A stretch of DNA of 64,000 nucleotides from Branchiostoma floridae (taxonomy: Eukaryota; Chordata; Leptocardii; Amphioxiformes; Branchiostomatidae), in NCBI RefSeq assembly GCF_000003815.2, contig NC_049980.1, positions 25,564,272 to 25,628,271 of the forward strand. Reading direction: 5' to 3'. A program made the translations under genes and the position numbers. This document shows, piece after piece, positions 1 to 64,000 of this stretch (position 1 is the first letter of the stretch; each line of letters begins with the position of its first letter). The notes under the pieces were generated by a model. It was not told where the DNA came from and did not search any database. It saw nothing but the letters and a program-made list of their open reading frames with translations.

Positions 1-258
1 CTTCTTTATCAGTTCACTGTGTTGTTCAATACTAATAAGAACAAAACTTGTCTTCAGCAGTTTTTCAACAAGCATGAGGAACAAATTATATTATACCTAG
101 TAATGATACACGTACCTTTCCTTAATGAAGTGATTTTTTTCATAACATCGCAGAACATCCCATATGCCCCTTCCAACAAGATCAGTACATATCTAGCAGC
201 AAGGAACTGCAAATTTGTGTATTCCCATTTTTCTGTACCATGGACTTGTCTCTTCCAG

Positions 259-1947
259 CCCCAACCTGCCCAGTCTGGAGGTGCTGAAGTTTGAACAGAA
301 ACTCCTGGAGAGACAGGTCAGTCCTGGTCATGTGATCGGTACATCCTTTTGACGAAATGTTAGACTACTGGGAGGGTTGAGGAGAACATTGTATGAAACT
401 AAGTTTGTTCTAATATAACTTTTCTGTTCTAACTGAATGATCAAAACGTCAAAAATCGGTTTATGTGTAAAATTAGATTAATTTTGATTATTCATATTGG
501 TCTTAAATCCACTTTTCAAGGCACAATTAGTATCTGTCTCCTTTATGAATTACAGTAAGTACATAGCTGGTACAAGGAGCATTTTATCACTAGGCTGCTT
601 AGCTGGTCAGTCATGATTGTTGTCAATGCTACACGCACAATTTACATTGTCATTCCTTGCTTTTTCTAGTGTTCTTCCAGTGTTTGTGATGTTGAGTTAG
701 TGAGATGAGAATGTTGCGTTCTGTTTTGTCTCCCAGATCCAAGCGGTGAAGTCCAAGGGCAGGTTAGTTCCAGAGAGGAGTATCCAGGTGTACCAGGAGA
801 TGGGCCAGCAGATCATACATGTCCAGAACCAGCTGGCAACGGGAGGACCTTCTGTCAAGAAAGGTACACCCAGCCCTTTTATTACTGTTGTACATGTAGT
901 TTAGCTTTAAACTCTGTGGATGCTCAGTTTACAGTTGGGATTTCCTGCCACTGAATAAATCAGCATTGGCCTTGTACACATAATTATTATGTATTCTTAG
1001 TGCCTATCCATGCCTTTGTGTGGCAAGAGCTTCAGTTTGGTTCCCACTTGCAAATCTTACCTACTAGTAATGAGGTTGATCATACCTGACCCCCTTGCTG
1101 TCAATATTAGTATCTATCCATGCCTTTGCATTGCAATAGCTTTAACTTGCTTCACACTTGAAAGTCTTAATGATAATAACTCTTATCTAATGAGGTTGAT
1201 AATACCTGACCCCCAGGGTATGTATATGAGAATCCTGAAATGTTGCTGCTTTATAGAGTTGTTTCTTTTTACATCTTACAGCCTACATCAGGCAGCTGGA
1301 AGCCAGTCTGGCCAGTTATCATGCAGAGGCTGTGCAGTGGAATAAACAAGGGAAAAAGGTAGGCTCCAATCTACATTGCTTTAAATAGTCCATTCAGAGC
1401 AGTAGTTATGCACGGTGTCCAACATGTACAAATGTAGTGTCCTACATTTCAAATACTGCTGAAATACATCAGTGTGTATTGATTATTATAATGTGTATTG
1501 ATATACCATTGTGGTATTATTGTAGTGGTTGAGGTTTTATAATTATATGAGGGGATGAAGACAAGTATCAGATGTTAATTTCCATCTCTATGTCAGAATC
1601 TTACTGTATAATTTTTGTGTTTACAGGATAGAGCACACCAGGCCTTGAGTAAGAAAAAAGTTGTGGAGAATGAGGTGAGTGCCTTTCAACCCATTTCCCT
1701 GAATTTGTAGTCTGTGCAACACAAACTCTGCTGTCTGGTGCTGTAACTGCCCCCTTCTACTTCTAGGCGGCCAACCGGATGGTGGGTGGGTTGCTTTAAG
1801 CAAGATTTAGTCAGGCTACTAAATTTGCAAAGGCTGTTATTTAGCTTCTGAACACCGTACTTGATTTAAGTAAATTATATTACAACTATCGTGGTATCTT
1901 TCTTGCAGCTGATGAAGTTCAAAGCTGCTGCTGTCCACACAAAGTGA
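259..1947 (+). CDS. CC2D1A: CC2D1A/CC2D1B (lgd/Freud-1) C-terminal exons, 5' part outside window
   Basis: Five exons (259-316, 737-863, 1282-1358, 1627-1674, 1909-1947 with stop TGA) join in phase to about 115 residues. They match the segment after the C2 domain in vertebrate CC2D1A: compare LEVLKFEQKLLERQI here with LSVLAFDQERLERKI in human, and KVVENELMKF with NLVESELQRL. The segment is predicted helical/coiled coil. CC2D1 proteins bind the ESCRT-III subunit CHMP4 and act in endosomal sorting; CC2D1A is also described as a transcriptional repressor. DM14 repeats and C2 domain must lie before position 1. All junctions have AG...GT ends. Whether this is the pre-duplication ortholog of both CC2D1A and CC2D1B cannot be decided from this fragment. 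Confidence 0.85.
998..1215 (+). repeat. Tandem duplication (about 2 x 110 bp) in a CC2D1 intron
   Basis: Two diverged adjacent copies share 'tatccatgcctttg', then 'aatgaggttgat' and 'atacctgaccccc'. They lie in the intron between exons 737-863 and 1282-1358. No coding content. Confidence 0.7.
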
Positions 1948-3165
1948 ACATCACCAACCAACACCACGGGTCAGACCTAAATAATATTGATATGTATAGG
2001 AAGATAGTAATATTTGTAAGCATATTTTTTAGTATATCAATTTATCAAAAGATTTTGCTGCATGGAATGTATAATGGTTTTGAACTGCATTTCTTCTGGT
2101 AGCATTGTTTTATAGTGGTAAAATGTATCAAGAAGAATAGTCCTTGGGAAATACACGTTTTTCTGCAGGGCTTGTCATTACCAATGGTGAGAAGTTGAAA
2201 TGAATCATTGCTCTGCATCCTGATATGGTCTCCAGTCATAGGGCATCACTGTCATGAAGAAAATATCTATAGAATGCCCTATATTATCAGACAAAGTGTA
2301 GTATTCATGTACGTACTGAGGTTCCCAGTACTTGGGGCACATTAATAAAAAATTTAAAGTAAAGGTTGTCTCTAGTAGGTAAAAGTGATTTAACAGAACA
2401 CCAGTTTCTACATGATTAGATGCATGTCCTTCTTTGTGTACCTGTTTAAGTACACTGCTCCATTAGTGACTGATATGTCACTATTTCCAGACTCCAGTGG
2501 AGTAGTGACATATCAGTCACTAATGGAGATCTTAATTAAAACCAAACCATTAAGGAGTTGACTACAAAACCCTGTTACCTCCCATAGTGACTCTATACTC
2601 AGCATCTTGCCAGATAATGTCTCAAACCTACATGTTAACTGTATAGCCTTGTCATACTTAGCTGTTCTTAAAGAAACCCAGCCGTTTATAAGCCACAAAA
2701 TGACTGGCAAAAACAGAACAGTTTATACAGTGTACAGTAAGAGGAACTACATTGTATAACATTAAGAATATTTCAGCTTTTATACCATATATTTGACAAT
2801 TGAAAGTGTATCATAAAAGTATAGGTACAAGGCCTTTCCATTTAGTTAAGGGTTTTGCTTGTTTAGGCTTTTTTTAAAAATATGGTTTGAAATTGTTGAG
2901 TCGTCTATGTTTTAGCATTGCTGCTTTGTGTGAAAACCAATTGTATCCATCCAAAGAAATGTAATATTGTGGCAGCCTTTCAAATGGATGTGGCTGTGAT
3001 AGTGTGTTGGAAAAGAAAGAAAAAAAACAGCTTCATGAATTTTCAGAAATGTAGTTTATTGCAGAAAGGTCTGTTTCTTTGTATGCAAAATAGGAACATA
3101 AACAAGAACTGAATGTAACTGTAGGATATTGAGTAAGCTTGCCTTTACCATTGGTACAATAAAGT
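1948..3165 (+). other. CC2D1 3' UTR with two possible poly(A) signals
   Basis: After the stop there is no exon-like frame. AATAAA occurs at about 2344 and again at 3158. DNMT3 converges from the other strand, and a minus-strand AATAAA (plus-strand TTTATT) lies at 3055-3060, so the two 3' UTRs could abut or overlap. The region contains the perfect hairpin at 2458-2528. Transcript ends are inferred. Confidence 0.5.
2458..2528. repeat. Perfect 26-bp inverted repeat in the CC2D1 3' UTR
   Basis: Arms 2458-2483 and 2503-2528 are exact reverse complements, with a 19-nt spacer that itself holds the palindrome ACTCCAGTGGAGT. An RNA from either strand would form a 26-bp uninterrupted stem. Confidence 0.9.
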
Positions 3166-4119
3166 ATGATGTCAAGTCATTTGTCATGGTGTGTAAGATG
3201 CATGGTGACATACAATATTGTACCTAAGACTTTATGACCAGCCCTTTTGCTCCTCTTAAACAAGAGTACTACAGTACACATCATCTTAACCTGAAACAAG
3301 CTTACTTGGCATATGTGGAAATAACTTTGTGTACCTAAAATTGAAATGAAAGCTTTGCTGCCACACTCAATTGTTCTTGTATTTAAGTTGAGTGAAATTG
3401 AGTTGAGTCAAAATTTAGAAACTCAAAACCAGTAACGTTGTGCACAATGCAAAATTTTAATAAGGATCACTGAAGAAGTGTTGTTTCTCATTTAAGATGA
3501 AATGAGACTGCACAATGACAGCTTCATGACAATTTCAGGTACTGTCTCCTGTCATAACAGTATGGAAAAAAATTAAATAGTTAAAGTCAACAAACTGAAG
3601 GTGGAAAGAAACTGCTTAAACTCAGCAACTTACAAAAGTACTCTAGAAAACTGTGGGGTATATATGATGCTGTAATCATAAACAACTTTGATAACAATTC
3701 AACAAGAACCAAAATGTTTGATAACAGTGTTAAACTATCGCAACTCATCTACAGCTTAATGGTTGCAACAAAGAACAGAAGCCTTTTTGACAGTTTCCAA
3801 CTGCTCTGTTGTGGTAGATAACCTGAACAATTTGCTAACAATTTGTACTCTAATACAGCAGTAACTCTAGTTCAGATAATCAATGCACAATTTACAAGAA
3901 CAAAATAAATACTCTATATCAATGATTATAATTATCATATCATATCATAAACTCAAATAATGGATTTGTAACAAATATCAACACTACAGTATTTGCAATT
4001 TTCACTTGCTTGACATGATTGACACACATTATCTACTGCTCAAAAAGGCCCAATTTCCTTCTTTTCACTTTCTTATCAACTTACACTCCACCTTAATTAG
4101 CAGAGCTCCTTTGGTAAAA

Positions 4120-7100
4120 CTACTCCTTGTCCTGACACTGGAAGTAGTCCTTCAGTGGTGCCAGTAGGTGTCGGATGACGGGGATGCTCCATGCCCGGCC
4201 CAGCAGCCGCTGGCGGGAACAGCGACTCATGTTGCACACATCCGTGTAGTGGCTGGGGAACCCAAACACACTGGGGGGAAACACAGGGAGGTTAGTTAGT
4301 TAAAGTCCTTCCCGTACCAGATGGTGCATAGGGCAGTGGACCATTTCCATTTTAGTACCCCAGGGCCACAAAACTTTTTGCAATTATTACAGCAGGAGGG
4401 CTAGTCCACTGGTAGTGGTCTGTGTGACTGTGACCTTCTACACTCTTTCCCAAATGCTTAGTGCTAAGCAGAGAAAGCAGCATGAACCATTTTCAAAGTA
4501 TGACAAAGCCAGGGATCAAACTCACAACCCACCGACTGCAAAGCAAGCACTCGGCCATTGCACTGGTCAAACTGTTAACCATGACAAGTAACCATGGAAA
4601 TTTTGCCACCTTAAAGTGACTATATCAGCTATGTAACTCAAATGGATGAAAATAGGAAGACAAATAAACCAATGATCATATCAATAAGCTGATTTCTTGC
4701 AGCTCAGTTCTGAAGGGTTTACAACATAAATAGTGTGTAACAATTGATTTTCCAAGACACCCACCGTTCCAGCTCGGTACACCAGAGAGTGTCTGGCTGC
4801 CCCTCCATGAGTACAGGTGCAGCCTGCTGTTTCCCCTGGTTACGCACTGAATGCAGAGTGGTGGTCACTGTACGTACCTTTTTGACCTGGGGAGAAACAA
4901 ACATCTTTGTATCATAATGGGCTTAATGTATTAAATCTTCTTTGATTTTGATGATGTCAAGTGACTTTGGCACTACAGAATGGGATTGCAAAGACGGTCA
5001 AGACTTCCTCACAAGGGAGCATTTTCCCAACATACCTGAGCCACTCGGCCACAACCTTTCTCTAGACACTGCTCCAAAGCCAGCTTGTCACTGGCCTGTG
5101 GCACCAAGGGCCTGGTACAGGAAGGGAACATGTTACAGTAGACATCTAAATTACTGCCGGCATGGCATTGAAAATTGGGCATTGGGCTTTACAAAAAAAC
5201 AAGATTGAACTGATAATAATTGTTGCTCTCAATACGACCTACTTAAAATGGGTATGAAAGGAGCACAGACTTCATGTTCAGGTATGAATTGTTTTTGATG
5301 GACAACACTGTGGTGGGACTAACCTGTTCATGCCGGGGAGGTTCCCCCAGAAGTAGCGGGCACGATGAGCAGGAGACACATCTTTGGCATCCACCACCAC
5401 TGGGTTACACTGGGGTGGCATCAGGGACAAGCTTAAGGTCACACATGTTATGTTGCAGCTAGTGTCTTGGAAACTACTTGACATTTCCCTCTCTAAACAT
5501 ATCTCTTCTCTAAGATGTATAGAACTACAGTATCATCCTTCACTACAACCGCTTATACAGTCAAACCTGCCCAAGACGACCACCCGGGGGACCGGAAAAA
5601 AGCGGTCGATTTGGACAGGTGGTCGCTGAGAAGAGTATCGACTCAAAACATGCCCGATGCAAAGTATAAATGGTTTCCGTTGTGTTTAATGGCAAATAGA
5701 AAGCACACTGCACGCACGCAAAGAAGCGAGGTCTTTAATGTCAAATACAGCACGCACACTGAAAACTGTAAATTTACCCCCAAAATCCGACGCAAACTGG
5801 CCGATTTCGGCACAAAATCGCGCTATTTATCATAAAAAATCGATGAAAACCTCAATTTTGAAAATAATGCGGTCGTTATGGGTCCCAATTTGGGCCGGTC
5901 GCGGTCGCGTTGGCCAGGTGGTCGTTGAGAAAAGGTCGCCTAATGCTTACGTCAATGGGAAAAAAATTCGGGACCGAGAAAAAGCGGTCGAAATGGCCAG
6001 GTGGTCGCTGAGAAGAGGTCGTCGCTTGGGCAGGTTTGACTTTAGTCTCGCTTGTAATCTAAAGCTAAATATGATAATCTTCAATTTTATCCCAAATTCA
6101 AGTCACAATCATTGTGACCTGAATTTGGGATAAAAAATGCAGATTAGACAGTCCCTCATCATCTTTGCAAAGTCAACATCTCCAGATGACCTACAATTCA
6201 CAAGAAAGTCTTCTGTTACCTACTGGATAAACAAAAATGAGTGTTTTGTAAAAATGAGTTACCCCCAGGAACAGACTGATGTCCTGTTTGTACTGGTGCT
6301 TCATGGCCACCACGTTCTCAAACAGCCAGAAGAACGGACGGTCGTCTCCGGGAGCGGGGGCAGCTTCCCGCAGCAGTCGGTAGAAGTTGAAAAACATCAC
6401 GCCAGTTCCACCTGCGGTGGGAGGAGACAAAAGGTGAGTAAAACTTTTTTTCTGATAACAGAAAACAGCACCATAGGTCATAGGAATTCGTATACAAATC
6501 AAGACGCATGCATAAATTTCTTCCTTTGATCATCTGCGGATATGATGTCAGTGCAGTACACTTGATTTATGATTTGATCTAAAGCAATGCAAGTATCCAG
6601 TGTAGCTCTATTTAGCTTGAAAGAACTAACCAGCAACTTTTCCACTCACCATACAGCCCTGCTCTGTTGGGGTTAGCTATAGACAGGTCATTACATGGAC
6701 TTCCTCCCAGCACAAGATCAAATGGACCAAGCTTTGGTATCTGTGGGTCAAGGACAATACATGTAGAACAACTAAAATGTCATGACACCAAATTGCTCTA
6801 TGTGGTCAAGTATTTCCTATTATCATCCTCTGTCGCTCATTTATTTTGATTTTACTGTGATTTCACACTTTGAAAGACTACCAAAATCCTTGAAATAACT
6901 TCCTTAAATTGAGTGGAAGATGCTGAAATAGATAAACCTAAAGCACAGAGAATCAATTCAAGGGAAATGCTGAGTTTTCTTGTCAAAGACAAAACAGTAT
7001 ACTTTCTCATGCCACGGCCATGGTAGATCTTTACACAGAGTTCTAAAACCAGGTCAATGAGGCAAACATACAAAACTTAATTATGAAATCAACTCCCATT

Positions 7101-10100
7101 TAGTTTTCCCCCAAACCACACAAATTTGAAAATTATAAGACCAAATGATAAATGTTATAACTAGTGTTATGCTCCAAAAGATTTTACAATTTCAAGTTGC
7201 ATAGACTGATCCCATAGTCCCTTAAGACATGCAAAATAAAATATTTGCAATGTAAATATTTGATGGACATGCAGCCATTCTTGTATTCGTTGATTTCCTA
7301 ATTACCATGCTATCATTAATTGAACTACTGTCTATATATGATGGACAGTCTTTTGTTTGCCACATTGACCTCGCTTTTGATCTAACATGTCCACCTCACA
7401 AAAAGGGTGTATAAGGCTACTAACATCAGTGTTCCTTATGCTGCGGATGTCTCCCAGATGACGGATGCCCCCAGCATGTCTGAGCTGGGACACTTTGATG
7501 GCATCAGGGTCGATCTCTGAGGCGTAGCACACGTCCACTGTCACACCCAGCTCCTTCAGCACCAGCAGAGCTGGGAAAGAGTCTCTGTTAATGTCTGTCA
7601 TCAGCAGTCTTGTTGATAGATATCATGATCAAAAGTCAAAAATATTAGGATGAGGCCCAGATTAAAGGACCTTGTGAAGTCCTGATTCTTCGTATGAAGA
7701 GTATTTATCATAAAAGGAATGTTAGATGCACTTGAAACATGGATTGAGTAACATATTTTACGATCAAGGAATACAGCAACTACAATAAATGTCAAACTGT
7801 TGATTACTTCTAATATTTAATATGTATATGTAGTTGCAAAAGCTGGAACTACAAATTCTGTTACCTGTGCCAATACCATCATAGAGTGAGAGAACCCTGA
7901 TGGGGCGTCGCTGCTGGGCTGGGACAGGAGGGTACAGCTTTGGTTGACCCTGACAAACAGAAAACATTGGTTCGAATTCATTTGATACTTGTAGCATGCA
8001 AACAGTAGATACATCTACTATATTGAGACCAAACAGGAACTAATTAACTCATTTGCATCAACTTTGTCTTATCTCATCTTACCTTTGTTTCCTATTGGAC
8101 AATTAAAAATCTTCTTTGCATATCGATTCATAGTTAGGGTATAAAACCTGCTCTTCAACAAGATCCATTCAGTGTCACCAAGGACGTTATATCAGATATA
8201 ACGTCCTTGGTGTCACTGACAAAAGATTATGAATTTTGACAAATGAAATGTCTGACCGTTTCCAAAATCATATCCAGTTGGTTGAGTAGCTGGTATTTGG
8301 TGTATATTGAGACCTCTTATCTGACATTCTGGGCAAACAACCAACATTCTACATCTTGTATTCTGTGCCTAGATTTCCTAATCTCTGACTCACAAAGTCC
8401 TCCACATCATCCATGGCAAAGAACTGCTGCAGCCTGGCTGACCAGTCCTGCTGCCGATGTAACAGTCCATGTCTGGGTTCCTCCCGGCACATGTAGCACA
8501 GCCACGGGTCCTCCAGTACTGCCTGCATGAGGGGAAACCAATATTCAAACCCTGCACTAGATACCACTCTTAAAAAAAAACAAGCTTCTGGCATCTACAA
8601 TAGCCTCACCTTGTAGCTAGAATGTATAGGAACTGTAGAGCAAAGATAAACATCATTACTGGGGTATGGTTACATTAGTTCAACGTATCTTCTTTTGTCC
8701 CCATGTTGGATAAGTCTTATCTTTAGGCACAAGGGGTTGTGACTGATAAACGCATGTCTGCCTTTGTTCATACATCAGACATTTATTTAGTGGACATGGC
8801 AAGTTTAGTTATTGAGAATATAACTACAGAGTAATACAGTGCCAAGAATATATTGAAGGAAGAATAGATTTGCAAGTCTAGGAAATGCTTACCTGGTCTG
8901 CTGTGCCTGGTCCTACAATCAGGTCAAGGCAGTCTTTGCAGAAAGACCTGATGATATGATACAATGCACATGTGAGATATCATCAGTCAACTGATAAACT
9001 CAAATAACTGATGATTTTTATAAACATCCGGTATTTGTGCAAACTCAGTGTAAAGGACATTTTTTCATGACAAGAGAACCAGAGATCGCAGATTTCATGT
9101 AGGTCAGAAATACATACGCAGACTTGCATATGCAAAAAAAACCCACTAGATGCCTTTAGAATTGAATCAAGTCTACTAAAGATAGTAAGGTGGTTATTGC
9201 GTTATGACTGGCAGAGTATTCAGTGTTGAAGCAACTTGGCTGGCATTTCCCACCAAACTGCATAACTGTATGTCGTCTTGCTGAGCAAATACTGAGAATA
9301 CAGCAAATTTGTCACATGCAGGTATAATCACAGAGAAAGACAGCTCCAGATGATTACTTGATGCTGACACATGCTAACCTGCAGCAGCTGTCCTGCCCAC
9401 ACATCAGCACCTCGGTCCCAGCTGCACACAGGCTGCAGTACGACTGGTACCCGTCCTCGTCAAACTGGTACGACGACTCCAGAAACTCAATCTGGGGATA
9501 AAAATGATCAGTGAATACTGAACAGAAAGATATTCTTTGATTTGCAAATAAATAATAAAGGCAGATGGAAAGACAAGAGCTGATCGAAAGTCACAAAAGT
9601 AATAGTTACCCTTTCAGCACCAAGGACAGATACGATTTCACTTTCCATCAAAGACATGATCAGTACCATTCAAAATCACCTATGTCATATCGATATCACT
9701 GCAAATGCAGTGATTGTAATCATTCTATTTACCAAGGACAGAGACAATACACAAGTAGATTCAGATGTTACATACTTCCTAAGCAGTCAAACTTTAACAT
9801 CTCTTTGGGCACCCAATTCATACTCCAAACTATGCAATGATCTGACACAAGTGGTCAGACTATCTAGAAGCTACTCATTAACATCATCTCAAAGTATCTT
9901 AATTGCAGTGTGCACAGGGAATGGGTAGAAAGATTATGTAAAGCTTACCCTACACCCCTCACACAGCCCTCCCCTGAACAGTGGGTGCTGGGTCTCCACA
10001 TCCAGGCTCCCACAGGCAAGGCACAGCTGGTCAACAGACAGATGCCTCTTCCGCACTTCCTCAAACAGTTTTGCTATGGACAAAAAATTGATTTTGAACT

Positions 10101-13100
10101 CTACAAGTGCTTTATAAAATCTTGAATTTCTTTACAGCCTTGATTGTGAGAGAAATCTAGATGGCAGTTTAGTAGTTCTTTTTGATTTCTACAGTGTTGT
10201 GTCAAATAATAAAACAAGGTAGACCCCGGCAAAGAAAATATTTTGAAACAGATACATTCTTTTTCGACAATGCCTACTGCTTTGTAACAGCTGTTTTGGA
10301 CGTAGAGCTTACCCCTCTCCAGTCGGGAGTCCACAGACTCCCTGCGACCCCCACTCCCAGACGACCTTCCCTCAGCTACCTGCTCCAGCTGTTTCAGGTG
10401 TCTCACCTGCAGCCACTGATGCACCAGGTGATCAGGTGGCCTGGCTTCCTCTGGAAACAGACAATACAAGCACACAGTAAGGAAAACACTCTTGAATCTT
10501 TGAGCTTTACATGAAGAGCAATGATAGACTATGTGCAGGATGGAGTTACATTTCTACAGTCTTAATTATTGAATTTTTGAATGTCTTTTATCAGACTTAA
10601 CAATCTTCTGTTTTCCCAGATGACTTCTTCCACTTGGAACAAATGGTAGTGAAAAGGAACTATTCTTCTCTGACATATATAAGATTGCAACACATTTTTA
10701 CTGAAGCTGTGGGACTTGCTTGTTACCTGAAGAAGGTTTCAGGCTGTCAGGACCAGATGGAGAGAAGTCCTGTAAGGCCCACTGCACCATGGCCATGTCC
10801 CTGTCCTGGTTCTTATGGGCTTCAGGAGATGACAGAAACTTCTTCTTGGCACGATCTGCAGCAACCTGAACACAACAGGCCATGCTTGTAAAATGCTTGA
10901 ATGTAAACATCAATCAGGAGTGTCTCCATTAGATAGAGAAGACCTTTCAGAACTGACCGGCATATTCTTACCTGTAGAGACTCCAGTATGGCACGTTTGT
11001 AGGTCTGTAGTCGGTTATACGTCCTCTCGTGATACAACTGGCTGAACTTTCCAAACGGCTCCAGCTTGTCCTCCACCTGCACCTGTACGTGTGCACATGA
11101 TGGTATTGCTTTGGAAATCTTTGCTGCATATACTTTTGAGTGGCATTTTTGCAGGTGACAAAATTATCTACTCCAGACATATTCAACTGTACCATCTATT
11201 CTCTGTTCAATTCAATGCATTGAGAAGAGATTGTAGAACATATGGGTCATGTTGGAAAATGTTTTCAAACAGCACCAGATCCTGATTCTTCATTTGGGAG
11301 TGAATGCAAAGCAAGACAATACTTAGATTACTTACAATGGAGAACTTGCCATCACCAAACCACCTGACCCAGCATGACCCCTCGGGCGCCGGGTCCCTGC
11401 CTGTCTCCACACAGGACACCACCCGTCCTGGCCACCAGGTGTAACCCTTCAGCTTACCGAACACCAGCTCTCCCATCCCGTACGTCCCCTCCTGTACAAA
11501 CACAGAACAGATGATGTTCAGGGCACCTTGAAGTATAGATAACTTGTGCCTTGATACCCTTTACAGTTCTTACATTTCACCGTTTATGTTAAGCAGAGCT
11601 AAAAAGTCATTGTTTTTATGTGGTTAGTTGTATGTCAAGCCTTGTAATAAGGACGAGATTTAGGTGTACTTTTGTCGCCTGCGAGTTCCTTACTGGATAA
11701 AACATTACATTACCTCTCATTACCTGTAATAAAAGGTTCCTGTAAAAAATTATACTTTGCTATTATAGGAATGTTTCTACTTAATCATTTAATGTTGTGT
11801 GCTGTCACATGTTTGAGCATGTCACACATTACTGTGTATGTCAAACTTGTTCCCAGTTTTCCTTAATTTATACCCATTTGTTTGTCTCTAAATACAAGAA
11901 ATGTCCCAAACCTTGTACTCCTGTGGCAGCTGCTCATCTTGACTTTTGTCTGTGGGGCTGCAATTTTCTAGAATGCTACTAGTACTGGTGGCACCTGGAG
12001 TAACCGGTTCTGTAACAGGTGCTGAGGAGATACTGGCAGCTGCAGATGCTGCAGGTATGTCCTTGGGCACAGCTAGATTTCCCTAGGTTTGGAAAAAAAT
12101 GGATCACGTTTTTTTTTATTGACAGCTCTCCAGGGTCATTTCTTATCATGTGAATGTCTTAGAATAATTTTTCTGGACTATGATTGAAAGACAGATGTTG
12201 CAGGTGTATCCATCGGCACAGCTAGATTTCCCTAGGTTGAGGAAATATGAGAGCTCGACATGTACTTTGTATTGATATCTCTTTTATAACTCATCAGTAG
12301 ACAGTATTTCTTATTCCATACTGAAACTGACAACAATGGACAGTACCTTGGAAGAAGTGGCTGGGTTACTCCTTATTGTTGTGAAGGCTAGAGGCTGCAT
12401 TTTCATCTTTTTCTTTACAGCACTGCCCTGGAATTGACAGAATAAGGTTCATCAAAGATTCAATCATTCTCCACAGCAATGACAAATAGTTATCAAACTG
12501 TCACTACATGTATGGTCTGAAGGACAACTTGCCAACCCCAATGTTGTACTGTATGAACATTGAGAGGTCATGACAGTATTGTACACTAAGGCAAAAAATG
12601 CCACATTATAAAACACACACACAGGTATTACATGAGTCTTAGTTTTGTACCTGTTCCTCTTTCTTTCTTTTCTTCCCTTTGTCATCAGCAGTGGGCGGAG
12701 CCTCAGGCTGGAACCTCTTGACAGGTGACAGTCTCTGTCTCAGGCTGTCCTCCCAGCCAAACATGCCTCTGGTATGCTCCATGTAGAATGGTTCAAGCTA
12801 TATGTATAATAGTTGGCAAATCGGTAAAATGTCAGTAACATTTGAATGCATACTTGACATAGCATAAGAGAGACATACCAGCTACTGTTTTGGAATCTAC
12901 TTTCCACAATCCACATTAAATCATTGTAGGTTGTACATTAAGAAAAAATAGACTATCTGTACCTTGTTCTTCTCAGGAGTACTAGTCCTTGCCTTCTTTT
13001 TGTTGCCAGTTTCATCTCTCTCCAAAATCTCCTGGGTAGGCCTTTTACCAGCTGCTCCTTTGTGGCGTTCATCACTGGCTATCCCCTGCTTCTGGACTTC

Positions 13101-16100
13101 TTTTGCTTCTTCAGTCTGTCCCTGAATTGTGTCATCATTTTGTGAAGTCTGTTTTTCCTGTGACTGTGTCTCTACATGCCTTGTGCCAGACATGGAGGTG
13201 GCAGTCTTCTCCTTTCCCTGTGCACCTCTTGGGGACACTACATACTTTTTCTTCATTGTGTCATCTGTCTGTGATGGAGGAATTACATTGTCCATTGTGT
13301 CTTGTGTTTCAGACAGTGTTTCCGTTTCCTCTATAAGTTTTGCTTCCGAAGTTTTCCTTGAAAATGGCGTCAATGTCATCCTTGCATTTTTCTTGGTCTT
13401 CTGCTTTCCTTTCTGAACATTCTGTGTATGTGCAGCATCTGTGTTTCCATTTTCAACAATCCTGTCCTTAGAACTGTTCATATTTACTCCAGAAGGCAAA
13501 GCATTACCCTTCTCCTCCATGGCAACAAGGAACTTTCTTTTTTTCCTGCCTTCCACTGACTTGACATGAGATGAGGCTGATGAAGCAGGCAGAACTAGTC
13601 GGGAACCAGACAGCTGTTGGATTTTACTCATTAGAAGGTTTTGTGCTGGCAAACCCCTTTGGCCATCTTGTGTTGTTTGCTGCTTTTTCTGATAACCTGA
13701 CTGTCTTTCATCCTCTCCTCCTTTCTTCTTCTGCTTGAAAGTCTTGGAATAACTGTGATCATTATTTTCACCTACCTCCACAGCACTTGGACAGCTGGCA
13801 GAACTTTTTTTATCTTTCCTTCCCTTTGTGGTTAGTTTTTGGATAGCTTCCTCCTTAGCCTGCCTCTCCTTTGATAGAAGTTGCTGAGGGCTTGAGTAGC
13901 TGTGGTCTGCGTGAGCCCTTCTTTTTCTTTGTCCCTGTTTCAGTCCAGTAACTGAAGTATGCTGCACTCCGGCCGGTGCTGAGGCAGGTGGCTGTGTGGC
14001 AGCTTCAGCGTGACCAGGTTCAGTCGAGAGAACACCTTTTCCAACATCTTCACCTTTGGTTACGCTACTGACTGCATCCCTCTCTGTTTCCCTCTCCAAA
14101 TTCTCATCCTTCCCTCCACTTGGTGTTCCTCCTTTACCAGCTGCTTTCCCAGAACCATCATCAGAAGTTGTGCTGGAAAGGCAGCGTGAAGACCGTAAGA
14201 TATTGCCTGAGGGAGTTTTCCTGATCATGACTTGTTGGTGGTGCTCTTGCTCCTTGGTTTGTTCTACTAAAGTACTCACAGTTTGTATTTGAGTTGTCCC
14301 ACTATCTATTGGTTGACTTGTTTGAATTTCCACCTCTCTAGACAGATTATCTGCTTCCTGTTCATTCTGTTTGGGTGGTATTTCTTCTCCAAAAGCAGAC
14401 CCCTTTGTTACTTCAAAATGACCAGTCAATATGGGCTCTATTCCTGACATGTAGTCTGAAAGGAGTTGATCTCCCTCAACATCTTGACTGAAAGGCTCAG
14501 GCATCTCCACCATTCCCTCCATCCCTGGACTTGAGTAGTCAGCAACAAGTGGCTTCAGTGGTGTGGTCCAGTCCTCTTCACTGGACCTACTGGTGTTTAA
14601 AACCAGGCGGAGATTTTGATTTATGTCTTCCTGCATTTCTCCCTTACAAATGGCAGATTCGTCATTGTCTCCATGGTACTCAAACAGGCTTCGTCTGCAT
14701 GTCTTTTTCTGGCAGTCCGTTCCCCCTACAGCATTTGCTGATCCTATGATAGGAGAGATATTGACAGACTCAAGGAGATCCTCTACGTCATCCTCGGGTA
14801 CTTCAGGCCCCTGGCTGTGGTCACCAGGTATGAAGCTGTACGTACTACTTTCATCATCACTCCCTGCCTCCTCCAACTCAGACAAAGCACCAAGGTCCAT
14901 GTCATCTTCTGTTATAAACACCGTCTCTGTTGGTTGACTACCATCATTGTGAGAAAAAGAGCCTTTTGCTACTGCATTACTGGAGTGATCCCTAGGTTGG
15001 GTTAAATCTTCATTCTCTGTATAACCATCCTTGCTTGTATCAGAGACATCTAAACAAAAGCCTGAATCTTTAGTGATGACAGTGTCATTACGACTGTTTT
15101 CAAAATTAGATGGTGTTTGGACATTTGCTTTGCTCACTGGATCATTTTTCTTGTTTGATTCTTCCTCGGGGTGATCAGGAGCATTGCAGTCATTCTCTTC
15201 CCCACTTTCCTCCGAGCCTACTGATTCTTCTGATGAAGTATCCAGGCCTGTACTGCCTTCCGAGTCTGAGGAACTTGTGTACACTTCCCAGGAAAAGGAT
15301 GACTTGTTGCCTGGTTCACCTTCTCCATATATGACATTGACAAACATGTTTGCAAACATCTCCGCGCTTTCCTGACTCTGCATTAAAAGCAAAGACTCCT
15401 CTAAACTATTGATGCAGCTTTTTTCCTCTTCTGTCTCAATTGCTGTTTGTTCTGATGCTACCTTTCCACTGGGCTGTAATTCATGAGTTTCCACATATGT
15501 ACTTGTAGTAGCTGTGGTACATGTACTTCCACGTGGTTCAATGCTTTCTGTTTCTACCGTCTCACAAGAATCCCCAGTAACCTCACTGTTAAGGCGGCCT
15601 ATTCCATTCTGCACAAGACCTGACACAGCTGGTGACTTGGAACTGGCATTGCTATTGGTCACCATTGCCAAACTGTTTGGATCAGGTGTGGCATCATCAT
15701 CAACCTCCATGTTATTGTGAAGATTCCCACTGGGTTCTGCCTCTGGTGTTGCCATGGTGCCGGAGTCAGTTACTGTTGAAGTCGGACTTTTGAAGCCACA
15801 CTTTTCCCACACTCTTTGTATTGTTTTCTCCAAGTGTGCTCTTCGTTCCTTTTTCTGATGGGGGTTGTTGTAATTCAATTCTGAATCTTTGGTCTTGTTG
15901 GTTGGTATATCATCTTCTACTTGCACCTGTCTGATGCTGCCTTGTACTTCATCAGTTGTAGTCTTGCAAGGAGTACTGTGGAAACCACAAGGACTATTTT
16001 CCTCTTCTTCACTCTTAACAGTATTGCTTTGCTCCTCTATCAAGTCTACCTCATCTAGGGTATAAGAAATATCCCCAATCTTAACAGATGTTGGCAATTC

Positions 16101-19100
16101 CAAATTGTCAGAGTTGATGTCAGCATCCTTTTCAGAGACCACATTCTTGTCTTGTGTAGTAAAAATGTTGCCAGCTTCAGGGCAGCTTAAGTTTGACTTG
16201 TCAAACTCCTCCTGTTCTTGTTCAGATCCAGACAGACACTGCGGACAGGCGCTATGTGGCAAATGTGGACAGGAATCCTCAATGGTACTGATTTTATCAA
16301 TACTGGTACTGACTACTAGTAAGGTTTCTTGGCTGCTATTTGGTGACTTCTCACTCTTTGGTGTGCTGGTCACAGCATGTTTGTCTGTCCCAGAACTTCT
16401 GCTTTCATCTGCATCTGCTATAACAGTCAGCACTGACTGAGAACTGCTATCCTGTTGTGATAACTGAGAGACAGTGTTTCCTTTCATCTTGTCATCTTCT
16501 CTGGTATACTTTTCAACAAGTAGCTCATTGTCTTGTGAGGTTCTACCACCAGCGCTAGCCTTATTGTCTTCAACCAGTCTCTCTCCATCCTGAGTTTTCT
16601 TTGTAGCTTTTGACTTTCCAATGTTTTTCTCCTCTTTTGTGTTTGTTGACTTTGTTTTATTCCTAAGATACATGATTTCATCCTCCAGCCTGGTGAGTTG
16701 CACGGAAACGTCTTTGGTCACATGGGAACTTTGGCAGTGCAGATTTGCGTTTGTCTTGGTCGCTGTCTCTGGTGCTGAAACCCCATCACTCATGGTACTT
16801 GTAGAAACAGTAGTACATACCATGGATGGCTCCTGAGTTGATGACTCCTGTTGTTTCTCTGGAGTATCTGTTATGATGATGCAAGAATCATCTTTATCTG
16901 TAGTTGCAGAAATGTCCTTGTCACTTCCTGCCTCATCAAACTTGATGCCATCTTCCCCTGTGGTATCAGCCGTAATTCTGCCATCTGTACCTGAGATAGT
17001 ACCATGCATGGCAGCAGTGACAAGAGCAGACTTGTGTTTATCCTTACTTCTTTGGCTGTGCCTATCTGTACTGGTGCTTTCCATGAGTTGAATGTCATCT
17101 GTGGTACTGACAATACTGTTACTTATACCCGTACCAGATGCGGAATTGTCTTCATCTAACACAGATCCTTTGGTAGCAATAGCTCCTTCTTTGCCGATAA
17201 TATCTGAAATGATCTTGCTTGAAACCACTGTACTGGGAATGGACTTAACTGTGCCTGTACTGTCAGGTGTTCCATTACCATTCAGAGAGAAGGGGCTTGT
17301 ACTGCCAGTGCTGTGAGATATGCCTGTATGGCTGGGTTTCTTTGTGCCTACAGTGCTGACAACAGTTTTCTGTGTGTCTGGAGTATTGGACTTTTGCATG
17401 TCTGAAGTTACTTCCAATGTCTGTCTAAGGTTTATATCTCTCAACTCCACATCAAGTTTCACTTGGGTACTGGAAGCATGTTTGGCCATCTCTGTGGTAT
17501 GCAAAACTGTTTTATTCTTTGTGGCAGTTTGAGTGACGCTATTGGGTGATTCTGATAATGTTGTAGAAGTACTTGTGAAAGTTGTTTTGCCGATGTCTCC
17601 AACCTTCTTATTACTGATGCTAGTCCCTTGTTTCTTTCTTTTCTTTGAGATTTTCTTCTTTGACACACCAGATTTCTCCTTGTTTCTGCTCACTGAAGCT
17701 CCATTTTGCAATGGTGCTGTGCCTTTCCCTTCTCTCCTAGAAGACATCACATGGTCAGCCACAGCATCTTGAACAGTGGCTTTGTTTGCTACCTCACTTC
17801 CCATAGAAACCTGGGTGTGATGGGTCAATGTCTCCAGAGAACAGGATGGTTCTACATCTCTTGCTGTATTTGTGTCCATAGTTGCAATGTCTTTGCCTGT
17901 TTCTTTGTCTTTCTTTTCTTCCTGATACACTTTGGACAAACCAGTCTGCTTATCCATTGGTGCTTTCTCCACTTTGCTATGGATTTCATGATGGTTATTT
18001 GCACCAGCGTAAGAGAAAGTTTTCTCCACCTTTGCTGCTTTACTCTCTGTTTTCTTCTTCCTCTTCTTCTTGTGCACAGTTGAAGCTACTGCTGTTTTAT
18101 CTCCTTGAACTAACCTTGATAATGTCAACAAATTTGCAAGCCTTGAAGTGTATGAACTGCTAAAGGTTTGAGGGGATCTGCCCACGCCCTCCTTCTCAAA
18201 TGTCTGCTTAAGTTTGCCAGTACCACAATCCAACTTGCTGCCATCAGCATCTAGCTTCTTTCTTCTCTTTTTGGTGGCTTCTGAATCTGTTTCAACACTT
18301 ATTGGTGTCACATACCTTGTTTTAATCTTGTACTCTTTCTTCTTCTTACATTTGTCACCATCTGGTTTCTTTGACCTCTTCACCTTCCCTTGTTTTCCAT
18401 TGGCAGGATGTTTACCCTTAGTCGACTGAATATCTCCATCCATGTGTGATGCTGATACAGAGGGAGATGTTTTGAGAGCTTTCTTCCGTTTACCAACAGC
18501 ATCTGACAACTGTGCCTGTGCAAAAAACTTGCTAACTGTTAATTCCTCGTCTGAACAAGATTCATCTCCACTGCTTGACTCAGAGCTGGAAGAGCTTACA
18601 TCAGAGGGAACTGCTGTATGGGAACATGAGCCTTGGGTGCCATCCTGTCCACTGCTTTTCCTTTCCATGTGGACCCCTCCTTTCTTGACTTGCTTGTTTT
18701 CCTGATTCTCAAGATTGACCTCCCTGTCCTTGGTGCTGAATGTTCCCAAATGACACAGTCTTTCCGATTGAGCTGCTTCCTTGTGTTTTGATAAAACAAC
18801 CTTCTTTACATGTCCCTTATCAGTCTTTTTCTCCGTCACAGGGTACTTGAACCCAGACCTGTCTATTACAGTTTGTGGTAAAGTAGCTCTCTCCTTGGTG
18901 CTGAAACCACTATCTACTAGCTGTGACTTTCCTGTTCTTTCTGTAGGAGTCTGACTGTGGACTGGCAGGACTCTCCCTCTTCCACCAGCAGCTGTTAAAG
19001 GGGAATAGGATAGGGCCATCAACATTGCCCTTGCTGTCAGCTTTGCAAATTCCACATGCATTGACCTGCGTTTAGATTTACTTGATCCTTTTGACTTCTT

Positions 19101-19851
19101 GCTTCCTGACAGAAGACGGGAACCAACAGCAGATTTCAGTGACCTCTTCCCAGACCTGCTTCGGCGTCGCTTTCTCCTCTTCTTTTTCTTGACCACAGAG
19201 TCATGATTGCTTTCACCTGATCCCCCTGGGAGTTGAAAATCAGGAAAACCACTGGGAGCAGAAGGCTTGGTTCCAGATGCTGAGCTCTGCAGTGTTAGCC
19301 CATCTGTACACCCTGCTGATCCACCACTGCTGGAAGACTGTTGCATGCCTTTATCTGGTTCTTTGCTGCAGGAGCCCTGGATGGTACTGTGCACAGTTCC
19401 ACTTTCTGGAGAAGATTTTACCATCTGTCCCTGTCCTGATGATTCTCCACTGTTCCCCTGGCTGTTGAATACCTGTCCATGTGCCTCAACTTTCATGTCT
19501 GATGGAGCAATCTTATTTTTCTTTTTACGTGCCTGTGACTTTTCCTACAAAATTGGGAATATAACAAAAGCCTTTTAAGAGATACTTTGTGACCTTGACT
19601 TGAAATCAAAAGTAACAGCATACTAGAATTTTACTATTGTGAAATATTTTCTGGATATGATGCTACAACCAAAAACTCAAAGCATTTGAGGCTTCACCAT
19701 TCATTTGATAAACAAACGATATCATAATTTGCACACAAAAACATTAGATAAAACAGCGTAATATGGTCATTTTGAAAATTTTGTTACTATGATGAAAAAA
19801 TTAAAAGCACAGCTGTCTTCACCTCACACATACCTTCTTTTTCTTCTCCAT
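4120..19851 (-). CDS. DNMT3: DNMT3-type de novo DNA (cytosine-5) methyltransferase with a giant N-terminal exon
   Basis: Twenty-one coding exons (ranges, high to low): 19834-19851, 12963-19544, 12651-12797, 12347-12427, 11912-12082, 11336-11491, 10972-11082, 10727-10865, 10313-10450, 9949-10073, 9379-9491, 8893-8947, 8394-8522, 7865-7949, 7425-7570, 6650-6740, 6263-6411, 5324-5409, 5036-5111, 4765-4886, 4120-4270. They sum to 8,871 nt, about 2,956 residues (vertebrate DNMT3A is about 910). Start ATG (MEKKKK) is at 19851. Domains: disordered region 1-2200; DNMT3A1-like GWEDSLRQR motif about 2214-2222; PWWP about 2340-2390 ([16 protein letters not shown]); ADD zinc module about 2525-2645; catalytic domain about 2656-2956 with [20 protein letters not shown] (catalytic Cys about 2748), [11 protein letters not shown] and the C-terminal [15 protein letters not shown]. 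All key residues are present, so it should be an active nuclear enzyme setting CpG methylation. Confidence 0.95.
4380..4580 (-). mobile_element. tRNA-derived SINE (minus strand) in the last DNMT3 intron
   Basis: The reverse complement contains an A-box-like TGGCCGAGTGC and, about 30 nt on, a B-box-like GTGAGTTTGATCCC followed by a non-tRNA tail. This is the layout of a pol III SINE head. Outer edges are approximate. Confidence 0.55.
5559..6041. mobile_element. MITE-like element with 17-bp terminal inverted repeats
   Basis: AGTCAAACCTGCCCAAG at 5559-5575 is the exact reverse complement of 6025-6041. Inside are imperfect repeats of 'gcggtcg...ggtggtcgctgagaaga' near both ends and once more in the middle. 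There is no transposase. It sits in a DNMT3 intron. The frames crossing it are chance open frames in repeat DNA. Confidence 0.75.
6086..6134. repeat. 24-bp near-perfect palindrome with 1-nt loop
   Basis: Arms 6086-6109 and 6111-6134 pair with a single T/C difference that still allows G-U pairing in RNA. It lies about 45 bp after the MITE-like element and 130 bp from a DNMT3 exon. Confidence 0.85.
8169..8219. repeat. 25-bp near-perfect palindrome with 1-nt loop
   Basis: Arms 8169-8193 and 8195-8219 differ at one position and are separated by a single A. The core is accaaggacgttat and its complement. It is in the DNMT3 intron between exons 7865-7949 and 8394-8522. Confidence 0.85.
9613..9629 (+). 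repeat. Dispersed 17-mer TTCAGCACCAAGGACAG, copy 1
   Basis: Exact match to the copies at 31528 and 48128. Flanking sequence is only weakly similar. It lies in the DNMT3 intron between exons 9379-9491 and 9949-10073. Confidence 0.8.
12185..12240 (-). pseudogene. Relic duplicate of the 3' splice site and start of DNMT3 exon 11912-12082
   Basis: About 45 nt closely copies the acceptor and first 15 or so codons of the neighbouring exon: both read cctag then GGAAATCTAGCTGTGCC, giving [10 protein letters not shown] versus [10 protein letters not shown]. There is no obvious donor after it, so it looks like a broken partial exon duplication, or a cryptic or alternative acceptor. Confidence 0.6.
12651..12797 (-). 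other. DNMT3: DNMT3 exon with DNMT3A1-like nucleosome/H2AK119ub-recruitment motif
   Basis: This 49-codon exon contains [13 protein letters not shown] followed by SPVKRFQ. Human DNMT3A N-terminal to its PWWP has RGGLGWESSLRQR followed by PMPRLTFQ, inside the ubiquitin-dependent recruitment region. The match is seen in the sequence; the same function in this animal is inferred. Phase is 0 at both ends. Confidence 0.8.
12963..19544 (-). other. DNMT3: Giant coding exon 2 of DNMT3 (2,194 codons)
   Basis: A single uninterrupted frame of 6,582 nt. Its acceptor is at 19545-19546, its donor at 12961-12962, and it is phase 0 on both sides. The product is Ser/Thr/Lys/Glu-rich and predicted disordered. 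It has basic clusters (one near residue 110 containing [10 protein letters not shown], others KKKRKKK and [10 protein letters not shown]), acidic serine tracts near residues 330 and 1430, a SUMO-interaction-like CIIITD near residue 894, and a few hydrophobic islands, for example [19 protein letters not shown] near 1390. No folded domain family is recognised. The absence of stops over 6.6 kb, together with matching phases, shows it is coding and not a separate gene. Confidence 0.85.
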
Positions 19852-19912
19852 TGTTATCTTGTCTCACTCGTCTTCTACTGACTAGCTACGACAGACATCA
19901 GTAGAAGACCTG
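19852..19912 (-). promoter_or_regulatory. DNMT3 5' UTR with a 12-bp inverted repeat
   Basis: Immediately upstream of the ATG, 19870-19881 and 19898-19909 are exact reverse complements (gtcttctactga / tcagtagaagac), giving a 12-bp stem with a 16-nt loop in the leader RNA. An acceptor-like ..tgtcgtag lies inside the loop, so part of the hairpin may be intronic. Confidence 0.5.
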
Positions 19913-22828
19913 GATAGAACATTTTATATGTCATCAAGTAGAATTCAGCTTGCATGAATCATCATGTTTTATTTCAAGCTGTCTTAAGATTCTGCTTCAA
20001 TTTTAAACAATTTAAGACAATTATAGGCATATTGGTAAATGTATATCTTATGCAGTTTTCTTACTGACATAGAACACTTTACATTATTCAAGGTAAACAA
20101 AATGAGGTATCAACTTTTCCAACAGACAGGAAGACAGCTATACTTTGTTCTGCCATCTCTTTCATTTATCTTTCTCACACAAGACCTATAACAATCCTAA
20201 CATGGCACTTCTTGGCCAGGCTGCTGTGATTTTTGCTGGTGATATGACACCTTTTCCTTTAATGCCCTTAGTTCTGGCCCTCAACGAGGTATTGGTCAAA
20301 TTATGATGGCCTGTGATAGCTGAACTATACTGCCCATTTATTTCTGTGGGCAAAGGTTGCCACCCATAAAAATCCTTGTGTTACAGCCCTGAAAAAGGTA
20401 AGGATTCTCTCTCTCTCTTTCATTTGTTTCCATTTCTAAAATCTTGGCCAAAGTGATCCAACAAATAGTACTGTAAACTGAAATGTATCAAGCACTGGTA
20501 TTTTCTATGTCATATGGTAATCATACAGATTTACACATACAAGCACGTGTATACTAATTAACTTAACTATAATTAACTTAAAGAGGAACTGCACATTCTT
20601 ACGTCAACTGTTCAAAGCCTCAAACTTTTAACAGTGTGGCATACAGGATACAGGATGTCTGTTTTGAATTTTGTGACTAAAATGTGAGACCAAAGCTTTA
20701 TGCCCTTTGCCAGCCGCTGACAAAAAAAGGGGTACACTCCGCCCCCTTCCCACCCACATGTTTTTGTTAGGGTCGTTGGGTAACCAGTACAGAACATTTT
20801 TTACTAGGCCTTACCAGTCTCTTTTCTTGAAGTGACAGCGCTCAGCCTTCCTAATGTCAGGCCTACTGACTGCTACTGAACTCTGCCTCACCAGTGGGAC
20901 TATCACATTCCCCCTGTGGCTGTTCTAACAACCTCTCATAGGGGGGGACCTCTCACGCCCTCCCTGGCGCCTGCCTGTGTCTGGACCAGAGTGATTGACA
21001 CCTCACTTTACATATTCGAACTCTTTGAAAGTTTCTACGACGTATAGACACTGAAATCTTCAAATTTATGCACCTGCCTATACTGTGGGGTTTACCTGTA
21101 CATTTCCCTTACTGTTTAATACCAACTGAGAAGTATTGTGAACATTTATACAGTAAAGTTGCTTTTTTGGATGCTGGTCACGTGACAAACTTTCCCATGC
21201 CCACAGCAGAGCAGGTGCTCACTTCTACACCAACCCGCCATTTTGGATAAAAACTCAACAAGCTGATGTTCCTCATGAAATTCACACCCTTGTCACTCTT
21301 TTGTTGCAATAGTCAAAGAATGTTGCAACAGTTAGTAAACCTTTACCACGCCCATTGCATCGCACTATCATCACGGTACATCTTATTTACACAGCCCATA
21401 AAAGATACAGCCCAAAATAAAGCCAGGAACATGGAACTGAGAGTATAGACCATCTCACAGCACCGTTGGATATATTTGACCCTATTACATGACAAAAACA
21501 TGTAAAAACTATGTAAACAAAATCCGCATATCTGTAATATCAATCTATCTCCTGAAAATCTTATTTTCTGATTAACTTCACTATATCAGATATCCGCCTA
21601 TGGGCCAAGACTAACTGACAGGTGGTCGACGGACGGTTTAGCCCGCTTCCCAGCTAAACCTCTCCGCTATCCCACGCTCAAAATCTTTCAACGTGATGTC
21701 CTTCTCTCGCCTTAAAATGTTGTACATCAACACTGATTCTATCTACTTCAATCACCAAGCTTTGGATGGGATATATGAGAAGAAAGTTGCCTTACCTCTC
21801 CACAAAATTCGAAACGCCCTCCCCGTACAAGAACTCGCTTAAACTGACTTCAAACTTCTGGGGAACGGCGGGAAAGTTGGCTGTTCCCTCTTTTTGCCTC
21901 CCCTCCTTGATAATCGTTCATCATTCAAAGCTAACAGTATTATACCGGTTTTCAAATGGGCAGAAGATATTACTTATGTGTCTTTATTGTTAAAAAGGTA
22001 GCTACGTGGCATTTGAGATGTTATGATATGCTAATATGCATAATCTCAAGAAAAATATTCGTTGGGTAAGAAACTAGTTGGAACAGCAAATCAACCTCCG
22101 TGTCTGCCGGTAGGAGGCGTGGTCTAGAATGGATGGAAATGTACCACTCTTGGGTTATAACTGGGGATATCTTAGCATGATTGACGATTGAAAATGACAG
22201 GATCCAAAGACAGGCCTTGTTCATATAGTAGCATCATTGTTTTAGGTCCTCTGTCAAACGATTTTCTAAACTAAAGTGTTAATGCAATGTTATCGCCTTA
22301 CTGTGACCACTTTTGCTTTTCCCCTTGCGTATATAGGAGAAAAACATTTCGGATAGGTTGTAGTTGCATATTCTACTATTTCTATGACCTTGATAAACCT
22401 TCATACAACAACTTCTCGTGCAAATAAAAGACGACTATAGTACAAAGGCGACATCTTGCGGCAAATATTGAAACTGCTTTGAAGTCGACCAATGAGCTTC
22501 AGCACCTGACGAAAAATGTCCCGCTGTTAACTCTCAACTAAAATATCACAAAACATTGACACATGCAGTTTACATTGTGACTATGATCTAATATTACTTT
22601 CACCCACGATTAACAAATTGTTTTGTAAAGGTTCTCACCCCTTCCATGATAAATGGAATAGTCCACAACTCACTTCCGGGTTCCCCAATGTTGAACTCTG
22701 CGATTGTGACTTAACGTTGGCACTGAGGTTCAGCACAGCTGGAACGTTCAACCTCATTCATTCATTCACACAAAAGCTCTCGAAATTAGTGCCTCAACGT
22801 CGACTGGCCCAGAGTTTGTTTTGCAGGC
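19913..22828. other. Intergenic region between the divergent DNMT3 and RFESD genes
   Basis: No exon-like frames. Visible motifs are a short CT run near 20405, a minus-strand YY1-like CAAAATGGCGGG at about 21237-21247, an E2F-like GGCGGGAAA at 21867-21875, and a donor-like GGC|GTGAGT at 22828 that may end a non-coding first exon of RFESD. The motif calls are by eye and are only suggestive of promoters. Confidence 0.4.
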
Positions 22829-22948
22829 GTGAGTCAGCTGAGGCACCCTCAGGTACTCAACTGTGCTGAAGTCTTATCTCTGGGTAAAGTGACCTTTGGT
22901 GTTTTCAAGCAGCTGCTACTCTACAACAAGGACACAGGCAGACTCGCC

Positions 22949-24617
22949 ATGGACGAGGCTGTGTCTGCTGCACCCTTCCCCGATCCCCGCAGCTCCGCCC
23001 AGGAAGCCGTGCAGGTGTGTACGGAGGCGCACCTGCGGAAGGAAGGCAGGTGGAGCGGGCAGGTGGACGGCAGGGACGTGGTGGTCTTCCACCACCAGGG
23101 CGGCAGCTACTGCATGGACAGGATATGTCATCGTGAGTTTGAACTGTTACTATATAACGTTAACTGTAAAGTTTCTTAAGACACTACCGATATACAATCG
23201 TACTGTCCGAGTTTGAGTAATTTCGAGTATCGCTGGAAATAATGTGAGTCACATCTAATATGTATAGTAACCGATGTCCATTGTATAGAGTTGGAAACAC
23301 CTGTATGTCCGTCCCATGGTTGCTAAGTTACGCGCAACGTCCACCTAATTACGCTGATAGAGATAAAGTGGGGATGGCGACTGAATGGTAATCAATTCTT
23401 TCATGACCTACATATGTCCACAAAGCACTTTATCGTAACAGGATTCTCATAGTACCTCACATCATTGCTTGTCAAGCACGCATAATGTGAGGGAACATTA
23501 TCAAATTTCCAATTGAATTAGAGCATTTGTCATGTGTGCAACATATTACCAAACAGCAAAAGGATGATGCATTAATTATGAGACCTTTTACTTCTTTTCT
23601 CTTCATAGATGCAGGAGGACCTTTACAAGATGGCGACATTGAGGTAACCTTTTACTATTTAGATTTGCTCTGTACGCTGGGAATGAAGGCCTTTCAAAAC
23701 CTTAGACTGCAACTTTGCAATTTTTTTTTCAGGTCCACTGCCCTCTATTAACGTTAAATGTATTGATATGCTGAAGAGATATTCACTATAAATTGCACCC
23801 TTTATTGTGGGTACTTACTAAGTAATAGGTAGTTTTAATGGGTTATAGCACCAGTAATAACTTCTTTTTGAATAATGCAGCCAATTTAGCACACATCATA
23901 GCACATTGCATGCCGCTATTGAATATGTGCAACGGACCAGAAACATCTGTTCCAATATTGATTGAGGCTGAATAGAAGACTTGAAAGTGGAACTCTAGGC
24001 TCTAGTGCTTGGTACCAACCCAGTTTGTTTCACCACAAATGAGCCCTCACTCAGTCTACTTGTTACACATGAATAAGTATTTTAAGAACCTCATAATTAA
24101 CTCTAAGAATGGCAAGTCTTGCAAATTGGTGACCTTCAAACTTGTATATGTATTGCTGTTATCTAAGTCTCTTGTTTCAACCACAAGCTCAGAGTTACAC
24201 TTGCTGTGTTTGAAACTTTCAATGCCATGAACTTGAATGAGTTTACAGTACTATTTTTTACCATCCACAAGATGTCTAGCTTAGCAAACCATAACTTATT
24301 TTTCCACTGCTTTATACTTTTCCTTCTAGGACATAGCGGGTCATGCCTGTATTGTCTGCCCATGGCACAAGATCAAGATCACTCTAGCAAGCGGTGAGAG
24401 TCTCTACCGTGCCATTGACCCTGCCACCATAAAGCAGAGGCCACCCAAGACAAGGTGGACTTCAAAGGGTGTGAAACAACGAATGCACACTGCAGAAATC
24501 AGGAATGGAAACGTTTATGTGACTTTGTCAAACAATGAACAGAAGGTTGATTCTGACTATTACTACTCAGAGGAGTACAAAAAGTTAGTCAGTTCCAGCA
24601 AAAGAGGCACAACTTGA
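22949..24617 (+). CDS. RFESD: Rieske Fe-S domain-containing protein RFESD
   Basis: Three exons (22949-23132, 23609-23643, 24330-24617, stop TGA) encode 168 residues, close to the human 157. The ATG is in a strong context (gccATGG). The [2Fe-2S] ligands of a Rieske centre are intact: Cys60-x-His62 (CHH, split across the first junction) and Cys83-x-x-His86 in CPWHKIKI. The order AGGPLQDGDIE, then CIVCPWH, then WTSKGVKQRMHT, then NGNVYVTLSN follows vertebrate RFESD closely. The family is cytosolic or unassigned and its substrate is unknown; electron transfer is inferred from the cluster type. A YY1-like AAGATGGCGAC occurs inside exon 2 but is explained by coding. Confidence 0.93.
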
Positions 24618-25337
24618 GCTAGGACTATGGCAACCTTGACATGTTGTTCCTGATATGACCAGGACATTCATATGTATTTAGTCTTGTCTTGCCAGTGTTT
24701 GTCCAGCACCTTTGAAATGTTGAATTAAAATGTGACATCATAAAAAACTGTACAGTAGTGCACTTTCTTTCCAAATTCATTGCTTCTCATGCTACTAAAC
24801 ATTATGGACAGATGCACTAAATGCTATTCAAACAGTTGCTCAAAAGTAGTCAACAATGATCCATTCAAAATACATACATGAAACTCCTGCACAACTCTTA
24901 TCATAAAAAATGTGCAAGTCATCAAAACTACATCAACTTGTTGTCAACTTTTCAGTAATACCATATCTCATAGCAGCATTTGGCAACTGAAGTTTATAAA
25001 ATAGAATTTGCAATGATAACTTTCCATTGAATCAAGTTCCACTAGTAACAACTTGTCTAGAATTTGAATGATAAACATTTCAATTTGATAAAGCAATTGA
25101 ACAATAATAACAATTGAAACAATTCTGGCAAAGTTTTAGCTGAGATCACGGTCAAGGTCTTTGAGGAATGACAACTGTCTTGCCTCTTTGACAACAAAGT
25201 CTACTATTAGTGATAATGGGGGAAAGTCTAATTTCTTCCATAAAGTTGAAACACATGCATCTGACAAAAAAGAGCTATCCAGGTTTAAGTGGAAATCCTC
25301 AACCCTAAAGTTTACCAAACAGTATGTGCAAATTGGT
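24618..25337. other. Convergent 3' region of RFESD and TEX14
   Basis: AT-rich, no exon-like frame. AATTAAA follows the RFESD stop by about 105 nt and is a plausible poly(A) signal. The frame at 25136-25402 on the minus strand overlaps the TEX14 last exon in another frame and is not supported. Confidence 0.5.
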
Positions 25338-28300
25338 TCAAACATAGGTCTCCACTCTGGTTTTCTTCCTAGCACACATTTGTGGAGAATGCTCTTCATC
25401 ATGATTACTATCTACTCCATTACTACTCTCCACAGAGTCACCTCTCCCAAAAGCCTCAACTTCTCTGGTGAATTCCATCTTCTTGTCTTCCTCTGGTGAT
25501 GCAGCACTTTGGGTATCTTTGCTTATCTTCTTACTCTGATCAGCTCCACAGCTATCCCCATCTCCAAGCATCCAGTTGTCTTCTTCACTTTGCTCACTTC
25601 CATCTGATGAGCTTTCTGACATCTCCACAGCCTTCACTGTTGGTGACTCCAGCATTCCGATGTTAGTTAGCTGAGATTTTACGGGCACCATCTCTTCTAA
25701 GGCTTTGGTCAAGGATGAGACTTCCAGGCTTGAAAATGAAGTGATGCTGCCATCCTTGCTCTCACTGTCAGGTCCCCTAGTGTTGCTGATTGATGTGCTG
25801 TAATTGAGCGCTGCTGAGGATGTGATGGCAGAAACTTCCAGGCTGGTTTCAGAGAGGATGCTGTCATTCCTGGACCTACTTGTAAGGCTTGCCTGTACTT
25901 TTGCTAGATGAGAACTTTCCATTGGCACTGATCCTTGTTGATCTTCTGTTGTCAATTCTTCATCTTCTCTTGTCACAGGGTCACTGTGTGCTGATGATGA
26001 CTCTTCTTTAGCCCCATTGTTTGGTTGGTCCAGGCTAGTCACAGACATTTCCAAGGCAGATATTTGAGTCAAGTCATCCTCAAAAGCTGACCTTTCTTGG
26101 AGAGACTGCAGGAGTTTGTGGTGAACTATGTGTGAGTTTTTACCCTCCTTGCTGAGAGTATGAGATGCTGGATCCAGCTGGAGAGACTCCTTGCTTGTGG
26201 AACTGCCACTGTCACCCTCACTGTCACTGCTTTCCTCTGTAGCACTGCTGATGAAGCTGGAGTCAGTTGTGTAGCTCATTTTGTCCATAGCTTGACATTC
26301 CTGCAAGGACCTGAATCGGTAATCCAGAAAGTCTTGCCGGTCCAGCAGACTTGCTGGTACCCCACTGTCTGTGGTTTGCGCATTACCAGCTTCTACTGTG
26401 CTAGCAGTGGTCATACCTGCTGCCTTGTCATTGCTGTCACTGGGGCTTTGCTGCTTTTCTACCTCCTGCGGCCAATAGTGAACTTCTACAGGAGCTGCAG
26501 AAGACCCTGCCTCCATTGTTGATACCACAACACTATCTTGGTCCTGAGCTTCCATGTAGAAGGATTCTTTTCCATCCAAACTGAGAGATACAGCAGAATC
26601 CTCTGCCTTACTCATGTCATGGTACTCTGTCACTGTATCTGCTGATCCATCAATAGCTGACTGCCAGTGCAAATCAGTAGTGTTTGCCTCTGAGATGGTG
26701 TTGGTGCTATCATCCTTGTCAGGCCGTTGAACTGTACCTGTTACAGTTGGTGACACTTTGAATCTGCCATTGTCATCAGATCCGTTCAGACTTGATGTTG
26801 CTTCCATCTGCTTCTGCTCCTTGGCACTAGTGGACATTTTCTCTCTCTCCACACTGTACGAGGCAGGATCTGCATCTTGTGCAGCCAGATCAGATTGTGA
26901 TGCTCTGTTTGATTTTGTATTCTGTCTTTTTGCTTTGGCTTCAAATGTTTGAATGAGCTGCCCGACGGACTTGGACTTCCTGGCCAGGAAGCTCCATCGC
27001 TTACTCAGCAAGCTTGAGCTACTGCTTGGCTCGTAATGTGGTTGCAGAGGACTCTCCTTGAGAAAAGGTTGCTGCATCTGGTGCAGCCTGCTTGTCACAA
27101 TGGGTGTGGAGTGGGTGTGCTGTTCTGCAGGCATGTGGCTGTCGTATATCTCAATGTCCTCTGGGTTATTGTATATCTTCAGTTCCCGGTCCCTCTTAAA
27201 AACGACCACACCTTCATCTCTCTCACTTGTGGCACTCTTCTCATGGAAAGCTGAATTTATGAAACAAGAAGAAACAATTTTTTGGTTAATAATAAGTATG
27301 CCACTGTTGAAGAAATATGCCCATTTCCAAGTAAAAGAGTACATTACCTCAAATCATGCCATTGACTTTGACAGAAGAAAATCCAGCTGAGACAATCAAA
27401 TTATATGACATATGACACAGAACATGCCAAAGATAGCCCACAAAATAATCTTTGCAGTAAAATATAGAAATTGCAAAGAAAAAAGATGATATGCAGCTCA
27501 TAAACCTGGGTTGGACAAGTCCACTAACCCAAATGTCCAGAGCAAGTGAAAGTGCTGATCCTGAGGCATGTCCTACCCTAACCCACTTGTCTGATCGGGC
27601 ATGTAAGATTTTTTCATGACAGAGATTTTTATATACCTTTCACAGTCATAGCATCAAGCATTGGTCAACACAGAAAAATAGAGCCTGCAAACAATGAAAT
27701 AATTCCATTGATGGAATTGAAAATACTAATAGACAAATGTCATTCAAATGTCCGGACAAGTGAAAAGCAAGTAGTTCAGGCAAGTAAATTTTCTATGTAC
27801 TTGCCCGATAGTTCAAGTGAATTTTAGAAAACTTGTCCAACCCTGATAAACTATGAGCAGGTGTACATTATCTGTAATGAATTCAATCCTTTTCTGTAAA
27901 GAAACGCTCTTTGCCTTACATTGACTGTTCTGAGCTCTCTGGTAGTGAATGGGGCTCTCCCGGAAGGTGAAGTTGTGTTCCCTGATGTTGCTGACAGCAT
28001 GTAGCGCGTTGTCCAGCACAGACTGGAACTTTGGTGGGAAGGGTGGGAGGTTCTCCTTGTCACTTGTGTCAAATGCAGACAGACTCCCCTGTTTGGGTAA
28101 CAATCTCCTGTACAGAACACACAAAAATGGCATTTAAGGTTTTATAATTGAACTGCCTATAAATCATTACTAGCAGTCTTACAGGTAATGTAAGCTTCTT
28201 TATGCACCTGTCACTAGACATTTTGGTATCTGTATCTGTATCTATGTAGCCGGTATAACCGCCCTTCGGTGTAACACACCAGTTGGTTATATTGATTATA

Positions 28301-31300
28301 ACAAATCTATTAAAGGGCTACAGTAATATCGCATTTTTTTTACCATAGGTAACCTATATCAAACTGCATCTTGAGAGTGCTCAAAGTAAAAGCCAATACA
28401 CAACAACCATTAACAGACAATTAGCTAAAGAACAAAATTAGGATAAGTGTTTTTCACTCTAACCTGTTTGGACTTTGCTTCATTGAGTTAGTCCTGTCAT
28501 ACTGGATGCTGTCCTTCCCATCCAAACAGTCAGGCAGGGAGGCGACCAGGTCCTGATCAGTCATGGAGTCCTGGGTTGTGTCCATAGTTGTTTCACCAAG
28601 GCAACTGGGTGATGAACCAACAGTGTAGGTACACCTGGACACCTGCCCAGGTGATTTGTTTGGAGGCTGCAGGACCTTCAGTGTTGGAAATAGGGTGGAG
28701 GTAAACCTCTCACATTGGCTAACAGTTCAGACATACATGCAATTGTGATATATTCACAACAACTACTTAGTTACTGCTTTATTAATTTAGTAATATTACC
28801 ATTGTAGGAACATTAACAGAAAAGGTGCAGAGGACAAATATGATGAAACTTAAATCTTAAATTTTCCATATTTCTGCATTAAAACTTTGTAAAAAACCTG
28901 GGCAGAAAGTACCTCTAGTTCCCTGCAGAGTTGTTCCCTGTATGATGTTAATCGTGAGAGCCTGTTCACCCCCCTGTAAGACAGGCCACAGTTCATCAGA
29001 CGATCCAGCCCCAGGGCGACACCACCTTCCTCCATCTGAAGGAGCCTCTTTCCAGTAGCAACATGTCTGCGGAAGTCATGAGCCTCCAAAGACTCAAAGG
29101 GTACCTGTCCTGTAGAAAGTAGAGTAAGAATCCTTCAGTGTTTTGTTTTAAGTATGATAGAAAACATGTTTGCTAAACTCAGGGTGTTTGAGCAATAGAT
29201 AGATTAGAAATCAATACCTGATGTTTAAAGAATCCTTCTGTGTGCCAAACTCTTTGAAGTTATAAAAAAAAGGTTAAGTTTTAATCTGTCTTCACTAATC
29301 AACTTATGGCACACAGCTTGAGTGGCTGAACTGGGGCTTCAACTACGAAAAACACGTTTATAATACAAGAAGAAGTCTCTCTCATTTTCCAGCGTAGAAT
29401 TATGGAACTTGTCACCTCCACACGTGTTCTATCTATTAGGTAAGATACATATAATGCCAAATGAATGTTAATACATACCTGTATAGATCTCAAAGATGAG
29501 AGCACAGAAGCTGTAGATGTCACTCTTGATGGTTGGGGGTCTCCCTGCATGGATCTCAGGAGCCAGCCAGTTGTAAGCTGCAAGAGGCCGGGAGTTTTGG
29601 AGCACCAAGGACTTCTTTTGTAGAGCCTGGTTCTCGCATCTGGGAAAGGAAAGGGTTGGATTAGTAAGGATAGTTGATAGTTGTTGACGCAAAATCATAT
29701 AACCATACTGCACATTAGGCCACGTTGATTTGATTATATGGATGACATCCGCGCTCGCACCAATTTTCGGCCATTTCCACAAAAAAAAAAAGTTTTCGAC
29801 CACACAATAAATTGTGCAAAGCAGCTGTAAAATGAGCACAAATATTCCGTAGATTGAAAAAAAAGCATCAGAAAACAGATAACTAATGCCATATATAGAA
29901 TGCCAAAATGAATCTAAAGTCAAAGAATAAGATGTGAAAGGACGGAAAGAAAAAAAATGTATTGTTGGTTGGGGAAGGTACCAGTACAGAAACTTCAGGT
30001 CCAGATTATCATGGTATACCATACTATGTGTGTTTAGTCCTATGTTCAACCTTCCTGGCCACTTTGATTTCATGCTGAATGCAACTTTTTTTTTTGGCCA
30101 AACTTTTTTTTTATTCGCTTGCTCGCATCAGTTTTGGAGTTCCCGGAGGATGTCATCCATATAATCAAATCAACATGGCCTTAGTAATGAAAAAAAAGAA
30201 CAGGTGCAGTTGAAGTCTATTCAATGGCACATCCCATACACTTGTAGCCTGGGTACCATCCAGATAGTAGTTTGCTCCTATCTTCACTTCTGCTGTCACA
30301 GTCAATTTTTACATTGGGTTCTAGAGCGTTCGTTCAATGACAACAGGTCTCCCACAAGCGGGCAGAACGCCTATTCGAATGACCACTTCAATCCATTCCA
30401 TAATTCACTCATGTGTAGGGACCAATCAGCGCCTGCGTCCAAAATTTTAACAATTCCAGTCGTTACGATGGCCTGGGTTCCCAGACAGAACAACTGAGAA
30501 GTGACTGTATATAGTGTATAATGAACATCAGAGCTAGAAGCGACTGTATATAGTTTATAATGAATGCCGGAGTGAACTACTTTCTGGACGGTACCGGGCA
30601 GGCTAAAACACTTGGTCGTTGCTTGTACAATTGTTTTGAAGAAGTAATGTTTTGGATATCATCCTCACCTTTCCACAGCATACTCAAAGTTGCCCAGCTT
30701 GCAGATATTCCCACAGGTAATATATGCAGCATGAGAGGTGACACAGCAGTGCAGGATGCCCCTGCTGTGGATGTAGATTAGGGCTTCACAGATCTGCAGG
30801 AGAAAGCTGACCACCATCTCTTCTTTGAACAGCAATCTCTGGATGAGAGAAATATAGGGGGCTGATTTCAAAACAGCTCAGTGACTATATATCTTTATCA
30901 AAGGAGGGGAAGCTACAGCATATAATGATATTTTTCTAGTGTAGCTAAACAGAGAGCAATTTCCTTAACCAAATCACATGGTATTACCAATACTTATCAT
31001 TCACATTTACCTCTGCAGTATGCATGGCATCTGGCAACTTAGAAAGTGACTTTGTCTCTTTGTATAACTGGAATGATTGTAAAGCTAGTAGCAACTACTT
31101 CTGAAAAGATTTAGACAACACAGGTACCACCTTCCACAACTCATGACACTGAGTTTGCAAAAGTTAAAGACATACACATGAATAGAACACCAACCTCCTG
31201 ATGCAACAGATAGAAGAGAGTTTTTGACTCAATATGTTCAAACACCAGCATCATGTTGTCCAGCAAGGCACTGTGGGTCACGGCCATCAAGAGGAGCAGG

Positions 31301-34123
31301 TTTGGGTGGCGCAAATGGCTGAAGATTGGAAGAAATCAAATAAACTTTTTACACTATCAGTAGCTGTTCAAAATATAGAGATCACAGAATAAAGAGAGCA
31401 ATGAAAATAGATAAGATAGTTCATTAGCACACTATCAATACTAACTATGAACATATTTCTATTCTATGGATGCTCAAATATATAAAAAAACACACAACTG
31501 TGATCATCAAAACACTCTGATATCGAGTTCAGCACCAAGGACAGGCATATCCCATTTTCGTATACCAAAGTTCTGGCTTCAAATCATGTCATTTGCAACC
31601 GCTCTGTGGATTCTCAGGTGGTAGAAGTTAAGAACTATTGAATAAGAGAAAATATTGACATGAAAACAGGGTTGGACAAGTCCACTAGCCCCATTGTTCA
31701 GGGTAAGGGAAAGTGCTGATCAGGCAAGTACATGTCCAACCCAACTTGTTCGATCGGGCAAGTAAGATTTTGATATACCTGTTGCTTTTTACAGTTGTGA
31801 CATCAAGCAATGATCAACATAGAAAAATAAAGGCAGTGATAGAAATTCTATGGCTGGCAGTGAAAATATAAAAGTGACATTTGGATTTTGGGCAAGTGAA
31901 AAATTGCTTCGGGCAAGTAAATTTTTCATGTGCTTGCCCAATAGGACAAGTGAAAGCTTGTCAAACCCTGGAAAATCAGCAGTTTCTACCTACCCCAGAG
32001 TATTTACTTCATCCATCAAAAGATCCAGTCTAGCTCTGTCTTCTGTCCGCTCCAACTGTTTTACTGTAACCCTGCTATGGTTCCAGTTCATCCTGGAAAA
32101 TAAAGCTCTCAAGTCATTACCTGATCTAAGAATACAACAATAGCACCATGTCAAGTACTTGCATCTATTATTCTATACTTTCACCACACAAGATGAATCA
32201 GTAATGCTGCTGTTCCACACAGCATGACAACATCCTTGAGACAAAAACAGGTTAGGCAAAAAAGACTTTTAAATTGAAAGATATCTGTGATTCAATGTCA
32301 GCCACTTGAAATGTCCCCTGAGGCTCTTACTTTTGCATGGTGAAGAATCCCCCAGTCACATACTTAAAGGCTGATGAGCCCGCCTCAACCTTGGACAGCT
32401 GAGTCTCAGGAATGATGGGGATGGTGGAGATGTAGCCTGCTGGCTGGTTGTTCCCACTCCCAGTGTACATCTAGAGCACAGGAGAGAGAGACAGAGGTGT
32501 ACTCAGAGATCTATATTTGTATAAAGTCAGGAAGCTCTAACACCAAAGTTAGAAGACATTAACTTAAGACACAGTGATGGGTCTAAGTCAAAAGGGTTAG
32601 TCTGATCTCCATTCTTCAACTTAAGGTGAAGCTTAAAAGTTCCTCAGTATCATCAGTACATATATCTATCTATTGTATTCATTGTTTTCTTGATAACGAC
32701 TAGCATGACAAATCATGTCAGGTTAATAGGCTGAGAAGTGGGTTTAAGGCTGAATACACTGACAGAAATTACACAGATCACAGCTAGTACTTAGTCTATG
32801 AAAGATGTAAAGTTTATAGATACCTACCCTTCCATATCCAAGAAGTTCCACACCTTTCTTTCCCCTTGGCATAGAGGTATGCAGTGCTAACAGGGAGCTG
32901 GCGGATGACCTAGTCTCCTGTGAATCAAGTAAAAGTTATGATATAAAAATTCCGTCTATTTTGATAAGTAGTGTACATTACCTAAATAACATTCTACTTT
33001 ATTTTATAAATTCATAAATGGACAAACTACTGATGTTGCTGATTGCATTACCATGACACTATCTCCAGATGCTCCTGTTGTGACTTCCCCGTTGCTGAGG
33101 GCTACAGCATGCATGTACATCTGGTCCAGCAGGATCAGCATCTTTTTATTCTTCTTCTTGTCTCTCTCCAGTGCCCAGTCCTGAAGGAGTACACAAACAC
33201 ATTGAATACATGAAATTACAAGTCCTCTACATATTACCTGGCAAGGTTGAATCTATAGCATCTACTGTAAGGCATCTATCTGCTGCAAGTCCTCTGCCAA
33301 TAGACAATACTTGAAGTGACATGAGCTGTTGTGAAAAGTCCACCCTACCTTTGGTGTCCTTCCCTCATTATCATGTAGCCTGATATTTCCCCCTGCCCTG
33401 ACCAGTCTCAGTAGAATGCCCGTCTTGCAGCTCCAGGCAGCAGCGTGGACTGGAGTGCTGCCATTGTCTGAACGTCTGAGGAAACACAACATCAGACCAA
33501 CCCAGAAGTCTTTCTCATCTATCTCACAGCATTTTTGAAGTATGAATCAAAATTATTACTGAACATATATTTATGGTTAGTTTTAGAAAATCCTGTTGTG
33601 ATAGATGTCTGGTACAATCTGATACCCCATCTTTTGTGGATTATTAAATGTAACTTTATCTTTCTTGACTATACAGATAAAAACTTACTCATTTGCATTT
33701 GCTCCATATTTCAGGAGGAGCTTCACAGTCTTCTCTTTACCCAAGTAACAGGCACAGAAGAGTGCTGTCTGGTCCCTGGAGTTGGGATAATCCACCCTTG
33801 TTCCTGTGGAAACAAATGGTATTGATAGTGGTATATCCAACATTGACATATTCAATCCATCATTGTTTATCAAAAGGTGCAACTAAGATATATATATATA
33901 TTTATATGACTCTAATACATAGGATCAAATTGGAGCACTGGAACAGACATTCTGTCTACAAAGAAACAAAACAGTTAACAAGGAAATTCCAGTCAACACA
34001 TACATGCAGATATGCCTTACCTTCCTTCAGTAGTTTCTTGACAACATGGACCTTCCCCTTCCTTGTAGCAGCGTGCAGCTGTCCACCCTGGCCATCTTCA
34101 GAAAGCCAACCAAGGGAGATCAT
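25338..34123 (-). CDS. TEX14: TEX14-type ankyrin-repeat pseudokinase
   Basis: Fifteen coding exons: 34021-34123, 33689-33803, 33349-33475, 33052-33180, 32828-32917, 32331-32470, 31994-32092, 31195-31318, 31011-31067, 30669-30838, 29479-29639, 28913-29109, 28464-28675, 27920-28107, 25338-27250. They total 3,825 nt, about 1,274 residues (human about 1,497). ATG 34123 follows an in-frame TAA. Residues 1-120 are ankyrin repeats with GSTPVHAAAWS and GGNIRLHDNEGRTPK, near-identical to human TEX14. The kinase-like region (about 235-500) keeps the beta-3 lysine VTVKQL and APE (WLAPEI), but HRD is HCC (358-360) and DFG is LGN (376-378), so catalysis is not expected. A KEN box (DKENLPP, 592-594) and a long Ser/Glu-rich tail follow. 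In vertebrates TEX14 blocks CEP55-driven abscission to keep germ-cell bridges. The boundaries of exon 28464-28675 are the least certain. Confidence 0.92.
27508..27843. mobile_element. MITE-like family 'gggttggacaagt', copy 1
   Basis: Begins gggttggacaagtcc and ends acttgtccaaccc, so it has terminal inverted repeats of about 13 bp. The interior carries repeated 'gggcaagtaa' / 'ttgcccgata' blocks. No coding. It lies in a TEX14 intron. Copies 2 and 3 are at 31669-31968 and 62651-62929. Confidence 0.75.
29717..30181. mobile_element. MITE-like element with about 33-bp terminal inverted repeats in a TEX14 intron
   Basis: Left end aggccacgttgatttgatta (and on through tatggatgacatcc) matches the reverse complement of the right end with one mismatch. 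The interior is A/T-rich without a frame of interest. A diverged relative lies near 37800-38115. Confidence 0.75.
30494..30572 (+). repeat. Tandem duplication, two copies of about 40 bp
   Basis: 'gactgtatatagtgtataatgaa' and 'gactgtatatagtttataatgaa' repeat with similar flanks in a TEX14 intron. Confidence 0.65.
31528..31544 (+). repeat. Dispersed 17-mer TTCAGCACCAAGGACAG, copy 2
   Basis: Exact 17-nt match to 9613 and 48128, here followed by gcatatcccattttcg. It is in the TEX14 intron between exons 31195-31318 and 31994-32092. Confidence 0.8.
31669..31968. mobile_element. MITE-like family 'gggttggacaagt', copy 2
   Basis: Starts gggttggacaagtccacta and ends agcttgtcaaaccc. Its interior aligns with copies 1 and 3 (cgatcgggcaagtaagatttt, gtgcttgcccaatagg). 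It lies in the next but one TEX14 intron cluster from copy 1. Confidence 0.75.
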
Positions 34124-35060
34124 GGCTTAGGCTGATACCTAACAATTTTCCAATGTCACTCAAGATGGTGCATGTGTCTTTTCCTGTATCAAGGTACAAT
34201 GCAAATAACGGCAATGTAAAGATAGACTATAAACATTGTGGCAATAATTCAAAGTGCATATTTCTGCCAGTAAGTTCAGAAATACATTGTTCTATCTCAA
34301 CTACTTGCTTTTGTGGAGGAATATTTCACCAGTCTGCTTCACATAGCCAACATTAATATCAATCATTACCCTTGCCACATGTATGTTTCCTATGTCAGTA
34401 CCACTAGCAATTACTGAATTAGCCTTCCTGTATGCATGTAAATTAACTTTCAGTAAAACAGCACGCATGCTGGATATTTAACGCCATCTTTTATTTGTAC
34501 TGTCTCAGGCAACACACAGCTTCTTGTGTGAGACCAAACATACTGGTCATCATCACGCATATGAACAATTCAGTTGCTCGACACAGACAAGATATGACAA
34601 TCGTTCCGGTTGCAAAAAATAAGTTAACTAGTACCCTAATTTCTGCCCCCTTTTCACGGCTCTCATTGCATTTCCTTTTGACTGTTTCCTACAAAGACCG
34701 GGTGACCGCAGGTGCCTCTAGTAGGACAGGGACCCAAGGTCATATATTATAGGGAGGCAGATTCCTAACATAACGAGTAAAGATCCGCCGATTTAGGACT
34801 GATCCAAGAAAAATAATTCAAAGTGTTCATACAAATTGCAAAGGATCTGTAACGCTACATGAATTTTACAGAAAGAGTTTTGATGACTTGCCACATTTAA
34901 CAATACATGAGAAGGGGCGACCAATATCATAAGAGGTCAAAGCATGGATGATCCTTGGTCAATCTGAACTTGAGAACGCTACTGGTACTTTTTCAAACAG
35001 CAGAACCCGCGTGTAGTTTACGTAAGGTTTGAAGTTCTGAAAGTTCCAAACCTACTTACC

Positions 35061-35230
35061 AGATTCCCTATCTTTGTCGCAAGGCTGAAAAAAATATTTG
35101 CACGTCAGGTGTAAAAGTCGTCTGACAGAATTGCCGCCATTTTGCTGAGCCGCGTGCCTGAGCCAATCAGATAGCAGGAATCACTGTCGAAATCCACTCG
35201 TTCCCAGGGCGACTAGTGACGTGTGAAGAT
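35061..35230 (-). promoter_or_regulatory. TEX14 non-coding first exon, YY1 site and short uORF
   Basis: On the minus strand a donor (gaatctg|gtaagtag) ends a non-coding exon at about 35061. It fits the acceptor-like tatcag just before the TEX14 start codon. Inside, AAAATGGCGGC (35133-35143) matches the YY1 consensus usually found at transcription starts, and its ATG opens an 11-codon uORF (35105-35140, stop TGA). A CCAAT sequence (ccaatcag) lies at 35163-35170. Transcription from here is inferred. Confidence 0.55.
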
Positions 35231-35731
35231 CTTCCGTCCGTGGTCGATGGTGGCAAACGTACCGTTACCCTTCCGTCTTTAATTTTTCGCCGATAGATTA
35301 TACTTCTACTGTATATTTATATTCAATTAGGCCGATATCCCTGTTTGTGTATGTTGTCAAGCTTGAGCTTGAAAAAGATTTTGCAAGGAAATGAGGACAG
35401 AGACTATTTCATTAGAGTTTCAGTTTTATATAGTTTCCATATGTTCATATAATGTTAATGTTACATGCGTTTACTATGCCTATCTATAATACATCACCAT
35501 GAGATAAAATGATAATGTAACATCTTTTCTGTAAGCACCTAGCTAAAAAGTATAAAGCTACATCTCTGAATCGATCGCAAACAATGTCTCCTGTTTTTAC
35601 TCCTGTACCGGTTCTTATTATAAGCAAGTGCGAGTGACAGAACATATGAGTGAATACGAACGAGTGACGGAACTGAGATATCAAACCACCATCTTACAAA
35701 CTGGTCAGAAAGGCGAATAACTTGCTAAACG

Positions 35732-36634
35732 GTGATTAGCTGGTTAGCAGGAATGTCCAAATACATTTATATAGATCTATTCGCGAAGTCCCTATTTCTG
35801 GAAACAGTGTTCAACACCACTGCAGAGGAGGTTTTCAGACATCGTCGAGTTCCATCTGTCCTCTTCTCACAAACAGACTTTGGCCGTGATGACTGTCCAT
35901 CCACTAGACCAGGCTTGTCAACAGCTTCAGATCCGCCAGTGATGACGTTCCTTACCGGTCACCATTCTTTGACGTTCCTGGTAGCGCTGGGTTTGCTGGA
36001 AGGGAATATGAAAGCAGGTCAACTCTTCAGCCGACATGGAACATCGGATTCGCAACTGCAGTCTTCTAATTCATTCTTGGCAAAGCAGGACGGTACGGTA
36101 CTTTCACAAAATAAAAGTCGCTCCCGTCACTACGTTAACCACGTTACTTTGCTATGAACACAATCAATACTGGGAACTAATTCTCTTTTGAGCAGTTGCT
36201 TCATTTTAATTTTGTTATCACAGCGGCGAAAGGTTGCGAGGCACTTAAACAACTACTCAACCACAGACTATGTAATAATTTACATTACAAAGGGTTGGAC
36301 CAGGAATGATAGAGAAGGAGGGAGTATTATTTATTTTAAGATGCAGGATGACCGAGAAAATAATATACATATTCTAGTGGCATATGGCAGTTCGGAAGTA
36401 AATCAGTTCAAAGTTAACCATCGGTCTCTTTTCTGTTTCCCGTTGCAAAGACCTTTTCACCCCCACCCGCCTACGGTCTTCCTGGTTCATCCCTTACATT
36501 CTTTAAGTACCCTACACAATTGTCTTGCATCTTGATTTCTTCATCTCGTAGGTCTCTCGAGTGATGTGGCATCATCGCTGAAACTGTTTGTACCTGCAAC
36601 ACAGTGGATGCGGAACAAGATCAAGTCCAACTAA
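35732..36634 (+). CDS. Candidate two-exon gene, unknown protein of about 147 residues
   Basis: An open exon 35732-36092 ends AAGCAGGACG|gtacgg. A second exon (acceptor cttcatctcgtag, 36552-36634) reads LSSDVASSLKLFVPATQWM and then stops. Phases match (444 nt in total). I do not recognise the product. Predicted N-terminus is MISWLAGMSKYIY..., with an alternative ATG at 35753. The middle is Ser/Thr-rich with a hydrophobic LTFLVALGLL. It starts about 550 bp from the TEX14 first exon in the opposite direction, consistent with a shared promoter. It could still be a chance frame. Confidence 0.4.
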
Positions 36635-36799
36635 TGTAGTACTGAGGCCAGGTTTATAGATGCAACCTAACCTTGCTCGGCCAACGTTTGAGTTTTCAAA
36701 TGGATTATGGCAGTATGTGATACTTTATCATAGCTAGTTCCTTTATTTCGTTTGGAGCCTAGTGGCACGTAGGGCTGCAAATTTCCTTGATGTTTTAAT

Positions 36800-36970
36800 A
36801 CCAGGGTATATTAGGGATTAAGGATTACAGGGATGGCGTCTTTAATGTGCTCGACGGCACCTCCTGGAACACGTCACCCCCATTTTACATCCCTTCCGAA
36901 AGACGGGTGCAGCCAGGATTAAACCGGGGTCTTCCAGTTACCGACGTATTACAAACTGAAGCTCAACTGT
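36800..36970 (-). mobile_element. Probable tRNA-related SINE remnant
   Basis: The reverse complement contains a B-box-like CCGGTTTAATCCTGG followed by a tail 'gcacccgtctttcggaaggg'. Edges are not defined and no target duplication was seen. Confidence 0.35.
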
Positions 36971-37789
36971 ACGTGTGAGGTTTCTACCGGCAGTTGAGTA
37001 AAAGGGACATTCCAGAGTTACAAGTTAAAAGTTACATTGCTTAAAAAAACGGATGTCTTAGGCGATGGCAGCCCTGCCGGAAAGACCATGTCCTTCCATC
37101 CTGATATCGCGGGAATACAGGCAGGATCTGTCCTGGCATCTGGGATCGGAGTTCCGCTCCGTCTGTCCGAGTTTTCATTTCAAATCTTTTTTACTTTTGT
37201 TAAGTATAGGCCGAGCGGCTAACTAGCTATTCAGGGAGAGAACGCAGTGAGGTCTACATGTGCTTCTAAGACTTTTAATGAAAGCTGCAATTGTATGACA
37301 AAACATGCATCATAAAAGATATACCATGCATCCTAGTTCATTTACAAACGGACACACCTAACAATAAAATTCTGAATCGGTTCCTTGGTTAATTTTGAGC
37401 ATTCATTCTAAGCGGGTTTCAAGCGGGTCTCCGATCTTCTTTGGCTAGTATGAAATTATACAAAATCAACAGGATTAATAGAATATGTTACTTATCGCGA
37501 TTCCTCTATGATTAGCATAGGTATTCCGCAAAGCACGTTACTTAAATAGTGAGTAATTCAAGTAATGGTAGGCTCTGCTGCTTTATACATAAATCATAAG
37601 TGTAATTACAAACTAAGCACGAGTTCCAAATGCGTCAGATTTTATCCTGCAGACCCGATTAGTTTGTGACGCAGACAATCAGGATTTAAGGCGAGTAAAG
37701 GCTTGTAAGTCATCTATATACGAGATGCGATTACCCTCATGTTATGGGAAACAGCTATCTGGTATTTCAGTGACACAGCAAACCTCACG

Positions 37790-38118
37790 CACTCATCGTA
37801 CGCAATCAATCACATGGATGACATCCGCAAGCGTGTCTCAAAAGTTGGGAAAATTGATTTCAGTGGATCATATCTCTGTTGTTATTAATTCCATTATGTT
37901 ATGTATCACTGGAAAGCCAACAACAACAGTGCCCCACTTGCAAAGATTGTTCGTACATTCATGGATCGAACTACAACGCCTAAATAGATTTCAACATGCA
38001 TTTTTTTCGCGTCATTTTGGAGTTTTCCAGCGGAAACCATCTAGAGGATCGCATCACATGATATGGGATTATCCAGAGGATGCAATCCATAAAATAGTCA
38101 TTGTGGCCTAATGAATAA
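37790..38118. mobile_element. Diverged relative of the 29717-30181 MITE-like element
   Basis: Has 'atggatgacatccgc' on the left and 'gaggatgcaatccataaaatagtcattgtggcct' split over the right end, matching the termini of the 29717 element with substitutions. Confidence 0.5.
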
Positions 38119-39653
38119 TAGCTTTTCAATAGGCATACAGAAAAAGGTGCAGTTTATCAAAGGCCACCCGGGAACCCAGGAACACGTCATACTATAGTGG
38201 GAATAAAAACTACCTCTCTAGGTCACAGATTTTATAATATAGTAATGACCAAGTAGATCTTTACCAGACTCCATATGCCGCTGTAAAAGGCCTAGGTAGC
38301 ATGCGGTATTCACAGGCCAGTGCCAATTCAGTAGGGCATATTACCAGTCCCTTTGGCCAGTTGGGCTCTCTTTCCAGCAACCTATCGAGTATACATGTGT
38401 TGCCACCGGTAGATCTACTTGACGATTAGGAACTGCGGAAAAGCTACATCTGCTTGGTAATTACCTTTTAAATGTAGCTTTAGAAAACAAAAGAATAGTA
38501 CTAGGGGATCGGCGATACATGGTTATACTATTGTGGCTTATTTGCTGTACATCATAGTAACTGCACAAGAACGATCTATTAACGTTCTAAGATCTTCAAA
38601 ATGTGCCCCAGTTTGAGAAACCGGCCAACGTTTGCTCACCGGGCCGGGTGGTTAATAAATTATTGAGCCAAAGAAAAACGAACCCGAGTTGAAATGACAA
38701 AAGTTAGTCAGAGGTTCCACAGGTCTTACCTTACTGTCAGTCATCTTTTGGACCAGTTTCATACCACCGACTATCGTTACTGAAGTCGACATGTCGGCAA
38801 CAACCTGGAGCACCAAGGGGCATAGTGAACTGGCAAAATGTGTCAGTTACGTTTTGGTTAGTATATTCCATATGGCGGTAAAGTACAATATGCTTTATTT
38901 TGTCCACGAATTTGTTGAAGCATAGAGGATGTTTTGTATGAAGTTTGCAAGCGACATCTATGCTCCTTTTTGGGATTTGCGTGGAGGAACAACATTCTAT
39001 CAGAATAAGCTGCAAATAACTGTTATATAGACTAACACCCCTGATTGTTGATTACATTGGTTTCGCCCGGGATAGACCGGTGATGATTAGTGTTTTTCTG
39101 GGCGGTCCCACGGGATCTGTGCATACAAATTACTAGTAAACTGGTAACGATATCCAGAGCAGGATTTAGGGGACAGGGCAGATGAACTGATACGAACAGG
39201 TTGCTGCCCCTTTGACTTACATTAATTTGTGTCATGACCTTTAAATATTCCTTTTATATATAAAGTATCCAAGTACCCTATGCCCTCTGCCTTTCACTGA
39301 ACTGAACTGAATGAAGATGTGCAGACTCATCTGTGTTTTCCACCTGAGTTAGCCAGGGGCTAGTTTGCTGGTCATGTGAATGGTACCTTGGAGGCCATCC
39401 TTGTTTTCGTACCAATTAGATAACTTCCAAGAAGCACTGATAAGGGAAGAGGCGTATTTCAAGCAACAAACAAGCTACCCTTTCCTGTATAGGAAAACTA
39501 AACGATATTTAGCCTCCCCTATCAACTGCTTGGTGATAACCAATTACGGCTTTACATCCCGGCCAACACAGCCTGGGGAACAACAACAACAATAACAATA
39601 ACAACACCAACAAGATTTCGAAATCTCAAAGTACAAGTAAAACCTCCGTCAAA

Positions 39654-39684
39654 CCAAGGAGCTTTTCTGATAAAAGCTCCTTGG
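39654..39684. repeat. 13-bp perfect hairpin
   Basis: ccaaggagctttt (39654-39666) pairs with aaaagctccttgg (39672-39684) over a 5-nt loop, and gtcaaac flanks both sides in direct orientation. Confidence 0.75.
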
Positions 39685-40384
39685 TCAAACCACCCTTGCA
39701 CATTTGCAGTATGTGGAGATGTATGGTTTATCCGTGCAACCAGCACGCCCGGATCATGATGATGATGGTTTAGTAATTACAGACACACGGTATTTATTCA
39801 AGCGCACAACTTTCACCAATATATCAGATTGAAGACCTGGCTGTTTAGCTTAGATGCTTTGACCAATTGAGAATCATGTGACCTGACCAGTTTTCAAGTG
39901 ACGTAATACCATATGGTATTACACACATCATCGGCTTTGGCCATCTAGCTTTCAAGGCGTTTTTATTATGCGCATGGACATTAATCAAGAGCCAGACATA
40001 ATCCAGGTCAACGGTATACATGTGTACTAGTAAATAAACCTCAGCGATGTTACTGCATTCATCGGATCCCCTTCCGCAATATCTCGGGAATGATGGTATT
40101 GAGCTCAAATAGAATTGAGTGGGAGGCTTATGTGAATGCGCAAAAGATAGGGAAATATGTCATAGAATTTGGTTCATACGCATAATACTATCAACTTCGT
40201 CACGTTATACGTATGCTGTGCCTTTCTTTTTTTAACCAAGAGATTCAAATCGGGCCTTACGGGTAAAAAAGAAGGAACCCGGCATCTCTCCGTTGTGAGA
40301 TCTTGTGATTCAGTTTAACGCCAGTTCACCTTTATCCGAGACCCCGGGTAACTCTAAAAAAAACCAGGGTATTCAGCGATAATC

Positions 40385-40459
40385 AAGTCGCGACAGACGG
40401 TGGTTTCAAACTGCAATATTTTAATTTCTAACCACCGTCCGTCGACTTGATATCACTGA
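40385..40459. repeat. Imperfect inverted repeat around an A/T-rich loop
   Basis: 'aatcaagtcgcgacagacggtggtt' pairs with 'aaccaccgtccgtcgacttgatatc' with a few mismatches. The loop is about 24 nt. Upstream of SQLE. Confidence 0.65.
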
Positions 40460-40934
40460 ACATCTTGTTTTCAAAAGGAGCGGATATAGGTTTTCCCGCG
40501 AATAAAGGTGAACTAGCGTTGTACTATTTTGCAAAACGTCCGTTTCGTGGTTTCTTTCAATAGATCAACAGTCTTCAATTTATCAGCTAACTGAAGTCCG
40601 GACCTGTTTTCGAAATGATGTGCTAGGATTGTCCCTCCCTGAATGTCTGACTACGTTACGTATTCAGTGTTCATGTCCTTAGTAACTAACGCAACCTCGG
40701 AGGGTGCGCTTAACAAAGCCCATGGCGGGCTGCGCTGGTCTAGGGTAAATCAATGGTTTGCCGTTGTGCTGATCACGCTCCGTCTTTTTATCGCTGTTAT
40801 CTGCGACAAGAGTGATCGGCGTTTATACGGAAGCAATTAAACGGCAAAAAAAGTCACAGAATGTACCTTCAGAGGAGCCTGCTTGGGAGACTACGCCATT
40901 TCCGCGCTAAAGGTTTCAAATGTCGTCCTCTCCG

Positions 40935-41299
40935 CTTTGATTGGCAGATCCACATGGTGCGACCGCGCGCCATGAGCGCCGCGCTCCCATTGGTCCGTGT
41001 CCACCCATCAGACCATGTGTGCCGAGCTCCCATTGGTCCACGCCCGGCTATCAGGCGATGGAAGAACGTCCGTCTTTTGTCACTGATGCAAGACACAGAA
41101 GGACTGCTCTGGATACCAAGATTACGTACTTGAAGATATCACAGAACCCAGAGTAGCTCATTCCCAGATTTTGTTAAGGCAGACTCGGTATCTTTGGATT
41201 TCTCTTCAAGAGAAGGTGAGAGTCAAAGCATAGGAGGAGCCATCGCTGTCGTCGACAGGCTGAGTTTGTGGGATCACGAGTGTCAATCAGCGTGGAAAA
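40935..41299 (+). promoter_or_regulatory. SQLE promoter region with three inverted CCAAT boxes and 5' UTR
   Basis: ATTGG occurs at 40940-40944, 40989-40993 and 41032-41036. The last two lie in a near-repeated ctcccattggtcc context, 43 bp apart, which is the spacing style of NF-Y sites. The GC level rises and the first coding exon follows at 41300. Vertebrate sterol genes combine NF-Y with SREBP sites; I could not point to a convincing SRE here. Confidence 0.5.
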
Positions 41300-46758
<5,459 letters not shown>

Positions 46759-47579
46759 AACTTTCAGAGGATGAATATTGCCACTAACTGTATATACATA
46801 ATGTTAAAATGATGATATAGTGGGAGAGAATGTACATAATTCAGTCTATATATTGTTATGCAGTAAACAGTCTGGTCGACTTGAAACTTAGTTTTATGTA
46901 AGAAATGTTTTATACATCAAAAATTAAATTAAAAAAAATATTTAAAAGCTGTACTCCTACATAAATTGTAGTACTGTATGAACTTCAGTTGTACTAAGAG
47001 TTCAACTATTTCCCAACAGAGAAACTGGACTCAAATTCTAACAGTTTCCAGGTTGTCATCCAGGGTAACTAGGAACCCAATTGCATTGCTGAAGACACAT
47101 GACCTTCTGGCATGTGTGACGTCAGCAAGGGGTAAAAGTGCTTGGAAGCCATAATATAGAAAAACATTATTGGGGCACAACAATTGGAACATGTACAATG
47201 AATGAGTACAAAATATTACTCACTTTCATGCTATTATGTAACACAGTTGTGTTTACTGTTCATGGAATGGATCTCATTATTGGGACTACTGCAATGCAAG
47301 TGGCTGCTGATAGTAACTTTTTTTTGATACACTGTCAAATAGAATTTTCTACAGATGTTTTAAATAAGAACATCAATGTTACCTGATTTGTAATATGCAA
47401 TGTATTTGAAAATGACGAGGTAACAATAAAACAAGATGACAATGACCAAGGGTGAGTAGTACATTGAAGATACAAGCATTTTAGTGTTTGTTTTGATGAT
47501 TGAAGACAAGCTTGCATGAGTAGTCAGAACAAGCTAGCTTGTGACTTTGCAAATTAAGTTTAGCAAATTAATTTGGGAT

Positions 47580-47760
47580 TGCGTGGCAAAGCGGCAGTGA
47601 CAGTGTGTTTGCCGAGAGGTCTTGAGTTCAAATCCGGCTGCCTTGTCACCGATCTTGTGCCCTTGGGAAAGGCACTTTACACGACTTTACTCAGGTAAAA
47701 AATTGGGTACTGTTCATGGAATGGACATTATCGGAAGAACAGAAGAAGTTAGGTGTGGCC
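47580..47760 (+). mobile_element. tRNA-derived SINE
   Basis: A-box-like TGGCAAAGCGG at 47584-47594 and B-box-like GAGTTCAAATCC at 47624-47635 are about 30 nt apart, followed by a tail 'cttgggaaaggcactttaca' that does not fold as tRNA. The head itself is too degraded to be a functional tRNA gene. Confidence 0.65.
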
Positions 47761-48127
47761 CTGAACACTTGTAAAGCAAATGTTACCTTTCTCAGTAAAT
47801 GCATGATGTTAACGTCCTCATGGTCTAGCCAGAAAAACTGCTCTGTTTATTCTTTCTCAAACACATTTATATCAACATGGTGCCTGCCCCCTTAATCTTT
47901 GTCCTGCCACTTGTTACACTATAGAATCAAACGCCCCAGCGTATTGCTACTTTACCAGTGCCCATGGTAACAGCTGTCTGGTCCAAGTGACTGACCTTAT
48001 AAGACTGCTAACAAACTGAATCTGTGCCTGCACAAACCAAATTCATCCCATGGTATAAGCTCATCGAAATGAATATATCATCGAAATGATATGGAAATCT
48101 TAGAGAAACAAACGTATTGATGTTCTA

Positions 48128-48144
48128 TTCAGCACCAAGGACAG
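48128..48144 (+). repeat. Dispersed 17-mer TTCAGCACCAAGGACAG, copy 3
   Basis: Exact match to 9613 and 31528. Related but shorter 'tttattcagcaccaaa' occurs at about 51693 and 58208 inside the duplicated flanks of genes B and C. Confidence 0.8.
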
Positions 48145-48337
48145 GTATAGCTCCCGTCATAGTTGAAACGTGGTAAGTGCATGGGAAAGGGCATTGTCGA
48201 GAACAGTGAAGTGCAAGGGAAGATGATGTTTAAACACAACCTGATTTGTCCCCTAACTTACCATATAAACCTATTTAGTCCAAAAGGGGGAACGACGTAC
48301 GCATATGTACATCTCTATTTCGCGCGCCTGTCTTGAT

Positions 48338-48700
48338 AACGTTATGTATAGATACAACCTTATAGAGAATGTCAGCATACAAAAGCCTGGTCAATGAACA
48401 AATAGGGCGACTTCCGACTGACCTGTCTGACTGCTATCAACAGATAAGGTCTCCACACGGTAACATCTGTTGAACATCCCAGCATATGAGTGTGTTGAGC
48501 ATATCTCAGATATCGTACATGTGATTTAATGTTTCTACGTGGAGGTCGACGACATTAGGACCAGTAATAAGCCACAGGATGAAACTTGTTGAGTCGTATA
48601 CTTTGACAAAGAAGCTAATAGTAAAAGTTGAAAATGTTAAATTGACAAAACCTCCAATTCCATGAAGGATAGTTAAAGAGACCCTTTCTTTGTAAGACTG
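48338..48700. repeat. Duplicated flank block 0, 3' of gene A
   Basis: Shares with 51238-51600, in the same order, taacgttat...gatac, cttccgactgac, tctgactgc, cacacggtaacatctgtt, aacatcccag, taatgttt and gaaggatagtta. The third relative is 57870-58110. Confidence 0.7.
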
Positions 48701-48844
48701 ATTCTTATACAAAATAATAAAAGATAACGATAGTCTGTCAACGATATCCATTTATTTAGCCCTGAACATTTTGTTTTGCACATGCCAACCAATGGCATTG
48801 GTGTTGGTATAATATAATGGATCTAGAGAGCAACCTGTTATCTT

Positions 48845-51161
48845 CTAGCAGTAGACAACGGCTAGAGGGTTGTCGCACACTCGCAAATCCTTGTTGAAGA
48901 CCAGGGTGGCCGGGCAGTGCATGAGGATGGGCGCGTCGTGCCCCGGGGAGCAGACGTAGTAGATGCTGCTGCAGTCGTTCTCTAGGAGGAAGAAGTTCAG
49001 TTCGTTGCACATCAAACCCGGACTGAACGGCACAACAGCCCCCTCGGTGATGACGGGAGCGGTGGTGGGTACGAATGGCGGAGGTGTGGAGACTGTGTGT
49101 GGCACAGGAATTGAGTTAGTTCAGTATGGATCAATGAAATAGCTTTACCCAAATCCTGAATTAGGATGAGAGAGGAAGAGAAATTGTTGGACCAATGAAA
49201 GGCACGATGAATAAGTACATATAGATATGATAAGAAGAAATCAAAACATTGGTAACTGTTCTATACATGTAATGGTTATCCTTTTATAGTTTAAGGTATT
49301 CACAATATTAGATATTAGATCACAGTTGCACGTTTGGTCTTGATAAGATCTACCTCCAAATGACAATCTATCTAATTATGGTGTTTAAGTCCATTTCACA
49401 ACACTATAAATTCACGATATGTCTCTTTTTAACAAAAGAAAACTCACCATATGTCTCACACATCTTTCCCTCGTATGGAGCAGGACAGCTGCAAGAGAAG
49501 TCAGCCACCAGGTCCTGACACACCCCTCCGTTCTGACAAGGGTTGGGGCTGCACTCATCAAGATCTATGGAAAGAGAAACGTAAAAGCTTCTTGGAACAT
49601 TTTACTGACTAAAAAGTTGTTTAGACAGTACCAAGAATGAGACATACCAGGCAAAAAATGACCGTCACATCATAGAGCCCCCAAGAGGCTATTCAACCAC
49701 TATGTAGATGTATAGTAAGATACTTACCCATTTCGCACGTGGCCCCGTTCCATCCAGGCTGACATGAGCAGGTAAATGTAGCCCCGCTTGCAGAACACAC
49801 GCCTCCGTTTTGACAAGGTCTGGTGCCACAGGGGTCCACTGTGGAATAATGCCATAGGTGGAATATAAAAGATGTAAAATCAACGTTTCTACATGAACAT
49901 GCACAAGTAAGGCTGAACAATGGAGCAATGGACAAGCATTGTGTTATCTTTGACCTACATCTGCTAGACGGCAAACTACGCAGAACTTACCATATGCCTC
50001 ACACGTCTTGCCCTGGTATGAAGGTAGGCAATGGCAGACGAAGTCACCACCCAGGTCCTGGCATAACCCTCCGTTCTGACAAGGGTTGGGACTGCAGTCA
50101 TCAAGATCTGCAGAATCAAAAACACATACATGTTTGTAGCCGTTGTCTCCATAAATGAGAAAGCATGGCTTCACTCTAATTCATAACGTCATCAGTAGAC
50201 CTGAATTCGCAAGGGGTTCTGAAGGGTTTTGCAAATGTCAAATTGACAGAGAGCTTTATCGTCAATACAGAGGGATTGCATTGGGGGGTTGTCTCTACAC
50301 AACAATTAGTTGTTCCGTTTCTTACCTATCTGGCAAGAGGCGCCGGCCAGTCCAGATTGACATGAGCAGTAGGGCACGAGGTCCGGCCAGTCGCACACTC
50401 CGAGGTCCTTATTAAAGACGAGGTTAGCGGGGCAGTGCATGTGGATAGGCGCGTCCTGTCCCGGCGAGCAGACGTAGTAGATGCTGCTACAGTCGTTCTC
50501 CACGAGGAAGAAGGTCCAGCCATCGCATTTCATGCCGGCGATGAAGGCGCCAATGATGACGGGGACATCGGTTGTAGACGGCACCGCGGTAGACGTGCCT
50601 GAAAACATAACATGTCTGTCACCATGGGATAGCATGTAATGTAAGTTTTGCTACGTATATTTGCTACATTTCTGCATGGTGACATATGTTTGAAATAATA
50701 CATCTTCATGCAATGACTGTTTTCGGCACCAATGTAACAGTTTTACATGCATATGGAAAAGAAAGAATGCACGTTTCTTTGCTGATGCATGCAGACAAAC
50801 TCGTCCACTTTGTCCAGACAGGTCCCTCCATTCTGACAAGAACTGCACGAATCATCGGAACGGCACAATGCCAGAAAGCTGTTGATGATGCGAAATTAAA
50901 GCAAAAATGGCCAGGATAACCCTACTGAATCGGCCCAAGGCTATTACAGACAAAGACATGTGACCAGGAGCTCCAGTTTTCTTGTGAGTTAGAAAAGTAT
51001 GCTCCCCCGTTATCCCGTTTTCACCTACCCTGTGGTGCGGTGGTCGGTATGGGCGTTGCTGCGCGGTCCACAACCGGTAATACGCCATGACTCTTAGGTT
51101 CAGACACCAGCGGGGTACAGGACACCCAAGTCACCAGGGACAGGAGGATGAGAAACTTCAT
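48845..51161 (-). CDS. Gene A: secreted ChtBD2-EGF3-ChtBD2 protein
   Basis: Six exons: 51029-51161, 50326-50598, 49991-50107, 49728-49838, 49448-49564, 48845-49092 (stop TAG). They total 999 nt, 332 residues. [15 protein letters not shown] is a signal peptide. Two chitin-binding type 2 (peritrophin-A) domains share the core [13 protein letters not shown], with six cysteines; between them are three EGF domains. Internal introns are all phase 1. The product is extracellular and expected to bind chitin or glycan; bivalent binding could cross-link. I chose ATG 51161 over the in-frame 51209 because a minus-strand TATA box lies at 51242-51248, which would leave almost no leader for 51209. The EGF exons of the DxDEC type carry the CxDxxxxFxC hydroxylation motif. 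Confidence 0.88.
50781..50858 (-). pseudogene. Relic EGF exon inside intron 1 of gene A
   Basis: The reverse complement reads [22 protein letters not shown], then MHQQ. This is the first two-thirds of a DxDDC-type EGF (four of six cysteines, hydroxylation motif kept), ending without the last two cysteines and without a clear donor. It looks like a decayed extra EGF exon. Confidence 0.65.
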
Positions 51162-51237
51162 CGTGGTCACGTCAAAACTGCGCTTTGTGAACAGCTTTGG
51201 TGTCGTCAATTGCTATCACGGTGCAACGTCAGCGTTT

Positions 51238-51600
51238 AACGTTATATATGCAGATACGAGTATACACAAGTCCAGTAGTCATTAAACAAATAAAGGGACT
51301 TCCGACTGACCCGTCTGACTGCAATCAGAAAAGGCCTCCACACGGTAACATCTGTTAAACATCCCAGTATGAACGTATTGAGCATACTCAGCGCGATGCG
51401 ATGTAATGTTTATACACGGGGCTAGTTAGCCATTTTATAGGATGGAGCTTGTTGAGATATAATACGAGCAATATATGTTGAAGGGGAAGAGTGACATGTA
51501 CAAAATTCATGTACCCCGATTCTCTGAAGGATAGTTAATGAGTCTCATTCTTAATGGGGATGTTGGTATACGTTTTTGAATGTTATACCTAAAATCTAGC
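51238..51600 (-). promoter_or_regulatory. Gene A promoter (TATA box) and duplicated flank block 1
   Basis: TATATAA lies on the minus strand at 51242-51248, about 80 bp upstream of the gene A start. The rest of the block, up to 51600, is shared with 48338-48700 and 57870-58110 and lies between gene A and the 3' end of gene B. Confidence 0.6.
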
Positions 51601-51841
51601 TGTTAAGCAACAACATATAGTATTGGGCTGTTGATATCAGCAAAGAAAACAAAACAAAAGACAAAGAGCGTCTGACCATGAATGATACCCCTTTATTCAG
51701 CACCAAATGCATTATGCACTACATATTCCAATCGATGCTTTTCTTACACGATGACCAGCAGAGACAGATGGTCAAACAAAAGTGTATAGTTAATGTAGCA
51801 CAATGGTTATTGGCATGGTTTAGAGGGTAACCCGTCATATT

Positions 51842-54800
51842 CTAGCAGTAGACAACGGCTAGCGGGTTGTCGCACACTCGGATGTCCTTGTTGAAGACCA
51901 GAGTGGCCGGGCAGTGCATGAGGATGGGCGCGTCGTGCCCCGGGGAGCAGACGTAGTAGATGTTGCTGCAGTCGGAATCCAGCAGGAAGAAGTTGAGCCC
52001 GTTGCAGGTCAACCCCGGACTGAACGGCACAACAGCCCCCTCGGTGATGACGGGAGCGGTGGTGGGTATGTACGGCGGAGGTGTGGAGACTGTGTGTGGC
52101 ACAGGGATTGTTTGCATTATGTGTCAATCTATTAAAGAACTTGACCTATAGCCTAACTAGGGAGAAGTAAGGCCTCTGATAAAGGTGACAAAAGCGAGCA
52201 GCAGTCTACTCACCATATATCTCGCACGTCTTGCCCTCGTATAGAGGCGGACAACTGCAAGAGAAGTCAGCCACCAGGTCCTGACACACCCCTCCGTTCT
52301 GACAAGGGTTGGGACTGCACTCGTCAAGATCTACGAAACAGTAACAGTTCTCTTTTACCAACTCGGTCTAGATGTGTAGCCAGTATAAAGCTATACAAAT
52401 GATATATGAATTACCTGGCGAAAACAAATTCCAAGGTCATAGAGCAAGTTCCTTACTTGTTCCGCAAGTGGCCCCGTTCCATCCAGGCTGACATGAGCAG
52501 GTAAATGTAGCGCCGCTTGCAGAACACACGCCTCCGTTTTGACAAGGTCCGCTGTTACAGGGGCTCACTGTGGAATGAGAATCATGTTGAGGTGCGATAT
52601 ATCGGATGGTTGGACCGTTGGGTATTTCAACAACGTTACTCGCAAATTAATTATGAAGCACCAAGGAGAGGGGCACGGGAAGAGAAATGTTATCCAAAGA
52701 TGTTGGGGAAATGGCCTAAGTCACTTAAATAGCTCTTATGTAACGCCTGATTTTCCAACTGATAAGCACTAGCTAACTCACCATATGTCTCGCACATCTT
52801 GCCCTCGTATGAAGCAGGACAACTGCAGGAGAAGTCAGCCACCAGGTCCTGACACACCCCTCCGTTCTGACAAGGGTTGGGACTGCACTCGTCAATGTCT
52901 TATGAAAGAAAACATTACAACAACTATTCCTCTTACAAGACTATTGATGTGGTGAGTGATAATGCACAAAAGAATACAATGGAACAGCTTTCTCGTTCAA
53001 AATAGACTGCGTAATCATTGCCCAGTGAAATAAGAAAGGTCCTTACTCATTCCGCAAGTGGCCCCGTTCCATCCAGGCTGACACGAGCAGGTAAAAGCAG
53101 CGCCGCTTGCAGAACACACGCCTCCGTTTTGACAAGGTCCGCTGCCACATGGATCCACTGTGGAAGGAGAATAATCTCATAGGTGCGATATATTAGACGT
53201 TTGGACCGTTGGATATTTCACTAACGTTACTCGCAAAAAGATGTACCAGTTTTATAAAAAGATCTCGGAGATATGGCTTGAGTCAATTCTTATGTAACAG
53301 ATAAATAATAACGTAAGGCCCTCAATTTTCCAACTAGAGAAGCATAGAACTCACCGTATGTCTCACACATCTTGCCCTCGTATGGAGCAGGACAACTGCA
53401 AGAGAAGTCAGCCACCAGGTCCTGACACACTCCTCCGTTCTGACAAGGGTTGGGACTGCACTCGTCAATGTCTAAGGGAGGGGCATATTATAAATCACAT
53501 TCCTATTACAAGACTATTGATGCTTAGAATTATTATCTACTTAGCAGTTATGTGCAGTCATCAAGAACAGATTCCTCTCACAAAATCGAATGTGTAATTA
53601 GTCATGCCAAAGATCCTTACTCATTTCGCAAGCGGTTCCGTTCCACCCAGGCTGACATGAGCAGGTAAATGTAGCGCCGCTTGCAGAACACACGCCTCCG
53701 TTTTGACAAGGTCCGCTTCCGCAAGGGTTCACTAAGGCCGATATAAGAATATTATTAAAAGTGCGATTTACCAAATAGTTGGACATGGCATTACGTCGTA
53801 AAAATTCCATGCAACATCGAGGACGGGAAAAGAATGCAAGAAACAGTTTCATCAAAAGGAGACGGCGGGAAAATTTGGGGACAAATATCAGTAGGCTCTC
53901 TTGTGATTTTGATAAAGATATGAACCGCACTCTTTGCCTGCTCAGAACCATAATAGAACTTACCATATATCTCGCACATCTTGCCTTCGTATGGAGCAGG
54001 ACAACTGCAAGAGAAGTCAGCCAACAGGTCCTGACACACCCCTCCGTTCTGACAAGGGTCTGGGCTGCACTCGTCTATGTCTAGGGAAACGATAAATTCA
54101 TAACACATTCCAATCACAATCCGAAAGGTAAACATTGATGGAGTGCGTGCCTATCTATAGCGTACACGTCAGCGGAGGGACGTCTCAAAATACATGTGCG
54201 AGCTTATATCATATGATCAGAAGTCGCTTCATAGCGGCAGGGAAAAGTGAAAAGTTCGGTGACTTTGATAGCTCTGTGGCGATAGGAGGGACACGCCCTG
54301 CTCGTACTGAAAGTTTATTGTTCAGAAAGATACTTTACCACAGACACAGCTGAATTGCGAGGAAAAGGTTTCTTCGAAAGGCTAGATCTGACCGAGGGAA
54401 CATTATTTGTAAGTCTATGACTTACTCATTTCACAAAAGTTGCCGTTCCATCCAGGTTGACACGAGCATGTAACTTTATTGCCGCTCACAGAACACACGC
54501 CTCCGTGTTGACATGGTTCACTGTTACAGGGGTCCACTGAGGAAGAGGCAGGGGCATCAATGTTAACGTTAGAGGCAAAAGATGTAATCAGGTTGTGCGT
54601 AAGGACCACATGTTAGCTATTAGACTGGGCGATGGAAAATAAAGTGGGGGGCAGTTTTATCGGAAAATGAGGAATAGAATGAGGCAAACACTTAGTTGCT
54701 GTTGTCATTATAGTATATCTCTAATCTTCTTCTGCTAGATGATAAACAACACAGAACCTACCAAATATCTCACACGTCTTGCCCTGGTATGAAGGCAGGC

Positions 54801-57345
54801 AATGGCAGCACCCAGGTCCTGGCATAACCCTCCGTTCTGACAAGGGTTAGGACTGCAGTCATCAAGATCTACAGGAACAACAAAACAGATATATAATAGA
54901 GGTAGAATAAATGTCAACGATTGTCACCACCTGTAAAGAGGCTAGCTGGAAAGATATGATGAAACAAAAGCCCTGCAACATAATCTGCATAGTTACGCAG
55001 AAATTTTTACAATGAACGCGATGAATTTGTTGAAGCTGTTTTTTTTTTCATTTTACCTAACGTCCGTCTCTAATCGTGGCCAGCAACTTACTTATTTGAC
55101 AAGAGGCGCCGGCCAGTCCATGACATGAGCAGTAGGGCACGCGGTCCGGCCAGTCGCACACCCCGAGGTCCTTGTTGAAGACGAGGTTAGCCGGACAGTG
55201 GAAGAGGATGGGCGCGTCGTGCCCCGGGGAGCAGACGTAGTAGATGCTGCTGCAATCGTTCTCCACGAGGAAGAAGGTCCAGCCGTCGCACATCATGCCG
55301 GAGATGTACGAGCCGATGATGACGGGGACGGCGGTGGAGGACGGCCCCGTCGGATCTGGAGGAGAATATATATATTCTGTATATATATCGCACAGAGGTC
55401 GTACACTGTAAGCACGTACAACTCACCACTTGCGCAACGAACGATGCACGCATCCGCTCACGGCCAGGCGTTGCGTGCAGACCACATACTTACACCTTGC
55501 GCAACCGTGCGAGTGGCGCTCGTTGAGACGTACTCCCTCCCTGCTCTTGCCATTCCTTCTCCAATGTCTCAGAAAAACGTGCGGACGCGGCCTCGCAAAA
55601 AAACGTACAGACAAAAAAAAAAAACGGCGGGTTGTGCCCTTAGCTTTAACGATAACAAACGTCGCAATGACTTTTTTCATATGTGAGAAATGGAAATATA
55701 ACATGTCATTTTCCTTAGGCGTTCGGTCGGAACGTCGGAAAAAAGAATACTGGACCCTGGAAATAGAGTAGAAACAGTGCATTTCAGTAAAGATTTGCAG
55801 GGAAAGAGAAAATGAATAATAGAAGCATGACAGATATAGACAATGCAATATAGAATATACCTGGATTAGGGATTGGATCGCAGCAGAAGCGGACTTCATA
55901 GTCCAGGCATGCCCCGTCACTCTGGTCTGAGTTCCAACACGCTAAGCCGACTTCCGGCCTATAGTCCCTGAAGACTTGTCCTGTCTGGGAAGCATCGATG
56001 TGAGTCCCCACGGTACGGGCTTGGACAGCCGACGGGACTGAGCAGGGTACCCGTCCGGGATACCAAGCGTGAATTGTTGGAAGGTCTTCAAAGTCCCCAT
56101 TGCCGCTAGGATGGTCACGGTTAATCCAGCGCGTCCAGTTGGAACATTCTGAAATACATATGAAAATATATATAAACGAAGCACTTTGTTTTTAAGACCT
56201 TTTTATGACATGGAGCTCAAGACCAACAGCTTGTGAGCGTAAAATTATCACGAATAACCAAATGTAATATTGTTCACATGCGTTCAAGCAACACTCACTA
56301 TGGTCTCCAAGAGACCTATACACTCCATACATCTTCTTAGAGATAAGTCTAGGGTTATCTTTTAACATCAAGAATACAAGTACAGTTTGTAATTACCAGA
56401 CGGAGGGTGGACTGTCGGACAGGACCTACCGCCCGCTCCTACAAGAAGCGTTGTCGCAGCAAAGACAATTCTCCACATCTTCGGTGTTGCAGTACACGCC
56501 GTGCTACTTAAGCTTTAAGCTGGATTCACACCTGCGTATATTTACAACTGCTTATGAGGGCCGTACGAAATTCTGTGAATACGCAGCCGCACGCCCAACA
56601 TGTGGAATTTATCGTAATAGATTAAGTTATACGTCACGCCCATCTGGCGTATAAATAACGACTTCAGCATGTACATTCCGCATAAGGTGCGTATGATTTG
56701 CATATGAAGTGCGCAACATCATTTCCCGTGCCGCTAATAGCTGCGTATGAGTTACATATGCTGAGCGTATTCCGGACATACAGGGCGTAGTGGGCGTATA
56801 TTTTCGTATGCCTGCGTACTTGAAACTTTCACAAAACGATTCAGATGCGTATGAGGTGCGTATTGTGAGTACGGCCGCGGAAGAAATGAGCCAATGTCAA
56901 TACGGAACTCATATGGCTTGAAAATATACACACGTGTGAACCCCCCTTTAAGGGCACAACCCGTTGTACGTGCAACTACGTGCTATCTACGTGCTAAAGC
57001 GTGGACAATTTTCTGGGATCCGTAACGCCATTCCTCTTCGGCAGGAGTCAAGATACTGTTAGTTTTACACAACATTCATTTCCAGGCCAGATCTTTTTGT
57101 TTTGCCATACATTCGGAGTAATGTTTGTCGTGAACACAATTTTTTTTCTGGCTCGAAAAGTTTACAACCTCATTATCCCGTATTCACCTACCATATGCTA
57201 GCGGCAGTATTGCATCCCTTGCCCTCATGTCGCTGAAGGCTGTGCTGTCCGGAGCCGGGGAGTCGCCATCACTGTTCGGTTCAGCCAGCGGCGGTGCACA
57301 TGACACCCAAGTCACCAGGGACAGGAGGATGATGAGGAGCAGCAT
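51842..57345 (-). CDS. Gene B: secreted WxxW-ChtBD2-EGF(9)-ChtBD2 protein, one EGF exon frameshifted
   Basis: Exons: 57192-57345, 55861-56148, 55092-55355, 54762-54868 (broken), 54426-54536, 53964-54080, 53621-53731, 53355-53471, 53047-53157, 52782-52898, 52457-52567, 52214-52330, 51842-52089. Signal peptide [16 protein letters not shown] (an upstream in-frame ATG is at 57402). Exon 2 is a WxxW mucin/CILP-type domain ([15 protein letters not shown] ... [10 protein letters not shown]). Then come ChtBD2, EGF exons alternating 117 and 111 nt, and the C-terminal ChtBD2. The 54762-54868 exon is 107 nt instead of 117: 10 nt (acgaagtcac) present in its paralogs are missing. Skipping that exon keeps the frame (621 residues, eight EGF); including it breaks it. 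It is either exon-skipped, a young pseudogene, or a sequence error. Extracellular chitin/mucin matrix role is inferred. Confidence 0.8.
54762..54868 (-). pseudogene. Gene B EGF exon with a 10-nt deletion
   Basis: Compared with 49991-50107 (gene A) and 61409-61525 (gene C), which encode [15 protein letters not shown], this copy lacks 10 nt after the GGDF/VGDF-equivalent position. The last three cysteines are lost from the frame. Splice sites remain intact. Confidence 0.85.
55356..55860. other. Gene B intron with TA-rich tract
   Basis: A short (TA)n run at about 55364-55390 lies next to the point where genes B and C stop resembling each other. The rest is unremarkable; frames on both strands here (up to 165 codons) overlap each other and show no exon signals. 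Confidence 0.5.
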
Positions 57346-57402
57346 CGTCACCACGTCAAAACTGCACTTAGCGAGCAGCTTTTGTGTCCTCAAATTTTTC
57401 AC

Positions 57403-58371
57403 ACCGCGTTCCGTTACGTCAGTGTTTAAACAAGGAAACTATGATTATGTACCTTGAACGAGTTCATTGGCCAAATGGGGGTATTACATATATTAAGAAA
57501 TTTGACTTTACTACTATAGTGTTTTGCTAAATATTGTGACGAATGATATTTGTCGCACGTGTGAATGAATGGAATATGGTGCAATTGTAGTAAACTAATC
57601 TATATAACAAAAAAACTCAACTGTGCAGTAGAAGCACACTATAGATCCCTCTATAAATTTCAGGTTGTTAAGCATTGTACAAACAGGATGGTCTGACGGA
57701 CGTGTTGAACGGTTATGCCTTCATATTGGTTATTTACCTGGTAGTGGTAACCTTTGGCATTTACCAAACATTTCATTCAGCATGACGGAAGCATTGAGCT
57801 TATCGCAGAAACCGTCGTGCGGTGTGAACGTGCATGCACGTATGGTGATGACCTTGGACTTTGTAATCCGGAATGGCACAATGTCAGTCTCAGATACCTC
57901 GTTGCGATGTAATGTTTATACACGGGGCTGGCGACACTGAAGGCTAATTAGCCATTAGGATGTACTTGTTGAGACATAATGTAAGCAATATATGTTGAAG
58001 GGCAAGATTGACAAATGTACAAAATTCATGTACTCCGATTCTCTGAAGGATACTTAAAGAGTCCCTTTATCAAAGGGTATACTGGTATACGTTTTTTAGG
58101 TTACACCTAGAATCTAGCTGTTAAGTAAGAACAGATATTGGGCTTTTCATATCAGCTAAGAAACTTAAAAGAAAAGACAACGACTCGATTGTCTGACCAT
58201 GATTTCCTTTATTCAGCACCAAAGGCATGTTGCACTACATATCCCAATGGATGTTTTTGGTTACACAGACAAATGATCAAACAAAAGTGTCAAGTTATAG
58301 TAACACTTTGCTTATCAGGACTGTGATTGTTTTAGCATACAATGTAGAATAAGAGGGTAACCCGTCATCTT
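57403..58371. other. Gene B upstream region and flank block 2
   Basis: No exon. 57870-58110 repeats the flank block (gcgatgtaatgtttatacac, gcaatatatgttgaagg, ccgattctctgaaggata), nearly matching 51405-51545. 58200-58215 carries tttattcagcaccaaa as at 51693. Confidence 0.6.
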
Positions 58372-61300
58372 CTAGCAGTAGACAACGGCTAGCGGGTTGT
58401 CGCACACTCGGATGTCCTTGTTGAAGACCAGAGTGGCCGGACAGTGCATGAGGATGGGGGCGTCGTGCCCCGGGGAGCAGACGTAGTAGATGTTGCTGCA
58501 GTCGGAATCCAGCAGGAAGAAGTTGAGCCCGTTGCAGGTCAACCCCGGACTGAACGGCACAACAGCCCCCTCGGTGATGACGGGAGCGGTGGTGGGTACG
58601 AATGGCGGAGGTGTGGAGACTGTGTGTGGCACAGGAATTGAGTTAGTTCAGTATGGATCAATGAAATAGCTTTACCCAAATCCTGAATTAGGATGAGAGA
58701 GGAAGAGAAATTGTTGGACCAATGAAAGGCACGATGAATAAGTACATATAGATATGATAAGAAGAAATCAAAACATTGGTAACTGTTCTATACATGTAAT
58801 GGTTATCCTTTTATATGGATGACGGGAGCGGTGGTGGGTACGTATGGCGGAGGCGTGGAGACTGTAGGTGGCACAGGGATTGTTTGCATTATGTGTCAAT
58901 CGAAGAACTTGACATATAGCCTATAGCTAACTAGGGAGAAGTAAGGCCTCTGATAAAGGTGACAAAAGCGAGCAGCAGTCTACTCACCATATATCTCGCA
59001 CGTCTTGCCCTCGTATAGAGGCGGACAACTGCAAGAGAAGTCAGCCACCAGGTCCTGACACACCCCTCCGTTCTGACAAGGGTTGGGGCTGCACTCGTCA
59101 AGATCTACGAAACAGTAACAGTTCTCTTTTGCCAACTCGGTCTAGATGTGTAGCCAGTATAAAGCTATACAAATGATATATGAATTACCTGGCGAAAACA
59201 AATTCCAAGGTCATAGAGCAAGTTCCTTACTTGTTCCGCAAGTGGCCCCGTTCCAGCCAGGCTGACATGAGCAGGTAAATGTAGCGCCGCTTGCAGAACA
59301 CACGCCTCCGTTTTGACAAGGTCCGCTGTTACAGGGGCTCACTGTGGAATGAGAATCATGTTGAGGTGCTATATATCAGATGGTTGGACCGTTGGGTATT
59401 TCACCAACGTTACTCGCAAAATGATTATGTAGTACCAAGGAGAGGGGCAAGGGAAGAGAAATGTTATTCAAAGATCTTGGGGAAACGGCCTTAGTCACTT
59501 TAGTAGCTCTTATGTAACGCCTGATTTTCCAACTTATAAGCACTAGATAACTCACCATATGTCTCGCACATCTTGCCCTCATATGGTGCAGGACAGCTGC
59601 AAGAGAAGTCAGCCACCAGGTCCTGACACAGCCCTCCGTTCTGACAAGGATTCGGGTTGCACTCGTCAATGTCTGCGGAAAGAAAACATTGCAAAAACCA
59701 CTCGTCTTACAAGACTATTGATGTAGTGAGTGATAATGCAATACAAATAGCTGGGTAATTATGGGTTAAAATAACAGTGTTGCATTCGTCAAGATCTACG
59801 AAAAGAATACAATGGAACAGCTTCCTCGTACAAATCATTGCCCAGTGAAATGAGAAAGGTCCATACTTATTCCGCAGGTGGCCCCGTTCCATCCAGGCTG
59901 ACATGAACAGGTAAATGTAGCACCGCTTGCAGAACACACGCCTCCGTTTTGACAAGGTCCGCTGCCACATGGATCCACTATGGAAGAGAAGGAGAACAAT
60001 GTTATAGGTGCGATATATTAGATTGGATATTTCACTAACGTTACTCGCAAAAGATATAACAGTTTTATGAAAAAAATGGCTTGAGTCAATTCTTATGTAA
60101 CAGCTAGATAAAAACGTAAGGCCCTCAATTTCCCAACTAGAGCAGCAGTCAACTTACCATATATCTCACACATCTTGCCCTCGTATGGAGCAGGACAACT
60201 GCAGGAGAAGTCAGCCACCAGGTCCTGACACACCCCTCCGTTCTGACAAGGGTTGGGGCTGCACTCGTCAATGTCTAAGGGAGGGGCATATCAAAAATTC
60301 CTCTTACAAGACTATTGATGCTTAGAATTATCATACGACTCTGATTAGCAGTTACGTGCAGTCATCAAGAACAGATTCCTCTCATAAAATCGAATGTGTA
60401 GCCATGCAAAAGATCCTTACTCATTCCGCACGTGGTACCGTTCCATCCTGGCTGACATGAGCAGGTAAATGTAGCTCCACTGGCAGAACACACGCCTCCG
60501 TTTTGACAAGGTCCGCTGCCGCAAGGGCTCACTAAGGCCGATATAAGAATAATATCAAAAGTGCGATTTACGAAATAGTTGGACATGGCACTACGTCGTA
60601 AAAATTCCATGCAACATCGAGGACGGAGAATAGAATGCAAGAAACAGTTTTATCAAAAGAAGACGGCGGGAAAATTTGGGGACGAACATCAGCAGTCTCT
60701 CTTGTGATTTTGATAAAGGTATGAACCGCACTCTTTGCCTGTTAACAACCAGAATAGAACTTACCATATATCTCACACATCTTGCCCTCGTATGGAGCAG
60801 GGCAGCTGCAAGAGAAGTCAGCCACCAGGTCCTGACACACTCCTCCGTTCTGACAAGGGTCTGGGCTGCACTCATCAATGTCTAGAGAAACGAGATATTC
60901 ATAAAAGATTCCTCTCACAAGCCGAAAAGGTGAAAGTTGATGCAGCAAGTGACCGCAAGTGCGAAAAGATAGTTTACCACAGACACAGCTAAATTGCTGT
61001 TTCTTTCTGAAAATTTTTCTTTGAAAAACTAGATCTGACCGAGGGAACATAATTTGTATGTCTATGACTTACTCATTTCACAAAAGTTGCCGTTCCATCC
61101 AGGCTGACACGAGCATGTAACTTTATTGCCGCTCACAGAACACACGCCTCCGTGTTGGCAAGGTCCACTGTTACAGGGGTCCACTGAGGAAGGGGCGGGG
61201 GCATCAATGTTAACGTTAGAGGCAAAAGATGTAATAGTAATGGAGGTTGTGCGTAAGGACCACATGTTAGACTGGACGATGGAGAATAAGGTGGGGAGCA

Positions 61301-64000
61301 GTTTTATCGGAAAATGAGGAATAGAATGAGGCAAACACTTAGCTGCTGTTGTCATCATAGTTAATCTCTAATCTTCTTCTGTTAGATGATAAACAACACA
61401 GAACCTACCAAATATCTCACACGTCTTGCCCTGGTATGAAGGCAGGCAATGGCAGACGAAGTCGCCAACCAGGTCCTGACATAACCCTCCGTTCTGACAA
61501 GGGTTAGGACTGCAGTCATCAAGATCTACAGGAACAACAAAACAGATAATAGAGTTGAATAAATGTCAATGATTGTCACCACCTGTAAAGAGGCTACCTG
61601 AAAGACATGCGAAAACGTCTGTATACACCGAAATGTTTACCATGAACGCAATGAATTAGTTGAAGTTGTTTATCGTTTTATTTTACCTATCGTCCGTCTC
61701 TAATCGTGACAAGTTTCTTACTTATTTGGCAAGAGGCGCCAGCCAGTCCAGACTGACATGAGCAGTAGGGCACGTGGTCCGGCCAGTCGCACACCCCGAG
61801 GTCTTTGTTGAAGACGAGGTTAGCCGGACAGTTGAAGAGGATAGGCGCGTCGTGCCCCGGGGAGCAGACGTAGTAGATGCTGCTGCAGTCGTTCTCCACG
61901 AGGAAGAAGGTCCAGCCGTCGCACATCATGCCGGAGATGTACGAGCCGATGATGACGGGGACAGCGGTGGAGGACGGCCCCGCCGGGTCAGGTGGAGACA
62001 GGTCTAAAGTATATCAATCAGTAAACTACTTCACATAGTATACTACGTCATGGTCTCATTTGCCATCAACGACAGGTCTGAAATGGCAGCTAATATCACC
62101 CACAACATAAAGCGAAACGGTACGATATTGAAATCACATGATAAGGAACAGCTAGACATATACATGTTACCTTCATCACACGCGTCACCGCTCCACCCAG
62201 ATGCGCACACGCAGATGTGTCCTCCTTTGTCATCGTTGATGCAGGTTGCACCGTTTTTGCAAGGATTGATGTCGCACAATTCTGGTGTCAAGGAGACAAA
62301 AGTCGTGTAATTTTTTTAACAGAACTTTAGATGTAACAAGGCTCAACCGATTAATAAATGCGCATATTTATAGTCATTGATGTACATATATCTCCATGAT
62401 CTATCTCACCTCCGCAGTAAGAGCCGTTTCCCCAGTACCCTGGGTTGCAGTAGCAGCCTTGGACACCATTCTGTATAGCACAGGTGGCGTTGACGTCACA
62501 GCCACCCCCGGTGCACTGGATGTTGTTCTTGCTGACGCACTCACAGGTCCGGTCACAGCCCTCCCCCCACGTCTGACCGACCTGCAGGGCGATGTTATGA
62601 TGTGATGCAATATTGTGACTAATTTTCATAGCACCAAAGAAGGAAAACAGGGGTGGACAAGTCCACCAGTCCTATTGTCCAGGGCAAGTAAAAGTTCTGA
62701 TCGGACAAGTGCATGACCTACCCCACTTGCCCGATCAGGCAAGTAAGATTTTTCCATTGAGTGAGATTTTGATATACTTTTTGATTTTGAATTAGGTAAA
62801 TTCCATTGCTGGAAAATGCATGTAAAAGTGACATTTGAATTTTTGGCAAGTAAAAAGTTGGTTTGAGCAAGTAATTTTTTTATGTGCTTGCCCGATAGGA
62901 CATTGAATATAAAAAAAATTGGCCAACCCTCGAAAACCTTTAAAGGACACGTTATGATCAACAGACTATGACGAAAACACTCCACCACTAACGTGCGTAC
63001 AACGTACAGCACTTACAGCGTAGTACAATCCATCCCTGGTGCAGCCGCACTGCTCCCGGAGGACGCACTGGTCCCCGCTCAGGACGTACCCGGCGTCACA
63101 CTCGCACCCCTCCACACACGTCGTGTTGCAGTAGAGCGGCGCGGACACGTCCGTACAGGTGGCGGGACAGGCGCTAGAGCACGGGTCATAGTGGCTGCTC
63201 GCTGGGCAGGACAGGGCTGCAAGGGAATAAATGCAGCATTATGACATATGCATTCTACAGATGCACATAGTGAATGAAAACAGGGGATTCAACAGTCGTA
63301 CACCGGCTGTCGATTGAATAGATGGATCACGTGAAGGTGTGCCGCAGTTCTGTTATGATGCTTCACCAGACATTAATCATGGCACAGACCCCAGAATAGT
63401 GTACCAATACACCATATTTGCTCCATTAGATGCCACCATTTTTATGGAACCGTTAACTCTGGATCTCCCTTGACGTGTCCACACATGACAGGAGCAGGCT
63501 AGGTAAACTGTAGATTTTCAGATTCATTTCCCCACCGGTAAATACGACGGAAACTCACGGCAGAAGGACGTGTTTCTCCACGACCCCACGTTGATGCCAG
63601 CTTCAGCGCAGGCGTCGGCGTAGGCCTGGAGGTTGTTGCAGAGGGAAGTCTCGTCGCCGTTCAGGGCACACATGTCGTACACACAGGTCTGGTACGTTCC
63701 CTGCAGAACATGGCGAAATAAACATTGCACCTTTTGCAGTAGATAGTGTGATCATTCTGATCTTTTTGGCATGTTACCATGATCTTTCATTTCAATTCTG
63801 AAAGAATTGTCAAGAATAAAGAGGCACTCTCCCAGGCTTGTGTATACGTATGTTCTTGAACAGTGCAGACTATGTGTTACTGCCCGACATTTATGAGAAT
63901 CTTATGACGCTTGTTTGCGTCAGTCGTTTGAGTTTATAGCTCAGAAAAGAAAAATATGGCCCCACCTCAGGGTTCAGAGTAGAGTAACATGCAGCGAAGG
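58372..64000 (-). CDS. Gene C: C8-TIL-VWC/EGF mucin-type protein ending in the ChtBD2-EGF(9)-ChtBD2 cassette, 5' end outside window
   Basis: Sixteen exons in view: 63966-64000+, 63559-63700, 63017-63216, 62410-62581, 62171-62281, 61722-62003, 61409-61525, 61073-61183, 60765-60881, 60421-60531, 60158-60274, 59867-59977, 59556-59672, 59231-59341, 58988-59104, 58372-58619. In protein order: end of a C8 domain ([11 protein letters not shown] ... TCVYDMCA), a TIL domain ([10 protein letters not shown] ... CEC), a VWC-like/EGF exon ([12 protein letters not shown] ... CDVNATC), one divergent EGF, ChtBD2, nine EGF in alternating 39- and 37-residue types, ChtBD2 and stop. C8 and TIL normally follow a VWD domain in zonadhesin, IgGFc-binding protein and gel-forming mucins, so a VWD is expected beyond the edge. 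Its first EGF of the series (61409-61525) is intact where gene B's is broken. Secreted; multimer-forming mucin core plus chitin binding is inferred. Confidence 0.87.
58590..58875 (-). repeat. A-type sequence tract embedded in gene C, with duplicated junction
   Basis: From about 58575 to 58815 the sequence appears identical by eye to gene A 49050-49289 (exon edge plus intron). At 58817 'gatgacgggagcggtggtgg' occurs a second time and is followed by B-like sequence (compare 52047-52130). A partial copy of the last-exon 5' end therefore remains in the intron. Confidence 0.8.
62651..62929. mobile_element. MITE-like family 'gggttggacaagt', copy 3
   Basis: Starts ggggtggacaagtccacc and ends aattggccaaccc. 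Its interior aligns with the copies at 27508 and 31669 (gcccgatcaggcaagtaaga, gtgcttgcccgatagg). It lies in a gene C intron. Confidence 0.7.

Follow-up and report, generated by a model that had tools for sequence, protein, structure and literature searches.

A tandem gene cluster in Branchiostoma floridae joins CBM14-EGF arms to different N-terminal modules and may encode chitin-anchored matrix proteins

A 64-kb stretch of the B. floridae genome (the window; 64,000 nucleotides) carries three genes, A, B, and C, all arranged in tandem on the minus strand with consensus splice signals in their gene models. A CBM14-(EGF)n-CBM14 cassette and an exon for the signal peptide are common to all three. 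Beyond position 64000, the CBM14 cluster continues with two more genes, D and E, and we give roughly even credence to the proposal that A through E are a tandem gene family whose secreted matrix proteins are anchored on chitin, carry shuffled, interchangeable N-terminal modules, and together tie mucus and recognition modules to chitin. A preliminary description of this locus had proposed a tandem cluster in which one ChtBD2-(EGF)n-ChtBD2 cassette is attached to different front ends, which both the Pfam matches and the exon models of A, B, and C bear out, while the survey past 64000 that it suggested for further copies yielded D and E. Pfam scans identified CBM_14 and EGF in gene A, and CBM_14 (both copies) and Mucin2_WxxW in gene B; in gene C they matched C8, TIL, and 10 stretches of EGF. 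The two CBM_14 domains of gene C were not listed by the Pfam scan of the long C protein but were found by a genome-wide scan, in which both lie above the cut-off (47.5 bits for CBM1 and 36.9 bits for CBM2). CBM_14 domains above the gathering score and containing six cysteines are present in all three genes, and the domain scores make chance an unlikely source of the matches. The exon 1 regions of A and B are 78% identical at the DNA level, and the signal exon of C matches this shared first exon when compared by eye. In A, B, and C, every EGF exon and every CBM1 exon is phase 1-1, except for a damaged EGF1 in B, and phase-1 junctions also flank both the whole FCGBP core of C and the WxxW exon of B.

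Gene A (51161-48845; 6 exons) is fully open and encodes 332 aa. Its signal-peptide exon 1 (51029..51161, phase 0-1), recognized from the exon model and its identity to exon 1 of B, is followed by a CBM1 exon (50326..50598) containing CBM_14 with a retained Trp (CDWP) and a short tail resembling the C-terminal half of an EGF, by three phase 1-1 EGF exons (EGF1-EGF3, 49448..50107; exon models and Pfam), and by a CBM2 exon with the stop codon (48845..49092), in which the Trp position is Asn (CDNP); both CBM exons were assigned by Pfam and alignment. Gene B (57345-51842; 13 exons) begins with its own signal-peptide exon 1 (57192..57345; exon model), followed by a phase 1-1 Mucin2_WxxW (CysD-like) exon (55861..56148). 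The earlier assignment of a WxxW mucin domain to this gene is confirmed by the PF13330 match (E 4.9e-22) and by the solved-structure matches of this exon, 8/8 of which are MUC2, MUC5AC, or MUC5B. Next are a CBM1 exon with Trp retained (55092..55355; Pfam and alignment), the EGF1 exon (54762..54868), the EGF2-EGF9 exons (52214..54536; exon models), and a CBM2 exon with the stop codon (CDNP; 51842..52089; Pfam and alignment). The EGF1 exon is 107 nt rather than 117, and this 10-bp deletion shifts the frame, leaving 8 intact EGFs instead of 9. A spacer of 3 or 9 EGF units, as initially described, fits A (3) and C (9), but not B (8 intact). Barring skipping of EGF1 or base-call errors, gene B is frameshifted; skipping could occur without loss of frame because EGF1 is bounded by phase-1 introns.

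Within the window, gene C has 15 complete exons (63700-58372, minus strand). When followed beyond 64000, it forms a complete and open gene model of 22 exons and 1547 aa that includes IgGFc_binding and VWD. Its seven further 5' exons supply a signal peptide, EGF, IgGFc_binding, EGF_CA, VWD, and C8; the last of them, C8a (64095-63966), spans the window edge and has its 3' end at 63966..64000, while the other six, one of them encoding the signal peptide, are located outside (64398-67969), all on the minus strand. These are followed by the second half of C8 (63559..63700; Pfam E 5.8e-15), a TIL exon (63017..63216; E 1.1e-12), a TILa plus EGF_3-like exon (62410..62581), an extra EGF ahead of the cassette (EGF0, 62171..62281; exon model), a CBM1 exon with Trp retained (61722..62003; scan and alignment), nine phase 1-1 exons in which calcium-type EGFs alternate with other EGFs (EGF1-EGF9, 58988..61525; exon models), and a CBM2 exon with the stop codon (CDNP; 58372..58619; scan and alignment). 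From the C8-TIL-VWC order originally given for this gene, C8 and TIL hold, but the "VWC" corresponds to the TILa/EGF_3 exon, which scores just under both cut-offs (25.8 bits versus 27 for TILa and 27.9 bits versus 28.5 for EGF_3). The IgGFc_binding match is full length (PF17517, E 3.1e-76, profile 1-297 of 297), the VWD is split over two exons, and VWD-C8-TIL is present as a single unit. FCGBP is the top match of the gene C VWD in the PDB list, in which multi-domain chains sum their scores, and a solved-structure search with the IgGFc piece returned no match at E 0.01. GDPH sites in VWD are typical of FCGBP; no GDPH cleavage site occurs in the 1547-aa model and we therefore refer to gene C as FCGBP-like rather than FCGBP. 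It resembles FCGBP in having IgGFc_binding, VWD, C8, TIL, and TILa-like units, but differs in having one D-type unit, where human FCGBP has many, no GDPH, and a CBM14-EGF9-CBM14 tail. The preliminary description had envisaged a probable polymerising mucin backbone for gene C, which these features do not support. Its one VWD leaves gene C without the D1-D2-D'D3 assemblies of gel-forming mucins, and in A, B, and C alike the protein terminates with the sixth Cys of CBM2 and has no C-terminal cystine knot. There is also no long PTS tract, as the top P+T+S share per 50 residues is 0.46 for A, 0.38 for B, and 0.38 for the C-terminal 727 of the 1547 residues of C. The CysD/WxxW domain, a feature of gel-forming mucins, is found among A, B, and C only in gene B. 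Judging from its predicted domains, gene C is FCGBP-like and not a polymerising mucin.

Genes D and E have layouts of NIDO-SRCR-34 EGF-CBM14 and NIDO-SRCR-EGF-CBM14-EGF-CBM14, respectively. Their CBM_14 domains pass Pfam, with the first part of the intron-split CBM of E scoring 26.4 bits versus 22.1. In the 34-unit array of D, calcium-type and other EGFs largely alternate. Another EGF-like exon, apparently broken, lies near 77.3 kb on the window scale in gene D and was left out of the count. We also found a paralogue, F, 0.7 Mb from the cluster, which is FCGBP-like with CBM14 and a pentaxin domain; among matches of at least 45% identity and 30 aa, it is 49-76% identical to the FCGBP core of C, piece by piece. 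Genome-wide listings of 62 IgGFc and 103 CBM14 places, compared by eye, placed IgGFc within 100 kb of CBM14 only at C2 24.93 and 25.63 Mb. The CBMs of A through E and F form one group in a tree (SH-aLRT 98; 10/51 rows). It is conceivable from these domain combinations, albeit rather unlikely, that a mucus protein of the FCGBP family is itself tethered to chitin (C and F) and that WxxW and NIDO-SRCR front ends acquired this same anchor arm.

CBM14 does not necessarily bind chitin, and the cassette had been described as a bivalent chitin binder. In an alanine scan of human CHIT1, the highest-impact residues were Pro451, Leu454, and Trp465, with Trp465 having the strongest effect (PMC5459812). 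After aligning these positions by hand on the cysteines, we found that CBM1 retains Pro, Leu, and Trp in 3/3 genes, whereas CBM2 retains Pro and Leu but has Asn at the Trp465 position in all three. The Asn is only suggestive against bivalency, because 18/48 other CBM14s examined in this genome also lack the Trp (30/48 have it; four were corrected by eye), and bivalency of the cassette seems doubtful. AlphaFold2, run on the CBM1 exon of gene A with an alignment made up of the other five CBMs in the window, gave a model too poor to use (mean pLDDT 46.4). The same Asn would fit a reading in which the CBM14s are disulfide-rich structural modules or bind a non-chitin ligand, making these ordinary matrix proteins of the EGF type, as would a very weak match (E 1.6) to a polyphenol-binding protein among the CBM2 PDB matches. 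Nevertheless, Pro, Leu, and Trp are all conserved in CBM1 of the three window genes and in the C-terminal CBM of both D and E, and we regard this reading as improbable.

For a chitin-anchored matrix, the CBM14s with the canonical triad (CBM1 in A, B, and C and the C-terminal one in D and E) would dock on chitin, the EGF array would form a spacer, stiffened by calcium, with 3, 8-9, or 34 units, and the front end would be embedded in, or catch, another component. That front end would be an FCGBP-like mucus protein in C, a CysD-like mucin-type domain in B, and a NIDO-SRCR module for glycoprotein or microbe contact in D and E, such that A through E may jointly fasten both mucus and recognition modules onto a mesh of chitin, e.g. 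the lancelet gut membrane. FCGBP is non-covalently bound to MUC2 in secreted mucus (PMC10285406). The gut of B. floridae has a published chitin membrane, and in Ciona such a membrane bears CBM14 proteins (PMC6109156); the locus is compatible with the chitin-based gut barrier suggested at the outset. However, the same source already describes mucus-type proteins with CBM14 on a chordate chitin barrier (Ci-GFM1 and VCBP-C; PMC6109156), and the published lancelet membrane and Ciona mucin with a chitin-binding domain make A through E a probable variant of a known principle, rather than the undescribed barrier-matrix system first supposed. Like gene C, Ci-GFM1 is a D-assembly mucus-type protein with a chitin-binding domain, but it has D1, D2, D'D3, D4, VWC, and a cystine knot (PMC6109156), whereas gene C has an FCGBP core and EGF arm and no cystine knot. 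Amphioxus PGRP similarly has a chitin-binding domain fused to another functional domain by shuffling, although its domain is hevein-like instead of CBM14 and its partner is an amidase (PMC4610682). VCBPs, with two Ig-V domains ahead of their chitin-binding domain, are likewise secreted protochordate proteins with an N-terminal recognition module, but A, B, and C have an EGF spacer and other front ends, and no Ig-V domain was detected when Pfam was run on A, on the front part and CBM2 of B, and on 727 residues plus five 5' pieces of C. Peritrophins, in which CBM14 repeats are joined by mucin linkers, are also secreted proteins with CBM_14 anchor domains, while A through E have EGF arrays and VWD, IgGFc, SRCR, WxxW, or NIDO modules.

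Two other roles were considered. The proteins could serve in feeding or in mucus at the body surface (as part of an endostyle mucus net or adhesive secretion) rather than in a gut barrier, as lancelets filter-feed with endostyle mucus nets (PMC6109156) and a limpet adhesive mucus protein set includes vWFD, C8, TIL, EGF, and chitin-binding type II domains (PMC7333891). The limpet precedent comes from a different phylum, however, and a chitin anchor is most useful where chitin is laid down, which for B. floridae has been shown in the gut (PMC6109156); we consider this role unlikely. Slightly less likely still is a primary role in immune recognition, with A through E as chitin-tethered or fungus-binding receptors similar to VCBP and with SRCR, IgGFc, and pentaxin domains performing the recognition. 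SRCR is indeed present in D and E and pentaxin in F, amphioxus fuses chitin-binding to recognition domains in both VCBP (PMC2632668) and PGRP (PMC4610682), and VCBP is expressed largely in the gut (PMC4757023), but gene A has no recognition module and the EGF arms of B and C are slow-evolving. Allelic variation is a mark of VCBP V domains. Chordate gut barriers have been proposed to have shifted from chitin to mucin, and the membrane proteome described in that source is that of Ciona (PMC6109156). If the cluster genes and F are expressed in the gut, they would supply named candidates for the lancelet membrane, among them an FCGBP-like protein that carries a chitin anchor of its own. If the proteins sit on that membrane, FCGBP would, like gel-forming mucin, be a mucus component begun on chitin, and so a second protein family to connect the peritrophic matrix of invertebrates with the mucus of vertebrates.

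The locus further records phase-1-intron module swapping at several stages, as seen in a relic exon, a crossover scar, and EGF arms of 3, 9, and 34 units. The relic is a decayed type-1 EGF exon in intron 1 of A (50772..50878, minus strand, outside the gene model), which has a local alignment score of 54 against EGF1 of C versus a maximum of 29 in 200 shuffles. Its identification as the counterpart of EGF0 of C was dropped, as it scores only 21 against EGF0. A search of the first two introns of B for such a relic found none (scores 31 and 29, the maxima of 100 shuffles). In the scar, at the 3' end of C (58818..58861, minus strand), the start of the last exon is repeated in truncated form and joined to gene-A-like intron sequence, as determined by sequence comparison. 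The introns of B and C are 89% identical over 1739 aligned bases, and their duplication is recent. Judged from gene layout, haplotype mis-assembly was dropped because A, B, and C differ in their front ends on one contig. The relic and scar, together with the 10-bp deletion in EGF1 of B and the weak constraint on EGF2 of A, would also suit a scenario in which C gave rise to A and B as by-products now in decay, i.e. cassette copies from unequal crossing-over, with B a pseudogene via its EGF1 frameshift. Yet gene A and the other exons of B are open, EGF1 is skippable in frame, and the B:C dN/dS is 0.10 over 464 codons (the frameshifted EGF1 left out), which disfavours B as a pseudogene even though a pairwise value cannot tell which copy is constrained; we find the by-product scenario improbable. 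Gene A is under looser constraint, with dN/dS values of 0.26 for A:C (283 codons) and 0.27 for A:B (242 codons), and its EGF2 reaches 0.70 versus EGF8 of C and 1.01 versus EGF8 of B.

Genes A, B, and C, which lie in tandem and share a cassette of two CBM14 (ChtBD2) domains separated by EGF units, could each be modeled with consensus splice sites, and all parts of the cluster inside the window are on the minus strand. Gene A (51161-48845; 332 aa) encodes a signal peptide, a CBM14, three EGFs, and a second CBM14, while gene B (57345-51842) encodes a signal peptide, a WxxW domain, a CBM14, nine EGF exons, and a CBM14. Gene C, of which this model covers the 3' portion (63700-58372), encodes C8, TIL, TILa/EGF_3, EGF, CBM14, nine EGFs, and CBM14. 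For A, Pfam recognized CBM_14 as well as EGF; B matched Mucin2_WxxW (4.9e-22) in addition to CBM_14, and the 727-residue C protein matched EGF, C8, and TIL. CBM_14 was absent from the latter listing, though both C domains exceeded the cut-off (47.5 and 36.9 bits) in our genome profile scan (513,431,437 bases, 431 contigs; the window is C2:25564272-25628271). The cassette is carried upon differing front ends, as the preliminary description had proposed. Its nine EGF units in B do exist as nine exons, but it had overlooked that EGF1 is out of frame owing to a 10 bp deletion, while the exon of C that it read as VWC instead matches TILa and EGF_3, each slightly below the Pfam cut-off. Extending gene C past 64000 in the genomic sequence added seven further exons and completed a frame of 22 exons and 1547 aa, ordered as signal peptide, EGF, IgGFc_binding (3.1e-76), EGF_CA, VWD, C8, TIL, TILa-like, EGF, and cassette. 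The best solved-structure chain for its VWD was FCGBP, ahead of VWF and mucins, though scores are summed in multi-domain chains. The adjoining region held two further genes, both read unspliced and both ending in CBM14 (positions continue the window's numbering). Gene D (~83-69 kb) encodes NIDO in three pieces, SRCR (profile 34-100), 34 EGF exons with phase-1-compatible splice sites (69663-79735), a Thr/Pro linker, and CBM14; 17 of its 34 EGFs fit the calcium consensus, and an additional broken EGF exon lies near 77.3 kb. Gene E (~92-86 kb) encodes NIDO, SRCR, three EGFs, an intron-split CBM14, EGF, and CBM14. Five consecutive genes (A-E) have a CBM14 directly before the stop.

Genes A-C are related and seem to be under constraint. 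They have a signal-peptide exon in common (78% DNA identity for A vs B; C was compared by eye), and three blocks of B and C, 83-89% identical, align colinearly through both coding and intronic sequence. Over 464 codons, excluding B EGF1, B and C gave a dN of 0.016 and a dS of 0.165 (ratio 0.10), and ten introns were 89% identical over 1739 aligned bases. With A EGF2 and EGF3 matched by our own choice to units 8 and 9, dN/dS was 0.26 for A vs C (283 codons) and 0.27 for A vs B (242 codons). A is less tightly constrained, as its EGF2 alone gave 0.70 vs C and 1.01 vs B. In a tree of the EGFs, units 2, 3, 4, 6, 8, and 9 of B group with their positional counterparts in C, which units 5 and 7 do not; the nine-unit arm therefore predates the B/C split. 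The EGFs alternate, odd units being calcium-type and even units of another type; the calcium consensus matches 5 stretches of C, 2 of A, and 4 of B once EGF1 is set aside, equaling the counts of intact odd repeats. Arm lengths of 1+2x1 and 1+2x4 units suggest that the arms grew by pairs.

Paralogue F, an FCGBP-like gene read exon by exon and unspliced at C2:24.90-24.93 Mb (24903001-24928400, some of which is N), encodes an FCGBP core, calcium-type EGFs, CBM14-EGF, pentaxin (1.9e-25), EGF, and CBM14. Piecewise identity to the C core, among matches of ≥45% identity and ≥30 aa, was 72% for IgGFc, 49 and 63% for VWD, and 76% for TIL. IgGFc_binding occurs within 100 kb of CBM14 only at C2:24.93 and C2:25.63 Mb among the at least 62 IgGFc and at least 103 CBM14 domains listed, as compared by eye in a scan that intron-split CBM14s escape. 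A 51-row tree placed the CBMs of A-F in one group (SH-aLRT 98), although it has few columns and 25 of 44 forks are unresolved. Inside this group the first (CBM1) and last (CBM2) cassette domains of A-C cluster together (89), so that the double-CBM cassette would most simply have arisen through duplication in the A-C ancestor. The layout of F suggests that the pairing of an FCGBP core with a CBM tail is ancient and that the core has since been lost from A and B, the WxxW exon occupying its place in B. Both core and WxxW exon are flanked by phase-1 introns. A decayed EGF exon lies inside A intron 1, and there is a crossover scar at the C 3' end, which could provide a short alternative end without CBM2.

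In CHIT1, for which a structure is reported (PMC4844120), an alanine scan found Pro451, Leu454, and Trp465 to have high impact, Trp465 the strongest (PMC5459812). When the domains are matched by cysteine alignment, Pro and Leu are present in both CBM1 and CBM2 of all three genes A, B, and C, and the third position is Trp in every CBM1 and Asn in every CBM2. Since the D CBM and the last E CBM retain Trp, this Asn is most simply a derived state. The Asn weighs against the proposed bivalence, with two equal chitin sites per protein, though not decisively, as 18 of 48 other CBM14s also lack Trp (30/48 have it; the survey took in 48 of 95 listed CBM14s that lie beyond the cluster, with four reads corrected by eye). 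Six of these 18 form a near-identical tandem family (C4:6.56-6.58 Mb) with Asn after the fifth cysteine and the top Pfam scores in the genome scan, and a fungal CBM14 complex is reported to show that key residues vary between family members (PMC6128652). Taking CBM2 together with this variation, we favor a view in which each protein has a single canonical chitin anchor, accompanied by another CBM with an unassigned ligand; that the A-E CBM14s are structural modules strikes us as quite improbable.

Chitin membranes are reported from the B. floridae gut, and VCBP-C is described on that of Ciona, alongside a gel-forming mucin that itself carries a chitin-binding domain (PMC6109156). Amphioxus is reported to possess >250 chitin-binding ORFs (PMC2632668) and a PGRP whose fusion partner is a hevein-like domain (PMC4610682), and FCGBP is reported to occur with MUC2 in secreted mucus (PMC10285406). 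The A-E proteins would be chitin-tethered arms bearing mucus-type or recognition-type heads, which may suit this protochordate gut setting of chitin and mucus. A role for A-E as feeding-mucus components is possible, though unlikely, and a primarily immune function is one that we consider doubtful. The kind is already known, in that protochordates combine chitin-binding domains with mucus or immune modules, and the A-E module combination appears to be new: among the matches listed from titles and abstract starts in open-licence PMC, we found no description of an FCGBP-CBM14 fusion or of the A-E cluster. Two of the papers listed, on abalone shell matrix (PMC6003135) and the Oikopleura house (PMC3390340), share some of these terms.

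Elsewhere in the window, the 2207-aa open frame at 12921-19544 (minus strand) had no Pfam match at E 0.001. A PWWP-bearing gene by Pfam (7332-11560, minus strand), possibly DNMT3-like judging by eye from a motif, includes a piece (7332-7622) without a Pfam match. A squalene epoxidase gene (43155-45730, plus strand; Pfam SE in two pieces) adjoins the cluster, and a dispersed repeat in a gene C intron (62643-62930) recurs at 31662-31948 and 27502-27844.
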